Positions 1-64,000 of a DNA stretch of 64,000 bases are shown piece by piece. The DNA is taken from contig NZ_SPUW01000002.1 of the NCBI RefSeq assembly GCF_004959925.1, positions 930,001 through 994,000 of the forward strand. The letters run 5' to 3'. This DNA comes from Pseudooceanicola onchidii (GTDB lineage Bacteria; Pseudomonadota; Alphaproteobacteria; Rhodobacterales; Rhodobacteraceae). The notes beneath the pieces are model-generated. The model was not told where the DNA came from, made no database searches, and saw only the letters and a list, made by a program, of their open reading frames with translations. Both the position numbers and the translations under genes were made by a program. Every line of letters starts with the position of its first letter. The stretch's first letter is position 1.

Positions 1-1
1 G

Positions 2-1603
2 GCGCTTGAGGCGCTGGTGGCGGATCTTGAGCGTGACGCGGCGGCGAACGCCGAAGACCGCGCCACCCTGGCCGCGCGGGTGGACGATCTGGAAACCGCG
101 CTGAGCGAGGAAGAACAGGCCCGCCTGGCCGAAGCGGCGGCGGCCGAGGCCCTGCGCGCCCGGCTGGAAAATGCGGATGCGGAGCTGACGGCCATGACGC
201 TGGCGCTGGAAGAGCAGCGGCGCGAGGCCGAAGAGACATTGACCTTGCTGGCCGCAGCGGAACAGGCGGGCGAGGATCTGGACCTGCAGCTTGCCGCCGC
301 GCTGGCCCGGCGAGACGAAGGATCCGCGCTCGAGACGGAATTGCGCGACCAGATCGCGGCGCTTTTGTCTGACCTCGAGGGGCGGCAAGGTGAACTGGCC
401 GACGCCATGGCCCGGGTCGCCGCGCTGGAGGACAGCCTGGCCGCCGAGCAATCGGACCGGATGGCGCTGCAGGATCAGCTGGCCAGCGCGCTGGCCGATG
501 ATGCCGAGGCCGAGGAAATCCGGACGGATCGCGCCGCCCTGCAAAGCCAGCTTGAAGCCAGCCGCGCCGAGGCGTCAGACGCGACCGCCAGGATCACCGA
601 CCTGGAGCAGCGCATCGCCGCGCTTGAGGCACAGATGGCGCAGGCCCGGGACGAACGTGCAGACGAACGCGCGGCGGCAGAGGAAGAGCTGGCCTCGCTT
701 CGTGACAGGCTGGCGGCGGCGCTGTCGAACCGCGATGCAGAGGCCGTGGACCGGGACGAGCTCAAGCGTCAGCTGGCCGCGGCCCTGGCGGCCAAGCTTG
801 CGGCCGAGCGGTCGCTGGACACGCAGATGTCGGACGCGGACCGGCGTGCGGCGCTGTTGGCCGAGGCGAACAAGCGGCTGGCGGACGAACAGGCCGTATC
901 GGCCGAGGCGCAGCGCCAGACCGCCGTCCTGAACCAGCAGGTTGCGCAGATGCGGTCGCAGCTGTCGCGGTTGCAGGCGCTGCTTGATGACTACAAGGCG
1001 CGGGACGAGGCGAACCAGGTGCAGATCCAGTCGCTTGGGTCCGATCTCAACCAGGCGCTGGCGCAGAAGGCGGCCGAGGAACGCCGCCGCCGTCAGCTGG
1101 AAGAGGCCGAGCGGAAGCGGCTTGAGGCCGAGCGGGACCAGCTGGAGAAATACAAGTCCGAGTTCTTCGGCCAGCTGCGCGACGTCTTTGCCGGGCAGGA
1201 GGGCGTGCAGATCGTCGGCGACCGTTTCGTCTTCTCCTCCGAGGTGCTGTTCGATCCGGGTTCGGCCGATCTGTCGCAGGCCGGGCGGGGGCAGATCAGT
1301 TCGATCACGGCCACCCTGCAGGCCTTGGCGGATGAAATTCCCGATGCCATCGACTGGGTCCTGCGGGTCGATGGCCACACGGACGACGTGCCCCTGTCAG
1401 GCCAGGGCGCATTCGCCGACAACTGGGAACTGTCGCAGGCCCGCGCGCTTTCTGTGGTGCGGTTCATGACGGACGGGCTGGGCTTTCCGCCCAACCGTCT
1501 GGCGGCCAACGGGTTTGGCCAGTACCAGCCGATTGCCACCGGCACCTCGCCCGAGGCCCGCGCGGCGAACCGGCGGATCGAATTGAAGTTCACCGAACGC
1601 TAG
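2..1603 (+). CDS. OmpA-domain coiled-coil envelope protein (5' partial)
   Basis: The reading frame is already open at the first bases of the window, so the N-terminus is missing. What remains is about 390 residues of Ala/Glu/Arg/Leu-rich heptad-like sequence, a long coiled coil, followed by a C-terminal OmpA/MotB-type peptidoglycan-binding domain. That domain shows VDGHTDDVP, then NWELSQARA, and ends with AANRRIELKF, the usual conserved blocks. Proteins of this layout are common in Rhodobacterales beside an ExbB/MotA-like membrane gene. They are thought to sit in the inner membrane and reach the cell wall, but the membrane anchor would lie upstream of this window. The gene stops four bases before the convergent M23 peptidase gene. 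The family call is firm for the OmpA domain. The role is an inference. Confidence 0.85.
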   Translation, partial: ALEALVADLERDAAANAEDRATLAARVDDLETALSEEEQARLAEAAAAEALRARLENADAELTAMTLALEEQRREAEETLTLLAAAEQAGEDLDLQLAAALARRDEGSALETELRDQIAALLSDLEGRQGELADAMARVAALEDSLAAEQSDRMALQDQLASALADDAEAEEIRTDRAALQSQLEASRAEASDATARITDLEQRIAALEAQMAQARDERADERAAAEEELASLRDRLAAALSNRDAEAVDRDELKRQLAAALAAKLAAERSLDTQMSDADRRAALLAEANKRLADEQAVSAEAQRQTAVLNQQVAQMRSQLSRLQALLDDYKARDEANQVQIQSLGSDLNQALAQKAAEERRRRQLEEAERKRLEAERDQLEKYKSEFFGQLRDVFAGQEGVQIVGDRFVFSSEVLFDPGSADLSQAGRGQISSITATLQALADEIPDAIDWVLRVDGHTDDVPLSGQGAFADNWELSQARALSVVRFMTDGLGFPPNRLAANGFGQYQPIATGTSPEARAANRRIELKFTER

Positions 1604-1607
1604 GGGG

Positions 1608-2564
1608 TCAGTCGACCCGCAGCGTGATCGTTCGGCTGTCGATCCTGTCGTCGCCGCGCCAGAAGGTCACCGTGCCCTGATATTTGCCCTTGGCCAGGGG
1701 CGCGCGCAGGCGTTTGCCGTTGGCGCGGAAGAACTGGGCCTGCGGTTTGTCGAGCACCTGGCGCCCCTGCACGACCGGGCCGTCGGGGCCGGTGATCTCG
1801 ATCTCGATCTCGTCGCCTTCGCGACCGCCGAAGGCGAACCCCCAAAGAACGATGGCGCCCGCGTCTTGGTGCAGGACCGGCACGGCGGCGGTCCCGGCCT
1901 TGATATCGGCATAGCTGGGCACGTGGTCCGCGAAACCGACCGACATCACCCCGCCGGGGGCATAGGCCAGGTCATCGGCCCAGAGCGTCGGCCCGGTGCC
2001 GCCGCAGGTGCCGATCCGCGCGTCAGGGGTGAAGGGGTCGACCGGTTCGCCATTGTGGCGGACCGAGATGTGCAGGTGCGGGAACTGGCTGCGTCCCGAC
2101 AGACCGACAAGGCCAAGGGGCGCGCCGACCTTGACCTGATCGCCGGACCGGACGCGGACGGAATGCTGGCGCATGTGGCAATACTGGGTTTCCCAACCCT
2201 CGCCGTGGTCGATCACCACGCCGTTGCCGCAGTCGCGCCCGTCGATCCGGGCATCCTCGGCCTCGGTATAAAGCTTGTCGATCATGTCGTTGCGTACGCC
2301 CTTGACCGTGCCGGGCGCGGCCGCGCGGACCTCGACCCCTTCAAGCATCCGGGCAAGTGAGGGCAGGCCGAAGTCGGTGCCCTTGTGGCCGTCGTAGCTG
2401 AGCCCCAGACAGGTGTAGTCGCGTGCGCCGGGGCCGGTGTCGCGGTCGACGTAGTTCTGTATAAAGCAGCTTTCGCCGGGGATGCAGTCGATCGGCAGCT
2501 CAAGGCGGGGCTGGGCCGTGGCGGGCAGGGCCATAAGGGGCAGGGCTAGAAGGGCGCGGAACAT
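1608..2564 (-). CDS. M23 family metallopeptidase (LytM-type)
   Basis: A 318-residue secreted protein. The chosen start gives a clean signal peptide (MFRALLALPLMALPATAQ); longer upstream starts read through non-signal sequence and the clpA terminator. The M23/LytM zinc site is complete: His60 and Asp64 in GHKGTDFG, then HLH at about 162-164. The motif VVIDHGEGWETQYCHM is typical of peptidoglycan endopeptidases of this family. The last 110 or so residues form a beta-rich tail without a recognised name. The probable role is cleavage of peptidoglycan cross-links or other glycyl bonds in the periplasm. The gene lies downstream of clpA on the same strand, but a strong terminator separates them, so it probably has its own promoter. 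It converges on the OmpA-domain gene. Confidence 0.85.
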   Translation of the reverse strand: MFRALLALPLMALPATAQPRLELPIDCIPGESCFIQNYVDRDTGPGARDYTCLGLSYDGHKGTDFGLPSLARMLEGVEVRAAAPGTVKGVRNDMIDKLYTEAEDARIDGRDCGNGVVIDHGEGWETQYCHMRQHSVRVRSGDQVKVGAPLGLVGLSGRSQFPHLHISVRHNGEPVDPFTPDARIGTCGGTGPTLWADDLAYAPGGVMSVGFADHVPSYADIKAGTAAVPVLHQDAGAIVLWGFAFGGREGDEIEIEITGPDGPVVQGRQVLDKPQAQFFRANGKRLRAPLAKGKYQGTVTFWRGDDRIDSRTITLRVD

Positions 2565-2617
2565 GCGGGCACCTGTGCTGGGGTCCGGCACAGCTTGTCC
2601 GGGATCGGTGCAAAGGA

Positions 2618-2649
2618 AAAGGCCCGGGCGGTGGAACGCCCGGGCCTTT
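2618..2649 (-). terminator. Rho-independent terminator of clpA
   Basis: A perfect 13-bp inverted repeat (AAAGGCCCGGGCG and its complement) surrounds a six-base loop. Read on the minus strand, the stem is followed by TTTTCCTTT. It begins 16 bases after the clpA stop codon and lies before the M23 start codon. Confidence 0.85.
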
Positions 2650-2664
2650 CCGATCGTATCGGGA

Positions 2665-5001
2665 TCAATCCGCGGTGAGAAGCGGCGGCTTCTTGGTCGA
2701 CAGGCGCGGCGCGTCCGGCCCGTCGATCCGCAGATCGATCTTGCCGTCCTTGACGCCGACCTTGACCACGCCACCCTTCGACAGCTTGCCGAACAGCAGT
2801 TCCTCGGCCAGCGGCTTCTTGATGTTTTCCTGGATCACGCGGCCAAGCGGGCGGGCGCCCATCTTGTCGTCGTACCCCTTGTCGGCCAGCCATTCGGCGG
2901 CAGGCTTGGTCAGTTCGATCGTGACGTTGCGGTCCATCAGCTGGGCTTCCAGCTGCAGCACGAACTTCTCGACCACCTGCAGGATCACGTCCTTGCCGAG
3001 CGGCGCGAAGGAGATCACGGCGTCCAGACGGTTGCGGAATTCCGGTGTGAAAGTCCGTTCGATGGCAGCCGTATCTTCGCCTTCGCGACGGTCGCGGCCA
3101 AAGCCGATGGCGGCCTTTGCCATGTCCGATGCGCCCGCGTTCGACGTCATGATCAGGATCACGTTGCGGAAGTTCACCGTCCGGCCATTGTGGTCGGTCA
3201 GCTGGCCGTTGTCCATTACCTGCAGCAGGATGTTGTAGACATCCGGGTGGGCCTTTTCGATTTCGTCCAGCAGCAGCACGCAATGCGGATGCTGGTCGAC
3301 GCCGTCGGTCAGCAGGCCGCCCTGGTCAAAGCCGACATAGCCCGGAGGCGCGCCGATGAGCCGGGAGACCGCGTGTTTCTCCATGTACTCGGACATGTCG
3401 AAACGCAGCAGTTCCACGCCGAGGCTGTCTGCCAACTGCTTGGCGACCTCGGTCTTGCCGACGCCCGTAGGTCCGGCAAACAGGTAGTTCCCGATCGGCT
3501 TTTCCGGTTCACGCAGGCCCGCGCGGGACAGCTTGATTGCCGAGGACAGGGCTTCGATCGCGTCGTTCTGGCCGAAGACCACGCGCTTGAGGGTCTTTTC
3601 CAGATCCTTGAGCACTTCGGCATCGTCCTTGGTGACGTTCTTCGGCGGGATGCGGGCGATCTTGGCCACCACGGCCTCGATCTCCTTGGTGCCGATGGTC
3701 TTGCGGCGCTTGGATTCCGCGACCAGATGCTGCGCGGCACCGGCCTCGTCGATGACGTCGATGGCCTTGTCGGGCAGCTTGCGGTCGTTGATGTAGCGCG
3801 CCGACAGTTCCACCGCCGTCTTGATGGCGTCGGCGGTGTAGCGGATGTTGTGGTGATCCTCGAAATAGGGCTTGAGGCCCTGCAGGATCTTGATCGTGTC
3901 TTCGACCGAAGGCTCGTTCACGTCGATCTTCTGGAACCGGCGCGACAGGGCGCGGTCCTTTTCGAAGTGCTGGCGGAACTCCTTGTAGGTGGTCGAGCCC
4001 ATGCAGCGCAGCTTGCCGCCCTGCAGCGCGGGTTTCAGCAGGTTCGAGGCGTCCATCGCCCCGCCCGAGGTCGCGCCGGCGCCGATCACGGTGTGGATCT
4101 CGTCGATGAAGAGGACCGCGTCGTCATGCGCCTCAAGCTCGGTCACCACGGCCTTCAGCCGTTCCTCGAAATCGCCGCGATAGCGGGTGCCGGCCAGCAG
4201 TGCGCCCATGTCGAGCGAATAGATCGTGGTGTTGGCCAGAACGGCAGGCGTTTCGCCCGAGACGATCTTGCGTGCAAGACCTTCGGCGATGGCGGTCTTG
4301 CCGACGCCCGGGTCGCCCACAAGCAGGGGGTTGTTCTTGCGGCGGCGGCACAGAACCTGAATGCAGCGTTCGACTTCGTGTGCGCGGCCGATCAGCGGAT
4401 CGACGTCGCCGACACGGGATTTCGCGTTCAGATCGACGCAATACTTGGCCAGCGCGCTTTCCTTGCCGTCGCCTTCGGGCGCGGCTGCGGCGGCCTGTTC
4501 GGTGTGGTCTTCGTTGTCGGACCCGGTGACCGGGCGGCTTTCGCCAAAGGCCGGATCCTTGGCCACGCCGTGCGCGATGAAGTTGACCGCGTCATAGCGG
4601 GTCATGTCCTGTTCCTGGAGGAAGTAGGCGGCGTTGCTTTCGCGTTCGGCAAAGATCGCGACCAGCACGTTGGCGCCGGTCACTTCGGTCCGGCCCGAGG
4701 ACTGGACATGGATCGCGGCGCGCTGGATCACCCGCTGGAAAGCAGCGGTCGGCACGGCTTCGGATCCCTCGACATCGGTGACGAGGTTGGACAGGTCGTC
4801 TTCGACGAACTCCAGCAATGTCTTGCGGAGGTCTTCGATGTCGACGGTGCAGGCCTGCATGACGCGGGCGGCATCGGGTTCGTCGATCAAGGCCAGAAGC
4901 AGATGTTCCAGCGTTGCGAATTCATGGCGCCGCGCATTGGCCAGGGCCAGGGCAGCGTGGATTGCCTGTTCGAGCGTATTCGAGAATGAGGGCACTCGCA
5001 T
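2665..5001 (-). CDS. clpA: ATP-dependent Clp protease ATP-binding subunit ClpA
   Basis: A 778-residue Hsp100 unfoldase that feeds substrates to ClpP in the cytoplasm. The start [12 protein letters not shown] is preceded by AAAAGGAG. The order of parts is: Clp N-domain (about 1-145), AAA+ module 1 with Walker A GDPGVGKT (about 229-236) and Walker B LFIDEIH (about 297-303), then AAA+ module 2 with Walker A GPTGVGKT (about 510-517) and Walker [10 protein letters not shown] (about 575-583). There is no long coiled-coil middle domain between the AAA+ modules, which separates ClpA from ClpB and ClpC. Length is normal for the family. The adaptor gene clpS, often next to clpA, is not adjacent here. 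A possible heat-shock promoter lies upstream, and a strong terminator follows. Confidence 0.97.
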
Positions 5002-5065
5002 GCTCCTTTTGATCTGGGTTGGAGCGCGGGGGCGGGCCCCGGCGTCAACCATGGCCTCATAGTCT

Positions 5066-5097
5066 TAAATTTTGGTCGATTGTGGCCGCTCTTCAAG
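5066..5097 (-). promoter_or_regulatory. Candidate sigma-32-type promoter of clpA
   Basis: On the minus strand, CTTGAAG is followed after 15 bases by CCAAAATTTA. This resembles the heat-shock consensus CTTGAA / CCCCATNT, although the -10 match is partial. It lies 65-96 bases upstream of the clpA start. The -35 element is also half of an inverted repeat (CTTCAAG, six bases, CTTGAAAG). Heat-shock control of clpA is known in other bacteria. Confidence 0.35.
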
Positions 5098-5163
5098 GGT
5101 TTTCTTGAAAGATAGCTTCACATTTATCGACTTGACACTTTTTGGGTCACTGTTTGCGGCGTT

Positions 5164-5925
5164 TCAGAAGCGGTCCTTGCGGGCGCGGACCTCTGCGAAA
5201 ACGGCCTCCGGGGTGGCGCCTTCCATGCCGACGGCCTTCTGGACCTCCGGGGTGTGGCAGCGCAGGAACGGGTTGGTTGCCAGTTCTTCGGCCAAAGATA
5301 CCGGTACGGTCGGTTCGCCCCGGTCGCGCAGCGCCTTCACCTTGTCGGCGCGGGCCAGAAGGTCGGGATTGTCGGGTTCGATCGACAGCGCGAACTTCAT
5401 GTTGCCAAGCGTGTACTCGTGCCCCGAATAGATCATCGTCTCGGGTGGCAGCGCAGCAAGCTTCTGCATCGTGGCATGCATCATCTCCATCGTGCCCTCA
5501 AAGACGCGGCCACACCCCCAGGCCATCAGGCTGTCGGCGGTGAAGATCACGCCCGCGTTCGGGAAATGGAAGGCCATGTGGCCAAGCGTGTGGCCCGGCA
5601 CATCGAGCGGAACGGTATAGGCATCGCCATTGCCGCCGTTCATGCCTTCGCTCAGCGCCATGTCGAGCGGGGGCAGCTTGGCTTCCTCGGCCTTCGGGCC
5701 CATGACCTTGAGGCCGAAACGATCCTTCAGCTCGGCCGTGCCCTCGACGTGGTCGGGATGGTGATGGGTGATCATCAGCACGCCCGGTTCCCAGCCGCGC
5801 GCCTCGGCGGCGGCGATCAGGGGGGCGGCCTCGGGGGCGTCGATGATGCAGACCCCGTCGGGGCCTTTCACAAGGTAGGCATAGTTGTCGGACCGGCAGG
5901 GGACGGTGACGATGTCCAAAGTCAT
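5164..5925 (-). CDS. gloB: Hydroxyacylglutathione hydrolase (glyoxalase II)
   Basis: A 253-residue metallo-beta-lactamase-fold enzyme that hydrolyses S-lactoylglutathione to lactate and glutathione, the second step of methylglyoxal detoxification. The signature [10 protein letters not shown] (the family's THxHxDH) binds the two metal ions. Further ligands are visible in [10 protein letters not shown] and in FTADSLM. The C-terminal helical region characteristic of glyoxalase II ([13 protein letters not shown] onward) is present. Length fits the family (about 255). The start codon follows AGGAGG within the 60-base divergent spacer shared with the methyltransferase gene. This gene pair is common in Rhodobacterales. 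Confidence 0.95.
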
Positions 5926-5985
5926 GGCAAATTGCCTCCTCGTTGTTATCTTGCCATATGGAACCGCAGACAATCTGGAGATGCA

Positions 5986-6750
5986 ATGCACCAGGACGTG
6001 CAGGACCTGCGAAACTTCTATTACCGGTCGACGCTTGGCCGGGCCGCCCAGGCGCGGGTGCGCGGAGAGCTTCAGCGGCTCTGGCCCGAGGCCAAGGGGC
6101 AGACGGTTGCGGGCTTTGGTTTCGCGGTGCCGCTGCTGCGCCCCTACCTGGCCGACGCGCGGCGGGTGATCGGGCTGATGCCGGGGCCGCAGGGGGTGAT
6201 GCCCTGGCCGCAGGGGATGCCCAATATCTCGGTCCTGTGCGAGGAAACCGCCTGGCCGATCGAGACGGGGCATGTCGACAAGCTGGTGGTGATGCACGGG
6301 CTTGAGACGTCCGAACGGCCGTTCGACCTTCTGGAGGAATGCTTTCGCGTGCTGGGCCCCGGGGGGCGGGTGGTCTTTGTCGTGCCGCACCGGTCGGGTC
6401 TTTGGTCGCGGTCGGACCGCACGCCGTTCGGGTTCGGGCGTCCCTACAGCCTCGGGCAGCTCGAGGCGCAGTTGCGCAGGCATTCCTTCATGCCCGAGCG
6501 CCACGTTCAGACGCTGTTCCAGCCGCCGTCGACCAAGCGGTTCTGGCGCAAGACGGCGCCGTTCTGGGAAAAGCTGGGGGCGCGGTTCAGCATGGTGCTG
6601 ACCGGCGGCGTGCTGATGGTCGAGGCGACCAAGCGCGTGCACATGCCAAGCGGGCCGGGCGTGCGGGACAAGAAGCCCGCCGGGCTGAAGGTGCTGGGCG
6701 GGCTGACCGCACCGGCCCCGCCAAGGGCCGAACCGGTGCGGAAGGTCTAG
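5986..6750 (+). CDS. Class I SAM-dependent methyltransferase
   Basis: A 254-residue cytoplasmic protein starting [15 protein letters not shown]. The middle carries [19 protein letters not shown], the post-motif region typical of class I methyltransferases of the UbiE/BioC type. The SAM-binding glycine-rich loop near [14 protein letters not shown] is degenerate: it reads GFGFAVP rather than the usual GxGxG. The start was chosen at the second ATG after GGAG. The substrate is unknown. The gene is divergent from gloB and converges on the RTX-type gene, with only two bases between stop codons. The fold assignment is good; activity is not certain because of the altered loop. Confidence 0.8.
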
Positions 6751-6752
6751 GC

Positions 6753-8276
6753 TCAGATCACCGGCGCGGGAGGCTGGACGACCACGATGCTGTCGGTGTC
6801 GAAGGTGGTCACCCCCTCAAGCCGGAAGGTGCGCACCAGATCGGGCTGGCCTGCGTCGCTGTGGGACATCGTGACCGAGACATCCAGCGCGGTCTGACCG
6901 GTGACGGGCGCGGTGGTGATGGACGACAGCTGATAGCCGGTGGCGGCGGCCGGCAGTTCCAGCACGATCTGATCTTCGGCGGCGTCGTAGTCGGTGATCG
7001 TCCCGACGGTCAGGGCCGAGGGCATGACCGCCGCCAGATAGCTGGCCTCGGCCGTCGATCCGGTTGCGGGCGCGATGCCGTCGACGAAATCGGCGTCGGC
7101 CATGAAGATCGTCTTGTCCATCACGAAGGTGTCGGCCCCGGTGCCGCCGACGGCATACATCGCCTGAAAGTCTTCCGGCACCTCGACGACACCGTCGGTG
7201 GCGTCGACCTTCAGCGTACGGGTGAGGATCAGCGTGTCGTCGCCGGAATTGCCTGCGATCACGCCATAGGTGTTGCCGGTGATCGTGTCGTCACCCGACC
7301 CGCCAAGCGCGATGCCGGTCTGGCCCATCTCGGCCACGTCCGCGCCGCTGCCGCCGAAGAAGATGTCGAAGGCCACGGCATCCTGCGCGATGTAGAGGTC
7401 ATCGCCCGACCCGCCGTAATAGTCCGCATGTCCGAAGCCCTCGAAACGGTCCTCGCCCGCGCCGCCGACCCCTGTCGAAATGCCGCCGTCCGCAAAGCTC
7501 CCGTCATCGCGGAACAGATCGTCCCCTGCGCCGCCGAAGGCCAGCGCCTGATCGTCGAGCGAGAAGGTGTCGTTGCCGGATCCGCCGTAGGCCACGGCCT
7601 GGTCATTGACGTCGAAGACATCCGCACCCTGCCGCCCGGAGCCTTCGGACTGATCGAACAGCGTCAGCACGTCATCGCCCGAGTTTCCGACGACGGTGGC
7701 GAAGTTGAAGGCCGTGATGGTGTCATCGCCCTGTCCGCCCCAGGCGCGGGCTTCGTTGCGCGCCAGGATCGTGTCGTCGCCCAGGGATCCGCCCGCCTTG
7801 GCCTTGTTGGTGACGATCATGTTGTCGTCGCCCGATCCGCCGGTGATCTCGGCAAAGCGGTTGCCGAACATCTCGTCATTGCCGGCGCCGCCGTAGGATG
7901 TGCTGGCGTCGTAGGACCGGATGGTGTCGTCGCCGGATCCGCCGACCCCGACGCTTTCATTGTGGATGATCAGCGTGTCGTTGCCCGGACCGCCCAGCCC
8001 CTTGGAGACATCGTAGACTTCCAGAAAGTCGTTGCCTTCGCCGCCTTCGGCCTGTGAATAGCCGCCGACCTCGATCGTGTCGTCGCCGCCTAGGCCCCGG
8101 ATCACGCCGCGGCCGTCGTGCACATAGGTGTCGGGCCCCTCTGTGCCGTCCCAGAAGACGGGATCGACATCGGGGATGGAGTCATCGCCGGACGTGGTCG
8201 TGACGGGGTCATCGTCTGACCCGAACCCGGTCAGCCCGATGAGAGACCCCAACAGGAAAAGAAACAAGATCGACAT
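6753..8276 (-). CDS. Calcium-binding RTX-type repeat protein
   Basis: A 507-residue acidic protein. It opens with a short hydrophobic segment (residues 1-18) and then an Asp-rich linker, which suggests membrane anchoring or an atypical signal. Residues about 61-350 are 17 tandem repeats beginning GGxGxDxx, most of them exactly 17 residues long. This differs from the usual nine-residue RTX period, as if every second turn had lost its glycines. A C-terminal beta-rich domain of about 150 residues, ending near VTTFDTDSIVVVQPP, resembles the tail seen after RTX repeats in other Rhodobacterales proteins. RTX loops bind calcium and fold outside the cell. A consensus CtrA box lies about 60 bases upstream. 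The function is unknown; a surface, adhesion or matrix role is plausible. Confidence 0.8.
   Translation of the reverse strand: MSILFLFLLGSLIGLTGFGSDDDPVTTTSGDDSIPDVDPVFWDGTEGPDTYVHDGRGVIRGLGGDDTIEVGGYSQAEGGEGNDFLEVYDVSKGLGGPGNDTLIIHNESVGVGGSGDDTIRSYDASTSYGGAGNDEMFGNRFAEITGGSGDDNMIVTNKAKAGGSLGDDTILARNEARAWGGQGDDTITAFNFATVVGNSGDDVLTLFDQSEGSGRQGADVFDVNDQAVAYGGSGNDTFSLDDQALAFGGAGDDLFRDDGSFADGGISTGVGGAGEDRFEGFGHADYYGGSGDDLYIAQDAVAFDIFFGGSGADVAEMGQTGIALGGSGDDTITGNTYGVIAGNSGDDTLILTRTLKVDATDGVVEVPEDFQAMYAVGGTGADTFVMDKTIFMADADFVDGIAPATGSTAEASYLAAVMPSALTVGTITDYDAAEDQIVLELPAAATGYQLSSITTAPVTGQTALDVSVTMSHSDAGQPDLVRTFRLEGVTTFDTDSIVVVQPPAPVI
7227..8096 (-). repeat. Tandem 17-residue RTX-like coding repeats
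   Basis: Seventeen consecutive protein repeats of the form GGxGxDxx plus nine residues, e.g. GGQGDDTITAFNFATVV, GNSGDDVLTLFDQSEGS, GGSGNDTFSLDDQALAF. At least eleven in a row keep the exact 51-base period. Two repeats (about the 12th and 14th) are longer. The variable halves differ in sequence, so these are old repeats rather than recent expansions. Confidence 0.85.
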
Positions 8277-8334
8277 AGCAGCCCCCCGGCTTGATCCAGT
8301 TTATCTAAAATATGGCCACGACTGAAAAAATCGC

Positions 8335-8350
8335 GTTAACCCATCTTTAA
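8335..8350 (-). promoter_or_regulatory. CtrA-binding site (TTAA-N7-TTAAC)
   Basis: The minus strand reads TTAAAGATGGGTTAAC, an exact match to the alphaproteobacterial CtrA consensus TTAA-N7-TTAAC. It lies 59-74 bases upstream of the start of the RTX-type gene. In Rhodobacterales, CtrA controls motility, gene transfer agent and surface functions. Confidence 0.55.
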
Positions 8351-8678
8351 TCCGGTTGCCGGGCGTCCCGCTAGTGGGGGCAATGGTGGAAACCGATTGT
8401 TTCTGGGGCAGGGACCAATGCCCCGACAGTCGCAGAACGCGGCGGCGGTCGGACGGAAGGGCAGGGCGGGCCAAAATGCCGCAGCCTCCGCCCGATCGTG
8501 GTTGCCGGGCAGCAGGCCGCCACCGGCCGCGCCGGGAAAAGGTTCGGCAAAGGTAAGGGAATCGCAACCATTGCGGGGGCGGGCGGTTGTCATGGCCCTG
8601 TCATGTTCGCGCAAACGGTTCTGAAGAGCCCGCCAAACCCCAGTAAAAAAGGGTGTCACACGGGCGCGCGTAACCGGG

Positions 8679-8707
8679 TTGATAGGGTGGGAACGCTCTG
8701 CTACACC
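8679..8707 (+). promoter_or_regulatory. Candidate housekeeping promoter of atpHAGDC
   Basis: TTGATA, 17 bases, TACACC: a sigma-70-like pair about 100 bases upstream of atpH. The spacing is ideal. The -10 match is moderate. Confidence 0.35.
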
Positions 8708-8806
8708 CACGCCGATTTTACCGCTTTGGTCATGGCCGAGGCATAACGCCCCCTGCCTGTGCGCCACGATGCGCGGAAAGGGGCCAAGAACATCGGAAGG
8801 GTGGAC

Positions 8807-9367
8807 GTGTCCGAACCAGCTTCGATCTCCTCCGGCATCGCGCAGCGCTATGCCACCGCGATTTTCGAAATTGCCCGCGACAACAATGACCTCGACAAGC
8901 TCGAGACGGGTGTCGCGGACCTGGGCGCAGCCCTTGCTGACAGTGAAGACCTGCGCGAACTGATCGCGTCGCCGGTCTATTCGCGGGACGCGCAGGGCAA
9001 GGCCGTCGCGGCCATCGCCGACAAGATGGGCCTGCCGGTCGTCCTGAAAAACACGCTTGGCCTCATGGCCGAGAAACGCCGCCTGTTCGTGCTGCCGCAG
9101 CTGATTTCCCAGCTCGAGGCGCTGATTGCAGAGCACAAGGGCGAAGTGACCGCAGAGGTCGTCAGCGCGAAAGCCCTGACCAAGACCCAGGAAACCAAGC
9201 TGTCCAAGGTCCTGTCGGCCCAGGTCGGCAAGGACGTCAAACTCAATTCGTCCGTCGATGAAAGCCTCATCGGTGGTCTTATCGTCAAGGTGGGCTCGAA
9301 GATGATCGACACGTCGGTCAAGTCGAAGCTCTCCTCCCTTCAGAATGTCATGAAAGAGGTCGGATAA
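8807..9367 (+). CDS. atpH: F1 ATP synthase subunit delta
   Basis: A 186-residue delta subunit, the peripheral link between the F1 head and the b stalk at the membrane. A GTG start ([20 protein letters not shown]) was chosen because GGAAGG lies six bases upstream and the length matches the family; another in-frame GTG lies two codons upstream. The conserved opening [13 protein letters not shown] and the C-terminal block [23 protein letters not shown] are typical of OSCP/delta. It is the first gene of atpHAGDC, and its stop overlaps the atpA start (TAATG), indicating translational coupling. The F0 genes are elsewhere, as is usual in alphaproteobacteria. Confidence 0.97.
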
Positions 9368-10905
9368 TGGGAATCCAAGCAGCCGAAATCTCTGCGATCC
9401 TCAAGGAGCAGATTTCGAACTTCGGCAAGGACGCCGAAGTTGCAGAAGTGGGCCGTGTGCTCTCCGTCGGTGACGGGATTGCCCGTGTCCACGGTCTGGA
9501 CAGTGTCCAGGCTGGTGAAATGGTCGAATTCCCCGGTGGTATCCGGGGTATGGCGCTGAACCTCGAAGCCGACAACGTCGGTATCGTGATCTTCGGCTCG
9601 GACCGCGACATCAAAGAAGGCGACACCGTCAAGCGCACGAACTCCATCGTGGACGTTCCCGCCGGTGAAGCCCTGCTGGGTCGCGTTGTCGACGGCCTGG
9701 GCAACCCGCTGGACGGTAAGGGCCCGATCGCGGCCTCCGAGCGTCGCATCGCCGACGTGAAGGCGCCGGGCATCATCCCGCGGAAATCCGTGCATGAACC
9801 GATGGCGACCGGCCTGAAGGCCATCGACGCGATGATCCCGATCGGCCGTGGCCAGCGGGAACTGATCATTGGCGACCGTCAGACCGGCAAGACCGCCGTG
9901 GCGCTCGACACGATCCTGAACCAGAAGTCCTACAACGACGCTGCAGGTTCCGACGACTCCAAGAAGCTGTACTGCGTCTACGTCGCCATCGGCCAGAAGC
10001 GGTCGACCGTTGCGCAGCTGGTGAAGAAACTGGAAGAGACCGGCGCGATCGAATATTCGATCGTCGTGGCCGCAACCGCGTCCGACCCGGCTCCGATGCA
10101 GTACCTCGCGCCCTACACCGCGACCGCGATGGCGGAATATTTCCGCGACAACGGCAAGCACGCGCTCATCATCTATGATGACCTGTCCAAGCAGGCCGTG
10201 TCCTATCGTCAGATGTCCCTGCTGCTGCGCCGCCCGCCGGGCCGCGAAGCCTACCCGGGCGACGTTTTCTACCTTCACTCGCGCCTGCTGGAGCGTTCGG
10301 CGAAGCTGAACGAAGACAACGGTGCAGGTTCGCTGACGGCTCTGCCGGTCATCGAAACCCAGGGTGGCGACGTTTCGGCGTTCATTCCGACCAACGTGAT
10401 CTCGATCACCGACGGCCAGATCTTCCTGGAAACCGAACTGTTCTACCAGGGTATCCGCCCGGCCGTGAACACCGGTCTGTCGGTGTCCCGCGTGGGTTCG
10501 TCCGCTCAGACTTCGGCGATGTCGTCGGTGGCTGGCCCGGTCAAGCTGTCGCTGGCTCAGTACCGCGAAATGGCTGCCTTCGCGCAGTTCGGGTCCGACC
10601 TTGATGCCGCAACTCAGCGTCTGCTGAACCGTGGTGCGCGTCTGACCGAGCTGATGAAGCAGCCGCAGTATTCGCCGCTGACCAACGCAGAGATCGTCGT
10701 GATCATCTTCGCAGGTACCAATGGCTTCCTCGACAAAGTCGCCGTGAAGGACGTGGGCCGGTTCGAAGCCGACCTGCTGAAGTTCATGCGCAACCAGAAG
10801 TCCGACGTCCTGGATTGGATCACCAACGAAGATCCGAAGATGAAGGGCGACAACGCGGACAAGCTGAAGGCAGCAATCGAAGAATTCGCCAAAGACTTCG
10901 CCTAA
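9367..10905 (+). CDS. atpA: F1 ATP synthase subunit alpha
   Basis: A 512-residue non-catalytic nucleotide-binding subunit of the F1 hexamer. Walker A is GDRQTGKT (about 169-176). The family signature around [17 protein letters not shown] is present, including the conserved arginine of the arginine finger (SVSRVGS). The length is standard for alphaproteobacteria. It overlaps atpH by one base and is followed twelve bases later by atpG. Codon use is strongly biased, as expected for a highly expressed gene. Nothing is unusual. Confidence 0.99.
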
Positions 10906-10917
10906 GGGAGAGAGCTT

Positions 10918-11796
10918 ATGCCTTCTCTGAAGGACCTAAAACTGCGGATCGAGTCGATCAAATCGACCCGCAAGATCACCAAGGCCATGCAGATGGTGGC
11001 CGCCGCGAAACTGCGGCGGGCACAGGATGCGGCCGAGGCGGCACGCCCCTACGCAGAACGGTTCAACGCCGTTCTGGGTCAGCTGGCGGCCTCGGTTGGC
11101 GGGTCTGACTCTGCGCCCATGCTGCTGCGCGGCACGGGCAAGGATGACGTGCATCTGCTGGTCGTCATGTCCGCAGAGCGTGGTCTTTGCGGCGGGTTCA
11201 ACACCAACATCGTGAAGCTGGCGCGCCAGCGGATCGCGGCCCTGAAGGCCCAGGGCAAGACCGTCAAGGTCCTGACCGTGGGCAAGAAGGGTCGGGAACA
11301 GCTTAAGCGTGACAATGCGGACCTGTTCGTCGGTCACGTGGACCTGAGTGAAGTCAAGCGCATCGGCTATGCCAACGCGCAGGACATCGCCAAGGACCTG
11401 CTGGGCCGCTTCGACGCGGGCGACTTTGACGTCGCCACGATCTTCTATTCGAAGTTCGAAAACGTCGTGAGCCAGATCCCGACCGCACAGCAGATCATCC
11501 CGGCATCCTTCGACGCGCCCGAAGAGGGCGAAGCCGAAGCGACGCTTTATGATTACGAGCCCGACGAAGAAACCATCCTGGCCGACCTGCTGCCCCGCGG
11601 CGTGGCGACCCAGATCTTCGCGGCGCTTCTGGAAAATGGTGCATCCGAACAGGGTGCGCGGATGTCGGCGATGGACAATGCGACCCGCAACGCGGGCGAC
11701 ATGATCGATCGACTGACCATCGAATACAACCGTTCGCGTCAGGCCGTCATCACCAACGAACTGATCGAAATCATCTCGGGCGCGGAAGCGCTCTAA
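10918..11796 (+). CDS. atpG: F1 ATP synthase subunit gamma
   Basis: A 292-residue central stalk subunit that rotates inside the alpha3beta3 head. It opens with the conserved helix [20 protein letters not shown] and ends with [19 protein letters not shown], the two long helices of the rotor shaft. [15 protein letters not shown] is the family's globular-domain signature. A GGGAGAG ribosome site precedes the ATG. It lies between atpA and atpD with short spacers. Confidence 0.99.
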
Positions 11797-13239
<1,443 letters not shown>

Positions 13240-13250
13240 GGGTCTGACAG

Positions 13251-13670
13251 ATGGCAGATACCCTCACCTTCAGCCTTGTGTCCCCGGAACGGAGCCTTGC
13301 CTCCGGGACGGCGGCACAGGTGCAGATCCCGGGCGCCGATGGTGACCTGACAGCGATGGCAGGTCATGCCCCGCTGATCACCACCCTGCGTCCCGGCGTG
13401 CTGCACGTGTCGGGCCCGGACGGTGAAGACGATTACGTCGTCACCGGCGGCTTCGCGGAGATTTCCGCCGAAGGCGTCACGGTCCTGGCCGAGCGCGCGC
13501 TGCACCAGAAAGAGATGACCCAGGAGATCTACACCGACTGGGTCAAGGAAGCGAAAGAGGCGCACGCCAACGCCCAGGGCGATGCGGCGGACAGCGCGGC
13601 AAAGCTGCTGGCCGACATGGTCGCCGTGGGTGGCCATATCGGGCTGGACCCGAACCAGGCGAACCTCTGA
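13251..13670 (+). CDS. atpC: F1 ATP synthase subunit epsilon
   Basis: A 139-residue rotor subunit that couples the gamma shaft to the c ring and can inhibit ATP hydrolysis. The N-terminal beta-sandwich is clear: [11 protein letters not shown], then [26 protein letters not shown]. The C-terminal helical hairpin is present but the sequence is diverged ([19 protein letters not shown]). It is the last gene of the operon; a strong terminator follows 23 bases after the stop. Confidence 0.97.
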
Positions 13671-13692
13671 TCTTTCGATCATCGATTTGAAG

Positions 13693-13721
13693 AAGGCCCC
13701 GGAGAGATCCGGGGCCTTTTT
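13693..13721 (+). terminator. Rho-independent terminator of the atp operon
   Basis: A stem of GGCCCCGGA and its complement, extended by AA/TT, closes over the tetraloop GAGA and is followed by a run of five T residues. Confidence 0.92.
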
Positions 13722-13850
13722 CGCTTGGGCAGAAGGCGTTGCCAGACGCCGCGCCATTATCCGGCCTGCCCGGATATTTCCTTGGTTCAGGCCGCATTGT
13801 TGCCGGAATCGGACGGCATTCATCGTCCGGTAACCAGTCGGAATGTATCA

Positions 13851-14198
13851 ATGCAGAAGCTTGGCCAGAACATGATCGGTGTCGACCAGGGGGAATCCGT
13901 GCTTTTTTCGGATTTCCAGCACGGCGGAAAGATGTGGACCGGTGAGGGAGAGCGGGAACGACGTCAGCGCGTCTGCTTCTCGGAAACCTTCCGCAAGCGT
14001 CCCATTGTGCATTGTTCGCTGTCCCTGTGGGATATCGACAGCACGGCCAACGTGCGCGCGGATGTCTTTGCCGACAAGATCGACGACACGGGCTTCGATA
14101 TCGTCTTCCGGACCTGGGGTGACAGCCGCGTGGCCCGTGCCCGGATCGGCTGGATGGCCATCGGAGAGGTCAAGGACGCCGACGACTGGGACGTCTGA
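13851..14198 (+). CDS. H-type lectin domain protein
   Basis: A 115-residue protein without a signal peptide. Residues about 20-110 match the H-type (discoidin I C-terminal / Helix pomatia agglutinin-like) lectin domain: FSETFRKRPIVHCSLSLWDI, then ADVFADKIDDTGFDIVFRTW and RVARARIGWMAIG. In this fold the exposed loops bind N-acetylgalactosamine or similar sugars in a trimer. The start MQKLGQNMIGVDQGE was preferred because homologues in Rhodobacterales begin in the same way; in-frame codons upstream overlap the atp terminator region. The gene lies between the atp operon and ychF. The biological role in bacteria is unknown. Confidence 0.8.
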   Translation: MQKLGQNMIGVDQGESVLFSDFQHGGKMWTGEGERERRQRVCFSETFRKRPIVHCSLSLWDIDSTANVRADVFADKIDDTGFDIVFRTWGDSRVARARIGWMAIGEVKDADDWDV

Positions 14199-14269
14199 CG
14201 TCTGCCTTCCCTTGCACCGCCCCCCGCCGCGGCGTATGAGGCGCCGGACACCAGCTTTAGGGGGATCAG

Positions 14270-15367
14270 ATGGGTTTCAAGATGGGGATCGTGGGCTTGC
14301 CGAACGTGGGCAAATCCACCCTGTTCAACGCTCTGACCCGGACTGCCGCCGCGCAGGCCGCGAATTTTCCGTTCTGCACGATCGAACCGAACGTCGGTGA
14401 AGTCGCCGTGCCCGATGCGCGGCTCGACAAGCTGGCCGAGATCGCCAAGTCGAAAGAGATCATTCCGACCCGGATGACCTTTGTCGACATCGCGGGCCTT
14501 GTGAAAGGCGCGTCCAAGGGGGAGGGGCTGGGCAACCAGTTCCTGGCCAACATCCGCGAAGTGGATGCCATCGCCCACGTGCTGCGCTGCTTTGAAGACG
14601 GTGACGTGACCCATGTCGAGGGACGGGTGGACCCCGTGGCCGATGCCGAGACGATCGAGACCGAGCTGATGCTGTCTGATCTCGAGTCGATCGAAAAGCG
14701 CCGCGCCAACCTGGTCCGCAAGCTCAAGGGCAACGACAAGGATGCGGCGCAACAGGATCGCCTGCTGGCGGCCGCACAGGCGGCGCTGGAAGACGGCAAG
14801 CCCGCCCGCGTGGTCGAAGTCGATGCCGAGGACGCCAAGGCCTGGAAGATGCTGCAGCTGCTGACGACGAAGCCGGTGCTGTACGTCTGCAACGTGGCCG
14901 AGGATGAAAGCGCCACCGGCAACGACCATTCCGCCGCCGTCGCCAAGATGGCCGAGGCGCAGGGCAACAGCCATGTCGTGATCTCGGCCCGGATCGAGGA
15001 AGAGATTTCGCAACTCGAGGCCGACGAGGCCGAGATGTTCCTGGGCGAAATGGGTCTGGAAGAGCCGGGCCTGGATCGTCTGATCCGCGCGGGCTATGAC
15101 CTGCTGCACCTTGAGACCTACTTCACCGTTGGCCCGAAAGAGGCCCGCGCCTGGACGATCCGTCAGGGCACGGCCGCACCGCAGGCGGCTGGTGTGATCC
15201 ACGGTGACTTCGAAAAGGGCTTCATCCGCGCGGAAACCGTGGCCTACGACGACTACATCGCCTGCAAAGGCGAAACGGGCGCGCGGGACGCGGGCAAGCT
15301 GCGGGCGGAAGGCAAGGGATACATCGTGAAGGACGGCGACGTCCTGCACTTCCTCTTCAACGCCTAA
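14270..15367 (+). CDS. ychF: Redox-regulated ATPase YchF (Obg-like)
   Basis: A 365-residue cytoplasmic P-loop protein of the TRAFAC class. The G1 motif is GLPNVGKST (residues 9-17), G3 is [14 protein letters not shown], and the nucleotide-specificity motif is NVAED in place of NKxD, which is the reason YchF prefers ATP. A coiled-coil insert lies around 130-180, and the C-terminal TGS domain ends [13 protein letters not shown]. YchF binds ribosomes and is linked to stress responses. Length is canonical. Its last four bases overlap the convergent sulfotransferase-like gene. Confidence 0.97.
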
Positions 15368-16092
15368 TACCCCAGCAGCATCTGCATGTCGGCAAGGCGG
15401 TAATCCCGCCCGCCGAAATTCAGGGTATAGCGATCTTGGATCACCTCGCGCTCGGGTTCGGCCAGGGCGTCGACCTCCTTGCGGGCGCGATGCGAGGCGC
15501 GGTGCACGCTGTTGCCGTCAAAGTGGGGCAGGGGCGTATCATCCGCCAGCTCGAAAGCTTCTCGGAATGCCGCCTCATCCGACAGCAGGTCTTCCATCTT
15601 GCGGGTCGGCGCGCCGAGGCCCACGGCGAGGAAATTGAAGCTGAGCACGTGGTTCATGGCGTAGTAGTACAGCGCGTTCGGCAGGGACGCCTGAACGCCC
15701 GCAGGTGGCAGGGCCGCGATCGAGGTGTTCAGGACCTGCAGGAAATGCGGCGCACTGCCCGTCAGGGTCTGCCGCGCGATCCATGCATAACAGCTTTCGA
15801 TCTGTGCCAGCGGATCGCGCACCAGAAGCCAATAGCTGCCCCCTGCTGCCTCGATGGCCGGTTTCAGCTGCTGCGGATGGAACAGGGTGTGCAGGGCGAC
15901 CGGGTGGCGGCCATCGTCCCTGGCCTGCGCCATCGAGGTGACGAAGTCCTCGGGCGATTGTGACCCCTGGCCAATCGGGGACTTGTCGGCAAAGTGCTGA
16001 CTGCCGTGGCTGACATCCACCTCATCGACCGCGCTCAGGATCTCGGTGATGCTGTGCGTCGCGGCGAAGCCGATGGATTCCGCAATGATCAT
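15364..16092 (-). CDS. Sulfotransferase-like protein
   Basis: A 242-residue protein. The beginning, MIIAESIGFAATHSITEIL, sits where the 5'-phosphosulfate loop of PAPS-dependent sulfotransferases lies, but the classical SFPRSGT form is not kept. YWLLVRDPLAQIESCYAW matches the 3'-phosphate-binding block (RDPxxxxxSxY), which is the main support for the call. It may transfer sulfate to a surface polysaccharide or a small molecule, and it lies next to two GDP-sugar genes on the opposite strand. The degenerate first motif makes catalytic activity uncertain. The ribosome site is weak. Confidence 0.6.
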   Translation of the reverse strand: MIIAESIGFAATHSITEILSAVDEVDVSHGSQHFADKSPIGQGSQSPEDFVTSMAQARDDGRHPVALHTLFHPQQLKPAIEAAGGSYWLLVRDPLAQIESCYAWIARQTLTGSAPHFLQVLNTSIAALPPAGVQASLPNALYYYAMNHVLSFNFLAVGLGAPTRKMEDLLSDEAAFREAFELADDTPLPHFDGNSVHRASHRARKEVDALAEPEREVIQDRYTLNFGGRDYRLADMQMLLGY

Positions 16093-16156
16093 GAGCCTGA
16101 CACCCCCATCCGTCGTTATGGCACCAGTTTGCCCGCCCGGACGAAGGGTGAGAAGA

Positions 16157-16174
16157 GGTTAAGACAGATTAACC
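16157..16174. promoter_or_regulatory. Inverted repeat GGTTAA-N6-TTAACC
   Basis: Perfect six-base arms lie in the divergent spacer between the sulfotransferase-like gene and gmd. It resembles a CtrA site, but the spacing between the TTAA halves is six rather than seven. It could be an operator for gmd or for the sulfotransferase-like gene. Confidence 0.35.
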
Positions 16175-16308
16175 AAAAACTGCCGCATTTGGGCGGCATC
16201 CTGTGATCCTCTGCGTCCCGAGTCGCCGACCCGGGGCGGCTTGACGCTTCCCATCCCCGGGGTGGCCTAGTAGGTGAAGGGGCAGGGTATTGCGAAGGGA
16301 AGACGATC

Positions 16309-17430
16309 ATGACCAAACGCGCACTGATCACCGGCATCACCGGGCAGGACGGGTCCTACCTGGCCGAGTTTCTGCTGCAGAAGGGCTATGAGGTTCATGG
16401 CATCAAGCGTCGCGCGTCGTCTTTCAACACCGCACGGATCGACCACATCTTCCAGGACCCGCACGAGCCGAACCCGCGCCTGCACCTGCACTACGGCGAC
16501 CTGACCGACAGTTCGAACCTGACCCGTCTGCTGCGGGATATCGAACCGGACGAGGTCTATAACCTTGGTGCGCAAAGTCATGTCGCCGTCAGTTTCGAAA
16601 GCCCGGAATACACCGCCGACGTCGACGCCATGGGCACGCTGCGCCTGCTTGAGGGCATCCGGTTCCTGGGGCTTGAAAAGAAGACGCGGTTCTACCAGGC
16701 CTCGACGTCCGAACTTTACGGGCTGGTGCAGGAGGTGCCGCAGCGCGAAACGACCCCCTTCCATCCGCGCAGCCCCTATGCGGTGGCCAAGATGTACGCC
16801 TACTGGATCACGGTGAACTACCGCGAGGCCTATGGCATGTATGCCTGCAACGGGATCCTCTTCAATCACGAGAGCCCGCGCCGTGGCGAAACCTTCGTCA
16901 CCCGCAAGATCACCCGCGGACTGGCGAACATCGCGCAGGGTCTTGAGCAATGCCTGCACATGGGCAACATCGACGCGCTGCGCGACTGGGGCCATGCCAA
17001 GGATTACGTGCGGATGCAGTGGATGATGCTGCAGCAGGACGCACCGGACGACTTCGTGATCGCGACGGGTGTGCAGTATTCGGTCCGCGAGTTCATCAGC
17101 TGGACCGCCGCCGAGCTGGGCCTGACGCTGGAATTCTCGGGTCAGGGCGTGGACGAGATCGCGACGGTCACGGCGATCGAGGGCGACATGGCCCCCGCGC
17201 TGAAGGTCGGGGACGTGGTGATGAAGATCGACCCGCGCTACTTCCGTCCGGCCGAGGTCGAGACGTTGCTGGGCGATCCCTCGAAGGCCAAGCAGAAGCT
17301 GGGCTGGGTGCCCGAGATCACCACGCAGGAGATGTGCGCCGAGATGGTGGCGCAGGACCTGATGTCCGCCCGCCGTCACGCGCTGTTGAAAGAGCACGGG
17401 CTGGACGGGCCGGTGTCGATCGAAAACTAG
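16309..17430 (+). CDS. gmd: GDP-mannose 4,6-dehydratase
   Basis: A 373-residue extended short-chain dehydrogenase that converts GDP-D-mannose to GDP-4-keto-6-deoxy-D-mannose. The NADP-binding motif is [15 protein letters not shown]. The catalytic residues are in STSELYG (Thr/Ser and Glu) and [10 protein letters not shown] (Tyr-x3-Lys). The signature [18 protein letters not shown] is intact. Length matches the family. It is followed 28 bases later by a GDP-fucose-synthase homologue, the normal order for 6-deoxyhexose synthesis, so the product probably enters a surface glycan. Confidence 0.97.
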
Positions 17431-17458
17431 GGTGGGCTGAGGAGAGGTAAGGTCCTTC

Positions 17459-18403
17459 ATGAAGGTTTTTCTTGCTGGCCACACCGGTATGGTCGGCAGT
17501 GCAATCCTGCAGCGACTGGTGGATCGGGGGGAGAGGATCCTGACCCGAACCGATGCCGAGGTGGACCTCACCAACCAGCTGGCCGTCCGCCAGTTCATGC
17601 AAAGCCAGGCGCCGGACGTGGTGATCATGGCAGCAGGGCGCACCGGGGGGATCGCGGATCGCGCCGCGCACCCGGCGGATTTCATGTACCAGAACATGAT
17701 CATGGCCGCGAATGTCGTGCATCAGGCGCACCGCGCGGGTGTTGACCGCCTGATCTACATCGGCGCGTCCGAGGTCTATCCCAAGGCGGCCGGACAGCCG
17801 ATGAAGGAACCGATGCTGATGACGGGCCGGCTGGACGCCACCAACGCGCCCTTCGGCATGGCGAAACTGGCCGGGATCGCGCTTTGCGATGCGTATCGCG
17901 CAGAACATGGTCGCGACTATCGCTGTGTCACGCCGACCAATCTTTACGGTCCGGGCGACGATTTCGATGCCGACAGGGGCCATGTTGTGCCGGGACTTCT
18001 GCGCCGCTTCCATGACGCCGTGCAGGCCGGGGACGACCGGCTGGCGATCTGGGGCACGGGCAAGCCGCTGCGCGATTTCCTGTACGTGGACGACCTGGCG
18101 GACGCGGTGCTTTTCGTGCTGGACATGGCGGCATCCGATTACGTCCGCGCGGTCGATCCGACGCTCGGGCACCTGAACATCGGCACCGGGCGCGATGTGT
18201 CGATCCGGGACCTGTGCAAGGTCATCGCCAAGGTCACCGGCTTTTCGGGGCGGCTGACGCTGGACACGACCAAGCCGGACGGGGTGCAGCGCAAACTGCT
18301 GGACAGTTCCCGGCTGGATCGGTTGGGCTGGGAATCCAAGGTCATGCTCGAGGACGGCATCCGCCGAACCTACGACTGGTTCCTGACCCGCCCGACCGGC
18401 TAG
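17459..18403 (+). CDS. GDP-fucose-synthase-like epimerase/reductase with altered active site
   Basis: A 314-residue NAD-dependent epimerase/dehydratase that aligns end to end with Escherichia coli Fcl (GHTGMVGSAI, PADFMYQNMI, PTNLYGPGDDF, HVVPGLLRRFHDA, KPDGVQRKLLD). Fcl makes GDP-L-fucose from the Gmd product. Here three catalytic positions differ. The block SSCIYPK is ASEVYPK, so Ser107 and Cys109 become Ala and Glu. YAIAK is FGMAK, so the catalytic Tyr136 becomes Phe. Lys140, His179 and Arg187 are kept. Without the tyrosine and cysteine the classical epimerisation and reduction are not expected. It may act on the same intermediate in another way or need a partner. It shares an operon with gmd. 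Confidence 0.8.
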   Translation: MKVFLAGHTGMVGSAILQRLVDRGERILTRTDAEVDLTNQLAVRQFMQSQAPDVVIMAAGRTGGIADRAAHPADFMYQNMIMAANVVHQAHRAGVDRLIYIGASEVYPKAAGQPMKEPMLMTGRLDATNAPFGMAKLAGIALCDAYRAEHGRDYRCVTPTNLYGPGDDFDADRGHVVPGLLRRFHDAVQAGDDRLAIWGTGKPLRDFLYVDDLADAVLFVLDMAASDYVRAVDPTLGHLNIGTGRDVSIRDLCKVIAKVTGFSGRLTLDTTKPDGVQRKLLDSSRLDRLGWESKVMLEDGIRRTYDWFLTRPTG

Positions 18404-18730
18404 CGGGCCTGCGGGGCGCTGCAGAGACGGAAGGGATGCTGGGCAAGGGGCGGTGTAGTGTCAGAATGGCGCGACCGTCGATGTGGCCAGCGGTGCCGTC
18501 GGGATGTCGGACGGGTTGTGCCACGGCGCCTGGTCGGCGGAAGGATGAACGGTTGCGGCAAGACGCGGCCCTGCAACGTCCGGGTGCCATTGCCGGCACC
18601 GCGTTGCGGTGTGTATCCAAGCCAATCGATGCGGCCCGGATCAGGTGGTGAGACACGGCCGCACCGCCCGAACGTAAAGCCTCCAATTTCGCCTTGTATC
18701 CCTTGGACCTGCGCGGCTATACCCGTCGAC
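18404..18730. other. 327-bp intergenic region before tRNA-Ser
   Basis: No gene is supported here: short open frames lack ribosome sites and family features. The last 40 bases hold a candidate tRNA promoter. Confidence 0.6.
18694..18723 (+). promoter_or_regulatory. Candidate promoter of tRNA-Ser
   Basis: TTGTAT, 18 bases, TATACC. The -10 element ends seven bases before the tRNA 5' end, as expected for a short tRNA leader. Confidence 0.45.
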
Positions 18731-18820
18731 GGAGACGTGGCCGAGTGGTCGAAGGCGCTCCCCTGCTAAGGGAGTAGGCGGGTAACCGTCTCGAGGGTTC
18801 GAATCCCTTCGTCTCCGCCA
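18731..18820 (+). tRNA. tRNA-Ser (anticodon GCT)
   Basis: A 90-base class II tRNA with encoded CCA. The acceptor arms GGAGACG and CGTCTCC pair perfectly. The anticodon stem CTCCC/GGGAG closes the loop CTGCTAA, giving anticodon GCT at 18765-18767, which reads AGC and AGU. A long variable arm (TAGGCGGGTAACCGTCTC region) and the T arm GAGGGTTCGAATCCCTTC identify it as serine tRNA. Confidence 0.97.
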
Positions 18821-18871
18821 TTATTCAGTGGCTTATGTCACTTTTCCGATCCATCAAGGTTCAGCCAACGT

Positions 18872-18891
18872 CTTTCCAGCCTATTGGAAAG
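18872..18891. terminator. Possible terminator hairpin near the VPLPA-CTERM stop
   Basis: CTTTCCA, a six-base loop, then TGGAAAG. This perfect seven-base stem lies eight bases beyond the stop codon of the minus-strand VPLPA-CTERM gene and also downstream of the tRNA. The T-tract is short on both strands, so efficiency is doubtful. Confidence 0.4.
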
Positions 18892-18898
18892 CCTTTGA

Positions 18899-19426
18899 TC
18901 ATGACCTCTTGCGTCTGCGCAGCGCGGCCAGGGCGCCGAGCCCGGCGACCAGCAGCAGCGCTGGTGCAGGCAGGGGCACGGCGTTCAGCGTCGCCTCGTA
19001 GATCTTGAGGGTTCCGGCCGGATTTATGGCGTCCGCCGTGTCGTTCAAGGCGGCATCGATTCCGGCCAAGGGACCCATGAAATTGAATGCGAAATAGGAC
19101 AAGCCATCGGTCACGAACAGCGCCCAGAGGCTGTCGCCGGAGATGTCGATGCCAAGCAAATTGTTGGAATAGATCGTCGTCGTTCCGTCGGATCCGTTGA
19201 GAGATCCCGCCGTTAGGCCTGGAAGGGCGTCGAACGTGATCAAGGGCGACGTGGTCAGGTCGTCCATTCCCAACAGTCCCAACTCATCCGCCGTCAACGT
19301 GCCGCTTGCCGTCATGAGGGGATCGGTGGCGACCGAATAGGCCGGCGTTGCGCCTGCGGGATGCGACAGCGCGCAAAGCGCCAGAAGCAGACTGAAAATG
19401 CGTGACATGATGGATCGGGAAAACAT
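18899..19426 (-). CDS. VPLPA-CTERM sorting domain protein
   Basis: A 175-residue exported protein. The start MFSRSIMSRIFSLLL is preceded by AAGGAG and gives a signal peptide ending near SHPAGA. The mature part of about 115 residues is Gly/Thr/Leu-rich without a known fold. The C-terminus is a textbook VPLPA-CTERM tail: AVPLPAPALLLVAGLGALAALRRRKRS, i.e. the VPLPA motif, one membrane helix and a basic end. Such tails are recognised by an exosortase-type enzyme that cuts and anchors or releases the protein. It lies 41 bases after the giant nuclease gene, probably in one operon. The same arrangement occurs again in this window beside the second nuclease. Confidence 0.85.
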   Translation of the reverse strand: MFSRSIMSRIFSLLLALCALSHPAGATPAYSVATDPLMTASGTLTADELGLLGMDDLTTSPLITFDALPGLTAGSLNGSDGTTTIYSNNLLGIDISGDSLWALFVTDGLSYFAFNFMGPLAGIDAALNDTADAINPAGTLKIYEATLNAVPLPAPALLLVAGLGALAALRRRKRS

Positions 19427-19467
19427 CTGAGGCTCCTTGAGAGAGGGGAAATATCGTGGGCGGGACA

Positions 19468-22400
19468 TCATGCCAGGTGCCAGAACAGGGCCGTTTCGTC
19501 TGCGGGCAGCTCGCCCAGCAGGTTCAGGACGTCGCCGTCCGGTCCGTAGGCAAAGCGGATGAGGCTGCCATCGTTGGTCAGGGTGGCCAGATCGATATCG
19601 GCATATTCGAAACCGAAGATCGCATCGGCGGCGGCGAAATCGCGGATGGTGGTGGTGTCTCGCAGCCCGTTCGACATGTTGGCGGTAAAGTCGAAGACGT
19701 CGTCTCCGGCCAGGCCGAAGATGATATCGCCCAGACCGCCGCCGACGTCGATCCAGTCGCGACCGTCCGTGCCGTAGGTCAGACCGCCTCGGTCGGTTCC
19801 CGCGACCAGGTTGAAGGTCGGGGCGAACTCAAGCCCGACCAGAATGGGATCGTGGTCCGAGGTGCGATAAGGAGTTAGGCCATCGAAGATCGCCGGGTCC
19901 CGCCCGAAATCGAGGTTGTAGTCGATCGCATCGGGTTCGGAGGCATTGATCGACCAGGTGGCCGCGCCAGTGACGTTGTCGAGCACCCCGGCCGAGCCGA
20001 AGGCATAGTCCAGCGTTCCGGTCTTGCCGTCGAAGACATAGCTGGTTTCCCCGGGCGAATAGGTTTCGCCCAGGTTGGTGAAGCCGCCGGCCGCCATGGC
20101 GTCGATGGGATCTTCCTGCGCGTAGGCGTTGAAATCGCCGATGACGATCAGATCCTCGTCGGCGAAAGTCGACAGCCACTCTTGTGTCGCCTCGACCCCG
20201 GCGGTCCGGGTTGCGTTGAACGCTCCGGCGCCGTCGCCCTGATCGGCATCGTCCCCGAGGCCCGATCCGCCCTTGGATTTCATGTGGACGACCGAGACGG
20301 TGAAGTCCTCGGACGAGGCGAGATCCACGAAGGTCGCGGCCAGGGGCGCGCGGTTCGTGTCGGTGCCGTCGAACAGGGATGCGGGATAGCTGCCCGACAG
20401 GGTGGCCACGACGCTGTCATCCAGGATGTGCACGCTGTCGGCGACAAGGGCCACCGTGTTGACGTTGTAGATCATGCCGACCGAGATCGCGTCGCCGGTG
20501 TCCACGAAACCCCGGCCCGGGTCCACGGCGGCGTAGGTGACGCTGCCGAGGCGCGCGTTGAGTTCGTCGACAAGGAAGCTGAGGGCGACGAACCCGTCAC
20601 CGTTCTGGTCATAGCCGAATTCATTTTCAAGCTCGACGAGCCCGAAGACATCGGCCTGCATATCGACCAGCGTGGTCAGAAGCTTGTCGATCTGGCGGTC
20701 GAATTCCGCCGCCGTGTCAGCCCCCCTGGGATCAAGCGACGAAGGCCCGGACCCGGGATTTCCCGACACGTCCAGCGTGGTGAAGAAATTCAGCACGTTG
20801 AAGCTTGCGATCGTCAGGCTGCCGCCGATGTCCGGGGGCGTGGGTTGGCGCGGGGCGGTGTCTTCGAAGACGTTCCCGTCATCCACGCTGCGCACCCGCC
20901 AGCTTTCGGCCGAGGCGCTGTTGCCGGCCGATGAATAGGTGACGACCCCGGTCAGGCCGGTGATCGTGTCACCCATGGTGAACCCGTCCGAGGTGTCGAA
21001 AACCCCGTCGCCGTTCAGGTCGGCTTCGGGCAGGATCGGCGCATTCTGCACATCAAGGCCGTCGTCGAAGATGATCTGGTCGGAGGCTGTGGTGCGCTGG
21101 TAGGCATCGAAGGCGGCGGGATCAGGATCGGCGAACTGGGTGAAGTGTTCGGGGCGACCGTTGGCCGACAGGCGGATCTCGTTGAACCGGTCCAGCTGGA
21201 ACATCTCGTTCACGGTCAGCGTGTCGCTGAACGTGGCCAGCATGCCTTCCCAGGCTTCCATGTCCGGGGCGTAGTTTCCGGCGCCGTCGACGATCACGCC
21301 GTCGATGGTGTCCAGCGACAGCGACACGGCCATGGTGTTGACGTCGGCCACGGCGCCCGCGTCCAGCACCTGGACCGTGCTTGCCCGGATCTGCGTTTCG
21401 CCGAAGAATTCCTCGACCGTCCCGACCACGCGAACCCGGTCGCCAAGCTGCACGTCCGGCCCGAAAATCGTGCGGTCGAAGACGAAGATCCCTTCCGAAG
21501 TCAGCGCATTTCCGTCGTGATCCACGGCCTCTTCCTGCAGGAAGAAGCCCCCGAGGTCGCGCAGGGTATCGGCATCGCCGTCCTGGAAGTCCCCGACGAC
21601 AATGGCTTCGATCGCGACCAGATCGCCAACCAGCGTCGATGCGGTGCCGGCCCCCTGGACGTCGGAAATCAACAGCTCGGCCGGTGTTTCGCCGACACCA
21701 CCGTCCCCGATGGTATCGCCGGTTCCCGACACCGGCGTGTAGGCCACGAAGGACCCGAAGTGGTGCATGACGAAATCACCGGTACGTTCCGGGTTGCGGT
21801 ATCCCCCGGCCGCCAGGAAGGTCCCGTCCGGCCCGATGACGTTGTTGGTGTAGATGCCGGGAAGATCATCGTCGATCACCGCGACCCCGTCCCAGATGCT
21901 GGCCCAGGGACAGGCGTCGGCGACCCCGTCGTCGTTCACGTCGATATCGTCGCCGACGGTGCCGGTGAAATCCTCGACCAGCAGGTAGGTTCGCGAGCCA
22001 TTCGAAAAGGTGTTGTTGGCAATGGCGGCATTGGGGGTCACGCCGAACTGGGCTTCGGCTTCGGGGCTTGCCAGGATGTAGTACCCGTTGTCACCCGTCT
22101 GCCCTTCAAGGTCGAGGACTGTCCGGATCTCGCCCGTGCCATCGATCGTCAGGATCGACAGGTCCGAGATATTGACGTTTGCATCGCCCAGCAGTTCGAT
22201 GAACTCGGCATCCGTTCCTGTGGTCGACACCACGAGCTCGTTTATCACCACGGGCGCGGCATAGGTTCCGGCGGTCGGCGTGTAGTCTGAAAAGTCGCCG
22301 AAGGCATGCATGACAAAGCCGCCGACGATATCGGGCGAGCGATAGCCGCCTGCCGCCAGAAAGTTTCCGTCAGGTCCGACGACGTTGCTGCTGTAGACCA

Positions 22401-24414
22401 AGGGACTGTCGTCGTCGATCACCGCGACGCTGTCCTGGATGTCGGTCCAGACCGCCGCGTCGATGATGCCGTCGTCGTCCGTGTCGACGTCGTCGTCCAC
22501 GGCGCCGGTGAACCCTTCGACAAGCAGGTAGGTCGCGGAAAAGTTCGCGAAGGAATTGTCCGGGATCAACTGGTTGCCGATGACCCCGAGGGTCGAGATC
22601 GCCTGGGGGCTCGACACCAGGTAATAGCCGTTGTCGCCGACCCGTCCGGTCAGGTCGATCGCGCTGCGGATCAGCCCGGTCCCGTCCAGCCTGAGCAGCG
22701 TGTAATTCGACAGGTCCAGCCCGGCATCTCCGGCAAATTCGATGAACTCGCGGTCCGTCCCGGTGGTCGATACCGAGATCTCGTTGATGACCAGCTGCGT
22801 GGTCACCTGTCCAGAGGTCGGGGTGTACAGGCTGAAATCCGAGAAATCGTGCATCTCGAAACTGCCCAGACCGTTCAGGGTCCGATAGCCCCCGGCGGCC
22901 AGGAAGGCCCCGTCGGGGCCGACGATGTTCGGCGAATAGGTCACGGGCGCATCGTCATCGACCACCGCGACGGAGTCATACAGCCGCGACCAGGCGCCGA
23001 CATCCAGTATGCCGTCGTCTGTCGTATCAAGGTCGTCACCGGAGCTGCCCGTGAACCCGTCGACCAGCAGATAGGTGCGGGACGCATTGGTCAGCGTGTT
23101 GTTCGCCATGCCCTGATCGGCCGTGACACCAAACAGACCTTCGGTCTGCGGCGATGCCAGCAAGAAGTAGCCGTTACTGCCGATGGTCCCCGAAAGGTCG
23201 ATCTGCCGTGCGACCTGGCCGCCCGAGGCAAGCACGATCAGCGATGCAGTCGACAGGTCCAGATCCGCCGCGCCACGCAATTCGATGAACTCTGCATCCG
23301 TGCCGGTGGTCGAGACCGAGATTTCGCTGATGTAGACGGGTGATCCGGCCTCGGGCGTGTAATTCGAGAAGTCCGAAAAGGCGTGCATCTGGAAACTGCC
23401 GTCGCCCGCGTGGTTGCGGTATCCGCCAGCCGCCAGAAACGGCCCGTCGGGGCCCACGACATTCGGCGAATAGACAAGCGGCGTGTCACCGCTGACGACG
23501 GCAACGCTGTCGGAGACCTTGGTCCAGGGCATGGCGTCGATCGTTCCGTCGTCGTTCGCATCGATGTCGTCGCCCACGGCGCCGCTGAAATTCTGGACCA
23601 GAAGGTAACTGCGCGAGGCATTCGTGAAGAAGTTGTCGGGGATCGTCTGGTCGGCCTGCACATTGAAATTGCCCTGCGTGACACCGTTGGCCACGAGGTA
23701 CTTGCCATTGCCGGTGCCGGCGCTGCCTTCCAGGTCAAGAACAGTCCGGATTTCCCCGTTGCCGTCCACCGCGATCAGCGAATACGAAGTCAGGTCCGTG
23801 CCCGGCAGGGCAAGGAATTCGACGAATTCGCGGTCAGTTCCGGTGGTCGAGATCGAGATTTCGTTGATCATGACTTCGGTGCCGGCGGTGGGTGTGTATT
23901 GCGAGAAATCCGCGAAATCGTGCATCACGAAGCTGTCCGACGCCGGGGTGGGGCGATAGCCGCCCGGCGCGAGGAAAGACCCGTCGGGGCCGATGACGTT
24001 CGGGGTGTAGACCCGCGGTGCGTCGTCATCGATCACCGCGACGCCATCTGCCAGTTCGGACCAGCGGATGAAATCGATCACCCCGTCGTCATTCGGGTCC
24101 AGATCGTCCCCGATGCTGCCCGTGAAGTCCCTCACCAGCAGGAAACTGGCCGAACTGTTGGAAAGCGCGTTCAACGCAATGGACTGGTTTGCGGTGACCC
24201 CGAAATCGGCTTCGGTTTCCGAATTGGCAATCAGATGATACCCGTTCGCACCGATGCGACCCGCCAGGTCGAAGGCCGCCATGACGGTCCCCGTGCCAGA
24301 CAGCCTGATCAGGGTCAGCCCATCCAGGCTTTCCCCCGGTTCGCCGAAAAATTCTATGAATTCAACATCCACGCTGGTGGTGGACACGGAAATCTCGTTG
24401 ATGCGAACACTCAT
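19468..24414 (-). CDS. Secreted ExeM/NucH-type endonuclease with five lamin-tail-like repeats
   Basis: A 1648-residue acidic protein. The start MSVRINEIS is six bases after GGAG. Residues about 5-898 are five tandem modules of about 180 residues, each opening INEISVSTTGTDxEFIE and containing a DxDxNDDG calcium-type loop and SPNVVGPDGxFLAAGGYR; they resemble lamin-tail domains. Next come an OB-fold-like segment (about 915-1025) and an exonuclease/endonuclease/phosphatase domain (about 1200-1530) with the full catalytic set: FNVLNFF, LVELEN, VVHMKSKG, IGDFNAYAQEDP, TSDHDP. A short RTX-type tail (YGTDGRDWIDVGGGLGD, about 1550 on) suggests type I secretion, which fits the lack of a signal peptide. 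It probably degrades extracellular DNA. A VPLPA-CTERM gene follows. Confidence 0.88.
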   Translation of the reverse strand: MSVRINEISVSTTSVDVEFIEFFGEPGESLDGLTLIRLSGTGTVMAAFDLAGRIGANGYHLIANSETEADFGVTANQSIALNALSNSSASFLLVRDFTGSIGDDLDPNDDGVIDFIRWSELADGVAVIDDDAPRVYTPNVIGPDGSFLAPGGYRPTPASDSFVMHDFADFSQYTPTAGTEVMINEISISTTGTDREFVEFLALPGTDLTSYSLIAVDGNGEIRTVLDLEGSAGTGNGKYLVANGVTQGNFNVQADQTIPDNFFTNASRSYLLVQNFSGAVGDDIDANDDGTIDAMPWTKVSDSVAVVSGDTPLVYSPNVVGPDGPFLAAGGYRNHAGDGSFQMHAFSDFSNYTPEAGSPVYISEISVSTTGTDAEFIELRGAADLDLSTASLIVLASGGQVARQIDLSGTIGSNGYFLLASPQTEGLFGVTADQGMANNTLTNASRTYLLVDGFTGSSGDDLDTTDDGILDVGAWSRLYDSVAVVDDDAPVTYSPNIVGPDGAFLAAGGYRTLNGLGSFEMHDFSDFSLYTPTSGQVTTQLVINEISVSTTGTDREFIEFAGDAGLDLSNYTLLRLDGTGLIRSAIDLTGRVGDNGYYLVSSPQAISTLGVIGNQLIPDNSFANFSATYLLVEGFTGAVDDDVDTDDDGIIDAAVWTDIQDSVAVIDDDSPLVYSSNVVGPDGNFLAAGGYRSPDIVGGFVMHAFGDFSDYTPTAGTYAAPVVINELVVSTTGTDAEFIELLGDANVNISDLSILTIDGTGEIRTVLDLEGQTGDNGYYILASPEAEAQFGVTPNAAIANNTFSNGSRTYLLVEDFTGTVGDDIDVNDDGVADACPWASIWDGVAVIDDDLPGIYTNNVIGPDGTFLAAGGYRNPERTGDFVMHHFGSFVAYTPVSGTGDTIGDGGVGETPAELLISDVQGAGTASTLVGDLVAIEAIVVGDFQDGDADTLRDLGGFFLQEEAVDHDGNALTSEGIFVFDRTIFGPDVQLGDRVRVVGTVEEFFGETQIRASTVQVLDAGAVADVNTMAVSLSLDTIDGVIVDGAGNYAPDMEAWEGMLATFSDTLTVNEMFQLDRFNEIRLSANGRPEHFTQFADPDPAAFDAYQRTTASDQIIFDDGLDVQNAPILPEADLNGDGVFDTSDGFTMGDTITGLTGVVTYSSAGNSASAESWRVRSVDDGNVFEDTAPRQPTPPDIGGSLTIASFNVLNFFTTLDVSGNPGSGPSSLDPRGADTAAEFDRQIDKLLTTLVDMQADVFGLVELENEFGYDQNGDGFVALSFLVDELNARLGSVTYAAVDPGRGFVDTGDAISVGMIYNVNTVALVADSVHILDDSVVATLSGSYPASLFDGTDTNRAPLAATFVDLASSEDFTVSVVHMKSKGGSGLGDDADQGDGAGAFNATRTAGVEATQEWLSTFADEDLIVIGDFNAYAQEDPIDAMAAGGFTNLGETYSPGETSYVFDGKTGTLDYAFGSAGVLDNVTGAATWSINASEPDAIDYNLDFGRDPAIFDGLTPYRTSDHDPILVGLEFAPTFNLVAGTDRGGLTYGTDGRDWIDVGGGLGDIIFGLAGDDVFDFTANMSNGLRDTTTIRDFAAADAIFGFEYADIDLATLTNDGSLIRFAYGPDGDVLNLLGELPADETALFWHLA
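21721..24402 (-). repeat. Five tandem lamin-tail-like coding modules
   Basis: Modules begin at about 24402, 23868, 23331, 22788 and 22245, a period of 178-181 codons. The conserved opening is ISxSTTGTDxEFIE. The first module lacks the Gly (STTSVDVEFIE) and is the most diverged. Confidence 0.85.
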
Positions 24415-24735
24415 CACACGCTCCGAATTTAACAATAATTACAAACAATCTATAAAATTAATGCACTTTACCTTGATTCTGGCAACAATTTCGAAGCGCG
24501 CATCGACGTGAAGGCGGGATCACGCCATTGCTGCGGATCGTAATGGCGCCCCGACGTATCGAATGTACCGGGGGAGAGGACAGTCGCTGCCGGTTCGGGC
24601 GGCGATCACATTTTTTGTGTGACACGGGACCTGTGGAAGAAGCGTGCTATCTTGGCCTCAGGCGTGGTCCACGCCGCTGCCGGTCTCTGCAAGGGCGTGA
24701 AACGCAGGCCGACAGACAGCCGCAAGAGAGGGCGC
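24415..24735. other. 321-bp divergent promoter region
   Basis: The part next to the nuclease start (24425-24485) is unusually AT-rich for this genome and contains several TATAAT-like hexamers on the minus strand, so the nuclease promoter is probably here. Near 24607 there is an imperfect inverted repeat, CACATTTTTTGTG. No gene is supported. Confidence 0.5.
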
Positions 24736-25305
24736 ATGATGAACCGGAGAGACGCGATGTTGGGTGGGGCGGCCTTTGGCGCTGCGGCCGTTCTGTCAGG
24801 ACCCGTGGCCGCGGCGAATAACGCGCGTCGGGCCTGGGATTTCACCTTCACCTCTCTTGACGGGATGCCGATGCCCCTGTCGCAATGGCAGGGCAAGGTG
24901 CTGCTGGTGGTCAACACGGCGTCGTTCTGCGGATTCACGCCACAGTACGAAGGGCTGGTGTCCCTGTGGCAAGACTATCGGGACCGGGGCCTGATCGTGA
25001 TCGGCGCGCCGTCGACGGATTTCCGGCAGGAGTACGACGAAGCCAGCGAGATCAAGGATTTCTGCGAATTCACCTATGGGGTCGATTTTCCGCTGACGGC
25101 GCCTGTGCATGTCATCGGGCGCGAGGCGGACCCGTTCTTCAAATGGGCGGCCGCGGAAACCGGGCATCGCGTGCGGTGGAATTTCAACAAGTACCTGATC
25201 GGTCGCGATGGCCAGGTGATCAGCTGGATGTCCAGCCGGACCGAACCGACCTCGGCCCAGATGCGCGACGCGATAGAGGCCGCGCTGGCGGCGCCGGCGG
25301 CCTGA
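24736..25305 (+). CDS. Glutathione-peroxidase-like protein, exported
   Basis: A 189-residue thioredoxin-fold peroxidase. The start MMNRRDAMLGGAAFGAAAV follows AGAGGG and gives a signal with paired arginines ending near VAAAN; a Tat route is possible, but the motif is short of the full consensus. The peroxidatic cysteine is in NTASFCGFTPQYEGL. The glutamine of the catalytic tetrad is in DFRQEYDEASE, and the Trp/Asn pair is in WNFNKYLIGRDG. The usual FPCNQF block is APSTDF, so the common resolving cysteine is absent. The likely role is reduction of peroxides in the periplasm with an unknown thiol donor. The gene is divergent from the giant nuclease. Confidence 0.85.
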   Translation: MMNRRDAMLGGAAFGAAAVLSGPVAAANNARRAWDFTFTSLDGMPMPLSQWQGKVLLVVNTASFCGFTPQYEGLVSLWQDYRDRGLIVIGAPSTDFRQEYDEASEIKDFCEFTYGVDFPLTAPVHVIGREADPFFKWAAAETGHRVRWNFNKYLIGRDGQVISWMSSRTEPTSAQMRDAIEAALAAPAA

Positions 25306-25325
25306 GCCGCGCAAGCTGGATCTGA

Positions 25326-27104
25326 TCAGATCGGCGCGAAGATCACCGCAAGACCCGCCGCCGTCAGGCCGATCTTGGCCAGCGGTCGGCGCATCGCGAT
25401 CAGCCCGTAGGAGATCAGGCCAAGGCCGACGGCCACGCGTAGGAAAGCGATCAGGGCGGCGACCGGCGCGTCCGTCAGGGCCAGAAGCCCGGGGTTCGCG
25501 ATCATGCCAAGCGGGATGATGTAAAGCCCCACGCCAAGTGCCATCGCAGTCTTGGCGACACGCAGCCAGTTTTCCTCGACCATGCCGGCGGCAATAAAGA
25601 CCGCGCCGCAGACCGGCGGGGTGATCGTCGACAGCAGCGCGTACCAGAAGACGAACAGATGCGCCTGCAGCGGCTCCAGCCCCAGTTCGATCAGCGCAGG
25701 CCCGGCGACCGAGACGCAGATGACATAGGCGGCGGTCGTCGGCACCTCCATCCCCAGGATCAGGCAGGCGAGCGCCGTCAGCAGCAGTGCCGACCAGAGC
25801 ATGCCGCTGGCCCCCGACAGGATCAGAGAGGTGATCTTGACGCCAAGGCCGGTGACCGACAGCACCCCGATCACGATAGAGGCGCACAGGATGATCGCGG
25901 CGATCATGGCGACCTGCCGGGCCGAGGTCAGCAGCGCCTGTTCGACACGGATCCGGAATTCGCCCCAGTTCACCGTCAGGTGACGGTTGAACGGCAGCAA
26001 CAGCGCCCCCGCACCGATCGCAAGGCAGGCGGCGTATTGCGGTGTGACCCCCATGCCGAACATCCCCCAGAGCAGGACGGTGAACGGCACGAGGAAGAAG
26101 GCCGAGGTCACGACCACATCGCGCAGGCTGGGCTGGTCGGCGGCGTCGATCCCGCGCAGGTCGGTGTGGCTGGCATAGGCGTTGATGCCGAACCAGACGG
26201 CCAGGAAATACAGCAGCGCGGGCAGGGCGGCGGCGGCCATGATGCCGGTGTAGGGGATGCCGGTCAGTTCGACCATCACGAAGGCGCCGGCCCCCATCAG
26301 CGGCGGCATGATCTGCCCGCCCGAGGAGGCCACGGCCTCGACCGCGCCGGCAAGGCGGCGGGGATAGCCAAGGCCGGTCATCGCCGGCAGGGTGATCGCG
26401 CCGGTCGAGGCGACGTTGGCCGAGGCCGACCCCGAGATCGACCCGAACAGCGCCGAAGAGATCACCGACACCTTCGCCGCGCCGCCCTTGAGCCGCCCGG
26501 CCGCAGCGGCAGCCACGTTCATGAAGCCCTGTCCGGCCTCGCTCGCGTTCAGCACGGCCCCGAAGATGACGAAGATCGACACGACCCCGACCGATACGGC
26601 AGTCAACGTGCCCCAAATGCCGCCCTCGGCGATGGTCATCGTGCCGAGGAAGCTTTTGACCGGGGTGCCGGAATGGCCGAATTCGCCGGGGATGTGCTGT
26701 CCCAGCATCGCGTAGGCCAGCGACAGGACCGCGACCAGCGGCAGGGGCCAGCCGATGGCACGGCGCGCGGCCTCGATCACGCAGACCAGAAGGGCGACGG
26801 CGATGGCGATCTGGAAGGGGGTTTCAAGGAACCCGTACTGGTCGCCCAGCATCTCGTGGTTCAGGGCGATCCAGATGGATGCGGCGATCCCAAGCGCGGC
26901 CAGCGGGATGCCCGTGATCAGGTGCAGGCGGGTGCGGGCGCCGAAAATGAATATCCACGGCAGAACCAGCGCCATGTGCAGGGGCCGCGACACGAGGTTG
27001 GGGGCGAGGCCCCAGAAGATCAGCCCGATGTGGAAGGCGACAAGCAGCGCCGCCAGTCCCAGCCAAAGCCCGCGGAACCGGATCGGGGTGTCATCCTGCA
27101 ACAT
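25326..27104 (-). CDS. TRAP transporter fused permease (TAXI type)
   Basis: A 592-residue inner-membrane protein with at least 14 hydrophobic segments. The small (DctQ-like) and large (DctM-like) TRAP subunits are fused in one chain, which is the rule for TAXI-type systems. Family motifs include LNASEAGQGFMNVAAAAAGR, SGSASANVASTGAITLPAM and YPRRLAGAVEAVASSGGQI. The start MLQDDTPIRFRGLW was chosen because upstream codons overlap a terminator. Transport is driven by a cation gradient and needs the TAXI binding protein encoded just upstream. The protein is shorter than many fused TRAP permeases (650 or more), mainly at the C-terminus, but no frameshift is apparent. It is the last gene of the minus-strand TRAP cluster. 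Confidence 0.93.
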   Translation of the reverse strand: MLQDDTPIRFRGLWLGLAALLVAFHIGLIFWGLAPNLVSRPLHMALVLPWIFIFGARTRLHLITGIPLAALGIAASIWIALNHEMLGDQYGFLETPFQIAIAVALLVCVIEAARRAIGWPLPLVAVLSLAYAMLGQHIPGEFGHSGTPVKSFLGTMTIAEGGIWGTLTAVSVGVVSIFVIFGAVLNASEAGQGFMNVAAAAAGRLKGGAAKVSVISSALFGSISGSASANVASTGAITLPAMTGLGYPRRLAGAVEAVASSGGQIMPPLMGAGAFVMVELTGIPYTGIMAAAALPALLYFLAVWFGINAYASHTDLRGIDAADQPSLRDVVVTSAFFLVPFTVLLWGMFGMGVTPQYAACLAIGAGALLLPFNRHLTVNWGEFRIRVEQALLTSARQVAMIAAIILCASIVIGVLSVTGLGVKITSLILSGASGMLWSALLLTALACLILGMEVPTTAAYVICVSVAGPALIELGLEPLQAHLFVFWYALLSTITPPVCGAVFIAAGMVEENWLRVAKTAMALGVGLYIIPLGMIANPGLLALTDAPVAALIAFLRVAVGLGLISYGLIAMRRPLAKIGLTAAGLAVIFAPI

Positions 27105-27118
27105 CTTGTCTGTCCTTA

Positions 27119-27146
27119 CAAAAAAGGCCGGGCGCAGGGCCCGGCC
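27119..27146 (-). terminator. Terminator or attenuator between TAXI binding protein and permease
   Basis: GGCCGGGC, a five-base loop, GCCCGGCC, followed on the minus strand by TTTTTTTG. It lies after the binding-protein stop and before the permease start, so it should reduce permease expression relative to the binding protein. Confidence 0.8.
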
Positions 27147-27166
27147 AATCGCGTCTGTGACCTGCC

Positions 27167-28117
27167 TTACATCTGATCGTCGGACAAGGCCATTCCGGCT
27201 TCCTGGTAATAGCGCACGGCGCCCGGGTGGATCTTGCCGCTGATGTTGGCCATCAGGGCCTCGTCCACGCCGTTCCACCAGGGCGCGCTTCCAGCCATGG
27301 CCGCCTTGCCTTCCCAGAAGGTCTTGGTCAGCTGATAGGCGGTTTCGTCGTCCATCTTGGTCGTGGTGAAGGCCACCACCGGCAGAGAGGTCGTGACGAT
27401 GTCGGCGTCCTGGCCCGCGTAGGTGCCCGCCGGGATGACAAGGCGCGACCGCTTGGAGGCTTCGATCTGGCTGTCGTCCAGCGACAAGACCGTCACGCCG
27501 GTCGAGGCAGCGGCCTCGATCACGTTCGGCGCGGGGTAGGAGCCGGCGGTCACGAAGGCGTCGATCTGGCCGTTCTTGAGCGCGGGCACGGCGTTCGACA
27601 GTTCGACCTCTGCCAGTTCGACCTTGCCTTCAAGGCCAAAGAGCTTGAGGTACTTCTCGCCCTCGGTCGCGCCGAAGGATCCCTTGCCCAGCAGAAGCCG
27701 CTTGCCTTCCAGATCGGCCAGGGTTTCGATCCCTGCATCGGCGCGGGCCACGAAGTGCATGGTCAGCGACGGGATGGGAAAGAGCGCACGGATCTCGGCG
27801 AAGGACGGATCGCCCTTGCCTTCGAACATCGCCTTGCCACCCTGGGCCAGACCGACCAGCGCGGGCGGCGTGGTGAAGACATAGTCACCGCCGCGCGCGC
27901 GGACCTCCATCACGTTCTGGACCGAGCCCTGGCTTTCCTCGACCGTGACGATGATGTCGGAATTCGCCTTCATCGCCTCGGCGATCTGCACGCCCATCTG
28001 ATAATAGGACGACCCGGTCTTGGCCGATTTGTAAGTCACGCGGGTTTCCGCGAAGGCCGCCGTGGCCGTGACGGCAAGCGCCGCGACGGCGCCGGTCAGC
28101 AGGGTGAAATGTTTCAT
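27167..28117 (-). CDS. TAXI family TRAP transporter substrate-binding protein
   Basis: A 316-residue periplasmic protein with a clear signal peptide (MKHFTLLTGAVAALAVTATAAFA). The TAXI-type N-terminus YKSAKTGSSYYQMGVQIAEA and the block KRLLLGKGSFGATEG are typical of solute receptors of the NMT1/TAXI kind. CAGGAGAG lies upstream of the ATG. The ligand is unknown; well-studied relatives bind glutamate or dicarboxylates. The gene lies 38 bases after the PEP-mutase-family gene, inside a probable six-gene transcription unit, and is followed by a terminator-like hairpin before its permease. Confidence 0.9.
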   Translation of the reverse strand: MKHFTLLTGAVAALAVTATAAFAETRVTYKSAKTGSSYYQMGVQIAEAMKANSDIIVTVEESQGSVQNVMEVRARGGDYVFTTPPALVGLAQGGKAMFEGKGDPSFAEIRALFPIPSLTMHFVARADAGIETLADLEGKRLLLGKGSFGATEGEKYLKLFGLEGKVELAEVELSNAVPALKNGQIDAFVTAGSYPAPNVIEAAASTGVTVLSLDDSQIEASKRSRLVIPAGTYAGQDADIVTTSLPVVAFTTTKMDDETAYQLTKTFWEGKAAMAGSAPWWNGVDEALMANISGKIHPGAVRYYQEAGMALSDDQM

Positions 28118-28135
28118 GGATGCTCTCCTGTGGTG

Positions 28136-28150
28136 GGGCGGGGACCGCCC
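28136..28150 (-). other. Short intercistronic hairpin
   Basis: GGGCGG, three-base loop, CCGCCC in the 38-base gap between the PEP-mutase-family gene and the TAXI receptor gene. There is no T-tract. It may protect mRNA ends or be chance in GC-rich DNA. Confidence 0.35.
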
Positions 28151-28155
28151 GTTTG

Positions 28156-29028
28156 TCAGCGCCGCGAGGTATCGTACCGTTCGGACGTGGCGTAGTAATC
28201 GTTGAAGCCGATGCGGTCGCGCAGGTCGGCAAAATCCATCAGCCCGGGCCGGGTATCCCCCTTCATGCCGCGCAACGTGTCGACCATCGCCTGCATCGCG
28301 GCCGCCATCAGTGTCAGCGGGTAGGCGGCGATGGAAAAGCCGATGTCGTGCAGGGCGGCGTTCGACAGGTCGGGGGTCTCTCCGCCCTCGACGATGTTCG
28401 CCATCTTGGGGCCGGGCAGCGAATTGCAGACCTCGCGCATCTCGGCCTCGGTCCGGGGGGCTTCGACGAACAGGATGTCGGCACCCAGTTCGGCGAAGGT
28501 TTCCGCACGCTTGATGGCCTCGGCCAGACCATGTTCGTGCCGGGCGTCGGTGCGGGCAAGGATCAGGATGTCGCCGCCCTCGGCCCGCAGCGCCTCGCGG
28601 GCATCGACGGCGGCGCGGATCCGGTCAAAGGCCTCGTCCCGCCCGACCACCGCCTTGCCCGGCGTGTGGCCGCAGCGTTTCGGGGCCAGCTGATCCTCGA
28701 TCATCACCGAGGCACAGCCCGCGCGGGCAAATCCCGTCACCGTTCGGCGCACGTTCATCGCGTTGCCATAGCCGGTGTCGCCGTCCCCAATCAGCGGGAT
28801 CGGCAGGGTTTCGGTGATGTTGCGCGCCTGATCGACAACCTCGCCATAGCTCATCAGGCCAAGGTCCGGCGCGCCGATGCGTGACGCCGAGGCCGCGAAG
28901 CCGGACATGAAGGTCAGCTCATACCCTTCCTGCGCGATCAGCCGGGCGGATAGCGCGTCGAAGCAGCAGGGCATGATATGGCATTTGTCCTGTTGCAGAA
29001 GGCTGCGCAGCTTGGCGGTTTGGGTCAT
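28156..29028 (-). CDS. Isocitrate lyase / PEP mutase family enzyme
   Basis: A 290-residue alpha/beta-barrel enzyme. The motifs are those of the superfamily: GDGDTGYGNAMNVRRTV (metal-binding Asp residues) and IEDQLAPKRCGH, where K(K/R)CGH is the catalytic loop of C-C bond lyases such as methylisocitrate and dimethylmalate lyases rather than of phosphonomutases. It therefore probably cleaves a substituted malate or citrate to a 2-oxo acid and a second acid. The start MTQTAKLRSLL is four bases after the dctM stop, so the two are translationally coupled. Its place between two TRAP importers suggests that its substrate, or a precursor of it, is imported by one of them. Confidence 0.88.
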   Translation of the reverse strand: MTQTAKLRSLLQQDKCHIMPCCFDALSARLIAQEGYELTFMSGFAASASRIGAPDLGLMSYGEVVDQARNITETLPIPLIGDGDTGYGNAMNVRRTVTGFARAGCASVMIEDQLAPKRCGHTPGKAVVGRDEAFDRIRAAVDAREALRAEGGDILILARTDARHEHGLAEAIKRAETFAELGADILFVEAPRTEAEMREVCNSLPGPKMANIVEGGETPDLSNAALHDIGFSIAAYPLTLMAAAMQAMVDTLRGMKGDTRPGLMDFADLRDRIGFNDYYATSERYDTSRR

Positions 29029-29032
29029 CGGA

Positions 29033-30307
29033 TCACCATTTGAACGGGATGTAGAGGGCGAGGTCGGGCCAGACATAAAGGATTGCCGCCGTTAACAAAA
29101 GCAGCCCCAGGAAGGGCAGGACCCCACGTGCCACATCGCCCATGGAGGCCCGCGCCACCGACTGGATGACATAGAGGTTCAAGCCCACGGGCGGCGTGAT
29201 CAGCGCGCATTCGACCATGATCACCATGAAGATCCCGAACCACACCGGATCGAAGCCAAGCGCCATGGCGGCGGGCAGCAGCACCGGCGTCATGATCAGG
29301 ATCATCGACAGCGCCTCGAACACCAGCCCCATCAGCAGCAGCACCGCCGAGACCAGCAGGATGAACATCACCGCCCCGTCGATATTGGCCGCGATGAAGG
29401 CCGAGATGTCCTGCGGAATGCGATAGAGCGCGATGGCCTTGCCGAAGATCTTGGCGCCCGCGATGATCAGCAGGATCGCCGTGGTCGTCGCCGCGCTGTC
29501 ACGGATCGCGTCCCACAGGCCCGCCCAGCTGAGCGTGCGCAGGATGAAGGCGGTGATAACGAGCGCGGCGGCAAAGCCGACGGCGGCGGCTTCGGTCGGG
29601 GTGAAGGCCCCGGAATAGAGCCCCGCGATGATCAAGAGCGCCAGCGCCAGCGAGGGCAGGGCGCGCATCGTGGCGGCGCGCCGTTCCGCCCAGGTTGATT
29701 TCGGCATGGGAGTATAGCTGTCGGAAAACCGCGCGTGGACCATGGCGAAGGCAATGAACAGACAGACCAGCACGATGCCCGGCCCGATCCCGGCCAGGAA
29801 CAGCGCGATCACGGATTCCTCGGCGACAAATCCGAAGACGATCATCGGGATCGACGGTGGGATCAGGATCCCAAGGGTGCCGCCTGCGGCGAGCAGACCG
29901 TAGACGAACCGGCGGTCATAGCCCCGGCTGACCATTTCGGGAATGGCGACGGTGCCGATGGTGGCGGCGGTCGCGACCGACGACCCCGAGATCGCCGCGA
30001 AGAGCCCGCAGCTGAGGATCGTCGCCACTGCCAGCCCGCCGGGCCAGTGCCCGACCCAGGCTTGCACGGCGGCAAACAGATCCCGCCCGACGCCGCCCTT
30101 CAGCAGCACGTTCGACATCAGCAGGAACAGCGGCACGGCGAGCAGGATGAACCCGTCGAGCGTCGACAGGATCGCCTGCGGAGCCATCAGCGGGGAAAAG
30201 CCGCCCAGCATCAGCATGCCAAGCCCCATGCCGCCAAGGGAAAAGGCCACGGGAACGCCGACCAGCAGCAGGATGAAGAGACAGACCAGGATGAGGATGA
30301 TGGTCAT
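29033..30307 (-). CDS. dctM: TRAP transporter large permease (DctM)
   Basis: A 424-residue inner-membrane protein with about 12 hydrophobic helices. Family motifs include the opening repeats, LSTLDGFILLAVPLFLLMSN, SGSSVATAATIGTVAIPEM and GGTLGILIPPSIPMI. It forms the cation-coupled translocation unit with the small DctQ subunit. Its start overlaps the dctQ stop by four bases (ATGA), and the next gene begins four bases after its stop. Length is normal (about 425-430). Confidence 0.95.
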   Translation of the reverse strand: MTIILILVCLFILLLVGVPVAFSLGGMGLGMLMLGGFSPLMAPQAILSTLDGFILLAVPLFLLMSNVLLKGGVGRDLFAAVQAWVGHWPGGLAVATILSCGLFAAISGSSVATAATIGTVAIPEMVSRGYDRRFVYGLLAAGGTLGILIPPSIPMIVFGFVAEESVIALFLAGIGPGIVLVCLFIAFAMVHARFSDSYTPMPKSTWAERRAATMRALPSLALALLIIAGLYSGAFTPTEAAAVGFAAALVITAFILRTLSWAGLWDAIRDSAATTTAILLIIAGAKIFGKAIALYRIPQDISAFIAANIDGAVMFILLVSAVLLLMGLVFEALSMILIMTPVLLPAAMALGFDPVWFGIFMVIMVECALITPPVGLNLYVIQSVARASMGDVARGVLPFLGLLLLTAAILYVWPDLALYIPFKW

Positions 30308-30801
30308 TCGTGGCTGCTCCCCAGGGTGGTGAGGCCGGTGCGGCGTAGGCCGATCAGTTCGACGACCGCCTGAAGGGTCAGCAGGCCAAAGCCCACGGGC
30401 ACCGACAGTTCGCTGATCCAGATCGGCATGTTCAGCATCGACCCGGTCAGGCGGCCCCGGACATAGCTGTCATGGAAGATGTCCCAGCCCCAGTAGGTGA
30501 CGATCACCGAAAAGACGATGATTGCGATCAGCGAAAAGGCGACGCAGACCTGTTGGATGGGACGGGGCAGCATGTTGGTGACCGCGTTGACGGTGATGTG
30601 GCGATAGGTCGACAGCACCCAGGCCATGGCCAGCAGGCAGCCCCAGATCAGGCTCAGCTGGCTCAGTTCGGCCGCCCAGATGGTCGGCTTGATGAAGAAA
30701 TAGCGCGCGATGACCTCGTAGGTCAGCATCGCCCCGGTCGCCGCCAGAAGGCAGGCGCCCAGAAGCCCGGCCAAGTGGGATAGGGTGGTCACGAAGGTCA
30801 T
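30304..30801 (-). CDS. dctQ: TRAP transporter small permease (DctQ)
   Basis: A 165-residue protein with four membrane helices and the usual signature WAAELSQLSLIWGCLLAMAW followed by RHITVNAVTNMLP. It is the small membrane partner of DctM. The start MTFVTTLSHLAGLLG was taken because upstream codons read through the intercistronic hairpin. It is coupled to dctM by a four-base overlap and lies 55 bases after dctP. Confidence 0.93.
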   Translation of the reverse strand: MTFVTTLSHLAGLLGACLLAATGAMLTYEVIARYFFIKPTIWAAELSQLSLIWGCLLAMAWVLSTYRHITVNAVTNMLPRPIQQVCVAFSLIAIIVFSVIVTYWGWDIFHDSYVRGRLTGSMLNMPIWISELSVPVGFGLLTLQAVVELIGLRRTGLTTLGSSHE

Positions 30802-30815
30802 GGGGGCATCCTGTC

Positions 30816-30837
30816 GGGCGACCCCCGGGGGCCGCCC
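30816..30837 (-). other. Intercistronic GC-rich palindrome between dctP and dctQ
   Basis: GGGCGACCCCC joined directly to GGGGGCCGCCC: 11-base arms with one mismatch. There is no T-tract. It probably stabilises the upstream dctP mRNA. Confidence 0.5.
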
Positions 30838-30856
30838 GTTCCGGGTTGGGGTCAGG

Positions 30857-31837
30857 TCACTTGCCTGCGGCGTCGAGCACGGTCTGGCCCGCGTCACCGG
30901 CAGCGGCGAGGTATTCGTCGTAGACCGGCTGGGCCACGGCTTTCCACGCGGCCAGGTCTTCGTCGGACAGTTCAACCACGGTCATGCCGTTTTCCTTGGC
31001 GGCCGCATAGGCGTCGGCCTCGATCTGCGACATGCGATCGCGGACATCGGCCTGCGCCACTTCGGCCGCCTCAGAGACCTGGCCCTGCAGTTCCTCGGAC
31101 AGGCCGTTCCACCAGTCGGTGTTCACGACGACGACAAACTCGATATCGGCGTGGTTGGTGACGGTGATGGTGTCCATGACTTCCCACAGCTTGCGGGACT
31201 TGACGCCGGACACGCCGGTCATGCCGACATCGACGGTGCCACGCTGGTAGGCGAGATACTGCTCCGAGCCCGAGATCAGCGTCGGCGCGCCACCCGCGGC
31301 GGTGACGAAATCCCCAAGGGTCTTGCCGAAGACCCGGACCTTCTTGCCCTTCAGATCCTCGGGCGTCTTGATCGGGCCGCCGTTCGACAGCATGACCGCG
31401 CCACCGTAGGCCTGCCAGTACAGGATCTGGCCGCCGGTCTTGGCGACCTCGTCTTCGATGGTGGTCCGGACAGGGCTGCCCTTGGCCACGGCCGCGCGCA
31501 CCTTGTCTTCGGAATTCAGCAGGAACGGCATGTAGAAGACATCCACCACCGGCGCGTCACCCACGTAACGGGTCAGCGAGGCCACGCCGGCCTCGATCGC
31601 GCCCGAGCCGACGGCGGCGGGCACTTCCTTGTCCTTGTAAAGCGTGGCGCTGTCGTAGATCTCGACATCGATGGCGCCGCCGGTGCGCTCTTCCACTTCC
31701 TTTTCGAAAAGGCTCAGGTTCTGGCCGAGGTGGCTGGTCAGCGGCAGCTGAAGCGAAATCCGCATCTTTTCGGTGGCCTGGGCTGCACCTGACATGACGG
31801 CAAGGCCGATCGCGGCCCCAATGACTTGCTTGAGCAT
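30857..31837 (-). CDS. dctP: TRAP transporter substrate-binding protein (DctP)
   Basis: A 326-residue periplasmic receptor. The signal peptide is MLKQVIGAAIGLAVMSGAAQA. The DctP-family landmarks are EIYDSATLYKDKEVPAAVGS near the N-terminus and LKGKKVRVFGKTLGDFVTAAGG with TPEDLKG before it; the arginine in KVRVFG normally binds a substrate carboxylate. An AGGGAGGAG ribosome site precedes the ATG. It is the first gene of the minus-strand TRAP cluster, with a candidate promoter and operator upstream. The ligand is unknown but is likely an organic acid. Confidence 0.93.
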   Translation of the reverse strand: MLKQVIGAAIGLAVMSGAAQATEKMRISLQLPLTSHLGQNLSLFEKEVEERTGGAIDVEIYDSATLYKDKEVPAAVGSGAIEAGVASLTRYVGDAPVVDVFYMPFLLNSEDKVRAAVAKGSPVRTTIEDEVAKTGGQILYWQAYGGAVMLSNGGPIKTPEDLKGKKVRVFGKTLGDFVTAAGGAPTLISGSEQYLAYQRGTVDVGMTGVSGVKSRKLWEVMDTITVTNHADIEFVVVVNTDWWNGLSEELQGQVSEAAEVAQADVRDRMSQIEADAYAAAKENGMTVVELSDEDLAAWKAVAQPVYDEYLAAAGDAGQTVLDAAGK

Positions 31838-31865
31838 AAAGTCTCCTCCCTTACTTTATCGGGAT

Positions 31866-31912
31866 ACCTTAGCCAGCTGATTAAGTGACGCAAGCCTGCA
31901 TCAATTTTGATG
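31866..31912 (-). promoter_or_regulatory. Candidate dctP promoter with upstream operator
   Basis: On the minus strand TTGCGT, 16 bases, TAAGGT lies about 30-55 bases before the dctP start. Directly upstream is an inverted repeat CATCAA-N2-TTGATG (31899-31912), a plausible regulator site. No regulator gene is adjacent. Confidence 0.35.
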
Positions 31913-32213
31913 ATCTGGACGGGGTCAGCAGGGCAGGCCGCGCCCTTTCGGTCGTTCAGGCGGAAAATTCTGAGTGGTCTAGGGCCTATTCGATACCTGT
32001 GCGCCCGGCATTTGGCGGGAGTCCGGGGCGGGATCTTTATGCTTTCTGACGACCATAGGCAGCGCGACAAGATCGGTCGGGAAGACTGATCCTTGCGTCA
32101 GAATGTGTCTTCAGTCCTTTTCGTTTTGAAATTTTTTTATTCGCTAGGATAGGGAGGTGAAATAATTAAATGCATGACGCATAGTTGTGACACCGGTCTT
32201 GGCCCGAATTGAA

Positions 32214-32245
32214 AATGGCGCCACCTGTGGTCAGGTCGCGCCATT
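32214..32245 (-). terminator. Terminator hairpin (minus strand)
   Basis: Fourteen-base arms (AATGGCGCCACCTG and complement, one mismatch) close a four-base loop. Minus-strand reading continues into TTTTC. It lies 52 bases beyond the stop of the small hypothetical gene and supports transcription of that gene. Confidence 0.7.
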
Positions 32246-32296
32246 GTCGTCATCAGTGGTCAGGTCGCCGGGGTGTCACTGTCCAACAGCCCGCTG

Positions 32297-32632
32297 TCAG
32301 TCCGCCGGTGCAATCGGCCGATGAGAGCTGACAAGGGTCATTTTCCGATCAGGCGTTCTGTGCGCCTTTTTCATGCTCGACAAGTTCGTGCCCGAGGGGA
32401 TGAGATGCTCGGCCGATGTCTCATCCTCGCGGTCAAGTTCCAAGTAGCGCAGGTTCAAACGACCCAGGCACAGCTTCTGGTCGTCGGACCAGGGCTGGGC
32501 GCCGATATCGCATTGGTCGTTCTCGATCTGGGCGGCCAGTTTCCTCAGACCGTCAGCCAGTCGGCTTTGTGCGACCTGACCCGAATTCGCCGTCACCATC
32601 AGATCAACTTGGCAAGTGATCGCGGCTTTCAT
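32297..32632 (-). CDS. Small hypothetical protein
   Basis: A 111-residue frame starting MKAAITCQVDLMVTANSG. GGAG lies eight bases upstream of this ATG; another in-frame ATG two codons earlier is only two bases from it. Third-position G/C is high, as in genuine genes here, and a good terminator follows on the same strand. The protein has no signal, membrane helix or recognised domain. The segment LRKLAAQIENDQCDIGAQPW looks helical and the C-terminus is basic. A frame on the opposite strand is judged a shadow. The upstream promoter is not clear. I cannot assign a function. Confidence 0.45.
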   Translation of the reverse strand: MKAAITCQVDLMVTANSGQVAQSRLADGLRKLAAQIENDQCDIGAQPWSDDQKLCLGRLNLRYLELDREDETSAEHLIPSGTNLSSMKKAHRTPDRKMTLVSSHRPIAPAD

Positions 32633-33386
32633 TTCCATTGCTCCGAAATACAATCGACGTCTTTCGGCGTAGATAGACGAATTCATGGGGGCTTGACAGG
32701 GGGCTGACACAAAAATGGTCCGACATAGTTCCGCGACGCAAAGCCCATTAACCAAGTGGCGACTAACTTAATGTAATTGGCTTCATTTTTTTCGTTCGCT
32801 TTGTTCGTGCGGTTCCATTTCTGTGGCAAGAATGCTGCGCCTGGCGCGGAACTTTGGGGCCAGCTTGGTCTGGCGTTGAAAACCCGTGGACGTGTCCGGC
32901 CGACATTTCTGCAGGTTTGGCCTTGCAGGAATTCGAATCACCTAGCGTCAAGCAGTGGCGTGTGGGTGGGTTTTTCCTGCGTCGGGTGGGTGGACAACCC
33001 GGGGAACTTCATGCCGCCCGGCAGGGGACTCTGTCGCGTCACCGTCGCCACAAATCGGACGCATTCTGGTTGGTGGGCACCTTTGTCCTGCGAGGTCTGT
33101 CGAGGGATCCGGCAAGACTTTGTCCGAAGCGCCGTCAGCACACAATGCGCATGTCCATACCTGTATGTCATTGAAGTCAATAGTGGAACAGGAGCGCGCG
33201 ACCGCGATCTCATGCCAGATCGCCCGGTGATGCAGACCGTAGGCGCCGATCCTGCGACCGTCGGAAAACCTTCGTGGACTTGAAGGAAAACTGTCACACG
33301 GCGCTGCTACGACGGCCCAAATTTCGCCGCATTTCGTGGCGTTACGCCAATGTCACGTTTTGTGATCACATTCCCGGGAGATTTCC
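32633..33386. other. 754-bp intergenic region before the 2475-residue secreted protein
   Basis: No frame here has both a ribosome site and coding-like composition. Base composition drops below the local average in places (around 32770-32830). Just before the next gene lies the perfect palindrome TGTGATCACA (33361-33370), 17-26 bases from the start codon. The region may hold a long leader or decayed sequence. Confidence 0.5.
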
Positions 33387-36300
33387 ATGACCTCTGCTGC
33401 CATCTCAAAGTCCGATCTCGTCATTACGGGGGTGATCGACGGCCCGCTGTCCGGCGGTGTACCCAAGGCGATCGAAATCTACGTGGCCGCTGATGTCGCG
33501 GACCTGTCGATCTATGGGCTGGGGTCGGCCAACAATGGTCAGGGCACCGACGGAGAGGAATTTACCTTCCCCGCCGTGGCCGCAGCGGCGGGCACCTACA
33601 TTTACGTCGCCAGCGAAACCGATGGATTCACGGCCTATTTCGGCTTTGCGCCGACCTACGTCAGCGGCATGGCGTCGATCAACGGGGATGACGCGATCGA
33701 GCTGTTCATGAACGACGTCGTGGTCGACCTGTTCGGCCAGATCGACGTCGACGGCACCGGGCAGGCCTGGGACCACGTCGATGGCTGGGCGGCGCGCAAG
33801 CCGGGCACCGGCCCGTCGGCGCTGTTCGATGCGGCTGACTGGGTGTTTTCGGGCCCCGATGCCCTGGACGGCGAGACGACCAACGCAACTGCAGCGACAG
33901 CTTTCCCGACGGCCCAGTACGGCGTTGAACAGCCGATCCTGATCAACGAGGTCGTGGGCAGCACCACCAGCACGGACGTCGAGTTCATCGAACTGCGCGG
34001 CGCGCCGTCGGCATCGCTGGACGGGCTGAGCCTGATCGTCGTGGAAAGCGACGCGGGCGCGGCAAACGGCACCATCGATTTCCAGTATGACTTTGGTGCG
34101 GGTGACGTGCTGGGCGAAAACGGCTTCCTGCTGCTGGGCAACGCCTCGGTCGCGACGACCTATGGCGTGACGCCGAACATCGTGATCCCCGAGAATTCAA
34201 TCGAGAATTCCAGCTATACCCTGCTGCTGGTCGAAACCGCCTCGATCATCGGCGGCTCCATCGCCGGAACCGAGGTTGTCATCGACAGCGTCGGGGTCAG
34301 CGACGGCGGCGAAGGCGACAGCTTTGCGCTGGACGCGCCGGTCGTCGGGCCGGACGGCAGCTATCTGCCCGCTGGCGTCTATCGCGTCTCGACCGGCCCG
34401 GACACCGACACGCCCGAGGACTGGGGCATTTCGGATTACAACAACGACCCGGCCGTCAATACGCCGACCGCGGGCACGTTCACATCCGGCACCACCTATG
34501 CCGATCACTTCATCCACGACGTCCAGGGCAGCACGAACCTGGCCGACGGGACGCTGGTCGGCACCTCGGGCGCGGCCGACGAAAGCCCGCTTCTGGGCGC
34601 GGCGGTCCGCGTGCAGGCGGTCGTGACCCAGGTCATGCCCGGCCTGGGCGGCTTCTACATCCAGGAGGAAGACGCCGACGCGGATGACGACGCGTTTTCG
34701 TCCGAAGGGGTCTTCGTGGCCTCCAACGCCTCGGTTTCGGTCGGCGATGTTGTGACGGTTGAAGGCATCGTTGGCGAGATCGAGGGCGAGACGCGCATCA
34801 CCGCCGACGCGGTCAGCGTCGACGGCACCGGCTCCCTACCGACGGCCACCGCGATCGAATTCCCTACGGCAACGGTCCTGGTCGACACGGATGGCGACTA
34901 CGTTGCCAACCTCGAGGCCTACGAGGGCATGCTGGTCAACGTTCCCGAAGACATGAGCATCACCGAGATGTTCCAGCTGGATCGTTTCGGCACCCTGCGC
35001 CTCAGCTCGGAAGGTCAGCTTGAGCAGTTCACCCAGTCGAACCTGCCAAGCGTCGAAGGGTACCAACAGCACCTGAAGGACGTCGCGGCGCGGTCGCTGG
35101 TGCTGGACGACGGATCCAACGTGCAGAACCCCGATCCGATCACCGTGCCCCGCCTTGGCACCGACGAGACGCTGGATCAGGGCGACGTGGTCCGGATGGG
35201 CGATGTCTATTCCGGCCTGACAGGTGTGCTGAGCTATTCGAAGGACGAACAGAGCTCGTCCGAGGAAAGCGAATACCGCATCCACCAGCCGACCGGAGGC
35301 ACGCTGTCGCAGGTCAACACCCGTGATGCCGCCCCGGCGGACGTGGGCGGAACGCTGAAGGTCACGGCCTTCAACGTGCTGAACTATTTCACCTCGATCG
35401 ACGGCCTGGACGGCAACACCGGCCCGGCGCAGAACCAGGATCCGCGCGGGGCCGACAACCTCAGCTATGCGGGCATGACCGAATTCGAACGCCAGGAAGC
35501 CAAGATCGTCGCCGCGATCAACGCGGTGGCCGCGGATGTCGTCGGCCTGATTGAAATCGAGAATGACCCGCTTGGGTCGGTGTCGCTGATGGCGCTGACC
35601 AATGCGTTGAACGCGGCGGGCGGCACCTATGCCTACGTCGACGCGGGTCCGATCGAAGGCGCCATGGGCGGCGCGCTGGAAGGCGACGCGATCAAGGTCG
35701 GCTTCCTTTATGACTACACCACGGTCACGCTGAACGGCGACTTTGCCATCCTTGACGAAACCGTCGATGCGCGCTTCCAGACCGAAGGCGTCCAGCGTCC
35801 GGCGCTGGCGCAGAGCTTTACCGAAATCGCCAGCGGCGAAAGCTTCACCGCCGTGGTCAACCACCTGAAGTCCAAGGGGTCTGTCCTGCCGGGCGAAGAT
35901 GCGATCGGCGACGGACAGGGCAACAACAACCAGACGCGGACCGATGCGGCCGAAGCGCTGGTCGACTGGCTGGAAACCGATCCGACGGGTGCGGGTGACG
36001 ATGGCTACATCATCCTTGGCGACCTGAACGCCTATGCCAAGGAAGACCCGATCCGCGCCATCGAAGCGGGTGCGGACGGCATCGCGGGCACGGCGGACGA
36101 TTACACCAACCTCGTCGGCAAATACGCCCCCGGCGCCTATTCCTACGTCTTCGACGGGCAGACCGGGTCGCTGGATCATGCGCTGGCCTCAAGCGGGCTG
36201 GCGGGCAAGGTGACCGGCGCGACCGTGTGGAACATCAATGCGGACGAGCCGGACGCCATCGACTACAACCTGGATTTCGGGCGCCCGGGCGACATCTACT

Positions 36301-39300
36301 CTGACGACGCCTACCGGTCGTCCGATCACGACCCCATCGTCGTGGGGCTGGATCTGGCCGGGTTGAACGTGACCCAGCTGGCGCAGTTCGACTCGCTCGT
36401 CGGCTCTGCCGGGTCCGAGGTCGTCGCCTTCGAGGACGGCCGCTTCTATGTCACCAACGGCGAAGCCAACCGGATCGACGTCTTCACGCTGGCCGAGGGC
36501 AAGGTGGATGAAATCGACCTGGCCGGTCTGGGTGGCATCACCTCGGTCGCGGTCAAGAACGGTCTTGTCGCCGTGGTGCTGGGCAACGGTGAAGGTGCCG
36601 GCAAGCTGGCGCTGATCCCGGCGGACGACCTGACCAACATGACCGCGCTGGACATCGGTATCGGGCCGGACATGGTCACCTTCTCGGGTGACGGGGCGCA
36701 GGTCTATGTCGCCATCGAAGGCGAACCGGGCGAGGTCATCGATCCCAAGGGCGGCGTGGCGATCGTCACGCTGGCGGATGTGCTGGCCAATTCGACCGTT
36801 TCCATGGTGGGCTTCGATGCTTTTGATGCCCAGGTCGACGCGCTGCGCGAGGCAGGCGTCCGGATCTTCCCGGGCAAGCTGCCTTCGACCGATTTCGAAG
36901 CGGAATACATCGCGATCGATCCGCAGACCGGAGAGCTGATCGTGACGCTGCAGGAAGCCAACGCCGTCGCGATCATCGACCCGGTGACCGAAACCGTGAC
37001 GGAAATCCGGCCGCTTGGCACCGTCGATCATTCGATTGAAGGCAACGGGCTTGATGCGTCGGACAAGGACGGCGGGATCAACATCCAGACCTGGAATGTG
37101 CAGGGCCTTCGGATGCCCGATGCGATCGCGACCTTCGTGGTGGACGGCAAGACCTATTATGCCACAGCGAACGAAGGCGACGCCCGTGACGCCGATGCAC
37201 GGGTCGAGGATCTGACGCTTGACCCCACGGCCTTCCCCGATGCGGCCGAGCTGCAGCAGGAACAGAACCTTGGTCGGCTCGAGGTCTCGAGCATCGACGG
37301 CGACATCGACGGGGATGGCGACTACGACGAACTCTACAGCTACGGCACGCGCAGCTTCACCATCTTCGACGATGCGGGCAACGTGGTCTTCGACAGCGGT
37401 GATTTCTTCGAACAGTACATCGCCGCCAACTTCCCGGAACGGTTCAACTCGCATGACGCGACGCAGGACAACCCGGTCGGCGACGACGGCCGGTCGGACG
37501 CCAAGGGTCCTGAACCCGAAGCGATCGCGATTGCCGAGGTCGAAGGCCGGATGGTCGCGATCGTCGGGATGGAGCGCGACAGCGGCCTGTTCCTCTTCGA
37601 GGTGTCGAACCCCGCACATCCGCGTTTCCTGAGCTATGTCAACGGCGTCGCGAACGCCGACTATCGCCCCGAGGTGATCACCGTCATCCCGCCCGAGCAA
37701 AGCGCGACCGGTCGGACCGAGATCGCCGTGTCCTACGAGGAGAGCGGCACCACCTCGGTGTTCGAGCTGACCTTCGAAGAACCGAGCGATCCGGGTGACT
37801 TCGGCGAGGGCGGCACCAACCCCGACCCGCTGGACCCCGCCGACTATGGCTTCGATCTGCAGATCACCGAAATCTGGCCAGGCAATGAACCGGGCGGCAA
37901 CCTGACCTCTGACTGGATCGAGATAACGAACTTCGGGGACGTCGCCTGGGTCGCGGGCATCGACCCCGACCTATACTACGATGACGAAAGCGCCTCGGCG
38001 GTGGATGCGGACATGATCTTCGGCATCACCTCGATCGCGCCGGGTGAATCGGTCGTGGTGGTGATCGACGACGAAGGCGGGATCGCCGGGTTCGAAGCGG
38101 TCTGGGGCAATCACATCGGGGATGACGTGCAGATCGGCTGGTCCGATGGCGCGGGTCTGGGGCAGGGCGGCGATGCCGCGACGATCCTTTTCGGGGATGC
38201 CGAGGTGCGCGCGGTGCTGGACTTCGAAGCCTACCCGGACGCGGAACTGACCGGTGGCCAGTCCTATGATCCGGTCCTTGGCATGTTCTCCTACGCCGGT
38301 GTGTTCGGGGCCTATGCGACCGACACCTTGAACGACGAAGGTCAGGCGGCCGTCGGCACCCCCGGTGCCCTGCCGGTGGACGAACCGGTCGTCTATACGC
38401 TGGAAATCCTGCACGTCACCGACCAGGAGCCGCTGAACCTGCTGGGCACCTTCACCGACATCATCAACACCTCGGCCGTGCTGAACGCGCTTGAGGCGCA
38501 GGATATCGGAAATGACGGTGTGGCGGACAACACGCTGCGCCTGTCGTCGGGCGATGCGGTGATCCCGGGTCTGTTCTACGATGCCTCGGCCGCGGTCTTC
38601 GGGTCGGCCGGTATCGCGGACATCCAGCTGCAGAACGAGATGGGCTTCGAGGCCATCGCGCTTGGCAACCACGAGTTCGACAAGGGCACCGCTGATCTGG
38701 CGGCGCTGATCGACGGCTCGGCCCCCGGTGATTTCTCGGCCCTTTCCGGCACGGCGCTGGATGGCCAGGACTTTACCGGCACCAACATGCCCTACCTGTC
38801 GTCCAACCTCGATTTCTCGACCGATGCCAACATGGCGCCGCTCGAGGTGGCCGGGGGGCAGGCGCCGCAGGGCAATGTCGTGACCTCCTCGACCGTGATC
38901 GAAAAGGGCGGAGAGCTGCTGGGCATCGTCGGTGCAACGACCCCCACGCTTGGCTCGATCTCGAGCCCCGGCGGCATCGGGATCTCGCCCGCGCCCTTCG
39001 ACACGGATCCGACGCCCGAGCAGCTTGATGCGCTCGCCGCCCAGATCCAGGCCGAGGTCGATGCCCTGCTGGCGGCGAACCCGTCGATGAACAAGGTGAT
39101 CCTTCTGGCCCACATGCAGCAGATCTCGATCGAGCAGGAGCTGGCCGCGCGGCTGGTCGATGTCGACGTGATTGTGGCGGGCGGGTCGAACACCCGGCTC
39201 TTCGACGAAGACGACCGGGTCCGCGACGGCGACACCGATCAGGGCACCTATCCGATCATCGTCGACAACGCGGGCGGCACCCACACCGCTATCGTCAACA

Positions 39301-40814
39301 CCGACGGCAGCTACAAGTACGTTGGTCGCCTGGTCATCGACTTCGACAGCGACGGCAACATCATCCCCGACAGCTATGATGCTGCCGTGTCCGGTGCCTA
39401 TGCCACCGACGCGCAGGGCGTGGCGGATCTGGGTGCCGAAGGGCTGGTCGACACCGAGGTGAAGGCGATCGTCGACGCGATCGAAAACCAGATCGTCGCG
39501 ACCGAAGGCAATGTCTTCGGGTACTCGGATGTCTTCCTGAACGGAAACCGGGCGGGCGACTTCTCGGACGGGGATCCGGACGGGGTGCGGACGCAGGAAA
39601 CCAACCTTGGCAACCTGACCGCCGACGCCAACCTGGCGGCCGCGCAGATCATCGATAACACGGTCGTCGTGTCGATCAAGAACGGCGGTGGCATCCGGGC
39701 GTCGATCGGCGAAACGGTCGTGCCTCCGGGTGGGACCGGGTTCGAACGGGTGGCCAACCAGGAAGTCCGCGACAGCGACGGCAACGTGGTCAAGGCCGAA
39801 GGTGGCATCAGCCAGAACGACATCGCCACGGCGCTGGCGTTCAACAACGGCCTCGCCATCCTGACCCTGACCAAGCAGGAACTGGTCGACATCCTTGAAC
39901 ATGGTGTCAGCGCGCTTCCAGGTGTGTCGGGCCGCTTCCCGCAGATCTCGGGTCTGCAGTTCTCCTTCGATCCCGACCTGCCGTCGGGGGCGCGGGTGGT
40001 CAATGCAGCGATCACGGATGCCGATGGCAACGACATCGCCGTGCTTGTCCGCGACGGAGAGGTCTTTGGCGATGCGCTTCAGGAATTCCGGGTTGTGACG
40101 CTCGACTTCCTGTCGCAGCCGCGGTTCGACGATGCGGGCAACTTCATCGGTGCGGGCGATGGCTATCCCTTCCCGAACACCAACACCGACCCGACGGTCG
40201 GCGAGGTGGCGGACCAGGCGACGCTGGACCGGATCAACAAGGTGGTTCTGACCGAAGACGGTGTGCGGACCGGCGATGCGACCTTTGCCGACAACGGCAC
40301 GGAACAGGATGCGCTGGCCGAATACCTGGACGACTTCTTCGGGCAGGACACCATGGCCTTCAACCAGGAGGACACCGGGCCCGAGGGCGACGAGCGGATC
40401 CAGAACCTCAACTACCGCGAGGACACGGTCATCGACACCCCCGAGGCCACGATCATCGTGGGCGAGGGCGACCGGGACCGTCTGGTCGGCACGGAAGGGG
40501 CGGACATCATCGTCTCCGGCGAAGGCCGGTACGAGACGATGACAGGTCTGGGTGGCGCGGATGTCTTCGTCTTCGGCGCCGAGGCGCTGAACGGGATGCG
40601 CGAACGCGACACCATCACCGACTTCGAGGTTGGCGTGGATGCCATCGGGCTGATGTCCGGCGTCACCGTCGCCGAGATCCGCGAAGCCGGGCCGAACGTC
40701 ATCATCTACCTGGAAGATCCTTCGGGCTTCGACGACGCGATCCATATCCGCGGCGAAGGTCTGACGGCCTCCAACATCACCATCATCGAGGACTACTGGA
40801 TGGCGGGCGCGTAA
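33387..40814 (+). CDS. Giant secreted nuclease / beta-propeller / 5'-nucleotidase protein
   Basis: A 2475-residue acidic protein without a signal peptide; GGGAG precedes the start. In order: lamin-tail-like domain (about 10-175); second one (about 183-365); OB-fold-like segment (about 375-480); ExeM/NucH nuclease (about 655-990) with FNVLNYF, LIEIEN, VVNHLKSKG, ILGDLNAYAKEDP and SSDHDP; choice-of-anchor-I type predicted propeller (about 995-1465); third lamin-tail-like domain (about 1485-1660); metallophosphatase (about 1668-2000) with SSGDAVIPG and LGNHEFDKG; 5'-nucleotidase C-terminal domain (about 2040-2345) with IKNGGGIRASI; and an RTX-type tail (about 2350-2475) suited to type I secretion. 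It could cut extracellular DNA and release phosphate. Two usual metal-site positions differ (HVTDQEP, AGGSNTRL). A VPLPA-CTERM gene follows. Confidence 0.9.
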   Translation: MTSAAISKSDLVITGVIDGPLSGGVPKAIEIYVAADVADLSIYGLGSANNGQGTDGEEFTFPAVAAAAGTYIYVASETDGFTAYFGFAPTYVSGMASINGDDAIELFMNDVVVDLFGQIDVDGTGQAWDHVDGWAARKPGTGPSALFDAADWVFSGPDALDGETTNATAATAFPTAQYGVEQPILINEVVGSTTSTDVEFIELRGAPSASLDGLSLIVVESDAGAANGTIDFQYDFGAGDVLGENGFLLLGNASVATTYGVTPNIVIPENSIENSSYTLLLVETASIIGGSIAGTEVVIDSVGVSDGGEGDSFALDAPVVGPDGSYLPAGVYRVSTGPDTDTPEDWGISDYNNDPAVNTPTAGTFTSGTTYADHFIHDVQGSTNLADGTLVGTSGAADESPLLGAAVRVQAVVTQVMPGLGGFYIQEEDADADDDAFSSEGVFVASNASVSVGDVVTVEGIVGEIEGETRITADAVSVDGTGSLPTATAIEFPTATVLVDTDGDYVANLEAYEGMLVNVPEDMSITEMFQLDRFGTLRLSSEGQLEQFTQSNLPSVEGYQQHLKDVAARSLVLDDGSNVQNPDPITVPRLGTDETLDQGDVVRMGDVYSGLTGVLSYSKDEQSSSEESEYRIHQPTGGTLSQVNTRDAAPADVGGTLKVTAFNVLNYFTSIDGLDGNTGPAQNQDPRGADNLSYAGMTEFERQEAKIVAAINAVAADVVGLIEIENDPLGSVSLMALTNALNAAGGTYAYVDAGPIEGAMGGALEGDAIKVGFLYDYTTVTLNGDFAILDETVDARFQTEGVQRPALAQSFTEIASGESFTAVVNHLKSKGSVLPGEDAIGDGQGNNNQTRTDAAEALVDWLETDPTGAGDDGYIILGDLNAYAKEDPIRAIEAGADGIAGTADDYTNLVGKYAPGAYSYVFDGQTGSLDHALASSGLAGKVTGATVWNINADEPDAIDYNLDFGRPGDIYSDDAYRSSDHDPIVVGLDLAGLNVTQLAQFDSLVGSAGSEVVAFEDGRFYVTNGEANRIDVFTLAEGKVDEIDLAGLGGITSVAVKNGLVAVVLGNGEGAGKLALIPADDLTNMTALDIGIGPDMVTFSGDGAQVYVAIEGEPGEVIDPKGGVAIVTLADVLANSTVSMVGFDAFDAQVDALREAGVRIFPGKLPSTDFEAEYIAIDPQTGELIVTLQEANAVAIIDPVTETVTEIRPLGTVDHSIEGNGLDASDKDGGINIQTWNVQGLRMPDAIATFVVDGKTYYATANEGDARDADARVEDLTLDPTAFPDAAELQQEQNLGRLEVSSIDGDIDGDGDYDELYSYGTRSFTIFDDAGNVVFDSGDFFEQYIAANFPERFNSHDATQDNPVGDDGRSDAKGPEPEAIAIAEVEGRMVAIVGMERDSGLFLFEVSNPAHPRFLSYVNGVANADYRPEVITVIPPEQSATGRTEIAVSYEESGTTSVFELTFEEPSDPGDFGEGGTNPDPLDPADYGFDLQITEIWPGNEPGGNLTSDWIEITNFGDVAWVAGIDPDLYYDDESASAVDADMIFGITSIAPGESVVVVIDDEGGIAGFEAVWGNHIGDDVQIGWSDGAGLGQGGDAATILFGDAEVRAVLDFEAYPDAELTGGQSYDPVLGMFSYAGVFGAYATDTLNDEGQAAVGTPGALPVDEPVVYTLEILHVTDQEPLNLLGTFTDIINTSAVLNALEAQDIGNDGVADNTLRLSSGDAVIPGLFYDASAAVFGSAGIADIQLQNEMGFEAIALGNHEFDKGTADLAALIDGSAPGDFSALSGTALDGQDFTGTNMPYLSSNLDFSTDANMAPLEVAGGQAPQGNVVTSSTVIEKGGELLGIVGATTPTLGSISSPGGIGISPAPFDTDPTPEQLDALAAQIQAEVDALLAANPSMNKVILLAHMQQISIEQELAARLVDVDVIVAGGSNTRLFDEDDRVRDGDTDQGTYPIIVDNAGGTHTAIVNTDGSYKYVGRLVIDFDSDGNIIPDSYDAAVSGAYATDAQGVADLGAEGLVDTEVKAIVDAIENQIVATEGNVFGYSDVFLNGNRAGDFSDGDPDGVRTQETNLGNLTADANLAAAQIIDNTVVVSIKNGGGIRASIGETVVPPGGTGFERVANQEVRDSDGNVVKAEGGISQNDIATALAFNNGLAILTLTKQELVDILEHGVSALPGVSGRFPQISGLQFSFDPDLPSGARVVNAAITDADGNDIAVLVRDGEVFGDALQEFRVVTLDFLSQPRFDDAGNFIGAGDGYPFPNTNTDPTVGEVADQATLDRINKVVLTEDGVRTGDATFADNGTEQDALAEYLDDFFGQDTMAFNQEDTGPEGDERIQNLNYREDTVIDTPEATIIVGEGDRDRLVGTEGADIIVSGEGRYETMTGLGGADVFVFGAEALNGMRERDTITDFEVGVDAIGLMSGVTVAEIREAGPNVIIYLEDPSGFDDAIHIRGEGLTASNITIIEDYWMAGA

Positions 40815-40847
40815 GCGCCCGGCCTCCGGTCCCTGAAAGGAAGCGAC

Positions 40848-41447
40848 ATGAAACACCTTATGAAAACAGCTCTTTACTCGGCTGCCGTTCTGGCTACCTC
40901 AGCCTGGGCCGCCGTCGCGGCACCGCTGAACCTGCCGACCCAGCCCGAACCGACCATCGACTTTTTCGTCGATGCGACGGCCTCCGTCTTTGGCGGATAC
41001 GCGGACCTGTGGTTCGACACCGTGGCGCTCGGCTCCGTCGTTGGGGCCGGCCCGGTGCTTGAGGTCGGTGTCGATGTCCAGCTGGGCTTCGACGTCAGCG
41101 ATCCCTACGGTACGCTGACCGGCGCGCTTTTCACCACGGACGGTGCCGACGGTTTCCTTGATGGCGACCTGGTGAATGTCGGCTTCGACACGTATGTCGT
41201 CGAACTGGTCTTCGGCAACCTGACCGGCTCTGCCGCATCGCTCTTCGGTGATTTCGCGCTGGTTGAACTGTTCTTCGAGGATCCCTATCTGAACGATCCG
41301 CTGGCGATGCTGGAAGATGGTGAAACCTACGCAGTCTATGGCGTGGTTTCGTCCGTCGCGCCGGTGCCGCTGCCTGCGGGTCTGCCGCTGATGGCGGGTG
41401 GTTTTGCCCTGCTGATCGGCCTGCGCGCACGACGCAAAACGTCCTGA
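40848..41447 (+). CDS. VPLPA-CTERM sorting domain protein
   Basis: A 199-residue exported protein starting MKHLMKTALYSAAVLATSAW with a signal ending near AAVAA; AAAGGAAG lies upstream. The mature part is rich in Asp, Phe, Gly and Leu and looks all-beta. The C-terminus carries VPLPAGLPLMAGGFALLIGL followed by RARRKTS, a classical VPLPA-CTERM sorting tail. It starts 33 bases after the giant nuclease/nucleotidase gene and is clearly in the same operon. It shares the layout, but no obvious overall sequence identity, with the protein beside the other nuclease. It may anchor or present the nuclease at the cell surface; that is inference. Confidence 0.85.
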   Translation: MKHLMKTALYSAAVLATSAWAAVAAPLNLPTQPEPTIDFFVDATASVFGGYADLWFDTVALGSVVGAGPVLEVGVDVQLGFDVSDPYGTLTGALFTTDGADGFLDGDLVNVGFDTYVVELVFGNLTGSAASLFGDFALVELFFEDPYLNDPLAMLEDGETYAVYGVVSSVAPVPLPAGLPLMAGGFALLIGLRARRKTS

Positions 41448-41453
41448 AATCCC

Positions 41454-41479
41454 GGGGGCGACGGCTGGCTGTCGCCCCC
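41454..41479 (+). terminator. Terminator-like hairpin after the VPLPA-CTERM gene
   Basis: GGGGGCGAC, an eight-base loop, GTCGCCCCC, starting six bases after the stop codon. The T-tract is poor, so it may act as a mRNA-end stabiliser or need Rho. Confidence 0.5.
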
Positions 41480-41594
41480 CCGTTCCCGTGCGGACGACGG
41501 TACACGTCCTTCGCAAGTCCGCCTTGTCGCCTGGCGCCCTCGCGGCTGCACCAGCAAGGTGTTAAGGCGGCGCAGACCTTACGGACAGGATCCG

Positions 41595-43298
41595 ATGCTG
41601 CGCCAGTTCTTCGACTATTATCGCCCCTGGAAAGCCCTTTTCTGGCTGGATTTCGGCTGTGCCGTCCTGTCGGGCCTGCTGGAGCTTGCCTTCCCGCTGG
41701 CCGTGCAGGCCTTCATCGACCGGCTGCTGCCTGCAGGGGATCTGCCGATCACCATCCTCGCGGCCGTGGGGCTGCTGGTGATCTACCTGGTGAATGCCGG
41801 GCTGATGGCGGTGGTGATCTACTGGGGCCACATGCTGGGCATCAACATCGAGACCGAGATGCGCCGCCGCGCCTTCGATCACCTGCAACGCCTGTCGTTC
41901 AGCTATTTCGACCGCGTCCGCACCGGCAAGCTGGTGGCGCGGGTGACCCGAGACCTTGAAGAGATCGGAGAGGTCGCGCACCACGGGCCCGAAGATCTGT
42001 TCATCGCGGTGATGACCTTTGTGGGGGCCTTTCTGCTGATGCTGACGATCGATGTCGAACTGGCGTTGATCACCGCCGCGATCGTGCCCGCCTGCGTGGC
42101 CATCGTCGTCGTTTTCGGCGGCCGCATGACCCGCACCTGGCGCGAGATCTATGCGCGGGTCGCATCGTTCAACGTCCGGCTCGAGGAAAACGTCGGCGGG
42201 ATGCGGGTGGTCCAGGCCTTTGCCAACGAGGATCACGAGAAGGCGTTGTTTGCAAAGGACAACGCCGCCTATCGCACGACCAAGTTGCAGGCCTACAAGG
42301 TCATGGCGGCGTCCTCGTCTCTCAACTACATGGGCATGCGCCTGATCCAGGTGATCGTGATGGTCGCGGGCGCGATCTTTGTGCTGAACGGGTCGCTGAC
42401 CACCGGGGGGTTCGTGGCCTTCCTGCTGCTGGTCGGGGTGTTCTTCCGCCCGCTCGACAAGATCGCGGCGGTGATCGAGGTCTATCCCCGCGGCATCGCG
42501 GGCTTTCGCCGATATCTGGATCTGATGCAGACCGAACCCGACGTGTCGGATCGCGCCGATGCCCGGCCTGCGGCCGCCTTCCGGGGCGAGGTGACCTTCG
42601 ACGGCGTGAATTTCGACTATGGCGACGACCGGCCCGTGGTGCGCGACATCTCTCTCACCGTGCGGGCCGGGGAAACCATGGCCTTTGTCGGGCCCTCGGG
42701 TGCAGGCAAGACGACGCTTCTGTCTCTGGTGCCCCGGTTCTACGAACCCGCGCAGGGCCGCATCCTGATCGACGGCATGGACATCCGGGACATGACGCTG
42801 AAATCGCTGCGCCGTCAGATCGGCATCGTCAGCCAGGATGTCTTCCTGTTTGGCGGGACGCTGCGTGAGAACATCGCCTACGGACGGCTTGATGCGACCG
42901 AGGAGGACATCCTGCAGGCCGCCGCCCGTGCCCAGCTGAGCGAGATGATCGAGGGCCTGCCCGAAGGGCTCGACACCATCGTCGGCGAACGCGGCGTGAT
43001 GCTGTCGGGCGGGCAGAAACAGCGGGTGGCCATCGCGCGCGCGTTTCTAAAAAACCCGCCGGTGCTGATCCTGGACGAGGCGACCTCGGCCCTGGATACC
43101 GAAACCGAACGTTTGATCCAGTCGGCGCTGACCGACCTGTCCCGCGACCGCACGACGCTGGTCATCGCGCACCGGCTTGGCACGATCCGCGACGCCGACC
43201 GCATCGCGGTCATGGATCAGGGCAGCATCGTGGAGATGGGGACGGACGCCGAATTGCGCGCCGCTGCCGGGCGTTACGCCAGCCTGAGCGACGCGTGA
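41595..43298 (+). CDS. ABC transporter, fused permease/ATPase (exporter type)
   Basis: A 567-residue inner-membrane half-transporter that should work as a homodimer. Six membrane helices fill residues about 15-310, with the intracellular coupling segment RLSFSYFDRVRTGKLVARVT. The ATPase has Walker A GPSGAGKTT (about 366-374), Q-loop IVSQDVFLFGG, signature LSGGQKQR (about 470) and Walker B VLILDEAT (about 489). Layout and length fit the MsbA/Sav1866 class of drug or lipid exporters. It lacks the extra N-terminal domain common in type I secretion ABC proteins, and no membrane-fusion protein is next to it, so it is not an obvious exporter for the giant proteins. AGGA precedes the chosen ATG. Confidence 0.93.
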   Translation: MLRQFFDYYRPWKALFWLDFGCAVLSGLLELAFPLAVQAFIDRLLPAGDLPITILAAVGLLVIYLVNAGLMAVVIYWGHMLGINIETEMRRRAFDHLQRLSFSYFDRVRTGKLVARVTRDLEEIGEVAHHGPEDLFIAVMTFVGAFLLMLTIDVELALITAAIVPACVAIVVVFGGRMTRTWREIYARVASFNVRLEENVGGMRVVQAFANEDHEKALFAKDNAAYRTTKLQAYKVMAASSSLNYMGMRLIQVIVMVAGAIFVLNGSLTTGGFVAFLLLVGVFFRPLDKIAAVIEVYPRGIAGFRRYLDLMQTEPDVSDRADARPAAAFRGEVTFDGVNFDYGDDRPVVRDISLTVRAGETMAFVGPSGAGKTTLLSLVPRFYEPAQGRILIDGMDIRDMTLKSLRRQIGIVSQDVFLFGGTLRENIAYGRLDATEEDILQAAARAQLSEMIEGLPEGLDTIVGERGVMLSGGQKQRVAIARAFLKNPPVLILDEATSALDTETERLIQSALTDLSRDRTTLVIAHRLGTIRDADRIAVMDQGSIVEMGTDAELRAAAGRYASLSDA

Positions 43299-43305
43299 TC
43301 GCGGC

Positions 43306-44349
43306 TCAGGCCGACCAGTAGTAGGCCATGTAGCTTTCGTCGATACCGACGCCCAGATCGCCGCGGAACCGGGTCTTGGCACGGCGGACAAGATCCTTTT
43401 CGGCGGCGATCCAGACGTGACGGTCCGGGCCTTCGGGCGCGTCGATGCGCGACAGGTGATCCCAGAGCGTGTCGCCCGTGCTGCGCAGGACCCAGGTCAG
43501 CGCCATGCCGTCGGGGCGGGGCAGGTCGCAGATATCCGCCGCGCTGCCGACCTCGATGAAGACCGATCCATGACGATCCGCCGGAGAGGCCGCAAGGATC
43601 CGGCGCATCGCGGGCAGGGCGGTTTCGTCCCCGGCCATCAGCATCGCGGTTCCCGTCGGGAAGGTGCCGCTGCCGGGGCCGGTGATGCCGACCTCCGTGC
43701 CGGGGGTGGCGGTCGTGGCCCAGGTGGTTACCCGCCCGCCCTCGTGTTCGAAGACGTCGAAGGTGAAGCGGCCCGTCGCGACGTCGAGGTCGACGAAGGT
43801 GTAGGGCGCGCGGTGCAGCGCATCCGCCCCCGAGGGCCAGAGCGTGCGGCCCCGGTCATCCAGCGTCAGCCAGACCGGATCGCGCCCCGCGGGCGGCAGG
43901 AGAAGCGAAAAGTGCATGCCCTTGCCCTCGGCCAGCCGCCGGGTGTCGTCGCAGGCCAATTCCACCCGGATGAAGTTCGGCGCGACACGCCAGCTGCGGC
44001 AGAACCGGGCCAGCGCGAAATTCGGCGGGCGATTGTCGCGGGCGATGTCGCCCTGCCAGGTGCCGCTGTCGGTCAGGCCCGGGGCCGCTTGGTCGAGGAT
44101 ATAGATCAGGTATTCCCGGATGTTCTGCAGGATCACGGCGTCTTGGGCCGTTATCCCGATGGTCAGGACCGGGCCCGCGCGGTGCAGATCGACCCGGGCA
44201 TCGGGGGTGCGCACGATCAGGCGGTCTTCCGTTTCCTCGGCCAGCAGATCGGCTTCGCGCACATGGGCGGCGATATGCGGGAACAGGTCGTCGGGCATGG
44301 CACCGTCAAAGCGGACTTGGGCGGTGGCCTTCGTCGTGGTCGTGGGCAT
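43306..44349 (-). CDS. Siderophore-interacting protein with N-terminal DUF2218-like domain
   Basis: A 347-residue cytoplasmic flavoprotein. Residues about 10-85 (DLFPHIAAHVREADLLAEE to ILDQAAPGL) match a small DUF2218-type domain. The rest is a siderophore-interacting protein of the ferredoxin-reductase fold, with FAD-binding APNFIRVELACDD and the C-terminal substrate end VGIDESYMAYYWSA. It should reduce the ferric siderophore with NAD(P)H after uptake. The start MPTTTTKATAQ was chosen because GGAG lies five bases upstream; an alternative ATG six codons earlier would overlap the ATPase gene by eight bases. It is the last gene of the iron operon. Confidence 0.9.
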   Translation of the reverse strand: MPTTTTKATAQVRFDGAMPDDLFPHIAAHVREADLLAEETEDRLIVRTPDARVDLHRAGPVLTIGITAQDAVILQNIREYLIYILDQAAPGLTDSGTWQGDIARDNRPPNFALARFCRSWRVAPNFIRVELACDDTRRLAEGKGMHFSLLLPPAGRDPVWLTLDDRGRTLWPSGADALHRAPYTFVDLDVATGRFTFDVFEHEGGRVTTWATTATPGTEVGITGPGSGTFPTGTAMLMAGDETALPAMRRILAASPADRHGSVFIEVGSAADICDLPRPDGMALTWVLRSTGDTLWDHLSRIDAPEGPDRHVWIAAEKDLVRRAKTRFRGDLGVGIDESYMAYYWSA

Positions 44350-44359
44350 GGGGGCTCCG

Positions 44360-45190
44360 TCAGGCATTGCGCATCTCCGGCGGGTGTTGCGGGGTGATCT
44401 TTCCGTGTCGGCCCATGGGCAGCATCATCGGCTTGCCCGAGGTCGGGTCTTCCATGATGGCGCAGCGCAGGCCGAAGACCTCGGCCACCAGGGTTTCGGT
44501 CAGAATCTCGGTCGGGCGGCCCGCCGCATGGACGCGTCCGTCGCGCAGGGCGACGAGGTGGTCGGCATAGCGCGCGGCAAGGTTCAGGTCATGCAGGACC
44601 ATCGCGATCGTGGTGCCGCGGCTTTGGTTCAGATCGACCAGCAGATCCAGCACCTCGACCTGGTGCGCAATGTCGAGAAATGTGGTCGGTTCGTCCAGCA
44701 GCAGGATGTCGGTGTCCTGCGCCAGGGCCATGGCGATCCAGACCCGCTGCCGCTGTCCGCCCGACAGGGCGTCGACGTCGCGGTCGGCCAGATCGGCGGT
44801 CTGCGTCGCCTCAAGCGCGCGGGCGACCGCAAGGTCGTCGTCATGGCTCCACCGCGACAGCAGGCCTTGGTGAGGGTGGCGGCCGTGGCTGACCAGGTCG
44901 GCGACGGTGATGCCATCCGGGGCGATCGGGGATTGGGGCAGAAGCCCCAGTTGGCGGGCCAGATCGCGGGCCGGGATCTGCCGGACGGACCGGCCATCCA
45001 GCACGACCTGCCCCGCGTCGGGACGCAGCAGCCGCGACAGGCAGCGCAGCAGCGTGGACTTGCCACAGGCGTTGGCCCCGACGATGGCGGTGATCTCTCC
45101 GGGCGGGATGGTGAGGTCAAGCTGGCTGAGGATCGCGCGTTGGCCATAGCCGGCCTCGATGCCCTCGGCCTTGAGGATGGGGGCTGTCAT
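44360..45190 (-). CDS. Ferric-siderophore ABC transporter ATP-binding protein
   Basis: A 276-residue ATPase of the FecE/FepC class. Walker A is GANACGKST, the signature is LSGGQRQRVWIAMAL and Walker B is DILLLDEPTTFLDI. AGYGQRAILSQLDLTIPPGE at the N-terminus is typical. It energises import of ferric siderophore through the two FecCD permeases upstream, with which it overlaps by four bases. The gene ends just before the siderophore-interacting protein. Confidence 0.96.
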   Translation of the reverse strand: MTAPILKAEGIEAGYGQRAILSQLDLTIPPGEITAIVGANACGKSTLLRCLSRLLRPDAGQVVLDGRSVRQIPARDLARQLGLLPQSPIAPDGITVADLVSHGRHPHQGLLSRWSHDDDLAVARALEATQTADLADRDVDALSGGQRQRVWIAMALAQDTDILLLDEPTTFLDIAHQVEVLDLLVDLNQSRGTTIAMVLHDLNLAARYADHLVALRDGRVHAAGRPTEILTETLVAEVFGLRCAIMEDPTSGKPMMLPMGRHGKITPQHPPEMRNA

Positions 45191-46233
45191 GTGGTGCCTC
45201 CTGCGCGGTTGGACCGGATGATCAGGTAGATGAGGTAGGGCGCGCCCAGGGCGCCCGTGACGATGCCCACGGGATAGCGCGCGGCCAGAAGGTGCTGGCC
45301 CGCGTAATCGCCCAGCAGCACCAGCGCCGCGCCGACCAATGCCGCCGGGATCAGCGGCGACCGGCCCGGTCCGGTCAGGCGCAGGGCGATCGGGCCCGAC
45401 AGGAAGGCGACGAAGGCAATGGGGCCTGCCACGGCGGTGGCCACTGCGATCAGCCCGACCGCCGACAGCACCACCAGCGCCTTGTCCCGCGCCAGCGCCA
45501 CGCCAAGGGCGGCGGCGGTGTCGTCACCAAGGCGCATGACCTCGAGGCTCGAACGCAGCCGCATCAGAAGGCCGCCGAACACCAGCAGCGACAGCGCCAC
45601 CGGCAGGGCCTGATCCAGCGTCGCGCCGTTGACGCTTCCGGTCAGCCAGCGCAGGGCGTCCTGCAGGGTCCAGGCGGGCGCGCGCGACAGGACGAAGGCG
45701 ATCACGCTGTCCAGCATGGCCGACAGGCCGATGCCGATCAGGATCAGCCGCGCGCCCGCCACCCCGTCCTGCCAGGCCAGAAGGTAGATCGCCAGCGCCA
45801 CCCCCAACCCTGCAAGGACCGCGAGGACTGAGACCGCAGGCCCGCTCCAGCCGAGGATGACGATGGCGAAGACCGCCGCCGCGCTGGCGCCGGAACTGAT
45901 GCCGATGATGTCCGGGCTGGCCAGCGGATTGCGCAGCAGCGTCTGGAAGATCACGCCGCCCAGGCCAAAGCTCATCCCCGCCAGCACCGACAGGACGGCA
46001 CGGGGCAGGCGCAGGTCGCGCACGGTAAAGCTGACGCCGGGGACATCCGCGCCCATGAGAACCCGCAGCACATCCATCGGCGGGGTCAGCGACTGACCCA
46101 GGCTGAGCGTGAGGGCGATGCCTGCGATCAGCACGCCCGCGATGATCGTGATGAGGCGAAGCCGGGCGCGGCCGCGGCTGCGGCGGGTGGCGGCGATCCG
46201 GGCGATCAGGGGGGCGTCGGCGGGCAGGCTCAC
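45187..46233 (-). CDS. Ferric-siderophore ABC transporter permease (FecCD family)
   Basis: A 348-residue inner-membrane protein with about ten helices. The FecCD signatures are LPRAVLSVLAGMSFGLGGVIFQ, NPLASPDIIGISSGASAAAV and GPIALRLTGPGRSPLIPAALVG. It pairs with the permease encoded upstream. Starts and stops overlap by four bases (ATGA) on both sides, indicating tight coupling. Confidence 0.95.
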   Translation of the reverse strand: MSLPADAPLIARIAATRRSRGRARLRLITIIAGVLIAGIALTLSLGQSLTPPMDVLRVLMGADVPGVSFTVRDLRLPRAVLSVLAGMSFGLGGVIFQTLLRNPLASPDIIGISSGASAAAVFAIVILGWSGPAVSVLAVLAGLGVALAIYLLAWQDGVAGARLILIGIGLSAMLDSVIAFVLSRAPAWTLQDALRWLTGSVNGATLDQALPVALSLLVFGGLLMRLRSSLEVMRLGDDTAAALGVALARDKALVVLSAVGLIAVATAVAGPIAFVAFLSGPIALRLTGPGRSPLIPAALVGAALVLLGDYAGQHLLAARYPVGIVTGALGAPYLIYLIIRSNRAGGTT

Positions 46234-47270
46234 AGGTCACGCACCCGGCGTTTCCGCACGATCCAGATGAAGACGGGCGCGCCCAGGAAGGCGGTGACGA
46301 TGCCCACGTCCATCTCGGACGGGCGGGCGATCAGTCGGCCCAGCACGTCGGCCGCGATCAGCAGGATGGCCCCGGTCAGGGCCGAGAAGGGCAGAAGCCA
46401 GCGGTGATCCACCCCGACCAGCAGGCGGCAGAGGTGCGGCACCACCAGCCCGACAAAGCCGATCGGGCCACAGATCGCCGTAGTCGCCCCGCACAGAAGC
46501 ACCGCGCCAAGCGCTGCTGCGGCCCGCGCCCAGACCACCTGCGCCCCAAGGCCCGCGGCGGCGTCGTCGCCAAGCGCCAGAAGGTTCAGGCTGCGCGCCG
46601 ACAGAAGCGCCAGCGCCAGCCCGGCGATCAGCAGGGGCAGCACCGGCAGGATCGCGTCAAAGCTCGCGCCGCCCACGCCGCCGATCTGCCAGGACCGCAC
46701 GCCGCCCGCGATGTCGTTGCGCGGCAGGATGATCGCCACGGTAAAGGACGTCGCGGCGATGGTCGTTGCGGCACCGGCCAGGGCAAGCTTGAGCGGTGTC
46801 GCGCCGCCCCGGCCGAGCGAGGCGATGGCATAGACGGCCACCGCCGCGATTCCCGCGCCCAGAACGGCGGTCCAGAGATAGGCGCTCAGGCTTTGGATGC
46901 CGAACCAGGCCATGCCGATCACGATGGCCATCGCCGCGCCCGAGTTGATGCCGAGGATACCGGGATCGGCCAGCGGATTGCGCGTGACGCCCTGAAGCAC
47001 CGCGCCCGCCAGCCCAAGTGCCGCGCCGGCCAGAACCGCCAGCACCGTGCGGGGCACGCGCACCGCGACCACCGCCTGTGCGATGGTGTCGGACTGGCCC
47101 CGGACCCCGGCCAGGATGTCGGCCAGGGCGACGTCGCGGGTGCCGAAGCTGACCGACAGGATGCAGGCGCCGACCAGCAGGGCCAGCACCGCGACAAGCC
47201 AGCCCAACCGAAGGCTTCGGCTGCGGCGCAGGGCGGCGAGGGGCAGGTCTGTCGCGGAAACGGTTGTCAT
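46230..47270 (-). CDS. Ferric-siderophore ABC transporter permease (FecCD family)
   Basis: A 346-residue inner-membrane protein, the second FecCD-type permease. Signatures are VPRTVLAVLAGAALGLAGAV, NPLADPGILGINSGAAMAIV and GFVGLVVPHLCRLLVGVDHR. With the other permease it forms the heterodimeric channel. It overlaps the binding-protein gene by four bases. Confidence 0.95.
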   Translation of the reverse strand: MTTVSATDLPLAALRRSRSLRLGWLVAVLALLVGACILSVSFGTRDVALADILAGVRGQSDTIAQAVVAVRVPRTVLAVLAGAALGLAGAVLQGVTRNPLADPGILGINSGAAMAIVIGMAWFGIQSLSAYLWTAVLGAGIAAVAVYAIASLGRGGATPLKLALAGAATTIAATSFTVAIILPRNDIAGGVRSWQIGGVGGASFDAILPVLPLLIAGLALALLSARSLNLLALGDDAAAGLGAQVVWARAAAALGAVLLCGATTAICGPIGFVGLVVPHLCRLLVGVDHRWLLPFSALTGAILLIAADVLGRLIARPSEMDVGIVTAFLGAPVFIWIVRKRRVRDL

Positions 47271-48250
47271 TGCGCCTTGCGGGCGGCCTCGGCCAGCAGG
47301 GTGACATAGTCGTCCAGCACCCAGGGGATCGACAGCGGCGTCGGGTTCGCGGCGGTGCCCACGGGATCATTGCCCAGCAGGACGACGGCTCCGTTTTCCA
47401 CCGTCTTCATGCGCGAGGTCAGCAGGTTCTGCTTCACCGTGTCCAGCAGCATGCGGCCGCCGTAGGTGATGACGATGTCGACGTCCGCGAAGGCGTCGAT
47501 GCGCTCGGCGCTCATCTCGCCGGAATATTGGCCGGGGCGCGTCGCCTCCTGCACGCTTCGCGGTGAGGTCAGGCCAAGATCGGCGAGGAACTTCACCCGC
47601 GTGTCATTGGCGGAATAGAAGCGGATCACGCTGAGGTCACGGACATCCAGATGGGTGACGAACATCGCGGACTTCCCCGCGATTTCGGGATGTTCTGCAG
47701 TGACATCAGTGATCTGACCTTCGATCCGCGCGATCAGATCCTCGCCCTCTTGGGCCATGCCGAGGCCCGCGGCGTTCAGGCGGATCATCTCGCGCCAGTC
47801 GGTGGACCAGGGGCCGTCGCGAAAGGGGATGACCGGGGCGATCTTGCTGAGCGTGTCGTAGTCTGACCGGCTTAGCCCGGAATAGGCGGCCAGGATGATA
47901 TCGGGCTGGCTGGCGGCAACGGCTTCGAAATCGATGCCGTCCCCTTCGTCGAACAGCGGCGGGGCCTCGGCGCCCAGCTCCTCAAGCCGGTCGGCGACCC
48001 AGGGCAGAAGGCCGTCGCCATCATCATCGCCGAAATTCGCACGGGCAAAGCCGACGGGCACGATGCCAAGGGCCAGCGGCACCTCGTGATTGGCCCAGGC
48101 GACGGTGGCGATGCGAACAGGTTTGGCCGTCACGGTGGTGCTGCCGAAGGCATGATCGAGTGTGACCGGAAAATCCTGCGCCATCGCGCCACTGCAGGCA
48201 CATACCAGCGCGGCAAGGATCAGACGCAGCGATCTGGGGAAATGGGCCAA
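47267..48250 (-). CDS. Iron-siderophore ABC transporter substrate-binding protein
   Basis: A 327-residue periplasmic protein of the FepB/FhuD-like class. A TTG start is proposed because GGAGG lies nine bases upstream and the reading gives a signal peptide (LRLILAALVCACSGAMA); the nearby ATG is out of frame. The helical-backbone receptor motifs are AVAASQPDIILAAYSGLSR and the paired ATVAWANHEVPLALGIVPVG. It delivers ferric siderophore to the FecCD permeases. It is the first gene of the minus-strand operon and diverges from the TonB-dependent receptor, so both should be induced together by iron starvation. Confidence 0.93.
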   Translation of the reverse strand: MAHFPRSLRLILAALVCACSGAMAQDFPVTLDHAFGSTTVTAKPVRIATVAWANHEVPLALGIVPVGFARANFGDDDGDGLLPWVADRLEELGAEAPPLFDEGDGIDFEAVAASQPDIILAAYSGLSRSDYDTLSKIAPVIPFRDGPWSTDWREMIRLNAAGLGMAQEGEDLIARIEGQITDVTAEHPEIAGKSAMFVTHLDVRDLSVIRFYSANDTRVKFLADLGLTSPRSVQEATRPGQYSGEMSAERIDAFADVDIVITYGGRMLLDTVKQNLLTSRMKTVENGAVVLLGNDPVGTAANPTPLSIPWVLDDYVTLLAEAARKAQ

Positions 48251-48583
48251 GGACTCATGCCTCCGTTAGGGTGTTGCCGAATAGGCAAGTCTTTCAGTCG
48301 GATTTCCATCTTGCCCCATGGCCGTCAAGGCGAATGGCCTGCCAGAGTGGCGGTTATTGCATGCGATATGCATCTTTCCGGGGTTTCTGACAAAAAAAGT
48401 AGGTTTATACAATACACCTTCCCGGCAGACTGTATTACCAGCCACGGCGCAGCGTGCGGTCTTCCCTGTTTCGGGGTGACGGATCGTGGGGGCTGCGGAC
48501 ATGCCAGTTGATTTCAGCACGCGCCCGACCCTCGCGGACCGCCAGCCAGAATCGCCACTCACTCGAATTTGCGGAACGTCGCC
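48251..48583. other. 333-bp divergent control region of the siderophore genes
   Basis: The spacer drives the ABC operon leftward and the receptor rightward. It contains an AT-rich core (48388-48425) with a -10-like TACAAT inside a palindrome. Known alphaproteobacterial iron boxes (RirA, Irr) were looked for by eye and not clearly found. Confidence 0.5.
48401..48419. promoter_or_regulatory. Candidate operator/promoter upstream of the TonB-dependent receptor
   Basis: AGGTTTAT-ACA-ATACACCT: eight-base arms with one mismatch. The centre overlaps TACAAT, a good -10 element, with CTGACA 15 bases upstream on the plus strand. A regulator bound here would block transcription. Confidence 0.4.
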
Positions 48584-50725
48584 ATGGGGTCCTCGACCAA
48601 CACTCGTCACCATTTCCTGTCCGGGCCCGCGCGGCTTGGCTCACTTCTTCTGGGATGCACGGCGCTGGTCGCCAGCCCGCTGGCCGTCGCGGCGCAGGAG
48701 GGCGGCGAGGCCGGCACCTATCGCCTGTCGCCGATCACGGTGGACCTGAGTTTCGAGGCCGACGACGACGCCAATTCCATCGTCGCGACCGAGCTTTGGA
48801 CGGGCGGCAAGGTCGCCACCAGCGTTCTGGACACGCCCGCCACCGTGTCGGTCGTGACGCAAAAGGACATTGAACAGCGCAATGCCGACAAGGTCGAGGA
48901 CGTGCTGGAATACACGCCGGGCGTCATCACCGACTACTACGGCACCGATGACCGGAACGATTATTACCTCGTGCGGGGATACCAGGCTTCGACCTACCGC
49001 GACGGGCTTACGCTTGGCACCATGCGCGGCGTCCGCGAGGAGCCCTATGCCTTCGAACGGCTCGAGGTGATGAAGGGCGGGAACTCGACCCTCTTTGGCA
49101 CGTCCGATCCGGGCGGCACGATCAACTTCGTGACCAAGTCGCCCAGGTTCGAACGCTTCGGAGAAGTCTATGGCAGCTATGGGTCTTACGACCACAAGGA
49201 GTTGGGGTTCGATTTCGGTGACGTGCTGAACGATGACCAGACGCTGGCCTACCGGGTTGTCGGCAAGGTCCAGAAGGCGGGGCTTGAGTATGCCAATTCG
49301 CGCGATGACGAACAGTTCTTCCTAGGCAGCCTCGCCTGGGCGCCGACAGATTACACGAAACTGACCTTCACGGTCGATTACCTGAAGCGTGACGGTTCAC
49401 CGAACAGTGGCGGCTATCCCCTTGATCAGCTGTATGATCGCAGCCTTTTCTTCGGAGAGCCGGGCTTCAACTATCACGATGTGGACCGGCTGACCGTGTC
49501 GACCGCCTTGCAGCACGAGTTTGAAAATGGCCTGCGCCTGACCGCGAACCTGCGGTACAGCGATCTGACGGACAGCTTCGGCTACCTGTACCTCAATGAC
49601 AGCGCGGGCCGGGTGGGCACGCTGGTACAGCGCGACATCTTCGGCGGTGACAGCACCGCGAAAGAGCTGATCGGCAACGCGATCCTGCAATACGACACGA
49701 CCATCGGCGGCGTCGACAGCAGTACGCTGGCGGGGGTGGAATTCCGCGACGCCTCGAACAGCTCGTCGAACTTCTACACCTTCAACTACGACCAGACCGA
49801 CGTGGCGAACCCGACCTATGCCGGGCCGCCCGCCACGCCCGCGCCCTATAGCGTGCAGGCCAACGACTATACGACCAAGTCGATCTTCGTGCAGCAGAAC
49901 CTGTCTTTCGCCGACCGGCTGGTTGCGACAGTGGGCGTGCGCCACGACTGGATGGATATCACAAACGTCGACAGCTCTTCTGGCACACCCGCGACGACCA
50001 GCGGCACCTTTTCGGAAACATCGTACCGCGCGGCACTGACCTACAAGGTCACCAGCGAAGTGTCGGCCTATACCAGCTATGTGCAATCGGTCGCGCCGCC
50101 GTCCATCGGGATCGAACCCGAGCGGGGCGATCAGTACGAGGTCGGGGTGAAGTATCAGCCCGAGGCCTACAACGCGATCTTCACCGCCTCGGCCTATGAC
50201 CTGACCAAGAAGAACGTCGTGGTGCCGGTGGTTCTGCCGGGCGGCATGATCGTGCGTCAGACGGTCGGGGAATCCCGCGTGCAGGGGTTCGAACTTGAGG
50301 CCAAGGCCGAACTGGCGGATGGGCTGAGCCTGAGCGGCGGCTATACCTACCAGAAGTCGACCTATGTGCGCGGCAACGTGCGTGGCACGACCGTGGACGG
50401 CAATGAATTTGCCACCGTGCCGAACCACATGGCCTCGGTCTGGCTGAACTACGACCTGCCGGGGGCGGGCGCCCTGGGCAAGATGTCCGTCGGGATCGGT
50501 GCGCGGTATATCGGGCCGTACTACTACAACGTCTACAACAACAGCGGCAGAAGCCCCGAGCAAACCTTCATCGATGCGTCCTTCGGGTACGACGTCGCCG
50601 AGAACACGCAATTGACGGTCAATGTGTCGAACCTCTTTGACAAACAGTACGTCGTGGGCAGCGGAACCGCGGATTACTACAACAATGGCCGCACCATCAC
50701 GGCGGCGCTGCGCCACAGCTGGTGA
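48584..50725 (+). CDS. TonB-dependent siderophore receptor
   Basis: A 713-residue outer-membrane receptor. The signal peptide ends near LAVAAQ, and LSPITVDLS is a likely TonB box. The plug domain (about 65-190) has TPATVSVVTQKDIEQRN, DVLEYTPGV and FERLEVMKGGNSTLFG-type motifs. A 22-strand barrel follows and ends NNGRTITAALRHSW with a terminal aromatic residue, as outer-membrane proteins require. The layout fits ferrichrome or hydroxamate-type receptors (FhuA/FoxA-like), but the ligand cannot be read from sequence. The ATG was preferred over a TTG five codons earlier. It diverges from the matching ABC importer. Confidence 0.95.
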   Translation: MGSSTNTRHHFLSGPARLGSLLLGCTALVASPLAVAAQEGGEAGTYRLSPITVDLSFEADDDANSIVATELWTGGKVATSVLDTPATVSVVTQKDIEQRNADKVEDVLEYTPGVITDYYGTDDRNDYYLVRGYQASTYRDGLTLGTMRGVREEPYAFERLEVMKGGNSTLFGTSDPGGTINFVTKSPRFERFGEVYGSYGSYDHKELGFDFGDVLNDDQTLAYRVVGKVQKAGLEYANSRDDEQFFLGSLAWAPTDYTKLTFTVDYLKRDGSPNSGGYPLDQLYDRSLFFGEPGFNYHDVDRLTVSTALQHEFENGLRLTANLRYSDLTDSFGYLYLNDSAGRVGTLVQRDIFGGDSTAKELIGNAILQYDTTIGGVDSSTLAGVEFRDASNSSSNFYTFNYDQTDVANPTYAGPPATPAPYSVQANDYTTKSIFVQQNLSFADRLVATVGVRHDWMDITNVDSSSGTPATTSGTFSETSYRAALTYKVTSEVSAYTSYVQSVAPPSIGIEPERGDQYEVGVKYQPEAYNAIFTASAYDLTKKNVVVPVVLPGGMIVRQTVGESRVQGFELEAKAELADGLSLSGGYTYQKSTYVRGNVRGTTVDGNEFATVPNHMASVWLNYDLPGAGALGKMSVGIGARYIGPYYYNVYNNSGRSPEQTFIDASFGYDVAENTQLTVNVSNLFDKQYVVGSGTADYYNNGRTITAALRHSW

Positions 50726-50732
50726 GGCCGGG

Positions 50733-50750
50733 GCCGCCCTGTCGGGCGGC
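50733..50750. terminator. Hairpin between convergent receptor and AraC genes
   Basis: GCCGCCC, tetraloop TGTC, GGGCGGC. It lies eight bases after the receptor stop and twelve before the AraC-family stop. There is no T-tract on either strand; it may act as a bidirectional boundary. Confidence 0.4.
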
Positions 50751-50761
50751 GCCATGCGCGC

Positions 50762-51682
50762 TTAGACCGGCCGATGCCCCCGTCGCCATGCGGCGGGGGT
50801 TTCGCCGATGATCTGCCGAAAGATGCGGGTCATATGGGCCTGATCGGAAAAGCCAAGGCGGTCGGCGATGTCGGCGACGCTCAGGTCGGTGTCGATCAGA
50901 AGGTCCTGCGATTGTTCGACCCGGCGGGCCAGTTGCCACTGGTGCGGGGTCTGGCCGGTCGTGTTCTTGAAAACCTGCGAGAACCAGCTTTCCGACAGGT
51001 TCACGGCTTCGGCCATCTGCGCAATGCTGAGCCGTTGCCCGTTCGCAGCCTCGAGCCGGGCAGTGACCCGCCGCATCTGCGCCGTGGTCAGCCGTGCGTT
51101 GACCGGATCGCTGGCTGGCTCTGCCAGGTCCAGGACGCCGGCCAGCAGGCTGGCTGCCAATGTCTCAAGAAACAGATCCGGCCGACGGTTTCCTTGCACT
51201 TCGCCGACAATCACCCGTCCGATCGGTTCGAGATCGGTGATGATGTCGCACGCCGCCGGATCGGCCAGAAGCCGCAGCGCGTCGGGCCGGGGCAGGAGCG
51301 GAGAGAGCACCTGCGCCGCCCACCCCAGATCAAGGTGGATGTCGAGATGGGCAAAGTTCAGATCCCGCGTGAAGGTCGTATCCATCAGGGCGCCCGCGGG
51401 CACGTAGATCGCCTGTGCCAGTGGGCGCGAGCCCATGGCGTCGACGACCTGGATCGACCGGACATTATCGAAGAACAGGCTGATGCGCGGATTGGCCGAC
51501 AGGTAATGCCCCTTGGCGCCGGCATCGCCCCGGGCCTCCCAATAGGCGGCAAGGATGTTGTCGGTCAGCCGCCATTGCACAGGCCTCAGGCAATGGACCT
51601 TCTGCGTTTCGCCGGTGAAATCGTGCTTGTAGCCCAAGGCGGACTCCGGGAGATGGGATCTTCGGATGGCTGCCGAAAGCAT
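50762..51682 (-). CDS. AraC family transcriptional regulator
   Basis: A 306-residue regulator. The C-terminal 100 residues hold two helix-turn-helix motifs: RLSIAQMAEAVNLSESWFSQVFK and DLSVADIADRLGFSDQAHMTR followed by FRQIIGETPAAWRR, the AraC signature. The N-terminal 190 residues form a cupin-like sensing domain with no close named relative. The ATG was chosen because AGG lies eight bases upstream; an in-frame GTG three codons earlier is possible. It converges on the siderophore receptor, and regulators in this place often sense the ferric siderophore and activate receptor and importer genes. Confidence 0.92.
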   Translation of the reverse strand: MLSAAIRRSHLPESALGYKHDFTGETQKVHCLRPVQWRLTDNILAAYWEARGDAGAKGHYLSANPRISLFFDNVRSIQVVDAMGSRPLAQAIYVPAGALMDTTFTRDLNFAHLDIHLDLGWAAQVLSPLLPRPDALRLLADPAACDIITDLEPIGRVIVGEVQGNRRPDLFLETLAASLLAGVLDLAEPASDPVNARLTTAQMRRVTARLEAANGQRLSIAQMAEAVNLSESWFSQVFKNTTGQTPHQWQLARRVEQSQDLLIDTDLSVADIADRLGFSDQAHMTRIFRQIIGETPAAWRRGHRPV

Positions 51683-51764
51683 CGGGCGCACCTGCGCCGG
51701 TCCGGACTCGCGTGAGCGCGCAGTCTAGGCCCGCACCCGGAGGGAGGCAAGATCGCCCCCGCCG

Positions 51765-52628
51765 TCAGGCGCCGCGGAAGATGCGCGATTCCCCGATCAT
51801 CTCTTCCAGCGTGGCGATCCGTTCGGCGCTTGAGGCCGAACACCGCGTCTGCACCTCGGCCACCAGTGCCTCGACCAGGAAGCTGATCGCGAGCGTGCTG
51901 TCCCAGGCCGAGGGGACCTCGACCATGGCGCGCAGGGTGTGGGTGGCGCAGCGTTCGATCGGCGATCCCCAGGCATCGGTGAACAGCACGATGTTGGCGC
52001 CCTGCTGCACGGCCAACGTCGACAGTTTCTCAAGCTCGCGCTCGTACCGGCGGATGTCGAAGATCACTAGGGTCGACTGCGCGTCCATGTCCAGCAGGGC
52101 CTGTGGCCAGGCACTGGGCGAACTGTCCAGCAGCGTGACCTGCGACCGGATGATCTGAAGATGGTTGAAAAAGTAGTGTGCGTTCGACCGGGTGATCCGC
52201 CCGCCCAGCAGGTGCAGTCGTCTGTTTGGGTCCGACAGAAGCGCGGCGATGCGGTCGAACTCGGCCAGGTCCAGCCGGTCGAGCGTGCGGTTGATGTTGT
52301 CCGAAACCGCCTCGGCAAAGCGGGACACGATGTGGTCGCGGGCGTCCTGCCGCGCCGCCTGGAACTTGGCCAGCGGCTGCTTGATACGGGCGGCGACTTC
52401 TTCGCGCATGGCATTCTGCAGGTCGGGAAAGCCTTCGAAGCCCAGCTTGCGCGCCAGCCGGATGACCGTGGGGGTCGACACCTCGGCGATTTCGGCCAAC
52501 CGGGTGATGGACTGCAGCCCCGTGACCAACCCGTCCGCCTCGAGCACCGCGCTGAGCTTGCGTTCCGATGCGGTCAGCTCGGCCTGCCGTTCCTTCAGCA
52601 GGTCGCGGATCAGGGGGCGTCTCTCCAA
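51765..52628 (-). CDS. MurR/RpiR family transcriptional regulator
   Basis: A 287-residue regulator with an N-terminal helix-turn-helix of the RpiR type (SITRLAEIAEVSTPTVIRLA, then KLGFEGFPDLQ) and a C-terminal SIS sugar-phosphate-binding-like domain (about 130-260; LHLLGGRITRSNA, NIVLFTDAWGSPI). No ATG lies near the expected start. A TTG with AGAAAGG eight bases upstream gives the family's usual length; another TTG seven codons earlier has a weaker ribosome site. It is divergent from an eight-gene catabolic operon and probably controls it through the palindrome in the shared spacer. The effector is unknown. Confidence 0.92.
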   Translation of the reverse strand: MERRPLIRDLLKERQAELTASERKLSAVLEADGLVTGLQSITRLAEIAEVSTPTVIRLARKLGFEGFPDLQNAMREEVAARIKQPLAKFQAARQDARDHIVSRFAEAVSDNINRTLDRLDLAEFDRIAALLSDPNRRLHLLGGRITRSNAHYFFNHLQIIRSQVTLLDSSPSAWPQALLDMDAQSTLVIFDIRRYERELEKLSTLAVQQGANIVLFTDAWGSPIERCATHTLRAMVEVPSAWDSTLAISFLVEALVAEVQTRCSASSAERIATLEEMIGESRIFRGA

Positions 52629-52665
52629 CTCTGTAGCCTTTCTAGACAAACTTTGTGTCGTTGAA

Positions 52666-52692
52666 GAAAATATTACAGGTATATTCTTGACA
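52666..52692. promoter_or_regulatory. Candidate RpiR operator and -35 element of the catabolic operon
   Basis: GAAAATA-N7-TATATTC (52666-52686): seven-base arms with one mismatch in an AT-rich patch. Immediately after it on the plus strand is TTGACA, a perfect -35 hexamer; the -10 is not clear. Binding here could control both the operon and the regulator. Confidence 0.45.
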
Positions 52693-52746
52693 GGCCAGAG
52701 TTTCCTGTAGTGATCATGACACCAGCAGCCGAGGGGACCATTTTCC

Positions 52747-53508
52747 GTGCACAGCGACGCACATAGCGCCGAGATCATCCGCGCAGACGGGGCAGGGCCG
52801 ATCGTGTTCGCCTGCGACCACGCCTCTTGCGCGATACCGGCGGGCTATGATGGCCTTGGCCTGTCTGAAGACGCCCGGCGGTCGCATGCCGCCTGGGATA
52901 TCGGCGCGCGGGATCTGGCGCTGGCGCTGTCCGATGCCTTCGATGCGCCGCTTGTTGCCAGCCGTGTGTCGCGACTTGTCTACGACGTGAACCGCCCGCT
53001 CGAGTCACCTACGGCCATTCCCGAAAAGAGCGAAATCTTCGACGTGCCGGGGAACCACGGTTTGTCTGACGCGGATCGTCAGGCCCGGTTCGACAGCTGC
53101 CACGCGCCGTTCCATTCAGCGATTTCCGATGTGCTCGACGCGCGCGACGACGCCCCGGCCTTCGTGACGATCCACAGCTTCACGCCCGTCTACAACGGTG
53201 TCCGGCGCGACGTCGAAATCGGCTATCTGCACGACCAGGGCGATGCGCTGGCCCGCGCTGCGCTCGAGGCCGAGCAGGCTGCGGGTCGCTATCGCGCGGC
53301 GTTGAACGAACCCTACGCGGCCTCGGACGGGGTGACGCATACCCTGCGCCTGCACGGCGAGGCCCGCGGGCTTCCCACCCTGATGATCGAGGTTCGCAAC
53401 GACCTGATCGACACGCCTGATACTGCTCGCGAAATGGCGACACATCTGGCCGAGGTGTTGAGGCAAAGCCTGAAGAGCATCGCGCAACCGAAGGAAAAGT
53501 CAGCATGA
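52747..53508 (+). CDS. N-formylglutamate amidohydrolase family protein
   Basis: A 253-residue cytoplasmic zinc-dependent hydrolase of the FGase family (HutG-like). Conserved parts are VFACDHASCAIPAGY, VSRLVYDVNRPLESP, IHSFTPVYNG and TLMIEVRNDLI. A GTG start is used; GAGGGG lies about ten bases upstream. The named family reaction is hydrolysis of N-formyl-glutamate to formate and glutamate, but many relatives are of unknown specificity. There are no histidine-degradation genes here. The gene instead heads an operon with a TRAP importer, a glutamate-ligase-type enzyme and two dehydrogenases, so it may split an N-acyl or gamma-glutamyl amide. It overlaps the next gene by four bases. Confidence 0.9.
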   Translation: MHSDAHSAEIIRADGAGPIVFACDHASCAIPAGYDGLGLSEDARRSHAAWDIGARDLALALSDAFDAPLVASRVSRLVYDVNRPLESPTAIPEKSEIFDVPGNHGLSDADRQARFDSCHAPFHSAISDVLDARDDAPAFVTIHSFTPVYNGVRRDVEIGYLHDQGDALARAALEAEQAAGRYRAALNEPYAASDGVTHTLRLHGEARGLPTLMIEVRNDLIDTPDTAREMATHLAEVLRQSLKSIAQPKEKSA

Positions 53509-54050
53509 ACGCCCTTCGTCGATATGTCGCGATCGTGGACACGGTGAACTATGGTCTGGGCCGGGTGATCATGTTCGGCATCTTCGCCCTCATGGCGGTT
53601 CTGGCCTGGTCCACGGTCTCGAAGGCCGTCTTCACGCCGTCGCTCTGGACCCTGGAAATGGCGCAGTTCGTCATGGTCGGCTACTTCATGCTGGGCGGGC
53701 CCTATTCGATCCAGATGGGGTCGAACGTGCGGATGGACCTGTTCTACGGAGATTTCAGTCCCCGCAAGAAAGCGTGGTTCGACAGCTTCACCGTGCTGTT
53801 CCTGGTCGTCTACCTTGGCATCCTTCTGTGGGGCGGAATCGAGTCCACCCAGTACGCCTTCCAGTACGGAGGAGAGCGCAGCGCCTCGGCCTGGCGGCCC
53901 TACATGTGGCCGATCAAGGTGGTCATGTGCATCGGCATCACCCTGATGTTGCTGCAGGCCCTGTCCGAGCTGGCCAAGGACATCATCTTTCTCAAGACCG
54001 GAGAGCGTCCGCAGGGCCGTGCCGACAAGGAGGCCTCCGATGCCGTATGA
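53505..54050 (+). CDS. dctQ: TRAP transporter small permease (DctQ)
   Basis: A 181-residue inner-membrane protein with four helices. The family segment SLWTLEMAQFVMVGYFMLGG followed by YSIQMGSNVRMDLFYG corresponds to the WExxxxL/HVRVD block of small TRAP subunits. It starts inside the end of the amidohydrolase gene (four-base overlap) and its own end overlaps the large permease start by 11 bases. Confidence 0.93.
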   Translation: MNALRRYVAIVDTVNYGLGRVIMFGIFALMAVLAWSTVSKAVFTPSLWTLEMAQFVMVGYFMLGGPYSIQMGSNVRMDLFYGDFSPRKKAWFDSFTVLFLVVYLGILLWGGIESTQYAFQYGGERSASAWRPYMWPIKVVMCIGITLMLLQALSELAKDIIFLKTGERPQGRADKEASDAV

Positions 54051-55368
54051 ACTGATCGCGATCCTCATGTTCTCGTCCATGATGGTGATGCTCTTTACCG
54101 GGCAGCGGGTCTTTGGCGCCATCGGCTTTGTCGCCGTGATCGCGGCGGTGCTTCTTTGGGGGGACCGCGGCGGGTACGACATCGGATTTTCGGCCGCGAT
54201 CAAGGTGATGCGCTGGTATCCGCTGCTGACGCTGCCGATGTTCGTCTTCATGGGGTACGTGATGTCGGAAAGCCGGATCGCGGATGACCTCTATAAGATG
54301 TTCCACGTCTGGATGGGCGGGCTGCACGGTGGCCTGGCGATCGGTACGATTTTCCTGATGGTTCTGATATCCGCGATGAACGGACTTTCCGTCGCGGGCA
54401 TGGCCATCGGGGCGACCATCGCGCTGCCCGAACTGCTCAAGCGGGGCTATGACAAGATCATGGTGACGGGGGTCATTCAGGCCGGATCGTCGCTTGGCAT
54501 CCTTGTCCCGCCCTCGGTCGTGCTTGTCCTTTACGCGATGATCGCGCGGCAGCCGGTGGGGCAGCTTTGGCTGGCCGGGGTGCTGCCGGGGCTGATGATG
54601 GCGGCGCTCTTCGTGATCTACATCGCGGTGCGCTGCCGCTTGAACCCGGCGCTTGGCCCGATCCTGCCGAAGGAAGAACGCGAAGCGGTGCCGCTTGGAG
54701 AAAAGCTGCGCCTGTTGCGCGCGGGTCTGCTGCCGCTGGCGATCTTCTTCATCATGATGGTGCCCTTCGTGAACGGCTGGACCTCGCTTGTCGAAAGCTC
54801 GGCCATCGGCGCGATGTCGGCCTTCCTCGCCGCGGTGTTGAAGGGGCGGATGACCTGGACCGTGTTCGAAACCTGCCTGCGTCAAACCCTTGGGATCACG
54901 TGCATGTTCATGTGGATCATCCTGGCGGCGCTGGCCTTCGGCGCGGTCTTCGACGGGCTGGGCGCGGTCAAGGCGATCGAGAACCTGTTCACCGAACAGC
55001 TGGGCCTCAGCCCCTGGGTGATCCTGATCCTGATGCAGCTGTCGTTCCTGGTCATGGGCACCTTCCTCGACGACACGGCCATGCTGGTGATCGTTGCGCC
55101 GCTTTACGTGCCGCTGGTGGGGGAGTTGGGCTTCAACCTGATCTGGTACGGGGTTCTGTACACGATCACCTGCCAGATCGCCTATATGACGCCGCCGTTT
55201 GGCTATAACCTGTTCCTGATGCGGGCGATGGCGCCGCCGGAGATCGGGTTGAAGGACATCTACCGGTCCATCGTGCCCTTCGTCGGCGTCATGGCGGTGG
55301 CACTGGCGATCGTGATGGTCTTCCCGCAGATCGCGCTCTGGCTGCCGGAGCTTGTGTATTCAAGATGA
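54040..55368 (+). CDS. dctM: TRAP transporter large permease (DctM)
   Basis: A 442-residue inner-membrane protein with about 12 helices. AAGGAGG lies just upstream of the chosen ATG (MPYELIAILMFSSMMV). Family motifs are NGLSVAGMAIGATIALPELL, GSSLGILVPPSVVLVLYAM and GTFLDDTAMLVIVAPLY. The ILVPPS motif is typical of TRAP carriers, and relatives with GTFLDD near the end often transport small organic acids or sugar acids; the ligand here is unknown. It overlaps the small permease gene. Confidence 0.95.
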   Translation: MPYELIAILMFSSMMVMLFTGQRVFGAIGFVAVIAAVLLWGDRGGYDIGFSAAIKVMRWYPLLTLPMFVFMGYVMSESRIADDLYKMFHVWMGGLHGGLAIGTIFLMVLISAMNGLSVAGMAIGATIALPELLKRGYDKIMVTGVIQAGSSLGILVPPSVVLVLYAMIARQPVGQLWLAGVLPGLMMAALFVIYIAVRCRLNPALGPILPKEEREAVPLGEKLRLLRAGLLPLAIFFIMMVPFVNGWTSLVESSAIGAMSAFLAAVLKGRMTWTVFETCLRQTLGITCMFMWIILAALAFGAVFDGLGAVKAIENLFTEQLGLSPWVILILMQLSFLVMGTFLDDTAMLVIVAPLYVPLVGELGFNLIWYGVLYTITCQIAYMTPPFGYNLFLMRAMAPPEIGLKDIYRSIVPFVGVMAVALAIVMVFPQIALWLPELVYSR

Positions 55369-55423
55369 ACCAGAGACCGGGGCAACCGGTTCGCAAAATT
55401 CGAAACCAACAGGAGAGAAAGAC

Positions 55424-56461
55424 ATGACAACAAGACGTTCCTTTATTCGCGGGGCCGCCACGGCCATCCCCGCGACGCTGGCGGCCCCCGCCATCGTCAA
55501 GGCGCAGGATGCCATCAAGTGGCGGTTCCAGACCTACGCGGGTTCGGCGCTTGGTGAACAGGTGACGAAACCGATCATCGACTACATCAACACCGCCGCC
55601 AACGGCGAGCTTGAGATCGAGCTGTTCTATGCCGACCAGATCGTCCCCACGGGCGAACTGTTCCAGGCCATGCAGCGCGGCACGATTGATGGTGTGCATT
55701 CGGATGATGACTCCATGGCGTCGCCGACCCCGCTGCGCCAGTTCGGCGGCTATTTCCCCTTTGCGACCAAGCACATCCTCGACGTGCCGGTGCTGTTCAA
55801 CCAGTACGGCCTGAAGGAGATCTGGGAAGAGGAATACGCCAAGGTCGGCGTCAAGTGGCTGTCCGCCGCTGGCCAGGACCCGTGTAACTTCAACACCAAG
55901 AAAGAGATCACGTCCGTCGCCGATCTGGATGGTCTGAAACTTTATACATTCCCGACCGCGGGCCGTTTCCTGGCACAGTTCGGCGTCGTTCCGATGAACA
56001 TCCCCTATGAGGATGCGGAAGTTGCCGTACAGACCGGTGAGCTTGACGGGATGGCCTGGTCGGGCATCACCGAAGACTACACCGTCGGCTGGGCGGATGT
56101 GACCGACTACTTCCTGACCAACAACATCTCGGGCGCCTGGATCGGGTCGTTCTTCGTGAACGAAGGCCGTTGGGCCGATCTGCCGGACCACCTGAAGACG
56201 CTGGTCATGTCGGCGATCGAAGCGGGCCACACCTACCGCAACCAGTGGTACTGGGGTGGCGAGGCCAAGCTGCGGGCGACCGGCGACAAGCTGGAACTGC
56301 GCACCGTGCCGGCAAACGAATGGGCCGAGGTCGAGAACGCCGCGAAGGTGTTCTGGGACGAAGTCGCGCAGGAAGGCGAAGTGCACCAGAAGATCGTCAA
56401 CATCTTCAAGGAATACAACGCCGTCATCAACCAGGCAGGCCCGCCGTACACCAACGGCTGA
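55424..56461 (+). CDS. dctP: TRAP transporter substrate-binding protein (DctP, Tat signal)
   Basis: A 345-residue periplasmic receptor with the Tat-type signal MTTRRSFIRGAATAIPATLA ending near VKAQD. AGGAGAG precedes the ATG. DctP-family parts include FQTYAGSALGEQVTKPIID, the block LDGLKLYTFPTAGRFLAQFG and the C-terminal YNAVINQAG. The usual R of the carboxylate-binding KxR motif is replaced in KLYTFPTAGRF by a shifted arrangement, so the ligand may not be a simple carboxylate; this is a tentative reading. Relatives with Trp-rich pockets (AWSGITEDYTVGW) occur for amides and amines. A GC-rich hairpin follows the gene. Confidence 0.93.
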   Translation: MTTRRSFIRGAATAIPATLAAPAIVKAQDAIKWRFQTYAGSALGEQVTKPIIDYINTAANGELEIELFYADQIVPTGELFQAMQRGTIDGVHSDDDSMASPTPLRQFGGYFPFATKHILDVPVLFNQYGLKEIWEEEYAKVGVKWLSAAGQDPCNFNTKKEITSVADLDGLKLYTFPTAGRFLAQFGVVPMNIPYEDAEVAVQTGELDGMAWSGITEDYTVGWADVTDYFLTNNISGAWIGSFFVNEGRWADLPDHLKTLVMSAIEAGHTYRNQWYWGGEAKLRATGDKLELRTVPANEWAEVENAAKVFWDEVAQEGEVHQKIVNIFKEYNAVINQAGPPYTNG

Positions 56462-56480
56462 TCGCCTTATCAAAGACTTG

Positions 56481-56508
56481 CAGGGTGGCCCCGTCGTGGG
56501 CCGCCCTG
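56481..56508 (+). other. Intercistronic hairpin after dctP
   Basis: CAGGGTGGCCC, six-base loop, GGGCCGCCCTG: 11 pairs with one G-T. There is no T-tract. It should stabilise the upstream receptor mRNA. Confidence 0.5.
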
Positions 56509-56534
56509 TCACGTGACACGGGAAAGGAAACGTC

Positions 56535-57899
56535 ATGGCAGGCAACCTGTCGCTTGAGACGCTCAAGGAAATGGCCGCGACCGGAGAGATCGACACGGTC
56601 CTCGTCGCGCTGGTCGACATGCAGGGCCGCCTCATGGGCAAGCGGTTCCACGTGTCCAACTTCATCGATCACTCGATCGAGGAAACCCACTGCTGCAACT
56701 ACCTGCTGGCGACCGACCTCGTGATGTCGACCCCGGACGGGTACAAGTCGACCTCGTGGGAATCCGGCTATGGCGATTACACGCTGAAGCCCGACCTTTC
56801 GACGCTGCGGCTGGTGCCCTGGCTGGACGGGACCGCGCTGGTCCTTGGCGATCTGGAAGATCACCACACGCACGCGCCGGTGCCGCACGCCCCGCGCGAG
56901 ATGCTGAAGGCGCAGGTCAAGCGTCTGAAAGACATGGGCTTCGACGCCATGATGGCGACCGAGCTGGAATTCTTTCTGTTCGAAAAGGATTATCGGACAT
57001 TACAGAAAGAAGGGTATCAGGAACTGGTCCCGCTGTCCGGCCATAACGAGGATTACAACCTTTTCCAGACCACCAAGGAAGAGGGCATCATGCGCCCGCT
57101 GCGCAACCATCTGGTCGGTGCGGGCATCCCGGTCGAGAACACCAAGGGCGAGGCCGAGATCGGCCAGCAGGAGCTGAACATCCGCTATGCCGATGCGATG
57201 GACTGCGCCGACAACCATACGATCGCCAAGCATGCGACCAAGGAAATCGCCTGGATGAACGGCCGTTCGGCCTCGTTCCTTGCGAAGTGGGCGTCTGACA
57301 AGGTGGGGTCCTCCAGCCACGTGCACATGTCGCTGTGGAAGGATGGCGAGGCCGCGTTTTTCGACAAGACCGACACGCACGGCATGTCCGACGTGATGAA
57401 AAGCTTTACCGCCGGGCTGCTGAAATACGCCCGCGATTACACCTTCTTCCTTGCGCCTTACATCAACAGTTACAAGCGGTTCGCCAAGGGCACCTTCGCG
57501 CCGACCAAATCCGTCTGGTCCGTCGACAACCGCACCGCGGCTTTCCGCCTGTGTGGCGAAGGGACCAAGGGCGTGCGCATGGAATGCCGTATCGGCGGGT
57601 CGGACCTGAACCCCTATCTTGCCCAAGCCGCGCTGCTGGCCGCGGGCATCAAGGGCATTGAGGAGGGGCTGAGCCTCGCCGCGCCGACCAAGGGTGATGT
57701 CTACGACGCCAAGGATGTCGAAGAGATCCCGACCTCGCTTCGGGAAGCCACGGAAACCCTTGCGGGATCGACCATGCTGCGCGAAGCCTTCGGCGATTTC
57801 GTGGTCGATCACTATGTCCGCTGCGCCCAGTGGGAGCAGGAGGAATACGACCGCGTGGTCACCGACTGGGAAATCGAGCGTGGGTTCGAAAGGTCCTGA
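56535..57899 (+). CDS. Glutamine synthetase family protein (PuuA/gamma-glutamyl-amide synthetase-like)
   Basis: A 454-residue ligase of the glutamine-synthetase fold. Metal-binding and catalytic glutamates are visible in ATELEFFLF and GEAEIGQQELNI. The ATP-site block is KVGSSSHVHMSLW, and NRTAAFRLCGEGTKGVRMECR is the usual C-terminal arginine region. Length (about 450) and the opening (LVDMQGRLMGKRF) match the non-ammonia, gamma-glutamylamine-type branch (PuuA, IpuC, GlnT-like) rather than housekeeping GlnA. It probably joins glutamate to an amine using ATP. Two dehydrogenases and an amidohydrolase in the operon fit later steps of a gamma-glutamylated pathway. AAAGGAAA is a weak ribosome site. 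Confidence 0.92.
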   Translation: MAGNLSLETLKEMAATGEIDTVLVALVDMQGRLMGKRFHVSNFIDHSIEETHCCNYLLATDLVMSTPDGYKSTSWESGYGDYTLKPDLSTLRLVPWLDGTALVLGDLEDHHTHAPVPHAPREMLKAQVKRLKDMGFDAMMATELEFFLFEKDYRTLQKEGYQELVPLSGHNEDYNLFQTTKEEGIMRPLRNHLVGAGIPVENTKGEAEIGQQELNIRYADAMDCADNHTIAKHATKEIAWMNGRSASFLAKWASDKVGSSSHVHMSLWKDGEAAFFDKTDTHGMSDVMKSFTAGLLKYARDYTFFLAPYINSYKRFAKGTFAPTKSVWSVDNRTAAFRLCGEGTKGVRMECRIGGSDLNPYLAQAALLAAGIKGIEEGLSLAAPTKGDVYDAKDVEEIPTSLREATETLAGSTMLREAFGDFVVDHYVRCAQWEQEEYDRVVTDWEIERGFERS

Positions 57900-57900
57900 C

Positions 57901-58269
57901 ATGATCGACAGCATCGACCACGTTGTGCTGACCGTCCGCGACATCGACGCGGCGGTCGCCTTCTACACCCGCGTGCTGGGGGTCGAGGTTGTCGCCTTTG
58001 CCGGAGGCCGGCGCGCGCTGGCCTTCGGGTCGCAGAAGATCAACCTCCAGACCCTGGGGCAGGAGGTGCGCAATCACGCCTGCATCGGGTCGGGGGATCT
58101 GTGCCTTGTCACGCAGTGGCCGGTTTCGGACGTTCTGAAACGACTGGCGGATGAGAATGTAGAGGTGGTGGAAGGACCGGTCGCGAAATCGGGCGCGCTC
58201 GGGCCGATCACCTCGGTGTACTTCAATGACCCCGATGGCAATCTGATCGAAGTGAGCCGCTATGACTGA
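57901..58269 (+). CDS. VOC family protein (glyoxalase/dioxygenase fold)
   Basis: A 122-residue single-domain VOC protein. It begins MIDSIDHVVLTVRDIDAAVA, with the conserved first metal ligand His7, and ends TSVYFNDPDGNLIEVSRYD, with the conserved terminal Glu. The middle segment QKINLQTLGQEVRNHACIGS resembles GLOD5-like proteins. It could bind metal and act on an aldehyde, hemithioacetal or similar intermediate. It starts one base after the ligase stop and overlaps the aldehyde dehydrogenase start by eight bases, so it is an integral operon member. The reaction is unknown. Confidence 0.9.
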   Translation: MIDSIDHVVLTVRDIDAAVAFYTRVLGVEVVAFAGGRRALAFGSQKINLQTLGQEVRNHACIGSGDLCLVTQWPVSDVLKRLADENVEVVEGPVAKSGALGPITSVYFNDPDGNLIEVSRYD

Positions 58270-59647
58270 AACTCTCAAGTGTATTTCCCCGATCGACGGA
58301 TCGGTGTTCGCCGAACGCCCCGTCCTGTCGTTCGACGAGGCCCGGGCCGCCGCCGCGCGCGCCCGGCAGGCGCAGGCCGCATGGGCCGCCCGTCCGCTGC
58401 AGCAACGGATCGACCTGGTGATGGCCGGCGTGGCCGCCGTGGGCGCGATGAACGACGAGATCGTGCCGGAACTGGCGCAGATGATGGGCCGCCCGATCAA
58501 GTTCGGCGGCGAATTCAAGGGGTTCAATGAACGTGCGTCCTATTTGGCCGAGATCGCCGAAGACGCGCTGAAGGATATCGAGGTCGGCGAGGACGCGAGC
58601 TTCAAACGCTATATCCGCCGTCTGCCCTGGGGCGTCGTGCTGGTCGTCGCGCCCTGGAACTATCCCTACATGACCGCGATCAACACGGTCGCGCCGGCGC
58701 TGATTGCGGGCAATACGGTGGTGCTGAAACACGCGACCCAGACCCTTCTGGTGGGCGAACGCATGGCGCGGGCCTTCCATTCCGCGGGCGTGCCCGAGGA
58801 TGTCTTCCAGAACGTCTTCCTGTCCCATGACACGACCGACGCGCTGCTCAAGGCGCGGGCGTTCGATTTCGTGAACTTCACCGGGTCCGTCGGCGGCGGG
58901 CAGGCGATGGAACGCGCGGCGGCAGGCACCTTCGTGCCGGTGTCGACCGAGCTTGGCGGCAAGGACCCGGGCTATGTCATGGAGGACGCGGATCTGGATG
59001 CGGCCGTCGACACGCTGATGGACGGCGCGCTGTTCAATTCGGGTCAGTGCTGCTGCGGCATCGAACGGATCTACGTGCACGAATCGCTCTATGACGCCTT
59101 TGTCGAAAAGGCCGTGGCCTGGGCCAAGTCGCTGAAGCTGGGCAACCCGATGGACCCCGACACCACGATCGGCCCGATGGCCAACGTGCGGTTCGCCCGT
59201 GAGGTCCGCGCGCAGATCGACGCGGCGGTCGCGGCGGGGGCTACGGCGCACCTTCCGGTCGATCCGGCGGATGACGGAGGCGCCTACCTGACGCCGCAGG
59301 TCCTGACCGGCGTGACCCACGACATGGAGGTCATGCGCGAGGAAAGTTTTGGCCCCGTGGTCGGCATCATGAAGGTGTCGTCGGATGACGAGGCCGTGGC
59401 GCTGATGAACGACAGCAAGTACGGGCTGACAGCCTCGCTCTGGACGCAGGACCTTGACCGGGCCGTGGCCGTGGGCGACCGGATCGAAACCGGGACCGTT
59501 TTCATGAACCGCGCCGATTACCTTGATCCGGGCCTCTGCTGGACCGGCTGCAAGGATACCGGGCGCGGGGGCGGGCTGTCGGTGATCGGCTACCAGAACC
59601 TGACCCGTCCAAAATCCTATCATCTCAAGCGTTTGGGAAATGCTTGA
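58262..59647 (+). CDS. NAD(P)-dependent aldehyde dehydrogenase
   Basis: A 461-residue cytoplasmic enzyme. Catalytic residues are Asn in PWNYPYMTA, Glu in STELGGKDPG and Cys in NSGQCCCGIERIYV. The Rossmann turn is NFTGSVGGGQAME. Length is slightly short for the superfamily but complete. In the context of the operon it would oxidise the aldehyde made by the iron alcohol dehydrogenase, in the place of PuuC in the putrescine pathway. Its start overlaps the VOC gene. The cysteine-rich active-site loop (three Cys in a row) is a small peculiarity. Confidence 0.95.
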   Translation: MTETLKCISPIDGSVFAERPVLSFDEARAAAARARQAQAAWAARPLQQRIDLVMAGVAAVGAMNDEIVPELAQMMGRPIKFGGEFKGFNERASYLAEIAEDALKDIEVGEDASFKRYIRRLPWGVVLVVAPWNYPYMTAINTVAPALIAGNTVVLKHATQTLLVGERMARAFHSAGVPEDVFQNVFLSHDTTDALLKARAFDFVNFTGSVGGGQAMERAAAGTFVPVSTELGGKDPGYVMEDADLDAAVDTLMDGALFNSGQCCCGIERIYVHESLYDAFVEKAVAWAKSLKLGNPMDPDTTIGPMANVRFAREVRAQIDAAVAAGATAHLPVDPADDGGAYLTPQVLTGVTHDMEVMREESFGPVVGIMKVSSDDEAVALMNDSKYGLTASLWTQDLDRAVAVGDRIETGTVFMNRADYLDPGLCWTGCKDTGRGGGLSVIGYQNLTRPKSYHLKRLGNA

Positions 59648-59743
59648 TCAACACGGATCGCCGATGGCCCGAGAGCGCGCAGCGCGGCAGGGCATCGGGG
59701 ATGCATCAGATTTATCAAACGCTAGAACGAAGAAGGTGACGAA

Positions 59744-60889
59744 ATGAGCCCGACTGCCAACTGGTCCTATCCCACGGCCATCCGTTTCGGGGCCGGCCGC
59801 ATCGCCGAGCTGCCCGAGGCCTGCATCGCCGCAGGCATGAAGAACCCGCTTCTCGTGACCGACAAGGGTCTGAAAAGCATGGAGATCACGACCAAGGCGC
59901 TTGATATCCTCGATGCTGCCGGTCTGGGTCGTGGGCTTTTTGCCGAGGTCGATCCCAACCCGTCCGAGGTCAACCTTGAGGCCGGGCTGAAGGTCTATCG
60001 CGAGGGCGAACATGACGGCGTGATCGCCTTTGGCGGCGGCTCCGGCCTTGATCTGGGCAAGATGGTCGCCTTCATGGCCGGCCAGTCGCGGCCGGTCTGG
60101 GATTTCGAGGATATCGGTGACTGGTGGACCCGCGCGGACCCCGCAGGCATCGCCCCGATCATCGCCGTTCCCACCACCGCCGGGACGGGATCCGAGGTCG
60201 GCCGCGCCTCGGTCATCACGAACTCTGAAACGCATGTGAAGAAGATCATCTTCCATCCCAAGGTCCTGCCCACGGTGGTGATCTGCGACCCGGAACTGAC
60301 CGTGGGCATGCCCAAACACATCACCGCAGGCACCGGCCTTGATGCCTTTGCGCATTGCGTCGAGGCGTTTTCCTCGCCTTTCTACCATCCGATGTCGCAG
60401 GGCATAGCGCTGGAGGGGATGCGTCTGGTGATCGAGAACCTGCCGCGCGCCTACAAGGACGGGTCGGATATCGAGGCGCGGGCGAACATGATGTCCGCCG
60501 CCGCCATGGGCGCGACCGCCTTCCAGAAGGGGCTGGGTGCAATCCACGCGATGAGCCACCCGATCGGCGCGGTCTATGGCACGCACCACGGCACGACCAA
60601 TGCGGTCTGTATGCCCGCCGTGCTGGACCTCAATGCGCCTGAAATCACGGATCGCTTCGACAAGGCGGCCGGATACCTTGGTATTTCAGGTGGTTACAAG
60701 GGCTTCAGAAGCTTCGTGAATGACTTCAACGACAGCTTTGCCATCCCCAAGGGTCTGGGCGAGATAGGTGTCGAGGCCGACCGGATCGACGATCTGGTCG
60801 CTATGGCGCTGGAAGATCCGTCCTGCGGTGGCAACCCGGTCAAGCTGACGGCCGAGAACCTCAAGGCGTTGTTCGAAGCGGCGATGTGA
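59744..60889 (+). CDS. Iron-containing alcohol dehydrogenase
   Basis: A 381-residue type III alcohol dehydrogenase. The cofactor-binding motif is FGGGSGLDLGK followed by PTTAGTGSEV. Metal ligands lie in GTGLDAFAHCVEAF (Asp and His), AIHAMSHPIGAVYGTHHG (two His). It converts a primary or secondary alcohol to the aldehyde or ketone with NAD(P). It starts 96 bases after the aldehyde dehydrogenase with GAAGGTG upstream, and is the last gene of the operon; a REP-like element and a bidirectional terminator follow. In the pathway proposed here it would oxidise the hydroxyl group of a gamma-glutamylated amino alcohol. Confidence 0.95.
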   Translation: MSPTANWSYPTAIRFGAGRIAELPEACIAAGMKNPLLVTDKGLKSMEITTKALDILDAAGLGRGLFAEVDPNPSEVNLEAGLKVYREGEHDGVIAFGGGSGLDLGKMVAFMAGQSRPVWDFEDIGDWWTRADPAGIAPIIAVPTTAGTGSEVGRASVITNSETHVKKIIFHPKVLPTVVICDPELTVGMPKHITAGTGLDAFAHCVEAFSSPFYHPMSQGIALEGMRLVIENLPRAYKDGSDIEARANMMSAAAMGATAFQKGLGAIHAMSHPIGAVYGTHHGTTNAVCMPAVLDLNAPEITDRFDKAAGYLGISGGYKGFRSFVNDFNDSFAIPKGLGEIGVEADRIDDLVAMALEDPSCGGNPVKLTAENLKALFEAAM

Positions 60890-60892
60890 GGC

Positions 60893-60954
60893 CGTGGGGG
60901 CTCTGCCCCCGCGCCTGCGGCGCGCCCCCGAGGTATTTTGGACCAGAAGAAGGC
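60893..60954. repeat. REP-like intergenic element of Rhodobacterales type
   Basis: GTGGGGGCTCTGCCCCCGC, a second GC-rich palindrome (GCGCCTGCGGCGCG), then CCCCCGAGGTATTTTGGACC and AGAAGAAGG. I recognise this arrangement as a recurrent intergenic motif in Rhodobacterales genomes. Only one copy was noticed in the window. Confidence 0.6.
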
Positions 60955-60997
60955 GGGTCGCGTCTGTGACTGGACGGGACAGCGAGCTGAGAAATGG

Positions 60998-61030
60998 GAA
61001 ACCCCGCGTGGAATGACCGCGCGGGGTTTC
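60998..61030. terminator. Bidirectional terminator
   Basis: GAAACCCCGCG, an 11-base loop, CGCGGGGTTTC. It separates the plus-strand catabolic operon from the convergent minus-strand acyl-CoA genes; short T-rich tails are present on both strands. Confidence 0.75.
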
Positions 61031-61045
61031 TTCTGTTTGAGGTGA

Positions 61046-61804
61046 TTACTTCGGGGCCATCCGGATCGCGCCGTCCAGGCGCACGACCTCACCGTTCATG
61101 TACTGCGTTTCCACCATGAACTTGACCGTGTTGGCAAAATCCGCCGGATCGCCCAGCCGCGAGGGGTAGGGGACCTGGTGGCCAAGGCTTTCCTGCACGT
61201 CCTCGGGCAGCGACGCCAGCAGCGGCGTCTTGAAGATGCCGGGCGCGATGGTGTTCACGCGGATCCCCGACCGGGCCAGTTCGCGCGCCATCGGAAGCGT
61301 CATGCCGACGATCCCGCCCTTGGAGGCGGAATAGGCGGTCTGGCCGATCTGGCCGTCGAAGGCTGCGACCGAGGCGGTGTTGACGATCACGCCCCGCGCA
61401 TTGTCGTCGATCGGGTCGCGGTCCAGCATCCGCGCGGAGGCCAGACGGGCGACGTTGAAGGTGCCGATCAGGTTGACCTTGATGACCGTCTCGAAGTTCG
61501 CCAGCGGCATCGGGCCGTTCTTGCCGACCATCTTTTCCGGCGGGCCGATGCCCGCGCAGTTCACGACGATCCGCAAGGGCGCGCCGCTGTCGGCGATATC
61601 GATGGCCTTCTGGACGTCCTCTTCCGAGGTCACGTCACCCGCTGCGGCCCGTCCGCCGATGGCCTTCGCGGCGGCCTCGGCGGCCTCGGCGTTGCGGTCC
61701 AGCACGGTGACCTCGGCGCCTGCATCCGCCAGCATCTGGGCAACCGCCAGGCCCAGGCCCGATCCGCCACCGGTGACAAGCGCGCCACTTCCTTGAATTT
61801 TCAT
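61046..61804 (-). CDS. Short-chain dehydrogenase, 3-hydroxyacyl-CoA dehydrogenase type II-like
   Basis: A 252-residue SDR. The NAD-binding motif is TGGGSGLGLA with Asp following for NAD preference (VLDRN). The catalytic residues are Ser in NTASVAAF and YSASK (Tyr-x3-Lys). The insert MLDRDPIDDNARGVIVNTASV is a hallmark of the HSD10 / type II 3-hydroxyacyl-CoA dehydrogenase branch. It probably oxidises a 3-hydroxyacyl-CoA. Its start overlaps the stop of the CoA ligase gene by one base, so the two are co-expressed. Confidence 0.93.
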   Translation of the reverse strand: MKIQGSGALVTGGGSGLGLAVAQMLADAGAEVTVLDRNAEAAEAAAKAIGGRAAAGDVTSEEDVQKAIDIADSGAPLRIVVNCAGIGPPEKMVGKNGPMPLANFETVIKVNLIGTFNVARLASARMLDRDPIDDNARGVIVNTASVAAFDGQIGQTAYSASKGGIVGMTLPMARELARSGIRVNTIAPGIFKTPLLASLPEDVQESLGHQVPYPSRLGDPADFANTVKFMVETQYMNGEVVRLDGAIRMAPK

Positions 61805-63639
61805 CAGTTTCCTCCCTTCGGGCGGATGACGTCCGGATCATCCGCATACAATCTGTCGACCAGGTCGGCGCGGTGCCGCAGCACGGCGCGCTGGTTGACC
61901 GAACCTTTGTCCGTAACTTCCCCCTTGTCGAGGTCCAGCGGCGATTTCATCAGCATCACGGCGGTCACCCGGGTCGAAGATCCGCCGTCCGCCGCCCCAT
62001 GGGCCGCCAGCCGCGCGGCCACAGCGTCGCGCACGGCGGGGTGGTCCAGCAGGGCATCTTCGGTCGCATCGGGGGCGAGGGCTGCCAGCCGCGCCCGGTC
62101 GGGCACCAGAAGCGCGGTCAGACGGTCGCGGTTTTCCCCCGCAATTACCGCGTCCGAGGCCAGGCCCCCCATCTGGTCGACCAGTTTCGCGCGCAGGGCG
62201 CCGACTGCGACCCAGGTGCCGGTCTGAAGTTTGAAGTTTTCGGCAATTCTGCCATCAAAGAAAAAGCCCTTCCAGGGGTTGCCCTCTTCGGCAAAGCGCA
62301 GGGCGTCGCCCAGCATGTAGAAGCCTTCGTCGTCAAAGGCCTTTTCGGTCATTTCAGGATTGCGCCAATAGCCGGGCGTGACGTTCGGCCCCTTGATGCG
62401 GACCTCAAGCTTGCCTTCGTTGGGCACCAGTTTCATCACCACCCCCTGGCTGGGGATGCCGACATTGCCGGGCCCGGTCTGCGGGTCGGTACAGTACAGA
62501 CTGAACGGTGCGGTTTCCGTCGATCCAAGGCCGGTCGACATCAGCACCTTGTGGCCGACGGTCTGTTCGGCCAGTTCCTCAAGCCGGGTCCAGGTGTGCT
62601 GCGCCAGGCCCGCGCCGGCATACATCATGTGCTTGAGATTACGAAAGAAACTCTCGCGCAGTTCATCGTCCGTTTCCATCGCCTTGGCCAGCGCCTCGAA
62701 CCCGGCGGGGACGGTCAGGTGCCAGTTGGGGGAAATCTCGCGCAGGTTGAGGATGGTTTCGGCCATGCCGCCGGGCGTCGGCTTGCCGTGGTCGATGTAG
62801 TAGGTGCCGCCGTTGTAGAGCACCATGTTGAAGACCTTGTTGCCGGCGGCCGTATGGCTCCACGGCAGCCAGTTGACGACCACGGGCGGCTCGTCCCGCA
62901 GGAAGGCATAGCAATCCGCCACGATCTCCTGGTTCGAGGCCAGCATGCGGTTGGTCTGGGTCACCGCCTTGGGGGTGCCGGTCGTGCCGGAGGTGCAGAG
63001 GAACTTGACCACCGTGTCAGGGCCGGTGGCCAGATGCGCGGTGCGCACGGCCTCGGTCGGCTCGGCCTGCGCGTCGGCCCACAGGGTCGTCTGGCGGCCC
63101 GCGACCGTCCCTTCGCAGGTCACGACGGTCACATCCGCGGGCAGGGCCTTGAGGATTGCGTCCTCGAAGGGTGCGGCGGTCTGGGCAAAGACCAGCCCGG
63201 GGGTGATCTGGTCGGCGATCCCGCGCAGCTTTTGATAGTCAGACGCGACCAACGCATAGGCGGGGGAAATCGCGGCTGACGGTATGCCGACATATTGTGC
63301 CGCCAGCGCGATCATCGCGTGTTCCAGCGTGTTTTCCGACAGGATCATGACGGGCCGGTCGGTCGACAGCCCCTGCGTCAGCAGCCACTGACCCACCCGC
63401 GCCACGGTGTCCGCGAGCTGCGCATAGGTGACCGTGCGCCAGTCATCGCCGTCCCGTTCGGCCATCCAGATGGTGTCGGGCGTGCGTTCGGCCCAATGGT
63501 CGATCCGGTCGGTCATCCGGTCGGGGTAGGGGGCGATGTCATCGCCGCGCCAGATCAACCATGAGCCGTCGGCGCGTTTGTCCCATTGCAGGTCGGGCTG
63601 CCACAGCCGGGCGGGCCGATATCCGGGTGCATCTGCCAT
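61804..63639 (-). CDS. Feruloyl-CoA-synthetase-like acyl-CoA ligase
   Basis: A 611-residue AMP-forming ligase. The P-loop A3 motif is LCTSGTTGTPKA, the A5 motif is STGLGSTETAPF, and the A7/A8 region reads YMLGDALRFAEEG and FFFDGRIAENFKL. Length and the opening (RPARLWQPDLQW, SWLIWRGDD) match the feruloyl-CoA synthase branch, which is longer than ordinary acyl-CoA synthetases. The start MADAPGYRPARL is preceded by GAGGAG. It likely activates a phenylpropanoid or similar acid with CoA. With the SDR and the divergent crotonase it makes a beta-oxidation-like side-chain shortening set. The exact acid is not known. Confidence 0.9.
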   Translation of the reverse strand: MADAPGYRPARLWQPDLQWDKRADGSWLIWRGDDIAPYPDRMTDRIDHWAERTPDTIWMAERDGDDWRTVTYAQLADTVARVGQWLLTQGLSTDRPVMILSENTLEHAMIALAAQYVGIPSAAISPAYALVASDYQKLRGIADQITPGLVFAQTAAPFEDAILKALPADVTVVTCEGTVAGRQTTLWADAQAEPTEAVRTAHLATGPDTVVKFLCTSGTTGTPKAVTQTNRMLASNQEIVADCYAFLRDEPPVVVNWLPWSHTAAGNKVFNMVLYNGGTYYIDHGKPTPGGMAETILNLREISPNWHLTVPAGFEALAKAMETDDELRESFFRNLKHMMYAGAGLAQHTWTRLEELAEQTVGHKVLMSTGLGSTETAPFSLYCTDPQTGPGNVGIPSQGVVMKLVPNEGKLEVRIKGPNVTPGYWRNPEMTEKAFDDEGFYMLGDALRFAEEGNPWKGFFFDGRIAENFKLQTGTWVAVGALRAKLVDQMGGLASDAVIAGENRDRLTALLVPDRARLAALAPDATEDALLDHPAVRDAVAARLAAHGAADGGSSTRVTAVMLMKSPLDLDKGEVTDKGSVNQRAVLRHRADLVDRLYADDPDVIRPKGGN

Positions 63640-63722
63640 GGGGTCTCCTCCTCCGGCGATAAATTCGTTTACAAGGAAACAATTTTCTGGGAAACAATCA
63701 ATGACGAAAATGAGGTGCCCCG

Positions 63723-64000
63723 ATGACCGACCAGACAATTGACCCCGAAATCGTCCTTTACGAGCTGGATGGCGATGTGGCGATCATCACCCTGAACCGT
63801 CCCGAAAAGCGCAATGCCGTCAGTGACCGTCTGATCGCGGCGCTGGCCGAGGCGGTCAAGCGGGCGCAGGCCGAGGCCAAGGCGGCCGTGATCTGTGGCG
63901 AGGGCAAGCATTTCTGCGCCGGGCTGGACCTGGCTGAACACGTCAAGCGGACGCCGATCGAAGGGGTGCATCATTCGCGCCTGTGGCACGCGGTGTTCGA
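63723..64000 (+). CDS. Crotonase family protein (3' partial)
   Basis: The first 92 residues of an enoyl-CoA hydratase/isomerase family protein; the gene runs off the window. VAIITLNRPEKRNAVSDRLI is the family opening, and GEGKHFCAGLDLAEH contains the first part of the oxyanion hole. AATGAGG lies upstream of the ATG. It is divergent from the acyl-CoA ligase gene with 83 bases between, a pairing that fits hydration or chain cleavage of the CoA ester made by the ligase. Confidence 0.9.
   Translation, partial: MTDQTIDPEIVLYELDGDVAIITLNRPEKRNAVSDRLIAALAEAVKRAQAEAKAAVICGEGKHFCAGLDLAEHVKRTPIEGVHHSRLWHAVF

Follow-up and report, generated by a model that had tools for sequence, protein, structure and literature searches.

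The Puu pathway of Escherichia coli follows a gamma-glutamyl protection logic with a ligase, an aldehyde dehydrogenase (ALDH) and a hydrolase, all of which it has in common with the locus described here. Chromohalobacter salexigens, which as a gammaproteobacterium differs from the host of our locus, is said in papers citing Vetting et al. 2015 to have an ethanolamine gamma-glutamylation pathway (Csal_0678, PDB 4UAB). A review table lists for this organism the enzyme families PF00120, PF00465, PF00171 and PF05013, including an FGase and an iron-dependent dehydrogenase, and the same four-enzyme table also covers Streptomyces (PMC9397018 Table 2). The structure 4UAB is Csal_0678 with ethanolamine bound (PMC12410723), and this protein is described as lacking the equivalent of Arg-147 in a family whose usual cargo is carboxylates (PMC4646407). 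In Streptomyces coelicolor, the GlnA4 pathway (SCO1611-SCO1615) comprises a gamma-glutamylethanolamide synthetase, a dehydrogenase, an ALDH and a predicted FGase-family hydrolase, as does our locus, but its transporter and regulator differ from ours and the legend gives a short-chain dehydrogenase and a glutamine amidotransferase (PMC6529630). The ethanolamine operon of Phaeobacter sp. MED193 (MED193_10021-10056) is listed as RpiR, GGAH, EtoV, EtoW, EtoX, ETAGA, GAADDH and GETADH; its EtoX has a Kd of 7.9 uM for ethanolamine, and five of the operon proteins were induced on phosphorylethanolamine (PMC10132767). As presented in the relevant sections of these accounts, the evidence for the reactions that follow the ligase comes from proteomics, transcription and genomic context, and those sections report no purified FGase, ALDH or alcohol dehydrogenase (ADH) activity on glutamylated substrates.

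The window, a 64,000-nucleotide stretch of the Pseudooceanicola onchidii genome, carries a gene cluster from 51765 to 60889, the limits given in the initial annotation. All of the genes named there were found intact and in the stated order by open reading frames and a Pfam scan, with RpiR on the minus strand and the rest on the plus strand. Eight of them, RpiR-FGase-DctQ-DctM-DctP-ligase-ALDH-Fe-ADH, are identical in set, listed order and inferred reactions to those of the Phaeobacter operon legend (PMC10132767). The two were compared by that legend, not by sequence; it lists no VOC gene in the ligase-ALDH interval, and its locus tags run in steps of five with no gap. The binding-protein family without the carboxylate arginine and the four enzyme families are also common to C. 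salexigens and the window.

Conservation was assessed in the best 80 of 585 relatives detected through peptide patterns taken from the ligase of the window itself, a choice that favours close relatives. The seven core genes stood in the window's order in 64 of these 80 loci, and the gene cluster is therefore far beyond chance. In three (L021, L040 and L058), the ligase was followed by an iron-type ADH and no ALDH was found. The genome of the window (G000, 99.83% complete) gave no matches to EutB of the Eut ethanolamine ammonia-lyase pathway, with a positive E. coli control. Glycine decarboxylase GcvP was found, which provides an outlet for glycine.

The RpiR-family regulator (51765..52649; Pfam HTH_6 and SIS) occupies the position of the RpiR gene in the Phaeobacter legend (PMC10132767) and would probably regulate the operon. 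Its start is uncertain, as the reading frame remains open to an ATG at 52778 that runs into the start of the FGase gene. Homology begins only at residues 42 to 57 in nine of 12 relatives and at residues 16 to 23 in the other three (L006, L008 and L016), and an annotated relative (L153) is 849 bases long and lies 123 bases ahead of its FGase gene. Because of these homology limits and the shorter annotated gene, the gene probably starts closer to 52649, a position that makes space for a conserved TTGACA...TGTAGTGAT block at 52687-52714. Alignment of 13 RpiR-FGase intergenic regions outlined a promoter/operator-like block on the plus strand (52674..52714), consisting of a TACAGG arm, TTGACA, a CCTGTA arm and TGTAGTGAT. 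TTGACA was present in 11 of the 13 regions, the remaining two extracts starting downstream of it, and TGTAGTGA in nine. We regard the block as tentative because a consensus promoter scan did not detect it.

The importer consists of a TRAP small permease (DctQ, EtoV-like; 53505..54050; PF04290), a large permease (DctM, EtoW-like; 54040..55368; PF06808, 230 bits) and a solute-binding protein (DctP, EtoX-like; 55424..56461). Among solved structures, DctP matched 4uab/4xf5 at 483 bits over 316 residues, and the next best match reached 62 bits. The arginine that marks carboxylate-binding TRAP proteins is missing from all 74 DctP orthologues: 43 carry Phe and 31 carry Tyr in its place (Tyr174 in the window), whereas 17 of the genome's 18 further DctP proteins retain it. 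DctP thus resembles Csal_0678 both in overall sequence and in this loss. Glu217 occurs in at least 73 of the 74 orthologues and in none of the 18 paralogues; if the numbering is shifted by an inferred 3 positions, it could correspond to Glu220, the platform residue of Csal_0678. The orthologues also share many polar and aromatic positions.

The enzymes were assigned by analogy with the published operons. The glutamine-synthetase-like ligase (56535..57899; PF00120) scored 692 bits against 5dm3 but 243 bits against the GlnA equivalog model, far below its cut-off of 429, and 200 bits against the PuuA model NF045547, for which the cut-off is 650. Elsewhere the genome has four further Gln-synt_C genes, of which the strongest scores 449 bits against this Pfam model. 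The ligase is a predicted ethanolamine gamma-glutamylase. For the ALDH (58262..59647; PF00171, 403 bits), the best solved relative reached only 232 bits, and we infer a gamma-glutamylaminoacetaldehyde dehydrogenase. The iron-type alcohol dehydrogenase (Fe-ADH, 59744..60889; PF00465 and PF25137), a putative gamma-glutamylethanolamide dehydrogenase, has methanol and 1,3-propanediol dehydrogenases as its closest solved relatives (233 to 207 bits) and scored 356 bits against a 4-hydroxybutyrate dehydrogenase model with a cut-off of 500. The FGase-family hydrolase (52747..53508, start uncertain; PF05013, 142 bits), for which 2odf (Atu2144) was the only match among solved structures at E up to 0.001, would by orthology to the published operon be a gamma-glutamylglycine amidohydrolase. 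None of the ten proteins scanned with Pfam fell in an amine oxidase or class I amidotransferase family; the PuuB oxidase and PuuD-type hydrolase of E. coli are replaced here by the ADH and the FGase. The initial annotation put forward the use of an FGase as new, but both replacements were already assigned in published systems (PMC9397018 Table 2; PMC6529630; PMC10132767).

We conclude, with a probability of roughly 0.9, that the operon encodes a TRAP-linked gamma-glutamyl ethanolamine catabolic pathway of the Eto type, all substrates and reactions being carried over from published relatives. The EtoX-like DctP would capture periplasmic ethanolamine and DctQM would carry it inward. The ligase would then join it to glutamate with ATP to give gamma-glutamylethanolamide, which the Fe-ADH would convert to the aldehyde and the ALDH to gamma-glutamylglycine, and the FGase protein would release glycine and glutamate. 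The initial annotation appears right in proposing that an amino alcohol enters through the TRAP system, is gamma-glutamylated, is oxidised from alcohol through aldehyde to acid and is then released by hydrolysis; ethanolamine was among the substrates it named and is the best supported.

The same chemistry might act mainly on another small amino alcohol, such as 3-aminopropanol, L-alaninol, isopropanolamine or serinol, as these enzymes suit any primary amino alcohol, close ones cannot be separated by sequence, and the Fe-ADH lies near the 4-hydroxybutyrate and 1,3-propanediol dehydrogenases. This is very unlikely, given a DctP close to a protein crystallised with ethanolamine (PMC12410723), an EtoX of the same operon type with a measured ethanolamine Kd (PMC10132767), and the many conserved polar and aromatic positions of DctP. 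We set aside a novel pathway for a different amino alcohol because binding protein and gene order match published ethanolamine systems. We give almost no credence to an ordinary nitrogen or sugar-acid operon, in which the ligase would be a plain glutamine synthetase and the importer would carry an organic acid. The usual TRAP cargo (PMC4646407) and the PF00120 family of the ligase fit that reading, but it was rejected on the missing arginine and the low GlnA score, and the genome has its four other Gln-synt_C genes.

Beyond the ethanolamine pathway, which is already known, the VOC gene (57901..58269; PF00903) is the one element outside the published operon as given in its legend. It sits between the ligase and ALDH genes and overlaps the ALDH start. 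The excerpts of published ethanolamine-operon accounts, none retrieved by a query aimed at the VOC, do not mention it. By a whole-length match at 113 to 127 bits to 3zw5 (GLOD5), 3hnq and 3ey7, its product belongs with the GLOD5/STM3117-type VOC proteins, from which its subclade differs in lacking three residues (16 of 16 rows) and in mostly having Gln for the His of the INLH motif (13 of 16). The metal set of GLOD5-type proteins is His-His-Glu; at its second place the window VOC carries Gln, as do 13 of 16 subclade rows in all, and L088 and L092 carry His. On a VOC tree, those from ethanolamine operons required three label changes, not fewer than with shuffled labels, and they may share one origin. 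The VOC gene adjoins the ligase in at least five of 295 family genomes (the window's own G000, G060, G079, G217 and G182, the last with its ligase cut by the contig end), a lower bound with 30 VOC matches examined as loci.

Within the best 80 of 585 relatives, a VOC of the window type occupies four of 75 ligase-ALDH slots and is absent from 71, and in 62 of the 75 pairs the gap never exceeds 180 bases. On these counts we reject the VOC as a conserved pathway enzyme in general. That it catalyses a real step, for example in handling reactive gamma-glutamylaminoacetaldehyde, is unlikely on the same figures, and this subclade also adjoins cox-like and glycerate-kinase-like genes (labelled by eye), although its location and ALDH overlap would suit such a role and other small proteins, SnoaL-like or of a second VOC type, fill the slot elsewhere. 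A PIN pair occurs there too. Slightly more doubtful still is an exchangeable slot filled independently by unrelated small proteins (GLOD5-type VOC, second VOC type, SnoaL-like) with a common task, for example the repair of, or protection from, the reactive N-acyl aminoacetaldehyde intermediate. The VOC is most likely a lineage-specific accessory passenger and not a required step.

The initial annotation arrived at the published pathway by reading bare sequence, and loss of the carboxylate arginine is an inexpensive way to recognise ethanolamine-type TRAP importers from sequence. With this operon, one more genome joins a pathway connecting the breakdown of membrane lipids with marine nitrogen and carbon supply.

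The operon at 51765-60889 comprises a minus-strand RpiR regulator and eight divergent plus-strand genes, in the order FGase-family hydrolase, DctQ, DctM and DctP (small permease, large permease and solute-binding protein of a TRAP importer), glutamine-synthetase-like ligase, VOC, aldehyde dehydrogenase (ALDH) and iron-type alcohol dehydrogenase (ADH). The gene list and coordinates of the initial annotation were correct when the window was re-read. The same order is described for an operon of Phaeobacter MED193 (RpiR, GGAH, EtoV, EtoW, EtoX, ETAGA, GAADDH, GETADH), except for VOC, the sole window component missing from the published operon legend (PMC10132767). That study names GGAH as gamma-glutamylglycine amidohydrolase and ETAGA as ethanolamine gamma-glutamylase, and reports that phosphorylethanolamine raises the levels of five of the operon proteins and that EtoX binds ethanolamine with a Kd of 7.9 uM (PMC10132767). 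A published table for C. salexigens lists PF00120, PF00465 (iron-dependent dehydrogenase), PF00171 and PF05013 (formylglutamate amidohydrolase) (PMC9397018). The same steps were proposed for Streptomyces, where the predicted gamma-glutamylglycine hydrolase belongs to the formylglutamate amidohydrolase family (PMC6529630). The mechanism first suggested for the window, gamma-glutamylation of an amino alcohol, was nearly right; the use of an ADH in place of the oxidase and of an FGase in place of PuuD had been thought new, but both are therefore already in print. The observation is sound, and the system is already known.

When window DctP was compared with solved structures, 4uab/4xf5 scored 483 bits and the next best 62 bits. 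4UAB is Csal_0678 of Chromohalobacter salexigens with ethanolamine bound, its acidic platform being Glu220 (PMC12410723). The arginine equivalent to the one binding the ligand carboxylate is kept in 96.8% of the TRAP DctP sequences surveyed in one study, which describes Csal_0678 as being without it (PMC4646407). Window DctP resembles Csal_0678 in this absence, with Tyr174 at the aligned column. Among 74 orthologues, those of the 80 compared loci with a long DctP match, this column held Phe in 43 and Tyr in 31; among the 18 same-genome paralogues (19 DctP found in the genome, minus the operon's own) it held Arg in 17 and Gly in one. At least 73 of the 74 orthologues share Glu217 of window DctP, and not one of the 18 paralogues does; with an inferred numbering offset of three, this residue would be Glu220 of Csal_0678. 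A second DctP gene of the window (30911-31744, minus strand; locus L116) encodes an ordinary DctP, which keeps the carboxylate arginine.

The ligase matched 5dm3, a C. salexigens protein, at 692 bits across residues 2-453 of 454. It fell below the cut-offs of both the GlnA model (243 bits against 429) and the PuuA model (200 against 650). The window genome (3.67 Mb) carries four further Gln-synt_C genes; no match to EutB was found in it, and GcvP was found, through which glycine may be used. At E up to 1e-150, a ligase was detected in at least 179 of 295 genomes of the family sample.

Of 585 relatives that a search with the window ligase gave, the 80 best were compared for gene order, a set that consequently leans towards close relatives; the closest named ligases among them, from Pseudooceanicola nitratireducens and P. 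batsensis, are 91% identical. Synteny extended to the seven core genes, which lay in the window order within 10.5 kb at 64 of the 80 loci, but not to VOC, present in only 4 of 75 ligase-ALDH slots (L001, L002, L008, L015). The other 16 loci include clusters truncated by contig ends. In two more of them (L027, L066) the ligase lacks the other cluster genes around it, and in three (L021, L040, L058) an iron-ADH directly follows the ligase, with no ALDH found within the fetched locus. In L076 the FGase is directly 5' of the ligase and TRAP genes are absent. On a Ruegeria conchae plasmid (NZ_CP081104.1; L152, 4546-11895), FGase, ligase, ALDH and iron-ADH also occur without TRAP genes. Ahead of them stand a DeoR regulator and a gene of the inositol monophosphatase family, and after them come EamA transporter and ABC genes. 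The TRAP-less arrangement appears to be a second form of the module, one that a phosphate ester might feed.

Around the operon, a convergent pair downstream (61046-63738) encodes an SDR oxidoreductase together with an AMP-dependent ligase that by eye resembles feruloyl-CoA synthase; the two genes adjoin the operon in 2 of the 80 loci (L001, L002). L153 also has a gene annotated as SDR 3' of the iron-ADH. Upstream (48569-51691) lie a TonB-dependent receptor-like gene and an opposite-strand AraC-type regulator, both labelled by eye, which by appearance are unrelated to the operon.

RpiR probably starts near 52649 rather than 52778, because in 9 of 12 aligned relatives homology does not set in before residues 42 to 57 (residues 16 to 23 in L006, L008 and L016) and because the relative annotated in L153 is shorter, at 849 bases, with 123 bases separating it from the FGase gene. 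A conserved block 5' of the FGase start contains TTGACA in 11 of 13 aligned regions, the remaining two extracts starting downstream, and TGTAGTGA in 9 of 13; TACAGG/CCTGTA arms occur at the block in the window. A promoter- or operator-type role for this block is a guess, since a consensus promoter scan left it unflagged.

The VOC protein is of GLOD5 type (3ey7, 127 bits; STM3117, 118 bits; GLOD5 3zw5, 113 bits) and adjoins the ligase in at least five family-sample genomes, the window's own counted. The ligase-ALDH gap exceeded 180 bases in 13 of the 75 slots. Besides the four with the GLOD5-type VOC, the nine others of these held a different VOC (L011, L013), SnoaL-like proteins (L024, L039, L078), DUF7662 and PIN genes (L036), a pair resembling these by eye (L018) and short ORFs (L020, L026). 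The DctM-DctP interval is a second insertion slot, where L008, L014, L028, L039 and L059 carry additional ORFs, roughly 206 to 244 residues long; by eye, L014 and L028 hold a GNAT-like protein and L039 and L059 a related pair.

Window VOC falls in a subclade of 16 members (support 100/100). Four members, 66 to 71% identical to it, lie elsewhere: by eye, between coxD- and coxE-like genes (L134, L135, L139) or beside a glycerate-kinase-like gene (L136). The His of the INLH motif of GLOD5 proteins is Gln in 13 of the 16 rows, His in two and neither in one. On the VOC tree the label 'ethanolamine operon' took three changes, not below shuffled labels, and the VOCs of ethanolamine operons may have a single origin. 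That VOC helps to handle the aldehyde is conceivable but unsupported; a mobile accessory gene is the simplest reading.
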